This document shows, piece by piece, positions 1-64,000 of a stretch of DNA of 64,000 nt. Where the stretch lies: positions 1 to 64,000 of the forward strand of contig LGRX02009947.1 of NCBI GenBank assembly GCA_001247695.2. Direction: 5' to 3'. The notes beneath the pieces are model-generated. The model saw only the letters and a list, made by a program, of their open reading frames with translations. It made no database searches and was not told the origin of the DNA. The stretch comes from Cymbomonas tetramitiformis. Taxonomy: Eukaryota; Chlorophyta; Pyramimonadophyceae; Pyramimonadales; Pyramimonadaceae. The translations under genes and the position numbers were made by a program. Each line of letters opens with the position of its first letter. The stretch's first letter is position 1.

Positions 1-2705
1 TCTCTAAAGGTTTCAGCAGCGAAAACCTTTCTGCAGAAGATTGCCAAAGAGCAAGGTCAACATCAACCGGACAAGAAAGAAACACATCTGCCTCAAGGAA
101 TGACAAAGCTTGACGTCTACGAAAAGTTTATCGAAGAGCTTCCAGCCTTTGGTTCTGAGAGATTCAAGGTCAGTGAGCCATATTGGTATACGATCTGGAG
201 AAAACACTTCAAGAGGCTTAAGTGTCCGAAGATTTGCAAGTTCTCGGAGTGCAAGATCTGCTCGACCGCAAAGCTTCACAAGCAAGTCGCCCCGGCCGAA
301 ATGAGAGGTATGTTAGAAAGAAAACCCACTCTTGTTCATGAGAGGTATGTTCAGAAAGAAACCACTGCTTGTTCATACACGTGACCACTTACCTGAATGT
401 GTTTGCGTTGCAGTACGAATCGAAAATCTTTTGCAAGCTCATCGACTGGATGCAAGGGCTGAACGGGAGAAGTACTACAAACACATTCAGAAATCCAGCG
501 CAGCAAAAGGCAACGCGAAGTGGTGGAAATATACTACCATGATCATCGATGGCATGACACAACGTACCACACATTTGCCTCACTTTCGTCGAATGCCCTC
601 TTGGGTCAAAGACAATAAGGCATTGATAGATACCCACTGCATGGGGATACTCATCGAAGGCATCGGTCGTTTTATGGAATTCAATTTCAGTCATAACTAC
701 TCAGACAACTCGAACTATCTTGCGAACGTCATACAGCGGGCAGTAGCACGAGTTCATGAGCATCGACGATCGGGTGGGCATCCGTTACCGGAAGTATTGT
801 ATCTACAATTGGACAATGTAAGCAGCAATAAGAGCCACTTCTTAATTGCTTATTGTGCCATGCTGGTCAAACGTGGGGTATTCCGCAAGGTGAAGATCAA
901 CTATCTGATCGTGGGACATACACACGAAAATATCGATCAGATGTTTTCAAGGTTTTCTGTGGCTTTGAGGAGGCTGAACGTTTGGGACATCGAGCATTTG
1001 ATGGAGGTGGCTAGGAACTGCTTTAAGGATGGAGTAGTTCCGGAATGTCAACTGATCGATGAGGTGCACGATGTCAAGGACTGGATGCATGGATGCTATA
1101 ACGAAGTGCGCGATGTCAGCTTCCAACATGCTTTCAAGATTTTTCTGGCCCCACAGGCGACGTGTTAGTGCAGGCGAAACGTTATTCATTCGATCCAGTC
1201 TGGCTTCCAAAGGAAGGTGGGGTGAAGGTATTTAAGAGCAGCCTGCCCGAGGGCTCACCATGCTTTGTCGAGCCTAAATCCATTAACGAATTGAGCGCAC
1301 GGAAACAAGCGAAGCAGCTTGCGACTTCCAGGAAGTCTACGAGCAATCCATTGAAAGAGATCGAGGATCTTGTCGTTCAATGCAAGAGGAATCTTTGCTT
1401 ATGCATTCGAGGTAAGCACTGCACTGCTAGCGATTACGATTTGATTTGTCATATTTCAAATGTAAGTGGCCTTCTTAGTTTCTCGGGTTATGTTTTGCAG
1501 ATGTCGCAACCACCGAGGAGGCGGAGCGGCTTCAATTTCTAGCCAAGCGCGCAAATACTTTTCTTGAAGGGTATGTTCAAATGCAACGTGACATTGCGGC
1601 AGGAACGTTCGAACTGAAAGAGAAGACATTGTGGGTGCTGCACGAGGCTCCCTTTGAGGTTACTGGACCCATGATGCCTGTTCCTTCGGGTGCTTTGAGC
1701 GCGAACGGGCGAGATGCGGAAGTACTGATTGTCGATGAGCCAATGGCTGATACGAATGATATTGAACGTGGATACACGGATGCACAACTGGCTGATTACG
1801 TGCAGGGCCTTCGGGACTCCGTAGCGGTTCACGTGCGCCCAGTACCTCGTCCTATCTACATCGGGGCACAAAAAAATACCATTAGAAGACGAGCTCGAGA
1901 TCATCTTGCGCAATACATTCTGGGAGAAACTGACGACCCGGACTACGATGTGAGCTACAGCAAGATGAAGAAAGGTAGCATGGCTGTGTTGATTGCTCCC
2001 GAATCCGAGAAGACTGCCCGGACGGAATACCCGTTTCGTATCGCTCTGGGAAGGAGCCGAGGATGGTCGAGATATCTGTACCTTTGTGAGGTACAAGAGC
2101 AGCTGCTAAATGAGAAAGGTGAGAAATGTTTGTTGATGTGATTGCGCGCGCAACCTGCTTTTAACATCACAACGTTTTATGTCAATCTAATATCTCTTTA
2201 TCTTCTTTCTGGTGCAGGAGAAAAATGTTTGCGGTGGTTGACTTGTGGTACATTTAAGCTCACGAGCGCCTCCCAAAAGGAGGCCCAGAATGCAGACTCC
2301 CGGCTTTCGAAGGAGAAGGCATCGAAACCTGAAAGTTTCCGGCTGCATCAACGTACCAAGCAGGTGGCGCCGTATACACCAAGCGAAGTATTAGTAGCAT
2401 GGGACTGGGACACGGAAGAGGAGCGCCGAAAGATCAATGCAAGCACACAGCGATGGATCCCGGGTGAGCAATATGACTTGTTGGTCAAACGAGTCATCGC
2501 CAGCGACATGTCAAAGAGCTTTGAGCCGCCCGAGCATAGAACACCCAAACTCTTACTGCGCGACGCAATCATGCCATTAGAGGATAAAGAGGATAAAGAG
2601 GATAAAGAGGATAAAGAGAACGCGGAGGCTGAAGAGGGTGAGAGTTCGGACGAGGAAGCCTCTTTGTCGTCCTTGTCCGATGATGACGACCAGATGTGTG
2701 AATAA
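1..2705 (+). CDS. DUF7869-type protein, 5' end outside window, multi-exon
   Basis: The reading frame is open to base 1, so the gene starts upstream. My exon model is 1-307, 414 to about 1156, about 1157-1411, 1501-2118 and 2218-2705; the introns (308-413, 1412-1500, 2119-2217) all begin GT and end AG and keep frame. The central part has LQLDN followed by VGHTHENIDQMFSRFS, the signature I associate with DUF7869, a family common in algae, oomycetes and invertebrates and suspected to be RNase H-fold/transposase-related. The N-terminal part has a Cys/His cluster (CPKICKFSECKIC); the C terminus is a Lys/Glu/Asp-rich acidic tail with four DKE repeats. Around 1150-1160 the frame changes by one base with no convincing intron, so the copy may be frameshifted or the assembly has an indel. 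The function is not established, and no terminal repeats were recognised around it. Confidence 0.65.
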
Positions 2706-2922
2706 CTCGATCAGTCCGATGAACTTGTATATAGAAGTTGTAAAACAATAGTATATATTGTGAATATCTAATGTTGAACTATCGTGGTATTACCACGTTT
2801 GATTTCCTTGCACTCATTTTACCTAGTTCATTTTCCTTGCACTCAGATTGTTCGGACGCCCAAGGAATCCTTGGGAACGCGTATCACATGGATGGAACAA
2901 ACACCACATGTCTGCATGGTCA

Positions 2923-3005
2923 TATAAAACTTGCTTTCACGGCATCCCTGTTCATTTTTTGCTTACGCTCACCATCCACCCACCTCCTACCAACATTCCA
3001 AGAAC
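2923..3005 (+). promoter_or_regulatory. TATA box and conserved leader of small-gene family (copy 1)
   Basis: TATAAA at 2923-2928 is followed by the leader TTCATTTTTTGCTTACGC then CTCACCATCCACCCACCTCCTACCA (2951-2993), 12 bases before the ATG at 3006. The same TATA-plus-leader layout recurs upstream of the genes at 4323, 17784 and 18313; the leader without a clear TATA precedes 3597. Confidence 0.6.
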
Positions 3006-3359
3006 ATGGACGCTCAGCGAATCAACCTGACGGTCGATCCGAAACATGTTTTGTTTTTTATTGTTCTGCCCTTCATCCGTGCGAGGTACGATAGGAGAAG
3101 GCAAGCGCAAAGGGATTCAGTTGCTAGAATGAGAAACGGCGAATGCCCAGAGTGTATGAGGAAGTATTTTGACCTTTGGGAGGACAAGAATCGATGGAAC
3201 GATTTATGGCATAAACATTTTCATGAGAGGCACGACCCCGTGTGGCGTCGAGCCTTGGAGTTAGAACCAATCCGTCCCCGTTTTCGTCTGACACGCCTTG
3301 GCCGCCATCTGTTAAAACTGCAGAGTCACCCGAATTTTCACCCCGACAATCTCGATTGA
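3006..3359 (+). CDS. Small basic protein, paralogue family A copy 1
   Basis: 117 aa, intronless, unrecognised. The start ATG is fixed by the shared leader immediately upstream and by identity with the next copy (both begin MDAQR). Visible features: a hydrophobic stretch ending in IVLPFIRARYDRRR, a CxxC pair (ECPECMRKY), a WHKHF motif and a basic C terminus rich in Arg and Pro. IVLP..R.R..R resembles the N terminus of the longer genes at 4323 and on the minus strand at 17386, so A and B types probably share an ancestor. The stop lies beside a GT-rich junction that may begin a 3' UTR intron. No function can be assigned. Confidence 0.6.
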   Translation: MDAQRINLTVDPKHVLFFIVLPFIRARYDRRRQAQRDSVARMRNGECPECMRKYFDLWEDKNRWNDLWHKHFHERHDPVWRRALELEPIRPRFRLTRLGRHLLKLQSHPNFHPDNLD

Positions 3360-3596
3360 TGACCAGGTATATGTTTCTTTGTTTCTTTCTTTCTTTCTTT
3401 CTTGAGCAGGATTGCCTTGCTATCATCCTAGCCACAAATTCTTATCCACCTGTGAATTCTGTGTGCCCGCAGATGATGACACCATAGAAGCCAGTAAAGA
3501 TGGATGGCCAGGTATGTGTTTCGGCGTGTTATGCATCCCTATTCATTTTTTGCTTACGCTCACCATCCACCCACCTCCTACCAACATTTCAAGAAC
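3360..3596 (+). other. 3' UTR with candidate intron, then leader of next paralogue
   Basis: After the stop, CCAG|GTATATG leads through a TTTC microsatellite to GAGCAG and later CCCGCAG, which could be a 3' UTR intron. Nearly the same block follows the second copy at 3936-4030, showing that coding region and 3' flank were duplicated together. The conserved leader recurs at 3541-3584, directly before the ATG at 3597. Confidence 0.45.
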
Positions 3597-3935
3597 ATGG
3601 ACGCACAGCGAATGAAACTGACGGTTGATCCGAAACGTGTATTGTTTGATATTGTTCTGCCTTTCATCCGTGCGAGGCACGATAGGAGAAGGCAAGCACA
3701 TAGCGATGCAATTGCTAGAATCAAAAACGGCGAATGCCCAGAGTGTATGAGGAAGTATAACAGGCCTATTTGGCATAAACATTTTGATGAGAGGCACGAC
3801 CCCGTGTGGCGTCGAGCCTTGGAGTTAGAACCAATCCGTCCTTGGTTTCGTCTGACACGCTTTGGCCGCCATATGTTAAGCACGCTTTGGCCGCCATATC
3901 CTAAGCATATGCTCGATTATCTCGATCTCGAATGA
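3597..3935 (+). CDS. Small basic protein, paralogue family A copy 2
   Basis: 112 aa, a tandem duplicate of the gene at 3006: same start (MDAQR), same IVLPFIRARHDRRR segment, same CPEC pair, and the same WHKHF and ERHDPVWRRALELEPIRP blocks. It lacks about eleven residues between the CPEC motif and WHKHF and has a duplicated short segment (TLWPPY) near the C terminus. Its upstream leader matches copy 1 almost base for base. Function unknown; maintained reading frame despite indels in multiples of three suggests it was a real protein after duplication. Confidence 0.6.
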   Translation: MDAQRMKLTVDPKRVLFDIVLPFIRARHDRRRQAHSDAIARIKNGECPECMRKYNRPIWHKHFDERHDPVWRRALELEPIRPWFRLTRFGRHMLSTLWPPYPKHMLDYLDLE

Positions 3936-4322
3936 TGGCCAGGTATATGTCTTTCTTGAGCAGGATTGCCTTGCTATCATCCTGGCCACAAATTCTTATC
4001 CACCTGTGAATTCTGTGTGCCCGCAGATGATGACACCAAGCTCCTCGCACACACATCGCGGTGCATTGGCTACTTTGAAGAGGCACACGTAGAATAATAA
4101 CAATAAGAATAACACATAGACTTCGATATGCAACGAGGTTGTGTCATTGTGAGATGACCTTTTGACAATAGTAGGGTGAGATTTGTACTTTTTATGTAAC
4201 ATGTCTTACGTTGGTTTGTAAAATGTCACGCATTATAAAGCCTGCCTATATCTTCATCAGCATTCATTTCTCGCTTTCGCTCACGATAGACCCCACCTCC
4301 TACCAGTGAGCGACACACCCAG
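3936..4322 (+). promoter_or_regulatory. Duplicated 3' flank, then TATA and leader for the 4323 gene
   Basis: 3936-4030 repeats the 3' flank of copy 1. TATAAA lies at 4234-4239, and the family leader (TTCATTTCTCGCTTTCGCTCACGAT ... CACCTCCTACCA, 4264-4303, given here in two pieces) precedes the ATG at 4323. No gene is seen between. Confidence 0.5.
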
Positions 4323-4919
4323 ATGCCAGACTACTACATTGTCCTTTTCCGTTTTGTGCTTCCCGCCATCCGGGAAAGACGCCGTTCCCGCGAGGAATGC
4401 TTTTTGCACGCATGGGTAGAAGAACGATTTCTGTGGGCCCTTGAAACACGAGTACGCATTACATGCCCCGATATCCCTGGCACATTTACCTCAGAAATCA
4501 TTGTGTTTCCTGTGACACTTGCGCGGTTTTTTTTTCATCCTCGGAGAATTGTGAACGACGACGTCGGCGGCTTGAGAGTCAATGAGGCGTCCTACTTTAA
4601 TCGGACTAGCTGGATTTCCGGTATGAATTTGTATCGCAGTTTTAACGAACTCCACCGACGGTGGTTATATGATCACCATTGGGCCTGGTGCAACGGTTGG
4701 TTTCGCAACCTCCTTGACTATGACGCTGATGGTAACGAATTCGTCTATGATCGTGAATACGACCGGCCCTGTTGCGCTGATTGCGGAAGGTCAGATTCAC
4801 TTGTTATGCGAGTGACTTACCCACATCGATACATATGTGTCGACCGCGCGAGTTGCGAGTTCTGGCAGGATACCGATGATACCGAAATCCCAGAGTTGCT
4901 GTCCTCCGACTCCGACTAA
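4323..4919 (+). CDS. Small-gene family B copy 1, hypothetical protein
   Basis: 198 aa, single exon, unrecognised. The ATG follows the shared leader. N terminus: MPDYYIVLFRFVLPAIRERRR, then HAWVEERFLWALE, a YDHHWAWCNGW block in the middle, and near the end CCADCGRSDS with a later RYICVDRASCEF, which looks like a four-Cys metal site. The C terminus is acidic (SSDSD). A close paralogue on the minus strand shares RFLWALE, HWAWYNG and the C..C...C pattern but is split by the transposon at 6058-17275, which makes this intact copy the reference for that insertion. Function unknown. Confidence 0.65.
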   Translation: MPDYYIVLFRFVLPAIRERRRSREECFLHAWVEERFLWALETRVRITCPDIPGTFTSEIIVFPVTLARFFFHPRRIVNDDVGGLRVNEASYFNRTSWISGMNLYRSFNELHRRWLYDHHWAWCNGWFRNLLDYDADGNEFVYDREYDRPCCADCGRSDSLVMRVTYPHRYICVDRASCEFWQDTDDTEIPELLSSDSD

Positions 4920-5400
4920 GGTATACATAAAGCTCAATACCTCTTACACAGCCTTCATTTCTTGCTTTCGCTCACCATCGTGCCACCCCGGCCACCTCCT
5001 ACCATTCTGAGAGCCACCCGTCTGATGACAGCCCACGGCCACTTTCTCCTTTTCAGATGCGGCACAGAGGTCACCTATAGAAGTGTAGCTAGCATTACGA
5101 AGCACAATCGAGGTCTTACTGACAACACCTTCGACTAGACGTGAAGAATTACAATCGCTGACCGTCTACACGGATGTGCCCGACAAGTGCGAAATCTATA
5201 TAATATGGGACCTAAGTTTCCGTGTCGTTGCAAGCGATCATGGCCTGGTGCAACGGCTGATTTCGCAATCAAGTTACCTATGATGGAGATGACAATATAT
5301 TTTATGCTCGCTTATACACCTGGGCTTGTTGCCATGATTGCGGTTCTCAAAGCACAGTTCTTGAATAATGTAATAATGTAATAATGTAATAATGTAATAA
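4920..5400 (+). pseudogene. Family leader followed by a decayed family B remnant
   Basis: The conserved leader recurs at 4951-5005 (TTCATTTCTTGCTTTCGCTC ... CACCTCCTACCA), but no long frame follows. Bases 5235-5270 (GGCCTGGTGCAACGG ... TTTCGCAA) match the HWAWCNGWF region of the 4323 gene, and GTTGCCATGATTGCGG near 5330 matches its CCADCG region, so this is a shortened, frame-broken paralogue. A 10-bp ATAATGTAAT tandem repeat (about 5362-5403) ends the block. Confidence 0.5.
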
Positions 5401-5559
5401 TGTAACATACAATGATTATAAAAAATGTGAAGATCGGGGTTCTTATACCATTGCTTGTACCATACACGTGACTTATGATATTTTTGTTGCCCGCATCGAG
5501 AAGAATTGTTTTCTAGAATAGATGGGTGGTGGCTAAAGCCACCGATTGAGATTCGACCA

Positions 5560-6057
5560 TCAATTCAAATCAAGACGAGTCATCCGCCGACAGTCGACAA
5601 GGTCAGTGCAGATGTACCCGTCGCCAATACGGGTAAGATCCATATCAACGCGTCGGCATCGACTGCAGGCAGGCCTCATAGACAACTCGTACCGCGACGG
5701 GTAGATCCATTGAGGATCTGCATGCTCGTTGTAAAAGCCGTTGTACCAGGCCCAATGATATTCACGAAGCCATCGTTTTTTGAAGTCGTCGAAATCGATG
5801 TAGTCTAGCCGGAATCTGAAGTTGTTTGACATGCCAGGTCCTTGCCAATGGAACCCTTCATCGTCGTAATATGGGGCTTCAAAGTTGGAGGTAGGGAATA
5901 TCTGCAAGAAATTTCCCCAATCACGAACATCCCCCCAATCGACTTCGAGCAGATCACGTAATTCATAGAAATAGTGAGCCAAAGTTACAGGCATCCAAAC
6001 ATCACCAAACATGCCCGAAAACGTCAAAACTTGTTCTTCCAACGCCCACAAAAAACG
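5560..6057 (-). pseudogene. Family B copy 2, 3' part, split by the MULE-like element
   Basis: Minus-strand frame beginning at the codons for RFLWALEEQVLTF and running to a stop near 5560. It aligns with residues about 35-190 of the 4323 protein (RFLWALE, HWAWYNG, C..C....C..C). The start of the gene lies 11.2 kb away at 17276-17386. The join is exact: the 9-bp CAAAAAACG is present at both ends of the element, and using it once gives RFLWAL as in the intact paralogue. The insertion therefore inactivated a gene that was open at the time. Confidence 0.75.
6049..6057. repeat. 9-bp target-site duplication, left copy
   Basis: CAAAAAACG here and at 17276-17284, immediately outside the element ends. 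A 9-bp duplication is typical of Mutator-like elements. Confidence 0.85.
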
Positions 6058-7402
6058 CATTCTACACATTTGGGGAGTTTGGGAGTTTTGGGAGTTGGGG
6101 AGTTTTACAATGGGAGGCCCTGAAAAAACTGAAAATTTGACCGAATCTAGGGTTTAAGAGTTTCCCGAGTGGAATGTAATTTTATTTAATTTTCCGGTTG
6201 TTTTAGGGTTTAAGAAATATTCCTGATTTTCAATAAAAAAATCATCTTTTTCAGCCTGAAATAAGGAAGGTTTATGGGGTTTTTGTGTTAAGAAAACATA
6301 AATTTTCAATTGAAGTTCTACAATATTTTACGCCTTTTTAAGCTTCAAAATTTTTTCGAAACTCGGTAGCAAAATGATACTTGATACGTCTGATTTTTAT
6401 GAAATATGTTTTTGGGGGTTCATCGATGAACCCCTTTTTTTTTCTTCTAGTTTTATATGAATTTCAGGCCTTTTTGGGTTTTGGGGTGTTTTACAAGGGG
6501 AGGCCCTGAAAAAATTGAAAATTTGACCGAATCTAGGGTTTAAGATTTTCCCAAGTTGAATGTAATTTTATTTAATTTCCCGGTTGTTTTAGGGTTTAAG
6601 AAATATTCCTGATTTTCACTAAAGAAATTATCTTTTTCACCCTGAATTAAGGAAGATTTATGGGGTTTTTTGTGTTAAGAAAACATAAATTTTTAATTGA
6701 ACTTGTACAATATTTCACGCATTTTTAAGCTAATTTATTTTTTTTGAAAATCGGTAGCAAAATGATACTTTTTACGTCTGCTTTCATGAATTATTTTTTG
6801 GGGGGTTCATCGATGAACCAATATAATTTTTTTCAGTTTTCTATGATTTTCAGGCCTTTTCGGCGTTTTTTTAAAATTTGAAAATTTTGGAAAAAACCCA
6901 GAATTTTTCTACACTTTCAGGAATATCTTTGGTTGGCTTTGTTCCTATTTTATGGGGGTTGCCCCGTTTTTCCCCCTTATTTCAGGCATAAAACAGCCGA
7001 CTACCGCTAGGTCACCAACTCCAGTTACGACGCGCGCCCGGACTTCTCTTAAATACCGAAGAACACGGACAGAAAAAATTAAACACGCAAACACTTAAAC
7101 GCTTTGGACGCTTGTACTATTCACTAGATTAGAACGCTTGTTCACGTAAAATATAAAGCTTCAAATCAATATTCAAAGCAAAGTTACCGGCGCGCATGTT
7201 TTGCCTCCAGAGTTTAACACGACTTCACCCTTTCTTGTGCCCTTCGCCCCATCGCCTACTCGTCTTCGTGCATTGACCAACTACGTTCTCCATTGGTTTT
7301 TCACGTGCTTTCGCGGACCACTACTAACCACAAGTCCCGGTGGCCGGCCCCCCAGTTCGGTTCAAAACATACTTCTCGCCAAGATCCCTAACTAACTTTC
7401 AC
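6058..7402 (+). repeat. Left terminal inverted repeat with two internal subrepeats
   Basis: About 1,345 bp, inverted relative to 16131-17275. It contains two tandem units of roughly 370 bp (about 6100-6470 and 6485-6850), each with GAGGCCCTGAAAAAA, ATCTAGGGTTTAAG, a CGGTAGCAAAATGATACTT block and the palindrome GTTCATCGATGAAC. Bases about 6895-7160 have no partner in the right repeat. The inner part (7195-7402) matches the right repeat almost base for base. Confidence 0.85.
6418..6818. repeat. Two GTTCATCGATGAAC palindromes in the left TIR
   Basis: Copies at 6418-6431 and 6805-6818. The first is embedded in GGGGTTCATCGATGAACCCC, a 20-bp perfect palindrome; the second has GGG only on its left side. 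Confidence 0.9.
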
Positions 7403-7519
7403 ATTATCCCTGGACACTCAGTCGCATATTTCCCAATGTGTGGTACCTGTGGAAAAACAATTACGTTAGTCCAAAGCCCAACAAACCGTGCAAACAACAA
7501 TGTCGCTTTCGTACCTGAG

Positions 7520-10500
7520 TTACTGCTCTTGAAAGGTCAAGGCCCCAGCTCCAAGCCGTTGTTCCCTAGTTAGTGACAACCCATGTGCCACAACCAGGTC
7601 CGTAGGTGAAGGCGGTACATCACAGTAGTTGGGCAATACCGTAGCGCAACACTGGTGGAGAAGACAGAATTGAAACTTGTGGTTTACCCACTGACCATTC
7701 ACCTTGCGCCGACCCATGACCACCACCCTTGGGCCATCCTTTGAAAGGATGGGCTGGGATTGCTTGTGGGTCTTCGCTGTCACGCAACCCTTGCGGGACT
7801 CGGAGGCCGCGCATCTTGCTTTCCTACCGGTACCGGGCACCACCATCCATTGCCCGTAGGCCAGTTCCTCACTCCCGACACGATCGCCGGTGGTGAGGCG
7901 GGATCCCAGCGCCGTTAAGATGTCGTCGATCTCCTCCGTGGTAAACCCCGATTGCACGTAAAATGCATGTCCAGGTTTGAACCCCGCGCGGAATAGGAGG
8001 GTGGACAGGCACAAGCAAAGCTTCACCGAAGTCGACCTTCCCACGCGAGTCATCGTTTGGCGCCATGAGTAGCATGAGCAGCTGATGCGTTGTTGCGCCG
8101 CCCGGGCCAGATGACCAAATATCACCCGCGAGGGTTCACCTCGACCAGAGGACAAGGTGTAACTGCGGTCCAGGAAGCCGTCGTGTCTTCCACGTGCGGT
8201 TAAACGGACGGTGGGTTGGCCAACCTGTATCACTTTCAAGCGCTTGTCGGGCTGCAAGAACATGCGAGCCAACATTTGCGCGTGGCCTTTCGTGGTGCTT
8301 GTCTGGTACCGCACCTCGTCCAAAGACCCGACGGACACGCGGCGAGTGTCCACGTAGCGATGTTCGGAATGAAAGTGCACCGCGGTCTCCAAATATTGCA
8401 CCACGAGAGCCTCGTCCACCTCTTGGGAAGACTGCCAAACATAACGGGCGGCCGGGTCCTCGGTGTTTGGGTCGAACTGCCATTGGAACTCCAAAGGGTT
8501 CTCGAGGCATGCCCGCACCAACTTGATGGCCGGAGTCGGCGTTCCAGGCTCGTCGATCGTCACCCTAGTCTTAGTCCTCTTCCCCATCGATCGGACTTGG
8601 TTTGGTCGGTGACTGCGTGTCTCCGTCGTCACTGGACCAGGAGTGACATATATTTCACGCACCTCCTCAAGGACGTCGTACGCGGTGTGGCGTGCGCGTT
8701 GCATGGCGGTGTACACCCTTCGCCGCTCATCGTAGAGGGTGTTCGTGCGGGAGTCCCGCTGGCTGTGGCCACCTTCTCCTACGTGCTCCAACCAGGCGGA
8801 CTGAGTGATGTACGTCACGTTCTCCAGGTGCAAGAACTCGGAGGCCGGCAGATTCACGCCGATCAGTTTGCCGTCCTTGGAGAAGAGTTGCTCCGCCGGG
8901 TTAGCCCCTTTGCTTTGTGTGAAAAGCTGCAGGGTGCGTTCGCCTTCACCTTCGTAAAATAAAACGAGCGAAGACAAAGAGGATTGCACGCTCTTGCTCT
9001 CTTGCTCCATGATGAAGTCGAAGAGGCGCGCACGTGCGTCCATCACACGTCTGGGGGCTTGTGCTTCGTACCACCGTGTGAACAGTGTCCGGAACTGGGT
9101 CTCCTCGAAACTCTTGTCCAAACACCGAGCGTGTATCCCCATGTTCGCAACGAGGTGCAAGTCACAGCCTTTCTCCAACGAGTTGCCCGCCTCGTCCCGC
9201 GTCATGTACTTCTTTCGGTCCTCCCGGCGCATGAACTTGTTGTAGTTCAAGCGGATGCCGATCCAGCCTCCGCCACCCGCGTCACGGACGAAACCGACGG
9301 GACGAAAGCAAATCTCACCTTTTGGGTTGGTCTTTACCCAAACCTCCTTGTCTCGATATTTCGCGAAGTCGGCGTCCTCCATGGCCACCGTCCGGCAAGC
9401 GTAGTCGATGCCTTGCCACATCTTCTCCTCATCCACACCGCGTTCACCCGCCGGCAGCACGAAGGTTGCTAGTTTTATCAACCCAATTCCGGGCACGACC
9501 GTTGCAACCTTCTCGACAACGCGACCGTTAATGCAGCTGTGGCCACCATCAGAACATGCGTAGCAACCGATGAACGGAGGCTTGCCGAGAATGCGGTCCA
9601 TCAACAGCATGATCTTCGCGGGGGACCACGGCAAGTCCAGGGGGCACATGAACCAGTTCAGAGGTGCGGTGTCGAAAAGAAGAGTACGGTATCCCTTTGA
9701 GTCTAGGATCCGTTTCATTTCCTTGACCTCGTCATCAGCAGCACGCTCGGGGGCACGTTGAGTCGCACGGTGTTCTTTCATCACGTCGCGGACGGCGCGA
9801 GCGTCTTGCATTTCGCGGGCCACCTAAAATGGAACCATGCATTAAGAATAACATGTCCCCGACGTATAACGGAAAGGTAACACAAAAATAGGGCGATACC
9901 TTGTACACGTCGATGGGAGAGCCGTCCGGAGAGGAAAGCATCTTCTCGAAGGCAACCGTTGTGGCGGAGTTCTTCAGCTTCTCGGAAGTGAAGCGACCAC
10001 CGAAAACGGGAAGGGCTTCTTTGATGGCGTCTTGGGTTTCTTTGGAAACAACGGCCTTCCCCTTTTTATCCATGGGTTGGCAGGCATGGGTGCCTTCGTG
10101 TCTAAAGAGCAGTAGGTGGCCTTCGGCTGCGGGAAGGTCGATGCGGACCAAAGTAGCCCGGGCACCACAGGTAATAACTTCCATGGGTTCTTGACACTTT
10201 TTGCATGGAGGGCCTTCAATCTGAAAGAAGAAAAGAAAAGCGTAAGGTCCTACTGGAAAAGTGGGGAAAGTGTACGGGAAAACCTTGGGATTAAAATACC
10301 TCAACGCCGAGGAAAGCGGAAGCGGAGCGTTTGCCACGTTGTTGAGAACTTGTCTGAACGAACTCTTTGTCATGGGTTTTAAAGAAAGAGCACTCCGTAT
10401 TCCTGCAAAGTTTTTCTCCAAGGCAGTTTTGAAGTCGAACTTGAGAGTTGCAGTCCTTGACAGCATCTTGTCGGGTTACCTCCGCCCAAGTTGTGGCGCA

Positions 10501-11097
10501 GGCGTGGGACCAAGAACGGTTCGTGACATGGAAGTCAAGTTTGTTCAGCGGTAGACCGCCCTTCCCGGTTGGTTTAGGAAGAGGTGAGGACATGTGGTGA
10601 CCAAAAGTTACATTGCCATCGACGTCGAAGGGGACCTTGTTCACACGTTTGCAATCTGCGGGCCACTTAAAAGAAGAGGCGTGACTGGAAGTCGAGTCGG
10701 ACTTGGAAAGGTTTGTCGAAGCGACGGACTCCGTGGGCTTGGGCTTCGTGTTTGGTGAGAACCGGGGAGTCTTGCACTCGCCGGTGTAAATAATGTCTTC
10801 TTCATCATCGCTGTCATCGCTTTCGCTGTCGCTTACCAAGATTGGCATGTTGTCGTCGGTAGGAGTACCGTACACATTGTGCAAGAAGCCCGCGTGAACG
10901 GGAAACAGGTCCAAAGAGCAAGCAACGGAGTCATCGTACTCGGAGGTGACGGAAAGATCTTCTTTCTTGTCAAGACTAAAAACATTGCAAAGTGTGTCGC
11001 TAGTCACAAAAGGGTCTCCAAGATGCCAAACAATAGGAATTTCACGAACGACATCCCCGGTTTCAAGGCAGCGAAAAGTAACAAATTGAGTGGACAT
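7520..11097 (-). CDS. Mutator-like transposase, three exons, 1140 aa
   Basis: Exons 11097-10300, 10220-9900 and 9823-7520 (lengths 798, 321 and 2304, all multiples of three); introns of 79 and 76 bp start GT and end AG. ATG 11097 is the first in-frame methionine (MSTQFVTF). Exon 1 has an acidic Ser/Asp tract and two Cys (CRNTEC); exon 2 has PPCKKC and later FRHEGTHAC, forming a C..C/H...H.C finger like the WRKY-GCM/FLYWCH fingers at the front of MULE transposases. Exon 3 (residues 374-1140) should hold the DDE core (a possible first Asp in TLLFDTAPL, then FVLPAGERG, and a GCDLHL stretch where MULEs have C..H) and near residue 955 a CSCYSW...KLCLCL SWIM-like motif. It would cut and paste the element through the terminal repeats. 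The catalytic triad is inferred, not aligned. Confidence 0.65.
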
Positions 11098-11548
11098 TGC
11101 ATTAGCCCTAGGAAGTCGGTAAAATAAATGCACTCCCGAAGTGAAAGTGTCGAGGAGAGGCCTTAAAAAACTCTAGTCGCCAAAATAAAAGGCGACGCCG
11201 AAATAAAATCGAGTCGAGGCGACGGCTGGGAAATTTTCGAGTCGAGTCGAGAACGACACCGACCAAACGAGTCTAGCTGTTTCGGAAAGAGAGGCGAAGG
11301 AAAAAATCGAGTCGAGTGTCGAGTCGAGGCGAAACCTTCAAAATATTCGACTCGAGGAAACGCTTTGAAAATTTAAAAAAAAATATCGAGGCGAAAAAAT
11401 ATCGAGTCGAGAACGACACTGACCAAAGGAGTCGACGTGTTTCGGAAAGAGAAGTCGAAGAAAACCTGAAGACAGTTGAGAGCTAGTAAAGAACTCTAGC
11501 CGCCAAATAAAAAGCGCAAAGATTTAAAGTCAAAAGAAACAAGCAAAG
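11098..11548. promoter_or_regulatory. Shared divergent promoter region with GTCGAG repeats
   Basis: 451 bp between the two divergent start codons. GTCGAG/GAGTCGAG occurs many times, and a longer block (GAGAACGACAC, GACCAAA, GAGTC, GTTTCGGAAAGAGA) appears twice, near 11241-11295 and 11409-11452. Such direct repeats between divergent genes are candidate binding sites for a shared regulator. No clear TATA box was identified. Confidence 0.5.
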
Positions 11549-14500
11549 ATGCCTGCAAAAAAAGGAACCACCAAGAAGTCCGGGGATGGCAACACGGAAA
11601 GGTTGGTTTACGCGGACGTGATGGAACAGCGTTTCGTTGAGCAGAAAGTGCTGAAGCTCGCGGACTGCTCTTTCGCTGACAACCCAAGAGGACACAATCA
11701 CAACGGTGTCAACGTGGAGAAGTCCGTTGAGAAAAACGGCATCGACCTTTCCCAAACCATGATCTGGCGCCGCGCCAAAAAAGGAGATCCTAAGGCCCAC
11801 GGGTAAGTTTCACTAAACCTTCTTGAAGAACTGCGCTGACAAAAGGTAGAAGAGACAAGTGTGAAAAAGCGTTCATCGATGAACGCTTTTTAAAAAACAC
11901 TGCTAAAGAAACAAGTGTTTTAACAGGTTTAAAGAAAAGTGTTCATCGATGAACGCTTTCTTTATTTTGTTTCTGAAGCTTGAGTATTTTAAACTGTTTT
12001 TAAGAAAGCGTTCATCGATGAGCGCTTTTCTTAGTTTTCCTTGTATTTTTCCTAAAACTTTGCGGTTTGGAGTTGCAAAAGCTGCGATATTTCTGTGTGA
12101 TTCAGCTTTTTTCTCAGGAAAAATACAAGGAAAACTAAGAAAAGCGTTCATCGATGAACGCTTTCTTAAAAAGAGTTTAAAATACTCAAGCTTCAGAAAC
12201 AAAATAAAGAAAGCGTTCATCGATGAACACTTTTCTTTAAACCGGTCAAAACACTTGTTTCTTTAGCAGTGTTTTTTAAAAAGCGTTCATCGATGAACGC
12301 TTTTCTTATTCAGCAAAAAAAGGTTAGTGCTTGAACTCTTCTTGGTTTTGCATGGTGACTTTCTTCTTGTTTATTTGCTGTTCACCTGCAGGTCTACTGA
12401 CTCCCTTCAGGACTCTTGCTCCTAAAGTTTTCTTTCTTGTCTTTTAATTTGTTGCAGAGATCTGTTTAAAGGCGTGCGCGCCTTTCAAAGAAGACGTGCA
12501 ATGAACCGAGAAGCTGAAAGAATTAGGATCAACAAAGAAATTACTAGACGTAGGCGTTGCATTTTAGACAGGGGGTTTTAAGCTAGTGTTGCTTGAAGAT
12601 GTTACATCCTCAGAAGATGAGGAAGATTCTTGCAGGAAGAACCATGTTCCCATTAGCTGGTATAATGTTCCAAACGTGGCAGTAGCTAAGAGGAGACTCA
12701 AGAATAAAAAAGACGCTGAGCGAAACGCAAAAATACGTAGGACGCAATGTCCTTTGTGGATGCTAGACAGCCAGTGGTAGCTTTAGCTGAAGTAAACACT
12801 TTATATATTTTTTTATAAATAGTTTCTCTAACACTTTAACCCATGTTCTTTGTCGTTTTAAATGGCGTGCTGTGTTTGTTTTTGTTTTCAGTAAGCGGTA
12901 CATTGCCATTGACGGACATGGTAGGCACGAGTTTTTCACTCGTGCCTTCCAAGATGGCGCCGTGGTAGGCGGAAAAAAACTAGAGGCCCGGGACAAAAGG
13001 TTTCTGGAATGCAACGTCATCGTGGTGTCGGAGGACATCACCAAGGAGGAGGTTACATGCCTCGCCCTCTCGCGCATCGTCCAGAACGAGAAGGGGTCCA
13101 AGAAAAAAACTTTTTTCGACGACTACACCTCCTTCAAATGGCTGATGTCATCCATTGACAAGACCGTGGCCAAACCACAGAAGTTGGTTGTTTTGTTCTC
13201 TCACATCGACCCTTCGTTATACTCGTTGATGTTCTTCAAGAGGATGGCCCACATCCACGAAAAGGTGATCGGGCCCGACGAGCGGCTGGAGGCCTTGCTT
13301 CGCGAGAACTGCGAAGCTTTGGGGAAGGATTCCCCCTTCGGCTTCAACTCCTTGTTCGACAACAAGGAATTCCAACGTCTTAATCCGACACAAAGATATC
13401 AGGTACGGTGGAAGCCGGTCTTTATTTTATTGTGTTACATGCAACCATCACGCCTGAAGACAAACACATGTCTCAGGTTTTCCTGAAAGTGAACGAGAAC
13501 GTCAAGTTCGCCGTGAAGGACGAGAATGGCGAGCTCCACTTGAAGAAGAAGAAGCAATGCGCGACTTTGGGCTTCGTCGGAACCACACGCGCCTTCACGG
13601 ACTTGTGTTCGTTTGTGCTGCTTCGTCAAGAAGTCCGCTCACAGCTAGAGCTTCAAAGCTCTAAGGGGAAGGCGAAAAAAACTGAAGAGGCGTCCAAGTT
13701 CTTGGAGGACCTGAGCGCCGGAAAGTAAGTCCATCTACCACGGTTTGGTTAAAGCCGTGAACTATTTTTTTATGCGGAAAGGTGATGGGTGTTAAACTTT
13801 TGTTTACAGGTACGATGGTACTTTCTTCGACGCCAACGAGACTTGCTCCAAGACCAGTAACTTGCCTCGCTTGAACCGGGATGTCGAGCCGAAAGTCGTG
13901 CAGGACATGCTGAAGAAGCACAACGAGATGGTTGAGTGGGAGGAGACTGCTGTGGAGGCTCAGGAGAGTGGCGTCGAGACCCTTGCGGAAGTTGCAGCTG
14001 GTGAGACGGGTGGGGATGTTGAAGAGGAAAAGGAAGAGACGCAGGAAGGTGCGTCGGTTGGGGATGATGACGAGGTAGGCGATGGGGATGAGGAGGTAGA
14101 AGGTGAGGAACCGGTTGGTGAGGAAGATGGTCAGGAGAACGAGGAGGAGGAGAACGAAGAGGAAGAGGAGGGCGATGAGGAGGGCGATGAGGAGGAGGAT
14201 GGAAAGTTTGACTTTGAAAAGGAGTCGGATGAGGTTCGTGAAACACGTGAAGATCGGAAGCGGAAGAGACAGGAAGTGGCGGATTGGTTTGCGGCGGAGG
14301 ACGCGGGGGAACATGTCCCAAAATCAAAGAAGCAGAGAAAGGATCTAACTAAGAAGAGGGCGGAGATGGGGAAGCTACGTCAAGAGTTGCAGGCCTTTGA
14401 GGAGGAGGATGCCGCTTACGCGGCTTGGCTTAGCGACAAGGAGAAACAGAAGGATGAGCAGGACATGGAGGACGACCCGGCCCCCTGCGCGGAATGGATG

Positions 14501-16116
14501 AAGCCTTGGGTTGGGGTGTCGCGAGGGAACCCGGACTACGAAGGGTTGCGACAATGGAAGATGGCAGGCGGAACGCTCCGAAATGGAACGCAGCAGAAGG
14601 GACCGGTGAAGGAGAGCATTGAGATTGGGCAGTTCTTGAAGATGAATGAGGAGGCGTTGAAGCCTGGTGTACGGCATCATGTGCACAATATTGTGTCCGT
14701 GGAGGTGCCGAAGGTGGTAGCGGTGAAGAACCGTGGCGTGACGCGTGGCACGAAGGTGAAGGATGAGAAGGTGGAGTACGTCTTGGAGTTAATCCATCAA
14801 CACGGACATGCCGAGTCTGAGAAGTTGTTGGTGTTGACATCGGTTGCCATGAACTCCCAAGGCATCCCGCTGTTGCAGCTGTACTTCGGCGAAGCTCTCG
14901 GGGCCATGGACGTCATCACGCACAACGCGGCGGAAGATAAGTTTTGTGTGGCGGCGGTCATCACGGATGTTCCGTGGGGCCATGAGAGCAAGACCGGGTA
15001 CAACACGAAGGTGGATTGGGATGCGTTCGCAGTCAAGTTGGACGAGCTGTGCGCGAACAACGATGGCATGTCGGAGGTTCATAAATACGCCGATCTGGGA
15101 AAGGTGGACGGAGACACCATTGTGTGTGCCTTAGGCGACAGTGAAGCCCTTCGAGCTTTGGAGGCGGGCTGGAAGGCGTTGAAGCACCCGGTAGGATCGA
15201 TGTAACACTTGTTGCTTTGAAGGCACCCTTTTATTTTTGTTTTTTTGTTACGTTTCTTAAAGGGAGGGAAAAGGGGGGAAGGATCACAGGTGTACAAGAC
15301 AATGCCGGGGTACATCGTGACGGAGGGGAACCGCAACAACGCGACTTTCACGAACACTCCAAAGTCCGTGGGACACCAGTACACGACTTTTGCACGGAAG
15401 CTGGAGGCTCCGAAGTTGGACTTCAAGACCAGCATCCAAACCAGGGGGCAGCAATGTAAGGACCTTGACTTTGATTATTTCCCGCTGAATTGTTGGACTG
15501 GAAACATTTTGCGTGCCCTAAGTTACCAAGAGGTGAAGGCTTTTGAGAAGGCCTTGGAAAAGCACCTGGCTGAGAGCTGGGAACCAAGCTGGAAGGAAAT
15601 GGATGAGGAGCAGAGGATGGACATCGTTCAGACCGAGGTAGAACATCAGGCACGACCTTTCCAAGCTGTTCAAGTGCAGGATACCTTCAAGCACGATTGC
15701 GCCGTAGTGGGATGCTTGAAGGGCGGTAAGCCCTGCGAAGAGCATGGCAAGACCTTGGTGGTGGGACAGAAAAAGGTGGAGCTCATGGAGCTGTTGGTGG
15801 AGCGGTACACAACCGACATCGACATGGTGGTGCTGGACCCGTTCATGGGAAGTGGTGCGTGTCATTGTGGATGCATTGGTTTTGCCGCGAGGGACACGCC
15901 GGGGTATTGAAAGATGTTAAGTGTTCCGCAGGAACCACTGGGATTGGAGCGCTTCGCATGGGACGCGCCTTCATCGGCGTGGAGAGGAAGCGTGCAAACT
16001 TCATTAGCGCGGTGCACTATTTATCTCACGCGGTGTTCTGCTGCGCGAAGCGCCATGTGGGGGATCTTGGATTGAGTGAGCCGTACCGGAAGATGAAAGT
16101 GACAAACGTGAAGTAG
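11549..16116 (+). CDS. ParB-like domain fused to amino-type DNA methyltransferase, six exons, 1047 aa
   Basis: Exons 11549-11802, 12892-13402, 13477-13724, 13810-15190, 15290-15854 and 15932-16116; all introns are GT-AG and phases agree (3,144 nt in total). Residues about 30-130 form a ParB/Srx-like domain with the NPRGHNH box (45-51) and IDGHGRHEF (91-99), domain halves that meet only when the long first intron is removed. Residues about 378-480 are very acidic, followed by KRKR and KSKKQRK nuclear-localisation-like motifs. The catalytic part has ITDVPWG (D724, motif IV position, DVPW instead of DPPW/DPPY) and DPFMGSGTTG (981-990, motif I), in the order IV then I, followed by GRAFIGVE. A C-x4-C-x6-C-x2-H cluster lies near 934-953. 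ParB-MTase fusions are known from phages and prophages. Whether the product is N6-adenine or N4-cytosine methylation cannot be told; the altered motif IV may reduce activity. Confidence 0.8.
11866..12303. repeat. Large inverted repeat with six palindromes inside intron 1
   Basis: Arms of about 188 bp (11866-12053 and 12116-12303), nearly identical, around a 62-bp spacer. GTTCATCGATGAAC lies at 11871, 11941, 12146, 12215 and 12285, with one variant (GATGAGC end) at 12010, all in AAGCG/GCTTT-type surroundings. Each arm thus has three evenly spaced palindromes. The transcript could fold into a long hairpin, and the DNA into a cruciform. Confidence 0.85.
12458..12780 (+). other. Unassigned coding-like segments inside intron 1
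   Basis: After a good acceptor (TTGCAG, 12457) the exon 1 frame stays open for 40 codons of very basic sequence (AFQRRRAMNREAERIR) to TAA, so an alternative transcript could end here as a short ParB half plus basic tail. A second open stretch (12586-12780, LLEDVTSSEDEEDSC ... CPLWMLDSQW) follows. Neither fits the phase of the next exon. They could be a degenerate exon, an alternative 3' end or nested debris. Confidence 0.3.
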
Positions 16117-16130
16117 AACATCGAAAGTTC

Positions 16131-17275
16131 GTGAAAGTTAGTTAGGGATCTTGGCGGGGAAAGAAGTATGTTTTGAACCTAACTGGGGGGCCGGCCACCC
16201 GGACTTGTGGTTAGTAGTGGTCCGCGAAAGCACGTGAAAAACCAATGGAGAACGTAGTTGGTCAATGCACGAAGACGAGTAGGCGATGGGGCGAAGGGCA
16301 CTAGAAAAGGTGAAGTCGTGTTAAACTCTGGAGGCAAAACATGCGCGCCGGTAACTTTGTTTTGAATATTGATTTGAAGCTGTATATTTCATGTGATATA
16401 TAAATATAAAATATTCCTGAAATTGCAAAGAAATCGGGGTTTTTTGAAGAAATTTCAAAAAATTTAGAAAAACCCCCAAAAAGGGCATATAAAACTAGAA
16501 AAAATAAAAGGGGTTCATCGATGAACACCCAAAAACATATTTCATAAAAATCAGACGTATAAAGTGTGATTTTGCTACCGAGTTTCGAAAAAAAATTTGA
16601 AGCTGGAGAATGCGTGAAATATGGTACAAATTCAATGGAAAATTTTTGTTTTCTTAACACAAAAAACCCCATAAACTTTCCTTAATTCAGGCTGACAAAG
16701 ATGATTTTTTTAGTTAAAATCAGGAATATTTCTTAAACCCTAAAACAACCGGGAAATTAAATAAAATTACATTCAACTCGGGAAAATCTTAAACCCTAGA
16801 TTCGGTCAAATTTTCGATTTTTTCAGGGCCTCCCCTTGTAAAACTCCCCAACACCCAAAAAGGCCCGAAATTCATATAAAACTAGGAAAAATAAAAGGGG
16901 TTCATCGATGAACCCCCAAAAACATTTTTCATAAAAATCAGACGTAAAAAGTTTCATTTTGCTACCGAGTTTCGAAAAAAAATTTGAAGCTTAAAAATGC
17001 GTGAAATATTATACAAGTTCAATGGAAAATTTATGTTTTCTTAACACAAAAAACCCCATAAACCTTCCTTAATTCAGGCTGAAAAAGATGATTTCTTTCG
17101 TGAAAATTAGGAATATTTCTTAAACCCTAAATCAACCGGAAAATTAAATAAAATTACATTCCACTCGGGAAAATCTTAAACCCTAGATTCGGTCAAATTT
17201 TCGATTTTTTTAGGGCCTCCCATTGTAAAACTCCCGAACTCCCGAAACTCCCAAACTCCCCAATTGCGTTTGGTG
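16131..17275 (-). repeat. Right terminal inverted repeat
   Basis: About 1,145 bp, inverse of 6058-7402. It contains two tandem units (about 16480-16840 and 16850-17220), each with CGATGAAC palindromes, the CTAAACCCTAAA-like words and the GGGCCTCCC block. It begins 15 bp after the methyltransferase stop, so the gene's polyadenylation signals probably lie in the repeat. Confidence 0.85.
16513..16913. repeat. Two GTTCATCGATGAAC palindromes in the right TIR
   Basis: Copies at 16513-16526 and 16900-16913, in the same relative places as the left pair. Confidence 0.9.
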
Positions 17276-17386
17276 CAAAAAACGTTCTTCGACCCATGCC
17301 TGCACAAAGTATTCCTCACGCAATTGACGCATTTTCCGAATGTAAGGAAGAACAATCCCAAACAGGACGTAATGAGTATCCGCCAT
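17276..17386 (-). pseudogene. Family B copy 2, 5' part, split by the MULE-like element
   Basis: ATG at 17386 (MADTHYVLFGIVLPYIR) and a frame through HAWVEERFL-like residues (QAWVEERFL) to the 9-bp target duplication at 17276-17284. It matches the first 40 residues of the 4323 protein; the remainder is at 5560-6057. The frame then runs into the terminal repeat and ends after about 30 unrelated residues. Confidence 0.75.
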
Positions 17387-17399
17387 TCTTGATAATGCA

Positions 17400-17671
17400 A
17401 AGATGAAGCGGTGTGTCTTCCAGGAAGAAATGGAAAATGATCCTCCTAAAGGCCTCAAGCGATTTAAATATTGCCAAGGAGGGCTTGGGCCTCTCAAGGT
17501 AAATGCCGCAAACCAATAGGATGAAACCAACAATCACAAGATTGGCCAAGATAAGATTGGCCAAGATAAGATTGGCGCGGACAAATGTTGGCCCAAGATT
17601 GGCGCGGATTGCGAGTTCTGGCAGGATACCGAAGTCCCACAGTTGCTGTCCGACTCCGACTCCGACTAAGG
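17400..17671. other. Intergenic: 18-bp repeats and 3' scrap of a family B gene
   Basis: ATTGGCCAAGATAAG is repeated in tandem (about 17541-17580). Bases 17605-17670 (GCGAGTTCTGGCAGGATACC ... CCGACTCCGACTAAGG) match the last codons and stop of the 4323 gene, so a third family B copy has been reduced to its 3' end. Confidence 0.5.
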
Positions 17672-17783
17672 TATAAAAGCTCAATTCATCTTACTTAGCC
17701 TTCATTTGCTGCTTACGCTCACCATCGTGCCACCCCTGCCACCTCCTACCAGAGAGTGAGCGACGCGCCTCTACAAACTCGTG
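17672..17783 (+). promoter_or_regulatory. TATA box and family leader
   Basis: TATAAAAGCTC at 17672 and the leader CTTCATTTGCTGCTTACGC ... CACCTCCTACCA, ending about 30 bases before the ATG at 17784. Confidence 0.6.
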
Positions 17784-18194
17784 ATGCCTTCAGTGTTAAG
17801 GTTTGGTGTGCATCGGAATCGTGCCAGTATCGATGTAGATGCCATTAATCGCCATGAGATGGAGCACCGACCATGCCCCGAATGCAATTTGCACCAGTGG
17901 ACTTTGAGAACGATGGCAAACCGCCCTTTCCGCCGCCCGCCGATGCCTCACAGGCATGATCTGATATGGGCTATGTGGCGCTTTACCCGACGAACTCGGT
18001 TTTATCTGTTTTTTGAATTGGTAGAGCCGGAACGCTATCCCGATCGCGCTGAATATGCACGGGGTGAAGCGTGGATGACTCCGCGATTAATGGTTATTCC
18101 AGTCGACGTTGTACGCCTATTGGTCTGTTGGTACCAGAATGACGAAACGACACCTTTCGACGAGTACTGTATCAGTTGCGATTGCCTTAGTTGA
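17784..18194 (+). CDS. Hypothetical protein under the shared leader (family C)
   Basis: 136 aa, single exon, not recognised. Features: a CPEC pair near residue 32 (RPCPECNLHQW), FRRPPMPHRHDLIW, an aromatic segment (RTRFYLFFELVEPERYP) and a C-terminal CISCDC. The leader rather than the protein links it to the 3006-4323 genes, although a CPEC pair also occurs in family A. Its 3' end is 6 bp from the TATA box of the next gene. Confidence 0.5.
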   Translation: MPSVLRFGVHRNRASIDVDAINRHEMEHRPCPECNLHQWTLRTMANRPFRRPPMPHRHDLIWAMWRFTRRTRFYLFFELVEPERYPDRAEYARGEAWMTPRLMVIPVDVVRLLVCWYQNDETTPFDEYCISCDCLS

Positions 18195-18199
18195 GCAGG

Positions 18200-18312
18200 T
18201 ATAAAAGCTCAATACCTCTTACTTAGCCTTCATTTGCTGCTTACGCTCACCATCGTGCCACCCCAGCTTGACACTAGCAACTAACAACTGACCACGCTCA
18301 GGCAAACTCGTC
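18200..18312 (+). promoter_or_regulatory. TATA box and family leader
   Basis: TATAAAAGCTC at 18200 with the same CTTCATTTGCTGCTTACGC leader as at 17700, then about 50 unrelated bases before the ATG. Confidence 0.6.
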
Positions 18313-18495
18313 ATGAAATGCGATTATTGTGACCTTCCTGCAAACGTTCGCATATGGTTTAATGCTGGTTCGCATCTTGTTGCGATAAATGAGCATACCG
18401 AACATTTCGCGTGTATGCGTTGTTCTTACGAAATATTCATGTGCGAGGAAGCAATGGACGACGAAGACGGAGTATACTGGGAGCTGATAGATTAG
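18313..18495 (+). CDS. Small Cys-rich hypothetical protein (family D)
   Basis: 60 aa: MKCDYC at the start, FACMRCSYEIF in the middle, acidic end. The two CxxC pairs about 30 residues apart suggest a small zinc ribbon. It has its own TATA box and shared leader. No homologue recognised. Confidence 0.5.
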   Translation: MKCDYCDLPANVRIWFNAGSHLVAINEHTEHFACMRCSYEIFMCEEAMDDEDGVYWELID

Positions 18496-18653
18496 TAGAC
18501 CATTACTTTCCGGCGTCTGAAAGGCGTGGAATTAACTAATTCGAGATCGCTTGCCTGGTAGCAACTTACGTACTTTGCAATGTAATAGTAACGCTATGAT
18601 ATGTTGTACGACCAGCTGACTTATGGCTTTTGCGACATATATATATTGTAACA

Positions 18654-19400
18654 GGCATGTGGCACGTGTGGGTGGTACGTTTATGCATAATTTGACGAAT
18701 TTTCGAAAAAATGACATTTAGAAGTGTTAGAAGGTTGGAGAAGTTTGGAGAAGGTTTGGACAAACTCAAAAATGTAAAATTTTGACATTTCGGGTTTTGG
18801 AGTAGCCGTGCGGGGCCATTTCGTTTACTGCAAATACCAGGGAATCAAGTTGTGCACATGGAATGCTTGCGCGACACATTAATAAGTTTATAAAAGGCCA
18901 TTACAAGGTTTGGGAAGGTGCAACATGATAGTAGAAGGCAGTAAAAGGTTGCATGTCCAATATTCTAGGGTTTTAGGGTTGCTGGCGGGGTGGTGTGGGT
19001 GAAATATTAGTTGTGAGAGGGGGTTCGGCGTGTGCGGGGTCCGCTATAAAGTGCACAATTTCGGGAAATGATGATATTACACGGTTTGATATTTTTGGAG
19101 AAGTTTGGAGAAGGTTTGGACAAACTCAAAAATATGAATTTTGACGTTTAGGGTTTTGGAGTAGTCGTGCGGGGCCATTTTGGTCACTGCAAACGGCAGG
19201 AAATCGAATTTTGCACTTGGCATGCATGCGCGGCATATGAATGTGTCGCTACAAGGCCAATAACAAGCGGGAAATTATATTGTATGATTTAATATTTTTG
19301 GAGAACATCGGAGAAGGTTCGTAGAAACAAAATAATGCAATATTTTGATATTTTGGGTTTTGCAGGAGCCGCGCGGGACCAATTTGTTCACTGCAAATAT
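18654..19400 (+). repeat. Left terminal repeat region of second element
   Basis: Three degenerate units, each with TTTGGAGAAGGTTTGGACAA or a variant, GGGTTTTGGAGTAG and GCGGGGCCATTT, near 18725, 19095 and 19300. Inverse copies lie at 27880-28798. Between 19400 and 19656 no gene is seen. Confidence 0.65.
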
Positions 19401-19656
19401 CAGGATGGTTGCCGTGTCATGCACACGGCCGATGTTTTGAAAATAAAGAGCAATTCAATATGCAAGTGCATTTCCATGCTTATATTCCAATGTTCATACA
19501 CAATCTAATGTATGAATACTTGCAAGTGACATAATTACCGTAGTGTCAGGTTATTAGAGTTATGCAAAAATTGCAGCTTACTGTAGCACGAAGCACCAAG
19601 ATGCGGCTCTCGGGACAGCTCAAATAGCACTTTTAGTTAGGCAAACGATTTCTAAG

Positions 19657-22600
19657 CTAGCGCCTGTCGAACAGCTCTTCCAAGGAAACACGTGAGCGTG
19701 AAGCCCCACGAGCAAGGTCCTGCAATTGATCCGCGGTCAGGGTGAAAAGCTGCTGTGCTGGTTGGGCGAGCTGCTGTGGTTGGGCGAGCACCTGCGGTTG
19801 CGCGAGCAGCTGGGGTTGCGCGAGCAGCTGCGGCGGTTGCGCGAATAGCTGGGGTTGCGCGAATAGCTGGGGTTGCGCGAGCAATTGTGGTTGCAGCTGG
19901 TAGGATTGCTGAAGCTGCGAGAGCTGCTGGAGCTGCTGAAGTTGTTGCAGCTGTTGAAGCTGCTGGAGTTCTTGCAGCTGTTGAAGCTGCTGAGGCTGCT
20001 GCACCGGTTGAAGCTGTTGGGGCTGCTGCAACGGTTGAAGCTGCTGGAGCTGCTGCATCTGTTGAAGCTGCTGGGGTAGCTGCACCTGTTGAAGCTGAGA
20101 CTGGGGCTGCGAGAGTTGCTGCAGCTGCAGGGGCTGCGAGAGTTGCTGCAGCTGCAGGGGCTGCTGCGGCTGTTGCAGCTGCTGGGGCGGCAGCACCTGT
20201 TGAAGCTGAGACTGGGGCTGCGGGAGTTGCTGCAGCTGCAAGGGCTGCTGCGGTTGTTGAAGCTGCTGAGGCGGCAGCACCTGTTGAAGCTGAGACGGGG
20301 GCTGCGGGAGTTGCTGCTGCTGCAAGGGCTGCTGCGGCTGTTGAAGCTGCTGAGGCGGCAGCACCTGCTGAAACTGCTGGGGCTGCAGCACCTGATGCAC
20401 CTGAGCCTGTGACTGTGGGAGTTGCTGCAGGTGCTGGGCCAGGAGGAGTTCCTCCTGCTGCTGGGCCTGCGGGACGCCCAGACGAACTGCTTCCAGACCT
20501 GAGATCTCACCCTCCGTCCCTTGCTCCGCCGTGGGCGTCGCCGACGCCACAGGTGCCGGACGCGGTTCCTCGGAGGCCGGCACTTGCGGCAGGAGCGTCT
20601 CCAAACTAGCGCGCTCCAGCTCTAAGCGCCGGTCCAGTGCGCTCTGCTGTCTCTGCTCCAACGCTTCCAAGCTCCGACCAAACTCCTCTCCCTGCTTCCT
20701 CAACAGCTCCTCCAGCTGTTCACTCGTCACGCCCACCTGCACAGGTCCACTTCTTCCTTCCTCTACATACACCTGCGCCGCCTGTGATAGTGACAGCACC
20801 CCACTGCCGACACTTGACCTCCGGCCTCGAGAACGACCACCTCCAGCTTTCCCCGTGCCTTTCCCCGTGCCAGCATCAAGTGCCCTACCCGACACGTCGC
20901 TCGGTGCTTGGCTCCCCCTTCGGTGTGGAACGGCCAGGTGCGCAGGCGCGGCAACCCGCTTCTGCAAGGTGTGGCCGTCAGCCAAATCCGACCTCATGCG
21001 CTTCCTTCCTTTCACCGCCTGAGACGCAATTGTCTCAGGCGGTGCAGCATCCTCCGTGACCGTATCCCCCTCGGAACCCGCGCCCCCACGGCTAGGGGCA
21101 ACGGATGCCGCGTCCTTGTCGACGAAGAGGTAGTCGTCACGGGTAACGCTGGGTCCTAACTCCACCCGGTCCGCCGTATTGACCTGCCTCAACGGGGCCG
21201 TGACGGACACGCCCTCCTGGAAGCCCTTCGTTTTTTCCACGGCAATCTGTTGAGGCACGAACTTCCGGAGGACCTGGAACACTTTGTCGATCTGCTCGTT
21301 GTCACGGAAGTAAGCCTCCCCTCGGGCTTTGTCCGTTACGCCCACGTTCAGCTTGTTCATGCGGAAGGTGTGAAACATCTCCGGGTCGGCGTTCGGCCCA
21401 TCGATTGGCCCCCCGCAATGGACAAACCACCCTTTATTCTTTATGTGCAGGATTGAGCCTACCACATACCCCCCGAGTGACCCTGGTGAAACACCACTCC
21501 GCCGTACGAGAATTTCCCGTTCGATTTCTCGGCGTATCCCTCCTTCCCACCAAAGCCGTCGCCATACACATACCGCGGCCTAAAGTTAATGTACTTCTTG
21601 TACGAGTGAACACGTTGCGGCAGATCCAGGTCCTCCCACCGAGGCTTCCGCTGATGGCCACCTACGGGCAATGCCTGTGCGGGAGTGTTCGTGGGTTGCT
21701 CCGCCGATCCCAACGGCGCGTCCGGTACCACCCCCGCGGTCTCGGGTGCGGGCACCTCCGTGCTCGTGGGGGCGGGAGCATCCGCGGGTTGAGCCGCCGC
21801 TCCCGACGGCTCCTCTACACCCCCCGCGGGTTGCTTCGCCGATCCCGACGGCGCGTCCGGTACCACCCCCGCGGTCTTGGGTGCGGGCACCTCCGTGCTC
21901 GTGGGGGCGGGAGCATCCGCGGGTTGAGCCGTCCCTCCCGACGGCGCGTTCACTACCAGCCCTGCGGTGTCGGGTGCGGGCACCTCCGTGCTGGTGGGGG
22001 CGGGAGCATGCGCGGGTTGCTCCGTCCCTCCCGACGGCTCCTCTCCACCCCCGCGAACGCCCTCGGGTGTGGCCGCTTCAAGGGGTGGGGGAGCCGATGC
22101 CGAGAACTCCGAGAGCATGGACAAGGCAGGTGCCGGAGTGTCCGCGGGTTGCTCCGCCGATCCCGACGGCGCGTCCGGTACCACCCCCGCGGTCTTGGGT
22201 GCGGGCACCTCCGTGCTCGTGGGGGCGGGAGCATCCGCGGGTTGAGCCGTCCCTCCCGACGGCGCGTTCACTACCAGCCCTGCGGTGTCGGGTGCGGGCA
22301 CCTCCGTGCTGGTGGGGGCGGGAGCATGCGCGGGTTGCTCCGCCCCTCCCGACGGCCCCTCTACACCCACCCGAACGCCCTCGGGTGTGGCCGCTTGAAC
22401 AAGGGGCGGGGGCCGCGCCGACGGCACCGCAAGCAACGGCAAACTGTTCTCGAGCGCGCCTTCCAGCAGCATGGCACCATGTTTTGCGAGGTTCACAGCG
22501 TCTCTCTCGGCTTGGGAGGTTGGGTAGACCGTGCGCTTCGCCATGCACTCCGGCCTACCACAATTGTTCGTCTCTTCAATGCCTTTGGCTACCATGCACA

Positions 22601-23393
22601 CGTTATGGTAGCTAGCCTTGCAGTGCGAGCACCTGTGGACACCACGTGCATCGTCCTTCTCGCATATGAAGCAGGACTCATCTGGTGCTGGCGGTGGGGG
22701 TGAGGGCGGAGCCGGGGCGAGCCCACCTAATTCATAGAACACCAAAACCAAGCACGTTTACACAAGTAGGACGAGAAACATAAATAGAACTAAAAACTCA
22801 TTACAACGTTATATTATTGGACCACTTTGAAAAATGTGCTCACCAGCGTCGCCGGTCTTCAGCGCGCTAGTAGGCCAGTCCAAGGACTTTCTTCGAGAAC
22901 TCTGCGCTTCCTTGGCCAAGCCCGCCAACGCGCGGGGAGCGTCAATTGAGGCCAGCGTTTTGACGGTGGCCTCGGTGGCATCTTCCGCCACTTCACTAGC
23001 AGTACACTCTGATCGCTGCTCGCACTCCTTGCGCCCACAGTTCTTTTGATTTGTGAGCAAACCCAAATCGCCAGTCCCGAATTTTCGCTGACATGAAGGA
23101 TGGAAACCACCTCCACAAACACCACAAGTCATGATGCTCGCGCTTTTCTTGCAATAAACGCACTTCCCCGGCCGAGGACCACACTGCTTGCATATTACTC
23201 CAACCTCCTCATTGCTAGAACACGCGAAATGAAAGTAGCCCTGGCACGTCTTGCATTGGATCTTCGGTACAATAGTTTTCGGGACCGCACAATCGCGGAC
23301 CACACATTTCACTACATTCTCTTCTTTCTTCTTCGCAATAGCTTTCACAACAGCCTGTTTGCTCCACGGTTCGCCCCCATGTTTCTGGGGCAA
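19657..23393 (-). CDS. PHD-finger, low-complexity, Gln-rich nuclear protein (frameshifted)
   Basis: Minus-strand exons about 23393-22844 and 22726 downward, joined by a 117-bp GT-AG intron; the true start is unclear because no ATG opens the first frame. The first exon has two PHD-like Cys/His fingers (CKTCQGYFHFAC ... CGPRPGKCVYC ... CGVCGGGFHPSC); the second begins with another (CFICEKDD ... CSHCKASYHNVC). Then come about ten imperfect repeats of a Pro/Ala-rich unit (TSTEVPAP), an ordered block (FSYGGVVFHQGHSGG then GSILHIKNKGWFVHCGG), and a long tract of LQQLPQ-type repeats. A one-base frameshift lies in a run of six G (plus 21469-21474), between the two halves of the ordered block. PHD fingers usually read histone tails, so chromatin binding is a reasonable inference. 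Confidence 0.55.
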
Positions 23394-23478
23394 GGTGTTA
23401 ACGTGCTACTTACTCTTAGGTTTCAGGAGCATAAGTCAATTAAGTAAAGGCGGAGTCTTGGGCCTTCAAGTCCGTCCA

Positions 23479-24200
23479 GAACTCCAAAGCGCCACATCAC
23501 CATGCACATACAAATATCCCACGCAAAAATATTTCGCTGTGGAACCCTAACAGATTTGGAGTCCGTCGATAAAACTTGATCGAACTCCAAAGCGCCACAT
23601 CACGATGCACACAACATTATGTCACGGATATAAATTATGATGTGGAGCGCTGACAGATTTGGAGTCCGTCGATAAAACTTGATCGAACTCCAAAGCGCCA
23701 CATCAAGATGCACATAACATTATGTCACGGATATAAATTATGATGTGGAACGCTGACAGATTTGGAGTCCGTCGATAAAACTTGATCGAACTCCAAAGCG
23801 CCACATCACGATGCACACAACATTATGCCACCGATATAAATTATGATGTGGAGCGCTGACAGATTTGGAGTCCGTCGATAAAACTTGATCGAACTCCAAA
23901 GCGCCACATCACGATGCACACAACATTATGTCACGGATATAAATTATGATGTGGAGCGCTGACAGATTTGGAGTCCGTCGATAAAACTTGATCGAACTCC
24001 AAAGCGCCACATCAAGATGCACATCACATTATGTCACGGATATAAATTATGATGTGGAACGCTGACAGATTTGGAGTCCGTCGATAAAACTTGATCGAAC
24101 TCCAAAGCGCCACATCACGATGCACACAACATTATGCCACCGATATAAATTATGATGTGGAGCGCTGACAGATTTGGTGAACTCCAAAGCGCCACATCAT
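23479..24200. repeat. 103-bp satellite, seven units, between divergent genes
   Basis: Units begin GAACTCCAAAGCGCCACATC at 23479, 23582, 23685, 23788, 23891, 23994 and 24097 (spacing exactly 103), with a shortened one at 24179. Each unit contains AGCGCCACATCA and its near inverse TGATGTGGAGCGCT, so each can form a hairpin, and GGATATAAATTATG in the loop. The remaining 24201-24447 holds no recognisable gene. Confidence 0.9.
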
Positions 24201-24447
24201 GAAGCACTTCACGCCATTTCGAAGTGAAACGCGTTCGTATTCTTCAAGAATGTGACCGGTGATGGAAGTGCGAGGAAGCTCATGCCCTCGCACGAATATA
24301 TTTCATGTATATTTGATATGTGGTTAGCGTGGTAGAAACGACAACGATATGGGTGGGACGAAGCGGCGCCCCAATCCGACAAGCTTCAACGGTGCGGTTG
24401 TACTTTATTTGTAAAGAGCCCGAAGCTATTATGAACTATTATGATCT

Positions 24448-27400
24448 GTGACAAAATGCGTGAGAACGACTGTTGAGGAGTGCGCATACCTTTTTGTAGC
24501 AGGGGTGCACATCGTGGAAGGCCACGTGAAGTTCACCGTGGTTCGGGATGATCGACGTTGGCTACTAGGGCAGTTATGTGGAATCATGCATGTCATTCTA
24601 GCTATGAGCGTCTTTTTAGCTTTGTGCGGCTCAGACGCGAGCTACAATCCTGGACCAGACTGGGATATCCCGCCAATTCTTATGGACTTGCTACCTCTTC
24701 TAGTAGAAGTAGGCGACTCCGCACGCACCATACCTCTTGGAGTGTGGCCCCTACCGCAAGAAGCTATGCCGACGCTTCGACACTTGGTTACCAAGTTGGA
24801 TTCGGTGTGCGATATTTGGGCATCTGCACGAGCTGAGGCGACTTCCACGCCCTTGCGCAATTGTCAGATTCCTGACAGCTCAGACAAAGAGGAATGTTCT
24901 TCTCCAGACGAACTGGACACTTCGCGCGAAGTGTCCAAAGGAGGGATAGAGGGGCAAGAAGATGGTTTGCGTCGGTCGCTGACACGTCACGAAGTTGACA
25001 GACCACAGGAATACACGCCACTGAAGCGAGGAAACAGGAACCACTGGATAGGGAAGATGAGCGAGATTTTTAGTAGGTCCCCAAACCGCATCGCTTCAGC
25101 GGTGAGGGGGTACATTGAAACGCTGCCAAAGGAAGTGGCAGTAGGTGTACTGCAACGCTGTCGCGCAGCGTTGTTCGGTGATACAGAAATGGCGAAGACC
25201 AAAGCTATGGACTGCATTCTAGAAAACCTGGTTGCGGTCTTTGGGGCGCTGTCGAGTAGGAATTCTAACTTGAACGAGGAGCACAAGCTTGCAGTGGCGG
25301 CCGCAGTGTTTGGCGAGAACATGCAAGAGGGGCAAGTGTTAACCGCAGCGACAACAATGTTAGGCGTGCATAAGCGTGTAGGATATGCGGGCATCACGGG
25401 GCATAAAAACATGCTGGCGGGTGCGAGGGTGGGCAATGCCGAGCGTGCACGAAGGAGCTTGCACGTGGGTGTGACGCGCCCCAAGCGACGTGGGCGTCGT
25501 TCAGTGTGCATGGCGGAAGCCACTTGTGCACTCATCCGCGACTTTTGGTTGCACCCGGACAACACGCGCGTGAGTCCTTGTAAGAAGGACGTGGTGTTGG
25601 CAAGAGATCCACACACGGGGAAGCTTAAGACGCCCCGTGAGTACGTTAGCAAGCATTGGCTTGAGGCTTCGCAACTAGTGGTGTACCGGAGATTTGTGGC
25701 GAAATATCCAAGCGTGAAGGTGGGGCAAAGGTCGTTTGAGAAGGCGGAGTTTGCAAACCGCACAATGTGGTACGGTTGACAAGAAGGGACAACATCTCTT
25801 GTTGTTGTAGGTATCACGAGGACATGCGCATGGTGCTTAAAGGGTTCGACGAAGCACGGGAGGCGGTGCACAAGAAGTGCCCGTGCAAGGATAAGAAGTG
25901 TTGCCCCCGAGTGCCACGGACGGCGGAGGAAAAGAGGGAGAGCGCGGTGGGTGCGCCGACGGGGCAAGTGTGTGGCATCGTGAAGGCGGGGAAGTCTACC
26001 TCCACGTTCGCGGAGAGTCTGTTGTGCCCGCGTGAAGGGGATAAGCACCGCATAGAGTGCCTGTTGCAAACCTGCAAACAGTGCGGAGGTTTGAAGAACT
26101 TTAAAGTGTGCGAGAAGGAGGTGCAATATGCGGAGGAGGTGAGGTGGTCGTGCTATGAGACTCTGAGTACGGGCAAGTACGACGACGAAGGGAAAGAGGT
26201 TAGGAGGTTGCAGTTTTTGCAGAAGAAGACGAAATTGGGGGCGTTGATATCTAAGCTGCAAACGTTGTTGCTGGGGCACGAACCGGGGAAGTCGCCAAAC
26301 TGTCGGTGCAATGGACGCTTTCTGTGCGAGGACGCGGCGTCGGAATCGTGGAAGTGGCGGAGGCTAAATGGCGTCGGGGACTGCCCGTTTTTGCGTCCCT
26401 ATGCTTACCATACATTCATGGCCTTGCACCAGCACCGTCAATTTAAGACGTGTATCACGGATTTGCCGTTGGGGCATACGGCGTGGTGTTTCGACTTCTC
26501 CGAGAACCATTCGTTGAACATCCCGAGGGAAGTTCAGAGTTTGCACTGGGTGGTGAAGCAGGCTACTGTGTTGGTGTGTGTATTATGGCGGCACGCGTGC
26601 AAGGAAGTCGATGGGGTAGAGTCCACGGCGGAGAACCCGGTTGTGATAAAGGACTATGTGTACTTTATCAGTGATGACCGCAAGCATGATCACAGATTCA
26701 TTCAGTACATGCGAGAGGTGATCATCAAGGAGTACTTTGAGAAAAGGGGGATTCCGAAGCCAATATTTATTCACGAATGGGCGGATGGTTGTGCGGGGCA
26801 GAACAAGTGCGCGGCGGGATTCGCGGACGTGGGAAACAGCAAAATGGAATGGTCGCTGGGGATTCCTTGTCAGCGGAACTTCTTTGAGACGGCGCATGCT
26901 AAAGGGGAGCAGGACGGAGCGGGGGCACACGTGAAGCATGCAGCGGCGGTGGCGGTAATTTCGGAGGGTGACAAATGGTATGGGAAGATCTTGTGTGCGG
27001 CCGATCTCTATGCTTTTTGTGTGGAGAGGTTGCGCACACGCGCGGACACCAGCTACACGAAGTCGAGGGCCGCATTCAATCAACGATTTTTTTATCTAGT
27101 TCCCGAGGACGCGACGAAAGAGGTGGCGGGAGGTTTGTCGGCGGTTGATCACACGGCGCGCATCGCATACAAATCTTTGGAGCGCACTTTGCAACTGCAT
27201 TCGGTGCGATCGGGCGTGGAGGGGAAGTTGCTGGTGCGCGACAGGACATGCTATTGCGTGTCATGCTATGCAGAATGTGTGTCGTCCATGCCGACGTCCG
27301 AGAACTGTTTGGAGAGCTCGCATGTGGATTTGTGGAGGGAGGTGGAATTGACGCCCGCAACGGGTGCGGACGCGGCAAGGGTGCGGGAGTTGGTGGAGGA

Positions 27401-27761
27401 GTATGCGAGTGATGTGAGTGTAGCGGTGCGGCGCGGATGCATCATCGCGGTCCACCGAGACCCGGCGGACCGCACACACGCCTACTACTTGGTGAAGGCG
27501 TTATCCGCCGTGACGGAGGTTGGACCTAGGGGGCGCCGAGATGACTATGGGCAATATTTTGCCCCGGGAGAATTTGTGGTTTCGGGGAGGTACTTTGAAT
27601 GGGAAGATGCCGATGTGAGAGATGACTACATACTAGACACAAGTAAAAAGTGCTTGATCTCTTGTGAAGCCGTGCGTGCAACCGATGTGCGCCTAGTTAA
27701 AAGAGGGGATGTGTACAAGATGCCTGCTGCCGAGCATGAGCGCGTGTTATCACTGTTGTAA
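24448..27761 (+). CDS. Putative transposase of the second element (one frameshift)
   Basis: Two overlapping frames, 24448-25760 and about 25752-27761. Homology logic places the shift in the TTT at 25750-25752: one more T would join FEKAEF to CKPHNVVRL. The product is then about 1,100 aa. Motifs: SCCCRYHEDM, Cys clusters CPCKDKKCCP, CLLQTCKQCG and CRCNGRFLC, HEWADGCAGQNKCAAGF, and FFETAHAKGEQDGAGAHVK. The last two resemble a widespread uncharacterised family of algae and invertebrates (..DGC..Q.K.. then H.KG..DG.G..VK) which I take to be an RNase H-like transposase; that is inference. The start codon is uncertain. It lies divergently from the PHD gene across the satellite. Confidence 0.55.
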
Positions 27762-27879
27762 TTTTTGCATTCAAATATATAGTATGGGATTTGGCATTCA
27801 CAATGCAATAATGATAACATTTTTTGCATATTTATGCTCAAGCATTTGAACAAACTTGGGGCATCACAATTTTGATGTG

Positions 27880-28798
27880 ACGCGCATGCATGCCAAGTGC
27901 AAAACATGATTTCCTGCGGTTTGCAGTGCCCAAAATGGCCCCGCACGACTACTCCAAAGCCCTAAATGTCAAAAAATAACATTTTTGAGTTTGTCTAAAC
28001 CTTCTCCAAACTTCTCCAAAAATATCAAGCCGTATAACAACATTTACCGAAATTATGCACTTTCTAGCGGACCCCGCATACGCGAAACCCCTGCTCTCAC
28101 CGCCAATATTTCACCCGCCAGCAACCCTAAAACCCTAAAATCTTGGCTATGCAACTTTCAAGTGCCTTCAACTAACTTGGTGCACCTCCCCAAACTCGGC
28201 GGTGACCTTTTATCAACACATTCATGCGACGCGCATGCATGCCAAGTGCAAAACACGATTTCCTGCGGTTTGCAGTGCCCAAAATGGCCCCGCACGACTA
28301 CTCCAAAACCCTAAATGTCAAAATTTTATATTTTTGAGTTTGTCTAAACCTTCTCCAAACTTCTCCAAAATATCAAGCCGTATAACAACATTTTCCGAAA
28401 TTATGCACTTTATAGCGGACCCCGCATACGCGAAACCCCTGCTCTCACAGCCAATATTTCACCCGCCAGCAACCCTAAAACCCTAAAATCTTGGCTATGC
28501 AACTTTCAAGTGCCTTCAACTAACTTGGTGCACCTCCCCAAACTCGGCGGTGACCTTTTATCAACACATTCATGCGACGCGCATGCATGCCAAGTGCAAA
28601 ACACGATTTCCTGCGGTTTGCCGTGACCAAAATGGCCCCGCACGACTACTCCTAAACCCTAAATGTCAAAATTTTATATTTTTGAGTTTGTCCAAACCTT
28701 CTCCAAACTTCTCCAAAAATATCAAGCCGTATAATAACATTTTCCGAAATTATGCACTTAAGTATGTAACCCCCGTCCACCCACACGTGCCACATGCC
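27880..28798 (-). repeat. Right terminal repeat region of second element, 348-bp units
   Basis: GCGCATGCATGCCAAGTGCA recurs at 27882, 28231 and 28579 (periods 349 and 348), each followed by GGCCCCGCACGACTACTCC, CTTCTCCAAACTTCTCC and, in the first two, AACCCTAAAACCCTAAAATC. These are the inverse of the 18.65-19.4 kb units. Confidence 0.75.
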
Positions 28799-29143
28799 AA
28801 CACTACTAACACTAGCAAACATTCTACTTGTAATTAAACGAATATACACCGTTCATGCAACAATACCCGTGTGATGATAGTTGTATAGCCGCGTTTTTTG
28901 ACGCGGGGCTTGTGTTTATGAACACACCCAATCCAAAAAAGATATCTCTCTCCGTTGATTGCTCGATGATCACTCGAACCACAATGGCAAACCGCATAAT
29001 GAAGGCATACCGTACCGCATAAACGCATACCGCAACCTACGTGGCTGCCACGTGTCTGCATTATACTGCGCGTTATGATGACGTGGCAGGTCACCCGTCG
29101 TCTATAAACCGAGAATAGTAACAGAAAAACACCGTCTAAAAAC
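28799..29143. other. Intergenic between second DNA element and copia element
   Basis: No gene seen. TATAAA at about 29103 and a GACGTGGC motif lie before the first ATG of the copia fragment; it is not evident whether this is host sequence or an altered LTR. Confidence 0.3.
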
Positions 29144-29542
29144 ATGCATACTGGTTCACCTATCCCCAATAGTCTGTTTCATGCCCCTCCACCGCGGGCT
29201 CAGGGGCAGCGGCAGCCTGCATCCGGTGGTTCACCGACTGCCTTGCGGGTGACACGGGATGCACAGGGCCGCCACACGGTCCAGTGTTGGGACTGTGGCG
29301 GCCCTCACTTCCGCCGTGATTGCCCTGGAGGGGTGCAGGGTGCGCAATTGGCGGGGTTCCACCCCGAGGGCACGCCTATTGCAGACATCCTGTCAGAGCT
29401 GGATGCGGCTTTCCTCGATCCGGAGGAGGAGGTGTATGAGTCATGCTTATACTCTTACTCATTGGAGCTCGGGGAGGCACCGCTTGACCTCCCCGCGGCT
29501 CTGGCGGCTGCCGTTGTGCCGCACTCTGCCGTTGACAGTGAG
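29144..29542 (+). pseudogene. gag fragment with CCHC-like zinc knuckle
   Basis: CWDCGGPHFRRDC is a retroviral-type nucleic-acid-binding knuckle with one residue fewer than usual between the second Cys and the His. The frame runs to the 4-bp duplication TGAG (29539-29542), then into the inserted element. Using the duplication once continues the gag frame at 30633. Confidence 0.65.
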
Positions 29543-30628
29543 TGGCTACTGCCCGGTGGTATGGTACTGTCACAAGTACCAAAATGTATGCTTTATTATG
29601 GGCACTAGATGGGGTGTATGAGTCCCATGAAGGTTTTGAAAAATCATTTAGGACCCTTTTGAATTGTTATTGATGCTGAAATGTACTCTCGTGAACTTTA
29701 GGTATGTGTATGTGCGTTGTGCTTTTGGGGGGTGTAACGCCATAAAATTAATTAAAATTTCTGGTACTGTCACAAGTACCAAGCGCGCGGTGACTTAAAA
29801 GGGCACGCTATGTGGCCACGAGGTGGCATGCATGATGTCAAATTTCATTATTGGGATGTATCCTAAGTGGTCGTCATGCGTTGTGCCATTTGAACGTCTT
29901 TAACGCCAGTATTGGGATTCGATAACACCCAAGGGTGTGATAAAATGGCCTCTCAGCATTTTTTGTAGTAATATCGGGAGCGGTTTCGTACTTAAGTTCC
30001 ATGTGTAGAGTCCAAGTACGGCAACTTCTCATGCATGTAAAGGTCTTGAAAAATCGATATATGGGTTTACTTTTGATGTCATAAACGCTGGTGAGGCGAT
30101 CCGACGTTATAATATACTTATTTCGTAGCTTTAGTGCCACGACTAGGCTCCAAAATCGACGATAGCCCTCATACTTAAGGAATCTTGAGTTGGACCATTT
30201 GGTGGAGAAGGGATGTTTAGCATGTCGCAGTTTCAGCGACGGGCAGTATGCCAACTGCCACATGCTCACATCCATCATTGGCCATGTTATACAGCTTCAA
30301 TTTGAGCCATCGCTGGGTTGAATAGAATCCCAAGTCTGTTCAAAAAGAAATCCGAAAGTAGCGCCATGATTTCGAAGACAAGTGAGACACCATTGTGTAA
30401 CACAAAACTCCACCTTGTTGGCAATATGCATCCACTGGGAGGGCTACACGTAACCTATGGACCAATGGGGCATAATACAACTCAGCTTGGGTCGTTAAGG
30501 TAATGGTATATCATGGATATCACCATCAGGATGGAGGAGGACATCAAAAAAAATTCTAGCGTTTTGGTACTTGTGATAGTACCAGATTCGATTCTGGTAC
30601 TATGACTAGTACCACTGGGCAGTAGCCA
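29543..30628. mobile_element. Nonautonomous DNA element (1,086 bp) in gag, TGAG duplications
   Basis: Terminal inverted repeats TGGCTACTGCCC(A/G)GTGGTA, followed inward by GGTACTGTCACAAGTACC (left) and GGTACTATCACAAGTACC (right, inverted). TGAG flanks both ends (29539-29542, 30629-30632). It has no coding capacity for a transposase. GGTACTGTCACAAGTACC recurs at about 29763, and the hairpin AGTACCAGATTCGATTCTGG lies just inside the right end. A 4-bp duplication does not by itself name a superfamily. Confidence 0.8.
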
Positions 30629-30632
30629 TGAG

Positions 30633-31850
30633 GAACCGTGGACTGAGTCGGAGTGGGCTATCTGGGACTCATGTGGCCGCTCGGAGGAGCAGTACTACGA
30701 CGCTGTCAACCGCTTCAACTCGTACCAGGACCCTGACGATGGGGACTGCCCCGACGGTGAGATGACACCTACTCAGCTCCATGTTGCCGTGCACCAGCCT
30801 CCGGACCCTGCGGTGTCTCTGCAGCACTTCAGTGTTGAGCCACAGCAGCCAGCGGTGCCGGCAGCCGACGTGCAGATCACAACAACCAACACCGAATTCC
30901 CTGGAGCTGTGCAGCTGGTGAGCACGGCACCGCAGTCCCGGCCCAGGGGTCCGGGTGGCCCGGGCCGCAGGCCCTATGGGGCGGGTCACTTCATGTACAT
31001 GAGTCTGCTGTGCATTCTGGCATTCTCTGGCACGGCAGATGCGGTGCAGTCTGGTGGTGCCTCCGGTGCTGTGCTGGAGGTGCACCCACGGGCTATGGTG
31101 CTTTGGCATGCTATCACCTGGGGTCTGGCTATCTCGGCCTGTCTTCCTGCCGTTGGTGCCGGGACTCCCGTACGCACCTGGCGACACCTTGTCAACCGGC
31201 AGTCACCAGCGGGCGGGCACCAGCCCTCAGCAACCCAGCCTCCGGCGGGTGAGCCCCGTACCTCTCGCCGCTCCTCACCAGTCTGGACTGCTGTTCTGGT
31301 TATCTGTAGCCTGGCTCTGTGTACCTCGGCACTACTGTTTGGGTACTCTCTGGGTCTGCGGCAGTCAGTCAGTCAGTCAGTCAGTCAGTCAGTCAGCTTA
31401 CCCCGCCAGCAGGGGGGTCCGTCGGCCGTTCTGCTGGTCAGCTTTTCTCAGCTGATGGACTGGCTACCGGTGATACCGGCTTATGTCTGGTCTCTGGTTA
31501 TGCTGTGGGTACGTATGCTTCTGTGGAGCTTGGTGTACTGTCTGGTCAGCTTGGGTCAGTTACAGTGGTCTACCCTCTGGTACCCGCTGGCTATACTGGT
31601 ATTCTGGTCTATGGCAGTGCAGAGTCAGTTCCGTTATATGTGCCCGACGAGGAGTGGGCTGCTTCTGGATTCAGTTCTCTGGCCAGTGCTGTCCCTGCAC
31701 CCGTCCGGGTTGACAGGGGCATCGTGTGTGACTCTGGAGCCACATGTGTCATGTGCGGGGACCTGTCGGCCTGCACCGACGTGGACTACACCCGTACGGT
31801 GGCCTTCACCATGGTCACGGCTGGGTCTCACAGGACGGATGCTACTGTGA
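30633..31850 (+). pseudogene. gag continuation with hydrophobic segments
   Basis: Continues the gag frame after the insertion (EPWTESEWAIWDSCGR). After the conserved patch TTTNTEFPGAV, also seen in the gag of the 42.6-48.6 kb element (ATTDGEFPGFV), come hydrophobic stretches (FMYMSLLCILAFSGTA, VWTAVLVICSLALCTSALLF) that look like membrane segments, unusual for copia gag. The frame then enters the AGTC microsatellite at 31362-31396, beyond which the protease is in another frame. Confidence 0.5.
31362..31396. repeat. AGTC tetranucleotide microsatellite at the gag-pol frame change
   Basis: About eight and a half copies of AGTC. Because the unit is not a multiple of three, gaining or losing one copy switches the downstream frame. 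Both frames read SVSQ repeats here. Confidence 0.85.
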
Positions 31851-33688
31851 CATTCCATCTGTATGGGGTCTGTATCCAGGACGGAGCCATCGACCACTTC
31901 GTTCTCCCAAACTCACACTATAAAGGCGGCTGCCGCACTCTCCTGTCTTCTCGGGTTATGCTTTCCCTCGGCTTCGGGTCCCCTGACCTTGTGTCCCTCA
32001 CTTACACCCACCTGCCTACTGGCCGTGTCTATCGGATCATTGACTCTGGCACAGACTATATGTGGGCGGAGGTCCCTGAGGGGGCAGCCAGTGCACTCAC
32101 CCAGACTGTCTCACGTGTCCGCACCGGTGAGATCTGTGACTGGATGTGGGCACGCTCAGAGTATGCCAAGTGGGCTTTCCTGAAGGGCTCGCCCGCTGCA
32201 CTGGCCAAGACCGGGGAACACAACTTTGACATCTCCCTCTTCGGAGACGACCTCCCCCCCGGCGTGGGTAACAACCAGACCTGCCCAGTCAGGTATTCAC
32301 TGTCTGATTCCTGCTGGGGTCACCTCTGGGCCGGTGCCGAAAAAAATGGCAACCCGCCCTTTGACAGACTCACCTGTGAGCGGATGCTCAAGAAGGCCAA
32401 TCGGGACTTTGCAACCGACCCCGAGCACACGGTATTCATCTTCTTGATTCCCCAGTCACACCTCAGTACCTTCAGGCAGCACCTTATTCACTGGGAGGTG
32501 CTACATGTGTATCCGGCTGGCACAGAGGGCATATTCAGCTACCGTCGTGAGCACACCTATGCTGGACGGCCCCTTCAGTCGGCTGGCTCGGAGGGCGGGG
32601 GGGACCGTGTCTTCATTGCTGGTACCCCGTTCCCGGTGGCTATCATCTACCGTGATCAGTACACGTCCATGAGGTTCACCCCTGAGAGGTGGTGCCATTC
32701 CGCATATGCTCATGCTCATGGTCTCAGGCTGGCTCAGCTCATGGACCTTGGTGTTGACATCGCCCGGCCTGGCACTACAGTTACCCGGGAGCAGCTGCTG
32801 TCTCACAGGGCCTGTGCTGAGGCCTGTGCTGTGTGTGCCCGTATGCGGACAGTGCAGCCGAGTCCGAAGCACCCTCCGGCTGACAGATACAGAGCTCAGA
32901 AGCCTGGGTCTATGTGGGCTGCTGATGCTACAGGCCCGATCACGCCTATTGGCTATGACGGGTCGAGGTACCGCTGGACCTTTGTGGAGTTCACTGTGAG
33001 GTTTACACTTTGCTACTTCTCTGCTGAGAAGTCGGCATACAGCTTCATCCTGGCTCAGTTCCTGGCAGATGTTGTTCATCACGGCTTTGCCTGCACTGGC
33101 CTGGTTCTCCGCACTGATTGTGCCCCGGAGTTGTGTGACCCTGCAGCACAGGCTCTGTACAAACACCATGGCATCAAACACCTGCAGTCGTCACCCACCC
33201 TGCACTGGCAGAACTTCATGGCTGAATATGTGATTGGTAAGATCTCGTCGGTCTCCCGTGCACTCCTGGAGACAGCCGGTATGGACCTCACCTACTGGCC
33301 TCTTGCAGACAGTCATGCCTGCCTGCTATGGGATATCCTGCCTCATGGGCGGGACGCCGTGGTGCCATTCTATCACCTTATGGGCTATCACTTTACCTAC
33401 TCCCGTATCGAGATATTCGGCACCCTGTGCACTGTGGCCATGGATGCTCAGCAGATGCGGGCCCGCCATCCGGGGGTCTCCAAGAAGCGGACCCCCCGGG
33501 CCTGGCAGGGGCGGTTTGTGGGCATCAGCCTCAGGTCCTCGACCTACAAGGTGCTGGACCTGGAGAGGAACAAGGTTGTTTCCGAGGGCCGGCCAGACTT
33601 CATCAGAAACTACTCAGAGTTCGGGCAGGTGATGTCATCGTTCCCTGCCCCCGCTCCCGACGAGCAGCACTCCGCACCCGCCCAGTGA
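31397..33688 (+). pseudogene. copia protease and integrase region
   Basis: VCDSGATCVMCGD is the aspartic protease site. The integrase has a His pair (HSAYAHAH), CAEACAVC for the zinc-binding half, then a catalytic Asp in AADATGPI, a second in RTDCAPEL and a Glu in NFMAEYVIG. The tail has a GRFVGISLRSSTYKVLD block typical of copia integrase C termini. The frame ends at TGA 33686-33688, and the reverse transcriptase continues in the next frame. No start codon is implied; this is part of a polyprotein. Confidence 0.7.
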
Positions 33689-35975
33689 CAGGCCGGAGCC
33701 GTGGAAGGACTACACCACTGACATGGTGGTGACAGTCCATTCCGTGGCTGCCTATTATGACACCCGGGACGGTGAGACCTATGCCACCGTGCAGTTGCTT
33801 GACGCTGGTTCAGCAGACACTTTCTGGACCACCGCCCAGCAGTATGTCATGGCTGACCCTGCGGGCACTGCTTGGTTTGACTTGGTCCACTGGCTGGACC
33901 GCCGCAGGGTCATTGACTGTGTCAATCAACACTACCCGCTCTGGACTCTGGCTAAGGCTCAGGAGGCCCGCGGTGATCCGCTGTATCCGGCACTCATTGT
34001 GTCCACGGACATGAGGCGGTCCAGGTCCTATGGGGTGCTCTTCCGGCCTATGGCCTACGGTGATGTGACTGCCCCACGTGCATATGCCATGGACCTCCGT
34101 GCCAGTCTGGTGGTGTTCCCTGATACCCACAGTGCTTGCCACCTTCCCTTCTCCGACCACCCGGAGCAGGACCAGTGGCTCCTTCCGCACTATGTGGTCC
34201 CACCAGAGGACACGGTCGGTACATTGCCAGCCAGCGGCACACTCAGCTTCTGTCATATCTCTGCTGACCTCGCCGAGCGCCTGTACCACACTGCAGCTCC
34301 TGATCTGACACTGCCAGGTGGGTACCGCCAGGCACTGTCTATGCCTGATGGGGCTCAGTGGGAGGAGGCTATTACCGGTGGGGAGGTGCAGCCTCTGATT
34401 GACCAGGGTAAGATAGAACCGGTGGAGGTGCTACCCGACGGTGAGATCGCCACCAGCACCATCTTTGTGCTGAATAAGCCCTGGAAGCCACGGGATGGTC
34501 TACCGCCCGTCCAAATTCATAAAGCTCGGATGGCCGTGGCTGCCACATGGCACTGGGGCTACACCCAAGCTGAGACCGCATGCGCGGTAGCAGACCTGCC
34601 CACCTTCCGCCTTCTCTTCATCCTGTCTATTATCTTTGCTGGTATGGGGGTTATGGTCTATCACTTTGACGTCAGTCAGGCCTTTGTTCATGCCCGTCTG
34701 GAGGTTCCTATATATGTGCGGTTCCCCTCTGGGTATATGTATAAGGGCAGATATGGCTATGCCAAGCCGCTCTATGCTCTCTACGGGCTACGGACGGCTG
34801 GTGCTTCCTGGCAGAAGCTGGCCAACAAATTCATGAAGTCCTTCACCTATCAGGGAATGCACTTCACCCAGTCCACATATGACCCGTGCCTATACTATAT
34901 TGTGACCTCTGTGTTCGTGGCCTTCGTGGCTGTCTACGTGGATGACTTCGGGCTGACATGTGATGATGCCTTCCACCAGGCTTTCTGGGCAGCTTTCCAG
35001 GCGGCATTCAAGAGCAAGAATCTTGGCCGTATGACAGCCGTCCTGCAGCTTGCGGTTGACTATGATCGGTGGGGCATTGCACTGTCCCAAACCAGGCAGA
35101 TCAAGGAGCTCATGTCCAAGTTCAAGCTTCCGGCCAAAACCTTTCACAATCCGATGGATGTGAACCTCGTTATCCAGAAGCCGGAGCACCCTGATCTCAC
35201 CCTTGTCACCCCGTATCTCTCACTGCTTGGGTCCCTGCTGTGGATTGCACGGTGCACCAGGCCAGATGTGTATTACTCAGTCATATATCTGGCACAGTTC
35301 TCCTCATGCCCCTCGGCTCAGGCCTGGGAGGCACTTCAGAGAGTGGCTCAGTATCTATACTTCACACGGCACTACCGTATCCGTTATGCTTACCCCAGTG
35401 CACCGCTTTCTGTGCTCACAATACAGGTGTATTCGGATGCTGACCATGCTCGTGACAAACTCAACGGGTGTCTCTCCTACTCGGGAGGCATTGTGTTCCT
35501 CAACGGCATGGTCCTTCATTGGGTATGTGCCCGCCAGACTGATGCTGAGATGTCCTCCACTGGATCTGAGTATGTGGCCGCCTCTGTGGTTGGGCAGCGG
35601 GCCATGTCTGCTATCCATATGATTGTGGAGATGTTCGGATTTATCAGAATTACGCAGCAGGAGCCGGGTGTGTCTGCTCTGGCTCTGTCTACGGCCTTCC
35701 CTGCAGCTGACACTTCTTGGATGCAGAGGGCGGCCACGTTCTTCGAGAATCATGCTATGGGTCATGGTCAGATGGGCCCCGCCTCCCCCTACACTACCAG
35801 GAGGCTGAGCCTGTTCCTGACAGCAGCCTGTATGCCCTGCCTCACGCGGTGCCAGTACCATATGATGGCACGGGCTACGAGGACGGTCCGCGGGAGTACC
35901 ACTCTCAGCGGTCTGGCATGTATGGTACCTCTGGACCCTTCATTCCCAGGCTGGAGCTCCCGGTGGCTGTCATGA
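33689..35975 (+). pseudogene. copia reverse transcriptase and RNase H
   Basis: Contains VYHFDVSQAFVHA, YGLRTAGASWQKL and the catalytic YVDDFG, followed by LLWIARCTRPDVYYSV and the RNase H first Asp in YSDADHA with MSSTGSEYVAA. All active-site residues of the copia polymerase are present. The frame is lost about 35780-35830, before the end of RNase H, and this frame stops at 35975. Confidence 0.8.
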
Positions 35976-36241
35976 TTGACAACCAGGCGGCCTCCTCCAT
36001 TCTGAGGAATGTCATGCTATCCACCAAGATTAAGCATGTGTTGATCCGTTTTCACTGCTTTCGGGGGTGGGTGTGTGCTGGGTACCTAGTGCCTGTTTAC
36101 ATCAACACTTTACTCAACCTGGCTGATATCTTCACCAAGCCTCTTCCTGGGCTCAAGGACAAGGTGCGGGTGATCATCAGCATGATCGAGTCCTTCATGG
36201 ACGTGATCCGCCCGCACCCCAGTGGTGCGGGTGACTCCTAG
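35800..36241 (+). pseudogene. copia RNase H C-terminal part in another frame
   Basis: AVMIDNQAASSIL (third RNase H Asp) and LADIFTKPLPG are classic copia C-terminal motifs. They lie one frame away from the preceding segment, so a single-base change near 35780-35830 splits the enzyme. Confidence 0.7.
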
Positions 36242-37040
36242 GTTCTCTGGTCCTCTGTCCGGCTGAGCTGCAGGCCTATGAGCCGGCAGCGGTCGGGCAA
36301 GGGGTCTTTCTGGTCTGACTGGATTGATGCCCTTTGACGTGGTGCCCTTCTGGACTGGACTTTGTGTTCGTGGACAGACTGGTACCTATGACCTGCCCTA
36401 TGAGACCTTAGACACCGACAGCTCTACTCTGACCTTAAGCACATCTGACTGGATTCTGGCCTTTGACTACATCCTGTACCTCTTTGACATCTTCTATGAC
36501 CTCGAGTACTGGTTGACCGTCGAGCTGAGCAGTATCAGATGAGAGTATCTATCGGGGAGCGAGATCTGGCGGAGACCAGTCACTATTTTCATATCCTTGT
36601 GGCAGTCCACCTAGTTGGCATGCATATACTAGTACTTTAGCATTCGGTTTAGAGGGTTAGCCGGAAGCGGGGATGGCGGCAGGTCGGCCCTTTGGTTGAT
36701 GTTGTCCTGATCCGTGGACGGGGACCTCTTTGTTTGCATTAGCTACCTGTTTCACATTCTTGTGCCACCTCAGCCGAGGTGGTGTGCCGAGATTCAGTAG
36801 TTCAGTATCACGTATGACGTATGACAGTGACAGTGACAGTACAGTGACTTCCTACCTGTACTCAGTAGTTCGACTTCGGTAGCTTAGACTGTGACACACG
36901 ATATGATTGCCTAGTGACGGCCTCAGAGCTTAGATAGCCTGAGAGTCGTGTATTCATTTCTATCTTTTGATATACCCGATTGCCTCGCTCAAACCCTACG
37001 GCGTTCAGCGTTTTCACTGTGTCACTAGGACATTCTAGTA
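36242..37040 (+). other. Non-coding 3' region of copia element, LTR likely but not delimited
   Basis: About 800 bp without a gene. A purine-rich stretch (GGAAGCGGGGATGGCGG, about 36663) could be the polypurine tract. GACAGTGACAGTGACAGT repeats lie at 36823-36840. With no second copy in the window, the LTR cannot be confirmed. Confidence 0.3.
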
Positions 37041-37840
37041 CCCATTACCGTCCACGACAGACGAGACTGGAGCAAGACATGATATAGAGAAGGCAACTGC
37101 GCTTCACGCAGGCGTGGGGGAAGTTTACACGAAGGATTTCTGCGACAGCTTGTGCTTTATGCTGGCTGGGGACACTTCCCCAGGGGAAGAGGTGACACCA
37201 GAGGTGCAGGTCGCCAACTACTGCAAGGTGGCCGCCATAGAGCAGCTGGGCACGGGACCGGTACACAGGGTATAAGTCTTCCAAAATTCTTTACGGCCCG
37301 TAAACTATATTTCCGCTGGCCCGCTTTCGGTCAAAACGGTCAAGGAAGGAAAATGCCCGCCGCAGGCGCGAAATTTTGAAAGTAAGTATGGGGGTTTGAT
37401 AAAAAGTGGCATACAATGCCTATATTTTTGGCCGAAGTTTGGCCGGCTCATATTTTTGTGCGGCCCGGGGGCGAAAGCCCCTTCGGCCCGCTTTCGGCCC
37501 GGAGCGAGCTACTGCGGCCCCGGGCCGGCCCGCCACGGTAAGACTTCTACCCTGCCGGTACATCGCTTGTTCGATTTGCACCATCAAGATGAATTGGAGT
37601 GCAACCACGCAGCCCTGTTCGACACGGACCAACCTGAGCTGGTCCTCGACTCTGGGAGATTAGCGAGAGCGGCTTGGAAGGCGCTGAGCTTGGTAAGGCC
37701 CACGCGAGGCACGCATGGCGAAGGAAGTCCTGCTGTGTACAGCAATGAGTACTTTGAAGGCGAACGCATCTTGAAGCCGGAGAAGGTGGACACCGCAGAG
37801 TGCTGGACAAGCGATTCTTCTCGCAAGCTCGGGAGGAAGG
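37041..37840 (+). pseudogene. Polyprotein region upstream of methyltransferase, unknown domain
   Basis: An open frame (HDIEKATALHAGVGEVYTKDF ... LGTGPVHR, given in parts) runs to 37265, is interrupted by a 289-bp hAT-type insertion, and continues in frame from 37555 (LFDLHHQDELE ... VYSNEYFEGERILKPEKV). No known domain recognised. Near 37800-37845 the frame must shift by one to reach the methyltransferase. Confidence 0.45.
37266..37554. mobile_element. hAT-type miniature element, 289 bp
   Basis: Flanked by the 8-bp duplication CCGGTACA (37258-37265 and 37555-37562). Ends CAGGGTATAAGTCTT and, inverted, CAGGGTAGAAGTCTT; the CAGGG start with an 8-bp duplication is characteristic of hAT. The interior is GGCCCG-rich. 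Removing it with one duplication restores the host frame. Confidence 0.85.
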
Positions 37841-38735
37841 TGTGGTGTGCTATGAGCCATGTGGAGGCCTCTGTGCTGGCCTAGAGATGTTACTCCGTAA
37901 TGGAATAAAGGTGGATCGATACTTGTATCAAGATATATCATCGAGCAGTCAGACAGTGGCCAGAGCCAGGTGCACGGCGTTGCTGAGACGATATCCAGAC
38001 CTTATCTCGCCCGATGCAATAGAGTTTGGGGCCCTACCTCACGATCTACACGACACGACGAGCGCCGACTTTATACGAGCAGGGGCTCTTCAAGGTCGTC
38101 AGTGGGTCATGGTGTGCGGGTTTCCATGCCAGGATCTCTCTCCTACTGGAACACTCACGGGCTTGGATGGTAGGCACAGCAAATTGTTTTATGAAGTGGT
38201 TCGGCTTCTGTCCACGCTGCAGCAGCTACAACAGCAGAGGCCCCCAGGCTATGTCCTGGAGAACGTTTCTCCGCTGTCGCACAGACCCGGAACCAAGATC
38301 AGGGACGAAGTGTTCCCGTACATTGCCAGCGTCATTGGTCGACCAGTGTCCTTTGATGCAGCACAAGCAGGCGCCTACGCTCACCGACTGAGGGCGTACT
38401 GGAGCAACCTGTTCCAGAACCACCAGTTCCGCTCCGTGATGGGCAAGGTGGCGAGGCCAGAAGGGCGAGTCGTATCATCAATCGTGTGCAAGGGCTGGCA
38501 GCCCAGGCCGGTGGTGAGGACAGACTGCGCACCCCACTATGTGGTGAACGTGGTGGGAGAACCATTGAGGGCTCTTCCCACCATCATGGCGACGCAAGGG
38601 TATAGAGCATTCAGATTAGCGAGAATGGGCACCGTGGTGCGCACCGCCGACGAGGACACTGAGGAGGAATCCCGAGAGGTGAACCTCGACGAGAAGTCGC
38701 GAGCCATGGGCTACAGCGCAAGTGAACTACAGTAA
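37800..38735 (+). CDS. DNA (cytosine-5) methyltransferase domain of retrotransposon polyprotein
   Basis: About 310 aa with the C5-methyltransferase motifs in order: motif I-like CYEPCGGLCAGLEM, motif IV GFPCQDLSPTG with the catalytic Cys, motif VI YVLENVS, motif VIII-like HRLRAYW (instead of QxRxR), a short recognition region of about 50 residues, then LRALPTIMATQGYRAFR and SRAMGYSASELQ. It would transfer a methyl group to cytosine, perhaps on the element's own cDNA. The apparent stop at 38733-38735 is created by the next inserted element: beyond that insertion the frame resumes and runs into the integrase ORF. C5-methyltransferases captured by retrotransposons have been reported in dinoflagellates and charophytes. 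Confidence 0.85.
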   Translation: MLDKRFFSQAREEGVVCYEPCGGLCAGLEMLLRNGIKVDRYLYQDISSSSQTVARARCTALLRRYPDLISPDAIEFGALPHDLHDTTSADFIRAGALQGRQWVMVCGFPCQDLSPTGTLTGLDGRHSKLFYEVVRLLSTLQQLQQQRPPGYVLENVSPLSHRPGTKIRDEVFPYIASVIGRPVSFDAAQAGAYAHRLRAYWSNLFQNHQFRSVMGKVARPEGRVVSSIVCKGWQPRPVVRTDCAPHYVVNVVGEPLRALPTIMATQGYRAFRLARMGTVVRTADEDTEEESREVNLDEKSRAMGYSASELQ

Positions 38736-39064
38736 TCACTCACCGTTAAGAAAACAGGGATTTTCGGCCAGCCAGCCGTACTCATCCCCCACCCCCCCGC
38801 CAGCGTCAGCGTCATAAGAGAACTCGAAGAATAGTAAGCCAATTTCTTTCAATCAGCCAGCTATTTTCTTAAATTTTCATTGATAAACGCTTAGAACGGC
38901 CATAATTTCAGGAAAAATCGCCTGCGGCGCCAGCACAAAGGTTGCTTATTTCGGGAATTTTCTTAGCCGAAAAAAGCCAGCCAGCCGTACTCATCGAGTT
39001 GGGTACCCCCCCCCAAACGCTGGCTAGTTTCTTAACGTCGGGTTTTCTTAAAGGTGAGTGATTA
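38733..39064. mobile_element. Tc1/mariner-type miniature element, about 330 bp
   Basis: Inverted ends ATCACTCACCGTTAAGAAAA (left) and, inverted on the right, ATCACTCACCTTTAAGAAAA, each next to TA. Internal tracts include CAGCCAGCCGTACTCATC twice. With one TA kept, the methyltransferase frame reads straight through into the integrase frame. Confidence 0.75.
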
Positions 39065-40754
39065 TGTACGCATGGCGGATGGCCTGAACGACGTAGAATT
39101 GGCAAGCATTCTGGGCCTGGCCATGGATCGCAGGGCTATGGAACTGTTGATGGCGGTCGCAGAAGCAAGCAGGAAGGGACTTCCTCACAGCGAGGAGTCC
39201 CCAGTGGCGGAGAATTCCCCAGGACAGCCTATCGCTGTAGACAACAACTGGGCAGACCACGCGAGGTCGGACCTTCAGCAGAGGCAAGCTTTGCTGGCGG
39301 AATGGGTTGGAAATTCAAACGCATACACTCAGCAGGTGGCGAAGACTATGAGTCACCGTGACTGGGAAGAGAAGTTGCAGACGATGTGCTCGCAAGGGCA
39401 GAAAGGTGCAGAAGGAATTGGTGCCCAGCGACAGAACGCGGGGACCAAGAAGAAGAAGAAGGAGTGGCAGCTCTACGCCATTGAACAGTACCGTCAGAGG
39501 CACAAGAGTCACTTCGTGAAGGAGGGCGCGACCCCACCAGCACGCGCTGAGGTGCCTGCTTGGAGTCCGCCTGGTAAAGACAAAGAGATGAGAGTTCCGA
39601 GGCTGGCATGTACCACCAGATTTGTGGACTTGGTGGCCAGCGTTGCAGAGCAGCAGGCTGACCGCGACAAGCATCGAGACATACATGATGATGCGTGGTG
39701 TCTCAGGTGGCTGAAGTCCGATGGCAGCGTGAAATTGCCGGAGGATGAGGTTCGCCGAGTAAGGAGGCGCGCAGCATGGCACCGATGGGATGAGGCCACT
39801 GATGAGATCTACATGGTCACTCTGTCGGGCAAGGAGGTGAGGATACCGAAGCCTGCTGACCGTCTGACATTGGTCAAGGAGTATCACTCCAGGACTGGCC
39901 ATTGGGGAATAAGGCGCACACCGCATCTTTTGTGGCAGCGACATTGGTGGGCCGACCTGAAGAAGGACGTGGAGGCAGTGGTCACTCAGTGCGAGACCTG
40001 CCAGCGAGTGAAGACTCATTACGCCAGGGAAGAGGCGTGCTTGTCCCCGCTTGAGATCGTATCATTCATGTATCGTTGGTCGTTGGACTTGGCGTGGCCT
40101 TCAAGGAGGGTGACGAGGTCTGGTAACAGCATGGTGCTCATCATGACCGAGCACTACACCAGGTTCATAGTCTGTGTGCCTATCCCCAATAAGGAGGCGA
40201 GCACCATTGCGGCAGCATTTCGCAGTCATGTGCTGGCTGTCTTCGGGGCGCCAGCCGAGTGCTTGGTGGATGGAGGCAAGGAGTTCGAGGGTGAGTTCGA
40301 GCAGCTATGCAGAGACTGTCTGATAGACAGGAGGGTCACCTCACCAGACTCGCCAGAAGGTAATGGTCTCACTGAGCGAGTGGTGCGAACGATGAAGTTC
40401 TGTTTCAAGAAGATCGCCTTGGAAAAGGGCCTCGACTACGAGTGGGATGAGCAACTCTGGCCACTGGTGCTGAGCTACAATGCAGCACGCCAGGAGTCCA
40501 CAGGAGTGGCGCCGTTCACCTTACTGTTTGCACAAGAGGCAGTGGTGCCGCCAGATCTGAAGCAGGCGCCTAGTATGGACTTCAGTCCGGAGGTCAGCGA
40601 TGACAAGGACACCCGAGTCAATGATCTCCTCCTGAGAGCACAGGTGGTGAGGCGATTGATGGTGCATGCTGGCTGCAGTCTAGAGATTGCGCAGCATCGT
40701 GACACTTTCAAGGAAGATATCTTACCCCGATTGGCCGGCCCCGGGCCGAACTGA
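39065..40754 (+). CDS. Ty3/gypsy-type integrase region (downstream half of polyprotein)
   Basis: Begins in frame with the methyltransferase once the miniature element is discounted. The N-terminal 200 residues are unassigned. The zinc-binding part is YHSRTGHWG ... CETCQRVK (HHCC). The catalytic core has Asp in WSLDLAW, Asp in VDGGKEFEGEF and Glu in GLTERVVR, spaced as in retroviral-type integrases, then WPLVLSYNAARQESTGVAP, the gypsy hallmark. The frame is lost near 40737 in a GC-rich scrap (GGCCCCGGGCCG), and the C-terminal domain continues at about 40846. The frame is otherwise free of stops. Confidence 0.8.
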
Positions 40755-40845
40755 GTCGCCAAAATGAGGCCCGGGCCGAAGAGGGGCCGAAAGAGGAATT
40801 GCTTACACTTACACTTTACATTATGAGGGAAGAAGGGGTGGTGGC

Positions 40846-41058
40846 TACGAGCCTAAGCCACATCAGTTCAAGGTGGGGGACTTCGTCTACATCAGACGGA
40901 AGCCGCGCAGCGGCATGGAGGTCGCCACCAAGTCCGCCATTCTCAAGCTGGTCAAGATACAGCGGGATGGTGTTGTGGTGCTTGAGGACGCCACCAAGTT
41001 AATGTTACAAGGTGGAGAAGGTGAAGGCATTGGCATGTTTACTTTCAGTTTCGGGTAA
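40846..41058 (+). pseudogene. Integrase C-terminal segment
   Basis: GYEPKPHQFKVGDFVYIRRK ... KIQRDGVVVLED resembles the small beta-barrel that follows the gypsy integrase core. It is separated from the core by about 100 bp of GC-rich inserted or rearranged sequence. Confidence 0.5.
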
Positions 41059-41147
41059 GTTCATGGCAGATGGAGATACGACCCAGTATGCTGAACAAGC
41101 CCATATTTGAGTCTGTGCGACTGCAGGCAGCAGCTACAGATGGGGGA

Positions 41148-41894
41148 TGTTGGAAATTTGGGCTTGTGTATAAGAGCCTAGCGTGTGATCTCAGAATATC
41201 AGAATTTCAAAAAATTTGTAGCTCTACGATCGTGTGCTGTGTTAAGATCTGCCTGGATAATTACCGACACATGTGAATGTTAATGACGAGTTTGATACCT
41301 ACCTGCGAGCGTTGAGATTGCTTGGGTCTGGCAGTATTCGTCCCATCATATGCACGCGTTTGCGACAGCTGTAACAAACGCCGGCCTCCCATGGTACCGT
41401 GCCGGGTTTGTCCAGCTGGTGACAGGCGTGACAGATATGACAAGTATGACAGGTCTCGCGTAAGATGACTGCTCGAGAAGAATAGACCTGCCAAAGAAGA
41501 TATGGTCATTATCGGGTGACCATGAAGTGATAAGATGATATGACAGTTACAACTTTGCCACTGACGTGTCAGTCAGAATGTGGTAAACGGTAACATTGTT
41601 AAAGCTGGCATGGAATAATGACTTTCCATTGGCTAGATGAAGATTTCAGGGCGGAAGCCTGTTACAGTTTTGGAGATGTGACACAGACTTGAGATATAAG
41701 TAAGCTCTGACCGCAGGTCAGGACTAGTGGACTCATTATTGTTTTGCCTTCGCAAGTGCTAGGTGGCTGTTCGCGTGCCAGTGCTAGACCGCTAAAACAG
41801 TTCTGCTCACAGTTTTTGTACAATAATTCGTACTTTTGGTTATTATGCCGATCTTTTGATGAATATATTTTACTGCTGTTTTTATTCTTTTACA
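41148..41894 (+). repeat. LTR of the gypsy-type element (747 bp)
   Basis: Begins TGTTGGAAATTTGGG directly after a purine tract and ends TTTTACA. TATAAG near 41695 could be its promoter. It is followed at once by a partial second copy. Confidence 0.55.
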
Positions 41895-42114
41895 TGTTGG
41901 AAATTTGGGCTTGTGTATAAGAGCCTAGCGTGTGATCTCAGAATATCAGAATTTCAAAGATTTTGTAGCTCTACGATCGTGTGCTGTGTTAAGATCTGCC
42001 TGGATAATTACCGACACATGTGAATGTTAATGACGAGTTTGATACCTACCTGCGAGCGTTGAGATTGCTTGGGTCTGGCAGTATTCGTCCCATCATATGC
42101 ACGCGTTTGCGACA
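41895..42114 (+). repeat. Partial second copy of the LTR, in tandem
   Basis: 220 bp nearly identical to 41148-41366 (TGTTGGAAATTTGGG ... GCGTTTGCGACA), head to tail with the preceding LTR, then unrelated sequence. From 42115 to 42512 no gene is seen. Confidence 0.85.
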
Positions 42115-42512
42115 TGTTAATACCTCATCACACTACAAGGGAATACTCCCAAAAGCTATCTTTTACGATCGTGAACAAAGTGTCGAACAAAGAAGTGGGC
42201 GTCTTTCGATGCCAGCTGTCGCAACTGGCTAGATGTAGGACTCTGCAAGATTGTTTTATATGAACTGTGCCTCTGAGATCCTGGGCGCTTCTTTGATTTG
42301 TCATGTGGTTTCGAGGCTGCCGGCAGTGGCTCTGAGCTCTCGCGTGTCTGCAGGCGTTTGTGATTCCCCAATAGGTTCCTGTCACTGCAATCGCTTGGGA
42401 TGGCGATACTATGTGGCGATACTTGTGTCGTTGCTCTCCCATGCGTCCGTGGATTTGCAGTTGCTATGTCTGCCGTAACTTTGGTTTCAGGTGGAGATTC
42501 CGGCTCTCGAGT

Positions 42513-42635
42513 CTATGACTTCGATGCGCCTCGCGCGCTCGTGGGATTAGGAACTTGCGATTTGATGGTGTCCACTGGATTCGTATACGCAGGCTGTTCT
42601 GTGCCACTACAGTCTACACGTTGTCTCGCCACTTT
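42513..42635 (-). pseudogene. 3' part of an ORF split by the LTR element
   Basis: Minus-strand codons continuing the ORF at 48596-49016 once the LTR element and one copy of the CTTT duplication are discounted; it stops at 42513. The product would be 179 aa, unrecognised. The exact in-frame continuation supports the insertion model. Confidence 0.55.
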
Positions 42636-42890
42636 ACTGGAATATCCTAGTTCACTAGATATCAGAAACTCCCGAACTGTGTGGATAAACTCTCGTAAGA
42701 TAAATAAACCCTAAGCTAGATATACCCGGAACGTTCTCGGACGGTTTCGGAGTCTAGCCTACCTGTGACACAGCGTGTGTCACAGCACGAACCTATAGAT
42801 CAGTCAGCAGTCCAGTGTTGGCCTAGGAGTCTGTCATAGGGGCCTGAACCGGGACTCCCGGTCAGGGCTGCCTATACAGATTTCAGCACA
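42636..42890 (-). repeat. Downstream LTR of the gag-only element
   Basis: 255 bp, contains GATAAATAAACCC and the palindrome TGTGACACAGCGTGTGTCACA. It matches 48344-48595 with a few substitutions and a small indel. Confidence 0.85.
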
Positions 42891-43589
42891 CCACCCCAGC
42901 ACTGTGGGTGGTGACTGTCTAAGAGAGTCAGATAATGTAAGATAAGTCAGGGCAGGAGTCAGGTTGACAGTCCTAACAACTGCTAATCCAACTGTGCAAT
43001 TCTGAAACACAAATTTGGAAACCCTCTAGCTAGCACAGGTGCAGAAACCTACGGGCATTGTGCACCCGCTAAACAACTGAAAAGCACCGAGCTAGCAAGC
43101 CAGAAGATAACTTGTAGATGTCAAAAGCAAAACCATAAACCAGAAAATTGTTCAAGTCACCGGGGTTCCGCACACCACCATGTTGGTGTGCATCCAGAGT
43201 GAACAAGAAGTCAATCGACAGCACCAAAGTAGCCAGTGGTGGCCTCACGGAAGTCCATGCCGTAGTAAGATGTGAAAAAATAATAATAATAAAACATTTA
43301 CGCTAGTAAAGGGGACAAAGTCCTGAGAGTGCGGTATCCCTGCAAAGCAGGCTAGTGAATACACCAAGGGCTACTCCCTCTGCTATAGCGCGCCCATAAA
43401 GGGCTCAGCCCGCTTTTCAGCAGGGTGACATCTAGAGAAAACGCTAGGTGCTAGGCAATAAAAAACTCTAGAAGATGGAGAAGCAGCCATGGCCGGGTGA
43501 GTGGAGGGGTGGCTGGATCTGAGCGGTGGGGAGGGAAGTCGAAGAATTAAGGGGGTTATTGGAGACGTTGAGGAAGGTGGCCGGGTAGG

Positions 43590-43632
43590 CGGGGAGAGGG
43601 GTTGCGGGGAGGGGAGGGGGGGGACGGCCCCT
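43590..43632 (+). other. G-rich tract
   Basis: Five or more runs of three to nine G (GGCGGGGAGAGGGG ... GGGGAGGGGAGGGGGGGG); capable in principle of forming a G-quadruplex. It lies in the 3' non-coding part of the LINE-like fragment. Confidence 0.5.
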
Positions 43633-43814
43633 CCCCTTGGGGTCTCGTTTGGGCGTCAGCTCCCAAAACATCTTATATTGCAGGACTTTTGAAAATTATT
43701 GCAGGAGGGTTTGAAGAAAGTCGTTTGACTGTTGCACGGCTTCTGTTTCTGTCATGGTTTCATTGCTCGAGATGTCAGCAGTATGTGGGTCAGTGTTGAA
43801 GGTGGTGATAGTGT

Positions 43815-45509
43815 TTAACAGAAACACATCTCGCCTGTTGCCTTCTTGGTGTGTTGCCTACAAATTCTTGAAAGTTTTTTGAGGAGTGGTTTAATCTTAC
43901 CACGAGGAACACCTATCGTGTTGAGGACCGTACCAAAACGAGGAGGGAGGTATCCCATGAGTGTAAGAACTTTGGGCCATTTCACGGTGTTTATGAAGGG
44001 CTTGGAATTTGCATTTGTGATTGTCGTGTCGTGGTGACCACCATAATAGGACTCCATATCACTCTGATGATAAGGGAGGTCTTGAGTGGGCCACGGACAC
44101 AACGAAGAGGAAAGTACCTTGTCGCTTTCGTTCAGAACTTCATCCCAGATATCAGGGCTGACTCCTGTGTATTCTAGCCTCTTCTTCGTGACTCTGGACT
44201 TGGGAAGGACGTTAAGGAACCAACTGGCAATCTTTTTCTGAGTAGGCCTCCAGTCAAAGGCTGGTTGGGTTTCACTGGGTGCACTGTCTATAGCTATGTT
44301 AACAACATCCGAAAAGTCATCCTTGTAGCATCCACCACCTGGAAGAACGTAGGGGTCATCACCCGTCCAATAACCATGTGGGATAAATGGGATAGTGTTA
44401 TGCGGGAATCTGAAAACAAGTTTAAAGCCTTTGTCGAACCATCATTTTTGGTTTTTGGGAGACAGCGGAAGGATCCATGTTCCTGAAAATCCAAGGACAG
44501 TGTTGGCCGCTTTATGTCCCATTTCCAAAGTAGTCATGACCGCCGAAGATTTGCCCTTATCTTTCCCATCGAAGGGGGGATTTCCATAAACGATTCTGCC
44601 AATGCCTGTTATCGGGTCCACGTAGGCATCCCAAGCGAGACCATCAAAGCCAATTTTCCCATGATGGCAGAAGGGCCTGAGAGCTTTTTTCATTCTTGTG
44701 GTGGGTATGCATCTTCTCGAGTGAATTCTAGGGTGGGCATTTAGAGGGTTGGAGAAAAGTTCACAACCGTTTTTGTCCAGGTTTCTGTCATCCACCAAGA
44801 TATCTAAGAGGCTTCTTCTGATTGCGTAGCAGTTTTTAGGATCTCCCGATTCAAACTTACATGCATTGAGTGCTTCATGAATATCGTGTGCCCTATTCGA
44901 GTACTCCGCAAGTGAGCATGGGACTGCTTTGTTAGAAAGGCGGTGCCAGGCCAAAAGTTTCCAAAACTCTTTCTTTTGAACATATTGGAGTTCGGGATAT
45001 TTAACTGTTCCCGTTACATGGTCCACTTCGGGTTTGGCGGTCACAGCAATGGTATTCTTTTTTGAACTTGATGGTCGGTACATGCTAGCTTCCGGGAGAG
45101 CGTGTAAGTATAATTCCTCATTCATTTCCTGTCTTAGGTCAGCAAGTGGAAAAAGTTTCGATGGCTGTGTTTTGATGTATGTGGTACCTTTTCCAGGGTT
45201 TAGGAGTTTGGGCTTTTCTGAGATTTCTTCAGCAATGATTTTCCTTAGTTCGACATCCTGGGTCGTTCTAAGATTATACAAATTATTATTATGTCCTGAG
45301 CATTCAAGTTGGATGTGTTCGAAGGTGCATTTTGTATTCTGTTGGCAGTAGGGGCAGTTTTCCGTTTCGATTTTCCCCAGTTTAAATAAACGTGCTGGAG
45401 AGGCTTGGAGGCCCAGGAGTTCTCTGCTTCTAGAAGCAGTGAAAGCTTTAGGTGTTATTTTGGAAATGTCTTTAATGGGGGTGGTGTTATTCTCGTTGAG
45501 CATCCTCAA
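43815..45509 (-). pseudogene. LINE 3' fragment: RT zinc finger plus NPPF-type methyltransferase-like domain
   Basis: One minus-strand frame of about 565 codons with a single in-frame TGA near 44440. The N-terminal part has CPYCQQNTKCTFEHIQLEC, the zinc finger (zf-RVT) that follows the reverse transcriptase in LINE-type elements; the polymerase itself is missing. Further on, WDAYVDPITGIGRIVYGNPPF, then TWILPLSP and LVFRFPHNTIPF, match the layout of Dam-like adenine methyltransferases (NPPF motif IV, following beta-strand and LP turn). The glycine-rich SAM motif is not obvious, so the assignment is tentative. The first in-frame Met (MRMLNENN) is probably internal to a longer original protein. 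Confidence 0.5.
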
Positions 45510-45608
45510 GTACTTCCCTTGAGACTGCGTGTAGAGTTCTCCAATTGTGATAGTGTGAGACGTTGAATTCTTCTAATGTGACTGCGGATATCACCTAAAA
45601 TAGGGACC

Positions 45609-48196
45609 TCAAAAAAGAATAACGAGAAGGGCAGCACCGTAGTATCCCAATATATATATAGTAATGAAAAAGCCAGCACCGTAGTAGTGCTCCACATCAA
45701 GAGGACCGGTCTCATGCAAAGCCATACCGTAGCAGTGAGCCATGTCAAAGCCCAAATCTGCCTGAGCAAGGTCCTGAAAGAGGTCAGGGGGCTCAGGCGG
45801 CTCAAGCGGTGGCACATTGTCAGTCACAAAGAAACCCTGAGCCGGGATCACCGATTCAACAAATTCATTCGTGGAGAAAATTGACGGAGTCTCCCAATCG
45901 AGATCACCACCAGGCGAAGGCAATCCCGCAGCCGACAGAGCGTCGGGCACGGCAGCCACCCCCATGATCGAGATGCAAAGAATGAGGGAAAGGAGAAAAG
46001 GAATTCCCCACGGCCCAACCGTGGCAGGAAAGCCCCAGGGCGGCTTCCCACAACCGTAGGTCCTCTGGTCGTCCACGGGTGGCCCGGACACAAATCATGA
46101 TTGGCCGACGGAGGCGAACCCCGCGGCTTCAGCCTGAAGTTGCCGTCGGCAAAGTCCTCGTAGTCGTCGGTGTCGTAGCCGGTGAGGTCAACCGGCGCGA
46201 TGGCGGCGTGGTTGACAGTCTGGACGAACCCAGGGAACTCACCGTCCGTCGTGGCAGTCACCCGCGCCGATTGAAGCGGCACGGGCTTCACATCCTCCTC
46301 CTGCGAGACAGGTATAGCAGGGGCCGGCACGGCGGATGCCGATGCCGCCGCACCACCTGCCGGAACCTGCTCCTCCGGCATGTTCCCCGCTGCCGCGGGG
46401 CCGCACACCAGAGCCGATGCATGCGGCTCGAGAACCGCCGTGGTGGGAAGGATGCGTGGGTGTAGTGCACCTTGCAGTTTGCCGCGGCATGGACCTCCGC
46501 GGCGAGATCGTCCAGCCGCTGATGAATGTCGTCACCTGCGGGCTCGTCAGCAGGCTGCTGCGGCTCTACCGTGAAGCCGTAGGCGGACACGTCGATCCCG
46601 CCCACCGCACCCGCACAGAGCACCGCAGGCGGCCCGTACGTGGAGGCCGCACTGGCAAAGGCCTCCGCCCCATCGTCTGCCGCCTGCTGGAACAGGGCGC
46701 ACATGGCTAAAGCCCGCACCCCCTCCGCGTCCTCCTCGTCGATGGGAGTGCAGAATGCGGCAGCCGAGTGTGGGGGATGCTGACGCCCACCCAATGGACA
46801 GTCGCGGTAAAAGTGGTATTGCTCACCTTTTCCCGCCTTCTTGCACCTTCCGCAAAAGGGCTTCGCCTTTTGGTCGTCACGGTCGAAACCGACCGCAGGC
46901 AATGGGTGCGTGCCGACACGGAATCCCCGCTGCGCACCGCGCTGCTGCTGCTGCCGCTGCTGCCGCTACGGCTGCTGCCGCTGCTGTTGCGCCGGTGGCG
47001 CGTCCGTCCCGCGCTGCTGCCGCAGCAAGGCCTGAAGCTCGTTGATCTTGTCGAGGAGAGCGCCGTACTCCGTGCTGGAGAGCTGTGCAGAGATGCCGCT
47101 CTTGCCCGAAACCGCCTTCCCCGTCTCCGTCTGCGCCCAAGCCTGAAAGATCTCTACCACAAGGGAGCGGAGAGACGCCAAGGAGACATGCGCGAGATCG
47201 GCCGCGAGAGGATACCGCACCTTGACCGCGGTGTAAAACACCGGGTCTAGCCGGTTGTACAGGGAGAGCTTCCTGGTCTCCTCGGTGGGCGTCCAATCCG
47301 TAGCTTTGTTATCCCGCACCAGACGCTGTTCCCTGTTCCCGAGCCAAGATGGGCTGCGGGTCAGTGTCTGCGGGATAACGCAACGCGGCGTGCTCCTCCT
47401 GGTGCGACTCACGTAGCGCCACCGGTACGCAGCCCTTGATGATGTCCACAAGAGCTCGCCGTCCATCACGGTCAGACGAAGCATCGGTGCTAGTCAGCCA
47501 GACGTAGGCGTTGCTGTGCTTCTCGACAACCAGAGCCAGAACGTCGTAGAGCAAGCCGTTGACCTTGGTCACCACACGAGCCAGAGGGTCGTCGAGGTCA
47601 AAGGACGCCAACTCCAGCCCAGACGAATGAAACTCCGTACGCAGCTGCACCACCAGCTCGGAGAGGAGGCCAGCGTCGTCCGTACCCCTGAAGTGGTGCT
47701 TCTTGTCACCAAGGACATCCTCGCGGACACCCTTAGCCCATTGGCGGTGAAGACGCGCTTTGTAGATGTCGTCGACCAGCTTGCTCTGCTCCTGCAAGTA
47801 CTTCCTGGTCGCCACGTCTGCATCTTCGTTGGAAGTCGGAGCAGTTGGCGTACGCACCGTCGGACTGTTCCGAACCCCGTCTAATAGCCTCAGTGAGGCG
47901 TCGATGTCACTGTCCCTGTCTAGGGACTTCTTTGCTCGGGTCAACATTCCCATACTCTGAAAAGCCAGAGGGGAGGTGGTACGCAATCGCGCGGTTGGGT
48001 CTGGTAGCGGAAAAATGGTAATGTCCAGCAACGGAGAGGAGCGAAGAGAGTGGAGCGGCGAGGGGCACCCGATGTCGTCGAAGTCGAAGGTGTCGCGAAC
48101 ACCAGCCCAAAGAACAGTAACCAGCAGGGCCAGTGCCGGTGCAAAACTGAACCTGAACATTGCTAAGACTAGTCCGTAACGAGGAGCGGTCCCCAT
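45609..48196 (-). pseudogene. copia-like gag remnant, several frameshifts
   Basis: ATG 48196 (GACCATGGG context) opens about 295 codons of gag-like sequence (MLTRAKKSLDRDSDIDAS ... LARVVTKVNGLLYDVLALVV). The sequence continues in other frames at 47484-46966 (DWTPTEETRKLSLYNRLDP ... QAWAQTETGK, Gln-rich end) and 46902-46288, which has CGRCKKAGKGEQYHFYRDC, a zinc-knuckle variant. A hydrophobic stretch (WGIPFLLSLILCISIMG) lies at about 46000. The patch ATTDGEFPGFV is shared with the gag at 30.9 kb, so the two belong to one lineage. At least three frame changes make it non-functional. Confidence 0.6.
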
Positions 48197-48343
48197 GGTC
48201 GCCACTCCCAGTCGCTCACCGCAAACAACTCACACCATAATTCCTAGTCGCACCCAAACGCGCCTGGCGCACCACCTCTCCAAGCGGTCGTTTAGCCAAT
48301 CATGGCCAAATTAGCAAGTGGAATAAAAGCGTGGACACGACCT

Positions 48344-48595
48344 ACTGGAATATCCTAGTTCACTAGATATCAGAAACTCCCGAACTGTGTGGATAAACTC
48401 TCATAAGATAAATAAACCCTAAGCTAGATATACCCGGAACGTTCTCGGACGGTTTCGGAGTCTAGCCTACCTGTGACACAGCGTGTGTCACAACACGAAC
48501 CTATAGATCAATCAACAGTCCAATGTTGGCCTAGGAGTCTGTCATATGGGCCTGATAGGTTCCCGGTTAGGGCTGCCTATACAGATTTCAGCACA
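48344..48595 (-). repeat. Upstream LTR of the gag-only element
   Basis: Direct repeat of 42636-42890, located about 150 bp before the gag ATG on the minus strand. Confidence 0.85.
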
Positions 48596-49016
48596 CTTTA
48601 CTTGAGTTCCGTAATATTTCCCGTCGGAACGTTTTCGCTCTAGGACCTTGCTGACATGCGGTTCCTAGCGGTGGGGTGTTGTCGCGCCCTTTTTCTTTAC
48701 TGTGTCCACTTCCATTCTGAGAGATTATAGCGCGTTCAGCTGTGGCTGCAGTCGCAACTGCTTTTGCGCCAACTAGCCTAACTGCCTCGAGCAGGGTTTT
48801 CGACAATACTTGAGAGTCTGTGAGATTCGAAAGTTGTGATTCCGCTGGTATGTCTGCCTCTTCCTGTCGCAGCGCGGTAAAATTTCTTTTCGTAATCTTG
48901 AGTATACGCAGAGCTGCAGTCGCGCTGCTTACTGTCTGTTGTAGATGGACCTCTAGATTCTCTAGTAGTGGCTCAGCTGCCAGCTTATTCCTGCCGTAAA
49001 GCGGCATACTGAGCAC
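48596..49016 (-). pseudogene. 5' part of an ORF split by the gag-only element
   Basis: ATG 49016 (MLSMPLYGRNKLAAEP) and 140 codons ending at the CTTT duplication; the rest is at 42513-42635. Helical, Ala/Leu-rich sequence with a polar end (GHSKEKGRDNTPP). Not recognised; an in-frame stop lies just upstream of the ATG. It may itself belong to a mobile element. Confidence 0.45.
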
Positions 49017-50380
49017 CTGCTCGTCTCAAAACGCGTCACATATACAGTTTATCAACCATAAAACAATAATTGGGCCACCAAAAATCCATGATTTATCGCA
49101 ATAAAAATTTCATAAAGGCGGCAGAATTAAGGTGGACGCGTTGGCGGCAGAGCCGGAGTCCCTGCCACATAATGTATACTAGTTGATTCTAGAGATATGT
49201 ATGCTTCATATGACATGCATTTACGCACTTTATCATCGATACCCCTTCCGTTGGACGGTGTTGAAACACGGAGGAGAAGGCTTCCAATACTGTTTTGAAA
49301 TATTTCCCAATTGCCGCAGGTGATGAACTCGGGAAAGGATGAAATTGTGGATCGTGATTTACGAAAAACCTTCGAAAAACCTAGACCGTGGTATCCTATA
49401 CAGGGTGTCGTTAGGCTGATAGCTACGGCTTATAAGGTCTAGATCGGACGGGTTATTTGTAAAACAACCTCGGGCTTATAAGCATTACAAGTTGCCACCG
49501 AGGTGAGAAATCGCATGTCAAAAGTGCAGACGTGTTTCACACGCAGTGGAACCACATTACTTCGAGTTGGGACCGTCGCATCTCAAGTGTACGATTGCAC
49601 ACCATACTAGCCACTTGCACATCCCTCTGTTACACTCTCCACTTTACGTTTTCGGCAAGTGGTCAAATATTGAGGTGAAAGTTCGTCACTCCATATTAAG
49701 CTTACTCTCTCATTGAAATCTGGCCACGTTTATCGTTTTGGAGTTAGGGTTTTGCATACGCCAAGAAAACACTTCTCTCAAAAGAGCAAACAACCGTGCA
49801 CTTTTCACCAACGTAGTAAAGTTGCAGCAGAATTCATAAGTCATTAACCAAAGTTCTACAAGAATACCACTTTCGCCCCTTCGAAGAGGATCGAAGGTGC
49901 AGAGCATTTCACAAATGTTGAAAAGGAGCTATCAAGGTTTCAGCACCTCTTCGTCGACTCAAGCGTCACCTTGCCATATCTCACGCGCACTGCGAGCTGT
50001 ATTGCTCCGGGGTCAAGAGCTTTTTTATGGAAAGGGCATGAATAGTTTTCATTTCTTCGGCCAGTGCGTTATTGACCTAACCACACACGCAACACACTGT
50101 CAGAGAAGCTCCCGTAACGTGTGAACAACTAGCACTGCAAGTTACTTTGAGCTTAGAACGAATAACACGAGTCGAGCTAAGATGTTCTTGAAGAAGAGGG
50201 GCACAGATAGTCAATGGCACACGCTATTGATGGTGCGATATTGACTGGTGAGAAGGGGCATACCAGCCGGTGCTTCTCGAGAGGTTTCTTGCCTTCGAAA
50301 GCACTGGAGACTAGAAGCACAACATCGAAGCTAGAACCACATCTGCGAGAGCACAAGGCAAGTATCCACTTGCTGCCATC
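49017..50380. other. Non-coding stretch
   Basis: No gene supported. There is a short palindromic region near 49390-49480 (GGCTTATAAGGTC and CGGGCTTATAAGC). Confidence 0.3.
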
Positions 50381-50385
50381 CTTAT

Positions 50386-50934
50386 TCAAAAGTTCAAATT
50401 GAGCATCGACACGTCTTGTTGGACCAAAGACTCTTTCGATGAAGCAAATTGAACCCAGATCAAAATTCTTCCCAAACTTTTATACCCGTGATGAGGGATA
50501 GGACCCAACATAACTTCAAGAATTAGTGCGTATGCTCGACAATCTGGCCTCCCCTTTGATGTAGTCCCAACAGGATAATGATCCGCGCAGTGCTTGTCTC
50601 TCACCACAGGCAAATATACGCAGATGAAAATATTCACGACTCCTAGTTCCGATCCAAGCATTTTGCGTTAACCCATTTACAAGTTTGAATAGGCATGCTG
50701 TCATGCCTCTACATAGCCCAACAGCTCTTCACAGGCTACGGACCCGCCGGAAGTGTCTTCCACGGTCTTGTAGTTCCAGGTCACGAGTCGCCAACCAAAC
50801 CCATATCAAACAAAACACTTTTCTCAGAAGTTTTGCCAAAAAGATTTTGTCTACTCAGAAACTTCGGACCCATGTCAACCTTAAACTTCCGGCAAGGGGG
50901 TTTAAGGGCTTCCAAACATCCGGGAAATAAATAG
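50386..50934 (-). pseudogene. Possible decayed protein-kinase-like fragment
   Basis: In rotating minus-strand frames: SEKSVLFDMGLVGDS, then PGTT after a stop, then GRPDCRAYALILEVMLGPIP, in the order and spacing of a kinase DFG region, GT turn and DvwAyG..l.E..G. Several stops and frame changes. A weak pattern match only. Confidence 0.2.
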
Positions 50935-51299
50935 TCCTGGACGCAAGTTGTCCCCACTCGAGGGCACTTAGAGGAATAGTTGCTAACCCACCACGTTTGT
51001 AGCTTCTAAACGCTCTCTGAGAATTTTCTCTATGTCGTCCTTTGAATATGCCATATTTTCCCTTTTCGTTGTATATTAACAGGGGAGAGATGGATTCTGT
51101 CCTTTAAAAATGTTTAAAATTGGTGATGCTTCGGCAGAAACACGGCAGAAAACACAAACCATAAAACTCAAAACATTGTCGAGACTGTTGAACTGTTCAT
51201 CTAAAAATCCTTATGCACAATACACCCCTGCTAGGCCAGTCGATCTAAAGATCTCCACTAGGCCTGTGACTGACACTGTGTGACATACTGACGTTTGCG

Positions 51300-52275
51300 A
51301 AACTAGTTCTCGGGCGTTGGGGGATAAACCCCCCCCCATTTCCCTCCGCGCCCCTTTCATGTTTCACTCATGGCACGGGATCGGGGCGTACACATGGCAC
51401 CCCAACACTTAGGCCTACAGTACTTGCCAATCTTCCAATACGGGTTGGACATTCGCTCTGGTTTTGCTACTCTTGTCCCCAGAGCTTATGGACGAAAATA
51501 AACATTTAGGGTTTGTAACTCTGTGGGGTCCATAAGTCCATTTCTCCGAGCCTCTTCGATCAACTGTAACGTCGACCCTCGCGTGTCGCAGGCCGCGCAG
51601 CGGCCGCGCTCGGAGAAACTCTGGGAACAAGTTAGTATGAGCAGTATGGCAATTCGCCCTTAAGGTGTTAACAGTTGGGGGGGCTTAGCAGTATCCTACG
51701 GCCCGTATGTGGGCCTTTTTACGCGTATCATACAACATACGTAGGATACGCGCGTATCCGGGTTTGCCGTATCATATGCGTATGTTGTATGCGACCAATA
51801 AGGGTAGGATAGACTGTGATGACATGACAATGACATGACACACTCGACATCGACATCGACAGCGACAAGCGACAGTCGACACTGATGACACACCGATGAC
51901 ACTGTAAGCAATATTTGAGCAATATATCGCATATCGCGAGATGTGATGACGTGGCAGAGTCGAGGAATATTGTTGCAAAGCATATTTTATGACGTGGCTC
52001 TCACATGCTCCCTTCGATTAATCGAGGACTGATGTGTCAAAAGTATATCATGAGGAGGTGCTAATTAGCCCCAATATGTCCTGAGGGAGCGTCAGCGACT
52101 ATATACTGATACTCTACCATGCGCTGGAGCCAATGATATGGCCTATATAAAGGGATATTAGACGACTACGTGTATCTACATATAAAGATATATATGTCAT
52201 ATTATAATACATATATGTCAATATATTATGGGGCACATAATATAAATACAATATAAACAGTTTTGCCAATATTTA
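51300..52275. other. Non-coding, with hairpin and simple repeats
   Basis: CATACAACATACG (51729-51741) and its exact inverse (51779-51791) form a hairpin in a GTATCC/GGATAC-rich region. TGACATGACA and CGACATCGAC simple repeats lie at 51817-51900. AT-rich TATAT blocks lie at 52150-52280. No gene. Confidence 0.4.
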
Positions 52276-52283
52276 TATTACAC

Positions 52284-52436
52284 TAGAGCTGCCCAACTTA
52301 AACTGGTCCGTTCATATACGATTCCAGAGATCAAAATACGATACATTCGTTCGATGCTCCCCAGGAATCTCTTCGGAGCTTCCGATGTTCCCGATCCGAA
52401 AACATTGGACGGCTCAACTTGAGTGGGGCACCCCTA
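52284..52436. mobile_element. hAT-type miniature element, 153 bp
   Basis: Flanked by the 8-bp duplication TATTACAC (52276-52283 and 52437-52444). Ends TAGAGCTGCCCAACT and, inverted, TAGGGGTGCCCCACT. Non-coding. Confidence 0.75.
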
Positions 52437-53066
52437 TATTACACGCCCCTTGAAATTTATTTCCTGTGTTTGCACGATTTTCTATAATTTCACATTTGTT
52501 TTTTTATTATATACCAATTCCAGCAACCTTTGTTTATAGCAAATATATCGGACATCCTGGCACTATGTCTATCCTGCCCCCCCGCCCCGCCCCGCCGCGT
52601 TGGTGCTGGTGCTTGCTGCCGATGCCGATATGCTTGGTGGTCCCGATCTGATTGTATCTGCATAATATCTGCATCTATAATGCAATCAAATTTTACTTTC
52701 AGTTTTGGCTATTTATATTCTTTTATATGGCGCTGCGCGCGCTGGCACATTGTAAATAAATAATTAAATTGCTATATAACTATTACGACTGTGTGCCGCT
52801 AACATATTCGGCGGCCATATATTCGGCGGCTATAATATTGGGAGAACTATTTATATACATGGTCGACGATAAGACGCATTATATGTTGACATATACTCAC
52901 CTGCGCTGGTATAATATTTGTTTTGGGTATGGGACTTCAGCCTCGGAACCTCATCGTCATGATTGTGTCGCTTCGCTTGGCCTGAATGGAATGTGTTTGA
53001 CTGCCGGGAAAGTGGAAATATACGATATTCAAGAATTACTCGCCCTTAATAGGAAGAGAGTCTCCC

Positions 53067-54947
53067 ATGATGGGGGGAGAAGCGCCCACGCCTCGTCATT
53101 CAAGAAGCCGAAGTTCAACCCAATCGTCCTGTGACCTATCATATGATGTTGCGGAGTTGCTCAGACCCAGGCGAATTAGCCAAATACTTCCCTCTCGTGA
53201 ATCTGAACCCGACGATCGCGTTCTGAGCACATCGTACTCAGGTTCCAGAAGTGACAGGCACTTGACAGGCATTCCTCACAACAACTTCATCGAAGACGCT
53301 GCGTGGTCAGGACTCGACGGTAGAACTCTGGGCGCGAGATGCAAAACTCTAACCTCAAGTCTAATGAACAAATTCTCCAACAAGTTCGACCTTACCATCT
53401 TGTCTCACGACTCTTTAAACAACAACTCCATCCGACCAGTTGCCACCACATTCACTGAGCTGTCTTTGCCACAGCCGAAGAACACTCCTCGAACGGAGGG
53501 GGCCAACGCTTTCGACGCCTTGTGCGATACTCTTCCGAAACCTCGAGGAGCTGCCGCGCTTTCTATCTTGAACGTCGTCAGTGGCAGTATCCGCGAGACT
53601 CTAGGAGTATCCGAGCTTTCGAGCTTAGGTGCCACAGTCGATGAACTCCAAACATCTCCTAGTATGAAGGAAACTCAAGTGTCTCCTCGCTCACCTTTCG
53701 AGAACACAGATTTTGACTCCAGTTTTCAAGTTGTTCCCGAGCTCAGCGCGGCGAACAGCAGGGCGAAGCGTATAGTGACCGGTGACAGCTCTGACGCTCC
53801 AGTAACGTGGAGCAAACCACGATTGACAGAGTTGGTGCCACCGGTGGACAGATTGGTCCCCTTAAGAACAACCAGTCCCGAATCTGTCAGCCGCCTTGAA
53901 AATCTCTGCGATTTGAGTATCCAGTTTCCCAGCAAGACGAAGAAGAGGCAGTTCCTAGTGACAGAGGCCGGCTTGGAGAAGGTCGCCGCTTACGACAGCT
54001 TCAGGCCTCAAACCAGAGGCAAAGAGATGTCTTTCAAGGTGTGCGCTGCCGACATCAAGGAAATCAGCACGCTTGGCGCCGGGGGATGCTCGAAGGTTAC
54101 CAAGGCGTACGATAAGGTAAATCAGCGGGTCGTCGCCATCAAGAGATTCAAAGAAACGGGAAGTCAGAATCGGCAGCTCGAGAACGAGATTCGCTTGCTG
54201 GCCGACTTGGAGAAGTGCCCGTCCATTGTGTCTTTCTATGGCGCATACGTCGACCCCTCGGAGCATATGGTAAAAGTGGTGCTTGAGTACATGGATGGAG
54301 GGTGTCTCGGGGGCCTCATTGCGCGTTGTGGAGCCTTGCCTGAGGAGTGTTTAGTTCTAGTGGCGGACTCTATCCTCTCGGGTCTCATCTTCCTGCACCG
54401 TCAACGCCACCTTCTGCACCTGGACATCAAGCCACAGAACGTCCTCCTGAGCCAACGAGGTGAGGTGAAGCTGACTGACTTTGGAACAAGCTCCACACTG
54501 CACGACTGCGACCTGGAAGCCCTGGCCAGCAGTTGCCAAGAAACTCCAGAGAGTACCCAGCGCGTGCTTGGCTCAGTGTGCTACATGTCGCCTGAACGAA
54601 TCGGCAACAGTCGAGGCACCGCTGCAGACGACGTGTGGAGCTTCGGCATGACCCTCCTCGAAGCTGCCTTAGGAAGATATCCCTATAACACTTCAAGTGG
54701 ACCCTTCGACCTTCTCCTCCAGATCGCACAGGAGGACCCGCCACTGCCTAGCCGCAAGACGCATTCTCCAGAATTTTTTGACTTCGTGGACTGCTGTTTG
54801 CAAAAAGAAGCAGACAAGAGGCCTAGTGTTACACAGCTGTATTCCCATCCCTTCATTCAACGCCGAAAGTCTCGTTCCTTAACTGCCCAGCGGCAAAATT
54901 CTTTGAGCTCGTTTCTTCAAAACAACCCGGGTGGCGTGTGGAAATAA
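53067..54947 (+). CDS. MAPKK (STE7)-like protein kinase
   Basis: 626 aa, intronless. The first about 325 residues are Ser/Thr/Pro-rich and unassigned. The kinase domain starts near residue 330 with the glycine loop LGAGGCSKV, then VAIKRF (ATP-binding Lys), a Glu in LENEIRLL, HLDIKPQNVLL (catalytic loop), LTDFGTSS, CYMSPERI (APE equivalent) and DDVWSFGMTLLE. The loop reads HLD rather than HRD, losing the usual Arg, and the activation segment is long (about 40 residues) with Ser/Thr in the places where MAPKKs are activated. It would phosphorylate a MAP kinase in a signalling cascade. The start MMGGEAP is the first in-frame Met; an unrelated frame overlaps upstream. It looks like the only clearly host-type gene in the window. 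Confidence 0.8.
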   Translation: MMGGEAPTPRHSRSRSSTQSSCDLSYDVAELLRPRRISQILPSRESEPDDRVLSTSYSGSRSDRHLTGIPHNNFIEDAAWSGLDGRTLGARCKTLTSSLMNKFSNKFDLTILSHDSLNNNSIRPVATTFTELSLPQPKNTPRTEGANAFDALCDTLPKPRGAAALSILNVVSGSIRETLGVSELSSLGATVDELQTSPSMKETQVSPRSPFENTDFDSSFQVVPELSAANSRAKRIVTGDSSDAPVTWSKPRLTELVPPVDRLVPLRTTSPESVSRLENLCDLSIQFPSKTKKRQFLVTEAGLEKVAAYDSFRPQTRGKEMSFKVCAADIKEISTLGAGGCSKVTKAYDKVNQRVVAIKRFKETGSQNRQLENEIRLLADLEKCPSIVSFYGAYVDPSEHMVKVVLEYMDGGCLGGLIARCGALPEECLVLVADSILSGLIFLHRQRHLLHLDIKPQNVLLSQRGEVKLTDFGTSSTLHDCDLEALASSCQETPESTQRVLGSVCYMSPERIGNSRGTAADDVWSFGMTLLEAALGRYPYNTSSGPFDLLLQIAQEDPPLPSRKTHSPEFFDFVDCCLQKEADKRPSVTQLYSHPFIQRRKSRSLTAQRQNSLSSFLQNNPGGVWK

Positions 54948-57900
54948 GAAAGCCCCCTTAGCAAACGCACTTTCAGTACTAGAGATGTGGGTCCAGAACG
55001 CTTTCTCCTTAAAACTGGATTCGATATAATTAAGGAAAACAACCAGTAGCTGAATAGACTTGTAGGTATTGATAGCACAAACTTTTATAATGTACATAAC
55101 CAGAACAAATTGACGTACATGCTTGATGAACAATGCAATGAATGTCGGAAATTAAAGTGTACGGATGTTAGAAAACTTAACCTTGACCAGAGTTCTCTCT
55201 TTCCACCGTGTTATTCTCCCGCCTCCTGTCTGAAGGACCCAGAAATGCAGAGCGAGTGTCGTGCAGAGCAGGGAGTGGGGTAAACGCAATGCGCTCAAGC
55301 GTCCCCCCGGCGAAACAAAATGGCCACGAATGCACAATGTCGGTCCCTCAACATCGATGGCAGACCAGCTGGACACCAAGCCTACACCGACCGCAATGCA
55401 CAAGTTACGCCAAAGTGGCATCGACTACATTCCCCTGATCGATCTTCGCCTTGTCCGTCACGCATGATCAATGATCTAACCCTGTCCGGGCTCGCTGTCT
55501 TTGCTTAATGAAAACTTATTGATCGTCACATCGGCTCCATGTACAACTCTCTGATCGTGACGAAGGTGCAGGTAGATGTTGTTGTCGGCTAACGACGGGA
55601 GCGGCACATGCCACCGACAAGCCGGATGACCTGTGCTAACTCCATGCTGTGTGACATGCGACCATCGACTTGATACAAATCGATGCAACCGTCCGGGATC
55701 CAAGGTATTTTTTCGAATATCGAGACAGAACGCGCTACTCGGTGAAGGCTTTAAAGTTATTACGGTAAGACGATGCACCGAGGAGAGCCAAGCTATTGCC
55801 GAGGTATTATGGCATCCCATGGGTAGTCTAGGAAGTGTCCCATCACATGAGAATCGACGGAGTTCTTTGAAAAGCCTGTATTCGAAGTTAATATAAGGTT
55901 ACTGCAGCGCAGAGCGCACACATGCAACGATTCGACGGCACGAAAATGCATCGAGTTATCATGCCGGTCGGCCATTCAAGAAGGTGTTGCTGTATGGGGC
56001 AGTCCGCAAGCCAGGGCGTGCTATCGAACAATGATATACTTCGATATCTTGAAAACTGCGATCAATCGTGATCAAATATCTAAATTTTGGTACACAGGTG
56101 TACATAATTCCTATCGTCTCGTTTGTGCTCATGAATACCGACACTTTATACCGTATCCGTATGATCCATTTGTTAAGTGCGACATATTGATAAATGACTT
56201 CCAAAAAATTAATTTGAAAACAACGAAAATACATAAATAAAGTGTAACCGTAGAATTCAACATTAAATGTATAACAATGCAATTCAGCACTTTGACACAC
56301 TGTCACTCACCAGCACTCAGGGCTCAGACCACATCACCGGTCAAGCAGGACATATCAGTCATCAGCATCACCTCTTTCACCTCACATGCTTGGACAAACC
56401 GAACCACAATAAACTTCACTTGGAATGTTACTATCACACAGCCGCACACAGCGGTTCTCACGACAGCAGCAGAGTACATGGCGTGGACTTCGTTCTCTTA
56501 TGATGTTTGAGTTTCCACTGCAATTCTGATATTGCGTATTATCTTATTTAAGTGCGCTTTTCAACTTATTCTTGGAGTAGTGGATGTGAACGGGGAAGCA
56601 TCCTTTTTCTCAACTTACACCAGCAATGCGCAAGATGATTTGCACTGGCATTGTTCGAAGCATTGTCGAAACATTTCCATCACAATTTGGTCGGACAGCC
56701 CGCTGGAATAACGAAGTCTATGATGCATATATAAGGCTAATACGTATCAGTTGGGTACAGGCTAATACTGTTCACTCAGTTGGGTACCGGAACTCGAAAG
56801 CGAAACTACAGATATAGATGGAATCACTATAGGGTCAGCATGTCCTTACAAGCAAATCCTTGGTAACATTTCATCTGGAACGTCGTGTCCATAGCTTAAT
56901 TTGCCCCGCATCAAGGCGGCGTGGGTGTTTTCATTTATCTTACACGCATATGTTCTCATCGCATTATCATAGCCATCTAACAGGAGCGCACATAGTTCCG
57001 AATAATTACAGCCTTAGACTCAGACTAACAGCGGCTCACTCAGTCAGATACATACATATATTCTGTCCCTCCGGTTCTTCACAACGTCAGTCCACATAGT
57101 CTCTAAACGGCAGGACTCTGCACCACACTTGCTTTGATTTCCAAATCATGCAAAGGCTGAAAACCGATGCACAGTCACCTTCACTTCTGGCTGTCGTGCG
57201 AACAACGAACGCCTGATGCCAATTCACGACCTTGATATGAACTGCCACCATTCTTGTATTTTCATTCCCTATCCATTGTCTCACCATCGACAAACTCTGA
57301 TGTCAAATACTGCAAAAGTGCAGCTACCACCGTAACGCTGACGCTGTTGCCTAACAAAGCGTACCTGTGACAACACATTGAGCAACACCCTCACACGCCA
57401 CTATTCATCCTAACAGCCAGTTCATAGTGCATCTGCCCCCCCCAAATCACTATCACATTCAAATATTGCACACATGTTTAGATTCTTGTCAACATTCTCT
57501 TTGCAGGTTTGGGGGCAAGTCCACCTCTGCTTTCGAGTGATGCTGGAGGGGAACTCAAAGTGGGAGGGAAGCTGGTGGATATTGGCAACTTCCCTGCACG
57601 TTAAAAAAAATCCCACACTCCATCAACTCCACATTCCATGAGATCACTACCAAGTCCTGTTGGAGCCACATCACCGCGGACAGGAAAACAGAGAACACGA
57701 GCGTGCACGCTTCAACCTTTCCGTGAAGTAACGAAGTTGTTTGGGAGGCTCCATGAGGACTCCAGCTTCAGCCCCCCTGCCGCATCCCATTCGCCATTTG
57801 TTCAGGTATCAAACTAACATTTGATGATGGACTCACAGTCGCTGATGGAGCGAGAGCAATCCGGAGCCGAAACCATCAAGAAGCGGGTAAGAGAATGCTG

Positions 57901-57990
57901 CAGAAATGACCTCTCACATCCCTGAAGCTCCTAATATCCCTCTAGTCAGTCAAGGGGCCGTGGTGTGCAGATGCATGCCAGCACAACGGT
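54948..57990. other. Long non-coding stretch
   Basis: About 3 kb with no supportable gene. Only short frames in all directions, no repeats beyond simple sequence. Confidence 0.4.
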
Positions 57991-58024
57991 GCTGGTTGGA
58001 TGGGAGGTCCTGTGTGGTCACGCA

Positions 58025-58200
58025 TAGCGGTGCAATACCACCGGTCTCTCAAGAGAGGGCGCGCCATCGCCGCTTCACCGGTCTCTCAAGAGAGGGCGCG
58101 CCATCGCTGCTTCACCGGTCTCTCAAGAGAGGGTCTCTCAAGAGAGGGCGCACCATCGCCGCTTCACCGGTCTCTCAAGAGAGGGCGCACCATTGCTGCT
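58025..58200. repeat. Minisatellite, CACCGGTCTCTCAAGAGAGGGCG units
   Basis: Four to five copies of about 36 bp (one shortened). CTCTCAAGAGAG in each unit is a perfect 12-bp palindrome. Confidence 0.85.
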
Positions 58201-58689
58201 TGGACGACACCTTGCCGGGCATGTGGATCAGAGGCATTTCTTGTAATCCTGAGGTATGACTTTCGCGCCCCTCCGACGCACTGCGCTTGCCAAGACTGCA
58301 TGGTGGAGGCAACCCGCCATCTGCCACGTCCCCAAACCTCCAAACGGCTTCTCTCCCACAATTTATTATTCTTGAATAACCTGGTCCTGTTGACATCCTT
58401 TCTGTCACCTCAAGTTTCTTCTGTCACCTCTAATTTATGATGTCACCTCGCCCCACAACCAATATTGCATGGACTCCGTGCACTTTTATGGGCTGCATCT
58501 GTTGCCCACTCAGCCATGATTGTGACCTGCAACGCAGAGTACTGTCGCACAGCTCCTATCACGTCACTGTGTGCTGTCGCCTTCACTTTGTTGCTCCAGG
58601 TGGTCCACCGCAAAAGGCACATGCGGTGCGGTTCTGTCAATGTTGTGGGCTCTCTTGCTGCCAATGACGTCGAGCCCCTTATCATGCAC

Positions 58690-60000
58690 GTCGTTACACC
58701 TAATGCTATCGATGCCGTTGTGCCTCCCGCCATCGATGCTGTTGTGCCCCCCGCCGTCAATGCCGTTATGCCTCCCGCCATCGATGCCGTTATGCCTCCT
58801 GCCATCGATGCCGCTATGCCTCCTGCCATCGATGCCGTTATGCCTCCTGCCATCGATGCCGCTATGCCTCCTGCCGTCGATGCCTTTGTACCTCCGCCCG
58901 TCAATGCCGTCGACCGCACTCCTGCCGTCGATGCCGTTGCATCTCCCGCCATCGATACCGCTATGCCTCCTGCCATCGATGCCGCTATGCCTCCTGCCAT
59001 CGATGCCGTTATGCCTCCCGCCGTCGATGCCGTTGCATCTCCCGCCGTCAATGCCGTCATGTCTCCTGCCGTCGATGCCGTTACATCTCCCGCCATCGAT
59101 ACCCGTTGTGTACCTCCCTGCAATCAATGCCACTGTTATACCTCCGCCGTCGATACGTTGCATCTCCACGCCCCGTTGATACCGTTGTACCTCCCGCCGT
59201 GTGCCGTTGCATCTCCCGCCGTTGATGCCTGGTTCATCTCCGCCATCGATGCCATTATGCCTCCCACCGTCGATGCCGCTGCATCTCTCGCCATCGACGC
59301 CGTTGCATCTCCCGCCATCGATGCCGTTGTGTACCTCCTGCAATCAATGCCGTCATGCCTCCCACCGTCGATGCCGCTGCATCTCTCGCCATCGACGCCG
59401 TTGCATCTCCCGCCATCGATGCCGTGGCATCTCCCGCCATCAATGCCGTCATGTCTCCTGCCGTCGAAGCCGTTGCATCTCCCGCCATCGATGCCATTAT
59501 GCCTCCCACCGTCGATGCCGCTGCATCTCTCGCCATCGACGCCGTTGCATCTCCCGCCATCGATGCCGTTGTGTACCTCCTGCAATCAATGCCGTCATGC
59601 CTCCCACCGTCGATGCCGCTGCATCTCTCGCCATCGACGCCGTTGCATCTCCCGCCATCGATGCCGTGGCGTCTCCCGCCATCGATAGTCATGTCTCCTG
59701 CCGTCCATCTCCCGCCATCGATGCCGTTATGCCTCCCACCGTCGATGCCGCTGCATCTCTCGCCATCGACGCCGTTGCATCTCCCGCCATCAATGCCGTC
59801 ATGTCTCCTGCCGTCGATGCCGTTACATCTCCCCCGATCGATGCCGTTGTGTACCTCCTGCAATCAATGCCGTTATGCCTCCCACCGTCGATGCCGCTGC
59901 ATCTCCCCCGATCGACGCCGCTGCATCTCCCCCGATCGATGCCGCTGTGCCTCCTGCCGTCGATACCATTGTGTTTCCCGCCGTCAATATTGATGCAGCG
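58690..60000. repeat. 24-bp-type minisatellite (GCCATCGATGCCGTTATGCC), 1.3 kb
   Basis: More than 50 imperfect units of 24 bp, with embedded higher-order units of about 240 bp (TGTACCTCCTGCAATCAATG at 59330, 59572 and 59850). The unit length is a multiple of three, so long frames stay open on both strands (PPAIDAVM on plus, GGIDGR or MAGDATAS on minus); none has other coding evidence. The unit core CATCGATG also forms the centre of the palindrome in the 6058-17275 element. Confidence 0.9.
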
Positions 60001-60619
60001 GGCAGCATTGGCACTGCTCAATGTTCGAATGCATCGAGGGAAACCTGAATTTGGTCTTTCAGCCACTGCTTCTGCCGGTATTGACGTCAGCACTGCTCCA
60101 GCTTCTACATCTGTCTCCTGAAGGCTTCCTGACCCTGTCGTAGCTGTTGGCGCTCGTAGTACTTCGGCAGGGGCCACGTGCACATCACCACACGCAGCAC
60201 TACAGGAGGAGCTTCTATTCCTGCTGCTGGTGCTGGTGCTGTCGGCGGAATCTGTCTCTGACAACACACTCCTCCAGTCACTGGGCGCCAGCAGAGACCC
60301 CATACCCTGCACCCCACCCCATTTGCAATCAGAGGTATGAAATCAGGGACATCAATCGAACGTAGGCTTTCGCCTGTAGAACAAAAGAGGATCACCCAGT
60401 AAACACACAGAAGACATACACTCCGAGAAACCGGGGAGACAAGTGGCGTTCGCAGAGGCAAGTGTCGCTGAGCGGCGCCCTCTCTCTCGTGCTCCACCGC
60501 AACAGATCTCCGGGCGCAGCTGTAAGAGGCAATGCACCTTGACGAATTTGAAGTAGTTCTTGGTGAAGCAGTTGCTGCGCCGGTCCGTCGAGGTGACCTG
60601 GCCCCCTTCCTGGCCCTCA

Positions 60620-60990
60620 GGTGGTCTGTGCACCCTCCTCAGCGATCCAATGGTCTGTGCAACCTCCTTGGTGATCCAGTGGTCAGTGCAACATCCTCAG
60701 CGATCCAGTGGTCTGTGCTCCTTAGTGATCCAGTGGTCTGTGCAACCTCCTTAGTGATCCAGTGGTCAGTGCACCTTATTGATGCAGGTCTGTGCACCCT
60801 CCTCAGTGATCCATTGGTCGGTGCACCTCTCAGTGATCCATTGGTCGGTGCAACTTCCTCAGTGATCCATTGGTCGGTGCACCCTCCTCAGTGATCCATT
60901 GGTCGGTGCACCCTCCTCAGTGATCCATTGGTCGGTGCACCCTCCTCAGTGATCCATTGGTCTGTGCACCCTCCTCAGTGATCCATTGAG
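60620..60990. repeat. Minisatellite, GTGATCCATTGGTCGGTGCA units
   Basis: About a dozen units of 24-30 bp, the distal ones nearly identical at 29 bp (CACCCTCCTCAGTGATCCAT). No coding evidence. Confidence 0.85.
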
Positions 60991-61254
60991 GCGACCTCCC
61001 AACAAACAAGCTCGGAATTGCGTGCAGGCACCTCAGCGTCTCCTGCAAAGGCTGCACAGAGGCGTGTGCAGGCATGATAAGGGCAGAGCCTCTCGGGTTC
61101 TCGTACCACGTCCATCACTGCCCAGTTGCGATCCACCAAGCGAGGGGCAACTGCATACTCCTGTCAGCACCCCATCGTCTCCGACTCCCTAAGTCCTGCT
61201 TGCTGAAAGAAGGGAAGAGGTGCCAGATGTATCGGCGCACGCGGCTTAGACCAC

Positions 61255-61330
61255 TGCAGGGTCGCGATTGGAACTGGGGCACTGCAGGGTCACGATTGGA
61301 ACTGGGGCACTGCAGGGTCGCGATTCAGTT
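61255..61330. repeat. Short tandem repeat, GGGGCACTGCAGGGTCGCGA units
   Basis: Three copies of a 28-bp unit (CACTGCAGGGTC, then CGATTGGAACTGGGG). Confidence 0.8.
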
Positions 61331-61724
61331 GTAAGAATCCACAGACCCCGCATCCTTCCAGAAAATGCGGCGGAGCGCCCTCGAGCTGCGGCCCAACCGC
61401 ACGCCGAGGGTGGAAGCAAGAAGGACTTTGGACTGGCAGGTCGAATGCACTCACAAAACGCGCCCTCGCAGAAAGCACACAAGCTGCTCAGTGCTTGCCT
61501 CGTGAGGCCTTGAGCTGCATGCAGACGCATGCCGCAATCTCCGCACAGTGCCGGTAAAAAAGGCAGCATATCCCACAATGTGGTGCTATTCATCCAGCAG
61601 GATGCCCTTGACGGCCCTCGGACCAAGTGTCAAAATGTTGGCACAAAGTGAAGCACAAACTAAATACCGCGACGTCGTTAACCAAGGCCATGGCCCACCA
61701 ACATCCGAATTAATCAGCTGGGAG

Positions 61725-62310
61725 CCCTCGCGAGCGCGCCATGACATCCGCCCTCGCGAGTGCACCATGACATCCGCCCGCGCGAGTGCACCATGACATC
61801 CGCCCTCGCGAGTGCACCATGACATCCGCCCTCGCGAGTGCACCATGACATCCGCCCTCGCGAGTGCACCATGACATCCGCCGCGAGTGCACCATGACAT
61901 CCGCCCGCGAGTGCATCAAGTGACATCCCCTCGCGAGTGCACCATGACATCCGCCCGCGCGAGTGCACCATGACATCCGCCGCGAGTGCACCATGACATC
62001 CGCCTCGCGCAGTGCAATTATGACATCCGCCCCCTCGCGAGTGTATCACTCAGGACATTCCGCCACAGTACTACATCTCATTACAGAGAGTGCTACCTCA
62101 TGATGGTCCTCGCCCCGGGCGGTGCGAGTGCACGCACATCCGCCTCGCTGGCACCCATGATTGCCTCGCGAGTGCACACCATGACATCCGCCCTCGCGAG
62201 TGCACCATGACATCCGCCCGCGCGAGTGCACCATGACATCTGCCCTCGCGAGTGCACCATGACATCCGCCCTCGCGAGTGCACCATGACATCCGCCCTCG
62301 CAAGTGTACT
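61725..62310. repeat. Minisatellite, GCGAGTGCACCATGACATCC units
   Basis: About 20 units of 22-27 bp, interrupted by unique sequence at 62045-62165. Frames of MVHSRGRMSWCTREG type on the minus strand are products of the repeat. Confidence 0.9.
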
Positions 62311-63051
62311 GATATGCAAAAGGCTGTTCAATAGTTTGAGTGAGCAGCGCGGGTTGGAGATACCTGCCATAGGTCGGTGTCAGTAGCGCTTGGTACAGAA
62401 AAGGCTGAATCGATGCGCCATCTGTCATCGTCCTCGAGAAAGTCCCCGACTTGGCGCACAGAGGAAGCTTCCCTGGAAGCCACCGCACTCCTCCACTCCT
62501 ATACAACCGAAGCTCCGATATATCTATATGATAAATCAATAAATATCAGCTTGCATGATAGATGTTCCCAACATTGCAATCATGTTTGCGTTCTGCTAAC
62601 ACGGTGCTGTGCAATGTCCAGGCGAGCACGTGCTGCAGGAAGCTCTTCAGAAGTTTCCTACGCTGCAATAGGACTGGGGGGGAGCACCCACCCGGGGTGG
62701 CCATCTCCATCACACATGCAGCACGCTTCACTCTTCGAGGAAGCACGGCCTGCTGCCCCATCTGCCCGACCCTCCTGCTAAAGATCTCACCTTGGGATCT
62801 GCTGCAATGGGCTCGAAATGTCGGTGGGCACGTCATACGCACACAAATTTGAACACATCCCTATGACACACAGTGAGTGCAACTATTGCCACTACCCGCT
62901 GTGGCACACATTGAGCACAATCATTTTCTGCAACCCCTGCGCGGCGTACTTCTTGCTCATCACTCTGCCTATCGAGCTGTTCACGCAGGAGAAACCAGTC
63001 AGCCACGTCAGCTGCTGCTAGGAGTGAAGCTGTACACTGTGACCTAGCTCA
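62311..63051. other. Non-coding stretch between minisatellite and hairpin
   Basis: No gene supported. Confidence 0.3.
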
Positions 63052-63116
63052 CTTGCTAAGCCATCACAGGCACACGGGGTGCCTGCGCCTGTGATGGCTG
63101 AGCAAGAAGCTCTCCG
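63052..63116. other. Long hairpin
   Basis: AGCCATCACAGGC and GCCTGTGATGGCT, extended by CTTGCT and AGCAAG with a single unpaired base on each side, give a 19-bp stem around a GC-rich loop. It could be an end of a foldback element or a structural signal in a retroelement leader. Confidence 0.6.
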
Positions 63117-63415
63117 CCAAAGTGGTTAAATTGGAGCCTGCGGAATTTTAGAGGTTTCTGTGCCGGTAGATCGATCAGAGTTTCCTGAGCCGTTAGATCA
63201 AAATCAGCAGCTGAGTTAGATCTAAAGGCTTTACACACAACAGTATTTAGGAGTTCCGCCCGTGGGAATCCGCAGCTCTGTTCTTTTGCCTTCGCAAAAG
63301 AACTTCACAAGAAATTTTTCCTCGCGGAGAAATTCTTAGTGCGGCACACTGCAAAAAATTTTACCCCACATTTTAACGTTACTGTGGAAGTTTAAACCCT
63401 TGACGACTTACTACA

Positions 63416-64000
63416 ATGAACGATCAAGAAGGTGAGCAAAGCGCGTCGGAGAACAATGCCGGCGCGGCTGGACAACCGGCTGCGAAGTCCGGGATGGAAG
63501 TCCTGTTGGAGCAACAGGGCGAAATGATGAAGCTCATGATGAAGCAGATGGAGACTCTCGCAGCGAGAGTTGAAGTCGCGGAGGAGGCGGCAGCGAAAGC
63601 CGCTTCGCAGGATGGTGGTTCCGCTCAGAGCGGAGACGCGGAGTTGGAGGCATTAAAAAAGCTCCCGTATGTTCCACACGTTGAAGGGAATCCGTTCCCT
63701 GCGAGACCTGCAACACTGGAGACGGACATGCCGCAGATGTACGACTTGTACAACGACAAGACCTACGACGCCCTCTCCAAACGCACCAACTCGTCCATGC
63801 GTTACGAGCAGTTGGTGCTTGCCCCTGCGCTGTCGTACATGCACGATGCGATTGCGTTTTCCGAGGTGACCCTGGACTGGTGTCAAGATGAAAAGGACCC
63901 CCCAACGGTGGAGGAATTGAGTGAGCGCGTTTTCGCAGCGCACAACACGTTTAAGGGCGTTTTTTCGCTCCTGAGCAACCGTTACACCATGTTGCAGCTC
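63416..64000 (+). CDS. gag-like coiled-coil protein, 3' end outside window
   Basis: ATG at 63416, open for 195 codons to the window edge. Starts MNDQEGEQSASENNAGAAG, then an Ala/Glu/Met-rich heptad region (LEQQGEMMKLMMKQMETL) likely to form a coiled coil, followed by KKLPYVPHVEGNPFP and a helical part (YDALSKRTNSSMRYEQLV). A charged N terminus, coiled coil and helical capsid-like region suggest a retrotransposon gag; no zinc knuckle or pol is in view, so this is tentative. Confidence 0.45.
   Translation, partial: MNDQEGEQSASENNAGAAGQPAAKSGMEVLLEQQGEMMKLMMKQMETLAARVEVAEEAAAKAASQDGGSAQSGDAELEALKKLPYVPHVEGNPFPARPATLETDMPQMYDLYNDKTYDALSKRTNSSMRYEQLVLAPALSYMHDAIAFSEVTLDWCQDEKDPPTVEELSERVFAAHNTFKGVFSLLSNRYTMLQL

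What the first reader, a model, noticed from the sequence alone, without database searches (positions are those of the whole stretch)
6058..17275. DNA transposon carrying a ParB-like/DNA-methyltransferase fusion
Seen directly: an 11.2-kb element with 1.1-1.3 kb terminal inverted repeats, 9-bp target duplications and two divergent multi-exon genes. One gene is a plausible Mutator-like transposase. The other splices into a 1047-aa protein with a ParB box (NPRGHNH, IDGHGR) and an amino-methyltransferase signature (DVPW, DPFMGSGTTG). ParB-MTase fusions are known to me from phages; eukaryotic elements with TET/JBP or C5-MTase passengers are known, but I know of no MULE with a ParB-MTase. The presence of introns shows long residence in a eukaryote. 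Possible role: marking or masking transposon DNA against host silencing or during excision.
Basis: partly seen in the sequence, partly recalled or inferred. Interest (0 to 1): 0.95.

Follow-up and report, generated by a model that had tools for sequence, protein, structure and literature searches.

The report
Algal transposon with self-marking DNA methylase
A jumping DNA element in the green alga Cymbomonas carries, beside its transposase, a gene for a predicted DNA-methylase that would likely bind a regularly spaced array of short palindromes inside the element and mark the element's own DNA; the same pair of genes and the same roughly 68-base spacing recur in four other element families of this genome, which makes a proposed way for jumping genes to control their own silencing directly testable.

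Summary
Window 6058-17275 is a DNA transposon of Cymbomonas tetramitiformis: 9-bp target duplications, TIRs of 1.1-1.3 kb, and two divergent spliced genes, a transposase (1140 aa) and a ParB-like/N6_N4-methyltransferase (1047 aa). All 10 further copies fetched (about 99% identical) hold both genes. One locus from each of four distant families (methyltransferase about 31-35% identical to the window's) carries the same divergent pair, and the two proteins diverge in step. My reading: the protein is delivered to its own element through this array and methylates it, as an anti-silencing or marking device. Not shown: DNA binding, methylation, expression. The ParB half rests on motifs; profile tests failed. 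MULE membership is likely, but PF10551 did not match. ParB-methyltransferase genes in algal transposons are already in print (Ectocarpus Sola1 element, citing green and red algae), so this is a new variant; I found no report of the phased array.

The parts
6049..6057 (.). left 9-bp target-site duplication CAAAAAACG
   Evidence: empty site restores an ORF
17276..17284 (.). right 9-bp target-site duplication CAAAAAACG
6058..7376 (+). left terminal inverted repeat region with two subunits about 387 bp apart; begins CATTCTACACATTTGGGG
16162..17275 (-). right terminal inverted repeat region; ends CCCCAATTGCGTTTGGTG
7520..9823 (-). transposase exon 3 (putative catalytic region with SDGGH, VRDxGGGGW and CxxH, named by eye; SWIM-like region; stop at 7520-7522)
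9900..10220 (-). transposase exon 2 (with the end of exon 1, the region that aligns weakly to a GCM-type zinc finger)
10300..11097 (-). transposase exon 1, ATG at 11097
   Evidence: deposited as CYMTET_47173 with one residue changed
11549..11802 (+). ParB-methyltransferase exon 1 (ParB-like box I NPRG)
11803..12891 (+). intron 1, holding the phased palindrome array
11871..12298 (.). array of 6 sites GTTCATCGATGAAC (5 exact, 1 with one mismatch), spacings 70, 69, 136, 69, 70 bp
6418..6431 (.). palindrome GTTCATCGATGAAC in left TIR, subunit 1
6805..6818 (.). palindrome GTTCATCGATGAAC in left TIR, subunit 2
16513..16526 (.). palindrome GTTCATCGATGAAC in right TIR
16900..16913 (.). palindrome GTTCATCGATGAAC in right TIR
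12892..13402 (+). ParB-methyltransferase exon 2 (ParB-like box II IDGHGR)
13477..13724 (+). ParB-methyltransferase exon 3
13810..15190 (+). exon 4: acidic linker and methyltransferase motif IV-like DVPW
15290..15854 (+). exon 5: N6_N4_Mtase region up to DPFMGSG
15932..16116 (+). exon 6: end of methyltransferase (stop at 16114-16116)

Best explanation
This is a two-gene DNA transposon, likely Mutator-like, whose second gene is predicted to make a ParB-like/amino-methyltransferase protein that would be loaded on the element's own phased palindrome array and would methylate element DNA, likely to keep the element active or to mark it for its transposase. Shown: the element, its 9-bp duplications and many near-identical copies; the gene pair in one locus of each of five families, whose two proteins diverge in step; an array with a shared core and mostly 68-70-bp phase in the same intron of all five; low dN/dS of the last methyltransferase exon among the three closer families. 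Inferred: that the ParB-like part reads the array; that DVPW/FMGSG make an active enzyme, probably N6-adenine because motif IV begins with D; that the outcome is anti-silencing (VANC-like, or by writing the 6mA that marks active genes in related algae) rather than a transposition signal.
For: Both genes in 10 of 10 other copies fetched. A relative of the same transposase, divergent, beside the ParB-methyltransferase in 4 of 4 other family loci fetched. Identity tracks across the six pairs of families A-D: methyltransferase 71/74/59/74/60/58%, transposase 72/74/56/79/59/60%. NPRG, IDGHGR, DVPW and FMGSG are present in the window and A-D. dN/dS of the last methyltransferase exon 0.10, 0.10, 0.08 in the three pairs of A, B, C; transposase stretch 0.13, 0.16, 0.12. 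Array: 49 CATYRATG sites in five copies of intron 1 (6, 8, 12, 10, 13) against shuffled means of 0.03-0.11; 68 bp is the commonest spacing in A-D, 69-70 in the window; 5 sites elsewhere in the regions examined, 4 of them in the window's TIRs. Linkers: 0.68-0.90 alike within a family, 0.46-0.54 between families against 0.47-0.53 shuffled. Window palindrome: 10 sites in 64 kb, all in the element, shuffles at most 2. Methyltransferase: PF01555 45.5 bits, cutoff 26.7; DpnA and CcrM among solved relatives. Precedents: VANC proteins of VANDAL MULEs bind family-specific tandem repeats in noncoding parts of their own element (PMC10398659, passages); in the prasinophytes Micromonas and Ostreococcus 6mA marks the first nucleosomes of active genes (PMC12695648, passages).
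Against: No test ties the protein to the array. The ParB assignment fails every profile test: no Pfam ParBc hit, no PDB match, hhalign probability 0.1%, lower than the best of 60 column-shuffled controls at 0.6% (the ParB profile had 3 sequences, so the test is weak). Structure models failed (mean pLDDT 33.1 and 31.7). The methyltransferase frame is intact in 5 of 10 copies, the transposase in 10 of 10; 3 of the 5 broken ones share the loss of one A in an exon-2 run of seven, which may be an assembly error but was not tested. Motif IV is DVPW, not the usual DPPY/DPPW (recalled). Family D lacks perfect palindromes and keeps the core only. Linker likeness of A-B (0.54 against 0.49 shuffled) and A-C (0.53 against 0.50) is slightly above chance. 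B and D spacings are not all 68 (B also 61, 64, 125). Against the window dN/dS of the methyltransferase is 0.21 (B), 0.35 (C) or undefined (A) because dS saturates. Expression and methylation were not seen.
Confidence: 0.5

Rival explanations
1. The array and the TIR palindromes are binding sites of the transposase or of its zinc finger (synapsis or autoregulation); the methyltransferase is recruited by the transposase or acts on any nearby DNA.
For: In the window family the same palindrome sits in both TIRs, where transposases bind; transposase and methyltransferase co-diverge, so the array could track either. Family B has other 69-bp-spaced repeats in its TIRs.
Against: In A, B, C and D there are 0, 0, 0 and 1 CATYRATG sites outside intron 1 in the regions examined, and the one in D lies next to exon 2, not in a TIR; the array always sits in the methyltransferase gene.
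Confidence: 0.25
2. The array is a transcriptional or splicing control element of the ParB-methyltransferase gene (host factor sites or intronic enhancer), unrelated to what the protein binds.
For: It lies in intron 1, close to the 5' ends of both divergent genes; intron 1 is 1.09-1.15 kb in 4 of 5 families.
Against: Turnover of the palindrome arms between families with a kept core and phase fits an element-encoded binder that coevolves with its site better than a constant host factor (inference; not tested).
Confidence: 0.2
3. The methyltransferase is a passenger on its way to decay, kept by copying with the transposase, with no role for the element.
For: Frame broken in 5 of 10 copies, transposase in 0 of 10.
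Against: Low dN/dS at dS of about 1.5-1.9 among families A, B, C; four motifs kept in 5 of 5 families.
Confidence: 0.05

Closest known systems
Sola1-1_Ec32 of the brown alga Ectocarpus, and the green and red algal transposon genes cited with it (PMC12477816, section 5 read; its references 50 and 51 not seen)
   Same: A ParB-like plus N4/N6 methyltransferase protein of 1104 aa on the strand opposite the transposase; the authors already suggest such proteins may bind and modify their own transposon
   Different: That element is assigned to Sola-1 and is 21.5 kb; here the duplication is 9 bp, the element 11 kb with long TIRs and a transposase with a SWIM-like region. The section describes no palindrome array. 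Homology between the two proteins was not tested (sequence not at hand).
VANDAL/VANC anti-silencing MULEs of Arabidopsis (PMC10398659, abstract and passages)
   Same: Element-encoded extra protein; tandem motif repeats in noncoding parts of the element; motifs differ from family to family
   Different: The passages name no methyltransferase in VANC; here the second protein carries one and the array is in its own intron
ParB-CTPase-fold fusions, including phage ParB + N6_N4 methyltransferase (PMC12704722, abstract and passages)
   Same: Domain pairing by motif; parS, the ParB loading site, is also a palindrome (recalled)
   Different: No profile-level similarity of the N-terminal half to ParB here; no phage relative of that half found; 'transpos' and 'algae' occur 0 times in that main text
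TET/JBP-carrying fungal transposons (PMC12730594, search listing only)
   Same: DNA-modification enzyme as transposon cargo
   Different: A dioxygenase acting on methylcytosine, not an amino-methyltransferase

Membership tests
Mutator-like elements (MULE) | 8-11-bp TSD (PMC6446971, passages) | tested here: met
   Window 9 bp; of 8 copies with both ends, 6 perfect 9 bp, 1 perfect 8 bp, 1 with a mismatch; 2 of 2 copies of family B perfect 9 bp; family A none found; C and D not tested
Mutator-like elements (MULE) | Long TIRs, commonly hundreds of bp (PMC6446971, passages) | tested here: met
   1.1-1.3 kb in the window; inverted arms found in the other families: A 67 bp, B 296 bp, C 141 bp, D 154 bp
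Mutator-like elements (MULE) | MULE transposase profile PF10551 | tested here: not met
   No PF10551 hit for P0003, P0005, P0008, P0009, threaded B and C, or exons of A and B
Mutator-like elements (MULE) | SWIM zinc finger (common in MULEs, PMC6446971 table) | tested here: inconclusive
   CxC...CxH by eye in A-D, CxC...CxC in the window; no PF04434 match
Mutator-like elements (MULE) | N-terminal WRKY/GCM1-type zinc finger (common; recalled) | tested here: inconclusive
   Weak match to the GCM chain 1odh, E=0.0023
N6/N4 amino-methyltransferase (PF01555) | Curated profile above cutoff | tested here: met
   45.5 bits, cutoff 26.7; P0001 36.6, P0002 43
N6/N4 amino-methyltransferase (PF01555) | Motif IV (D/S/N)PP(Y/F/W) before motif I FxGxG, beta order (recalled) | tested here: inconclusive
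   DVPW then FMGSG in window, P0001, P0002 and A-D: right order, but V in place of the first P
ParB-CTPase fold | Significant ParBc or ParB profile match | tested here: not met
ParB-CTPase fold | Box I NPR and box II (G-x-x-R) in order | tested here: met
   NPRG and IDGHGR invariant in the 5 sequences of A4 and in family C; judged by eye, spacing not scored
ParB-CTPase fold | Nucleotide-dependent binding at palindromic sites | not testable with these tools
   -
VANC-type anti-silencing system | Family-specific tandem motif array in noncoding element DNA | tested here: met
   Five arrays, shared core, differing arms and linkers; B and C share arms
VANC-type anti-silencing system | Protein binds array and removes silencing | not testable with these tools
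   -

The most novel reading that the evidence does not exclude
A eukaryotic transposon runs a parS-like system: a ParB-like clamp loads on 68-bp-phased palindromes in its own gene, spreads along the element and delivers an adenine methyltransferase, writing a self-mark that exempts the element from host silencing; each family coevolves its own site, so families stay insulated from one another.
Probability: 0.3. Interest if true: 0.92.

Novelty: new variant of a known kind. Interest (0 to 1): 0.75.

Why it matters
ParB-methyltransferase genes on algal transposons have been noted, with the suggestion that they bind and modify their own element, but the section I read names no candidate site. 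Here one is named: a core (CATYRATG) and a spacing (about 68 bp) held across families whose proteins share as little as a third of their residues and whose linkers show little or no similarity. That turns the suggestion into a binding and footprint experiment, in a genome with many near-identical copies and a published nanopore data set in which 6mA/4mC could be called if the raw signal is kept. If true, it would be a mobile element that writes, rather than erases, a DNA mark on itself.

Tried and rejected
Structure route: AlphaFold2 on P0002+P0001 (mean pLDDT 33.1) and on the transposase set (31.7) gave unusable models; no fold search was run on them. Phage origin: tblastn of P0002 against phages gave 252 records, none covering 80%; the 20 listed rows match query residues 853-994 only; three regions looked at hold separate methylase genes. 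IMG/VR scans with A1 and A2 confirmed no relative (27 and 81 pattern matches). Protein searches: 2 hits for the methyltransferase, both Cymbomonas; with the alignment one weak hit annotated DNA modification methylase (P0010, 6% coverage); 7 for the transposase: four Cymbomonas, two unnamed contig proteins, one EukProt protein of unstated species (P0008, 34%). Each of these searches scored only about 8000 candidates sharing most words, so distant relatives would be missed. Hence I have no full-length relative of the fusion outside Cymbomonas, which is not proof that none exists.

Array as chance: rejected by shuffles. Array as mere tandem duplication: argued against by linker divergence between families. 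Array as one large hairpin: an inverted repeat is strong in the window (arms 189 nt, 98%) and in C24562, but A showed direct units whose only inverted matches are the palindromes, so a large hairpin is not the common feature. TSD for family A: none found (that script stopped on an error after the A test and two B tests). Copy counts: the genome search scored 40 of 418 candidates for the transposase exon and 44 of 4531 for P0002, so totals are candidates only.


Full report
What was checked first. The window lies in contig C7861 of an 852-Mb genome. Its transposase equals the deposited Cymbomonas tetramitiformis protein CYMTET_47173 (1140 aa) except for residue 502, so the host is this phagotrophic green alga. 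The element runs from 6058 to 17275 between 9-bp duplications CAAAAAACG; its ends read CATTCTACACAT...GTTTGGTG. Removing the element and one duplication gives a continuous ORF that aligns across the junction with a paralogous ORF at 4290-4919 of the window (35% over 205 columns, E=1e-24). The TIR regions are about 1.1-1.3 kb and each holds two subunits about 387 bp apart.

Genes. The minus-strand gene joins three exons into 1140 aa. The plus-strand gene joins six into 1047 aa with GT-AG introns. Splicing turns a marginal PF01555 match (22 bits) into a clear one (45.5 bits, E=1.2e-11, cutoff 26.7). Two deposited Cymbomonas proteins, CYMTET_5078 (P0001) and CYMTET_55414 (P0002), align over 98% at 32 and 31% identity, with the same order of motifs: NPRG, IDGHGR, DVPW, FMGSG. 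The first intron falls between NPRG and IDGHGR both in the window and in the locus of CYMTET_55414.

Copies. A genome search with the transposase exon listed 40 scored places, all printed as 100%, out of 418 candidates. I fetched ten with room for the whole element; their aligned pieces are 98.6-100% identical to the window's element. All ten hold both genes. Of the eight with both ends resolved, six have a perfect 9-bp duplication, C2479 a perfect 8-bp one, C19668 a 9-bp one with one mismatch; in C24604 and C70 one end was not resolved. The transposase frame is intact in 10 of 10. The methyltransferase frame is intact in 5 of 10 (C25080, C19294, C10425, C70, and C1680 with 1043 aa); C22056, C2479 and C19668 share the loss of one A in an exon-2 run, C24604 has an insertion of several hundred bases and C8382 a deletion of about 100.

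Other families. A search with CYMTET_55414 gave 185 matches from 44 scored of 4531 candidates; the listed ones fall into groups of about 100, 76-79, 71-72 and 59% identity over the last exon. I fetched one locus of each: A = C16527 (the gene of CYMTET_55414), B = C15249, C = C24562, D = C7715. In all four a relative of the window's transposase (21-51% identical in pieces) lies on the opposite strand, divergent, as in the window. In A and D the threaded transposase shows 1 and 2 stops, so those copies may be dead. Family B ends begin CATGTTACACAT or CATTTTACACAT against the window's CATTCTACACAT, and two of two B copies with both ends seen have perfect 9-bp duplications. For the six pairs among A-D, methyltransferase identities are 71, 74, 59, 74, 60, 58 and transposase identities 72, 74, 56, 79, 59, 60 (chains threaded on P0002 and P0003): the genes travel together. 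dN/dS for the last methyltransferase exon is 0.10, 0.10 and 0.08 among A, B, C; against the window 0.21 (B), 0.35 (C) and undefined (A); for a transposase stretch 0.13, 0.16, 0.12 among A, B, C and undefined against the window. dS is 0.8 or more throughout, so these are rough.

The array. In the window the palindrome GTTCATCGATGAAC occurs at 10 places with at most 2 mismatches (9 exact, 1 with one mismatch), all inside the element: two per TIR and six in intron 1; shuffles gave a mean of 0.24 and at most 2. All ten other copies hold exact sites in the same part. In the other families the intron-1 sites have other arms: GTTTTAACATTAATGTTAAAAC in A, TTTTGACATTAATGTCAAAA in B and C, and a core without perfect arms in D. 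The shared core is CAT(T/C)(A/G)ATG. Counted by script, intron 1 holds 6, 8, 12, 10 and 13 such cores (window, A, B, C, D) against shuffled means of 0.03-0.11. Spacings: window 70, 69, 136, 69, 70; A and C 68 or twice 68; B 68 in 8 of 11 (others 64, 125, 61); D 68 in 9 of 12 (others 69, 136, 67). Outside intron 1 the regions examined hold 4 (window, all TIR), 0, 0, 0 and 1. Intron limits in A-D are taken from tblastn exon ends, and the C and D regions were not trimmed to element ends. Linkers between cores (only those of spacing 60-72, 4 to 11 per family) are 0.68-0.90 alike within a family and 0.46-0.54 between families against 0.47-0.53 for shuffled letters; the largest excess is A-B, 0.54 against 0.49. 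So core and spacing are kept while nearly everything between turns over.

What it probably does. Three lines from the literature bear on it. VANDAL MULEs encode VANC proteins that bind tandem motifs in noncoding parts of their own element and remove silencing, with motifs that differ between families (PMC10398659, abstract and passages). ParB proteins load on parS sites and spread as nucleotide-gated clamps, and ParB-fold proteins fused to N6_N4 methyltransferases are frequent in phages (PMC12704722, abstract and passages). In the prasinophytes Micromonas and Ostreococcus 6mA marks the first nucleosomes of active genes (PMC12695648, passages; Cymbomonas is not named there). The element has matching parts: a family-specific site array and a ParB-like/methyltransferase protein. 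I infer that the protein is directed to the element by the array and methylates it, most simply to imitate active chromatin. Whether the mark protects from silencing, tunes the two genes or tells the transposase which DNA to use cannot be decided from sequence. The rival that the array serves the transposase is weakened by the lack of such sites in the TIRs of A-D, not excluded.

Limits. The ParB label is by motif only: Pfam, PDB profile search and hhalign against three solved ParB stretches all failed, the last below the best of 60 column-shuffled controls, with little power at this depth. The MULE label rests on duplication length, TIR length, a SWIM-like motif and a weak GCM zinc-finger match, with no PF10551 match. 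Structure prediction failed. Expression, splicing and methylation were not observed. Only one locus each of families A-D was read in full.

Prior art. [quoted passage not shown] Its two cited sources were not seen. The long-read Cymbomonas paper has no occurrence of ParB or methyltransferase in its main text. Ten library searches turned up no report of a phased palindrome array with these genes; only one search had words for such an array, I saw titles and abstracts of the listed papers and passages of a few, and the library holds open-licence papers only. Hence: new variant of a known kind, with the cis-array as the new part.

Noticed in passing
37758-38735 (+) and 39036-40754 (+): A C5-cytosine DNA methylase domain (PF00145, E=2.6e-9) just upstream of a Gypsy-like integrase ORF (Integrase_H2C2, rve): possibly a second mobile element in the same window that carries a different kind of DNA methyltransferase.
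   Followed up: partly
31310-35975 (+): Copia-type retroelement ORFs (rve, SH3_retrovirus, RVT_2).
   Followed up: no
317-1168 (+) and 25740-27761 (+): ORF with DUF7869 (E=3.6e-48), a domain of unknown function; the 673-aa ORF at 25740-27761 had no Pfam match at E<=0.01.
   Followed up: no
4290-4919 (+) and flanks of the element (about 5560-6057 and 17285-17530, minus): Two paralogous genes of an unnamed family without a Pfam match; the transposon interrupts one of them.
   Followed up: partly
10300-11097 (-), residues about 52-116 of the transposase: Sub-threshold SAD/SRA match (14.4 bits, cutoff 30.7) in the transposase N-terminus; SRA domains read modified DNA (recalled), which would be notable beside a methyltransferase, but the score is not significant.
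   Followed up: no
12422-12567: About 146 bp of intron 1 are left out of the alignment in 6 or more of the 10 other copies of the element.
   Followed up: no
L043/L044 (family B TIRs): TIRs of family B hold a different repeat (ACCTCAATACTAACGCAGC...) spaced 69 bp, close to the intron-1 period.
   Followed up: no
53001-54947 (+): Protein kinase ORF, 648 aa (Pkinase E=1.1e-51).
   Followed up: no
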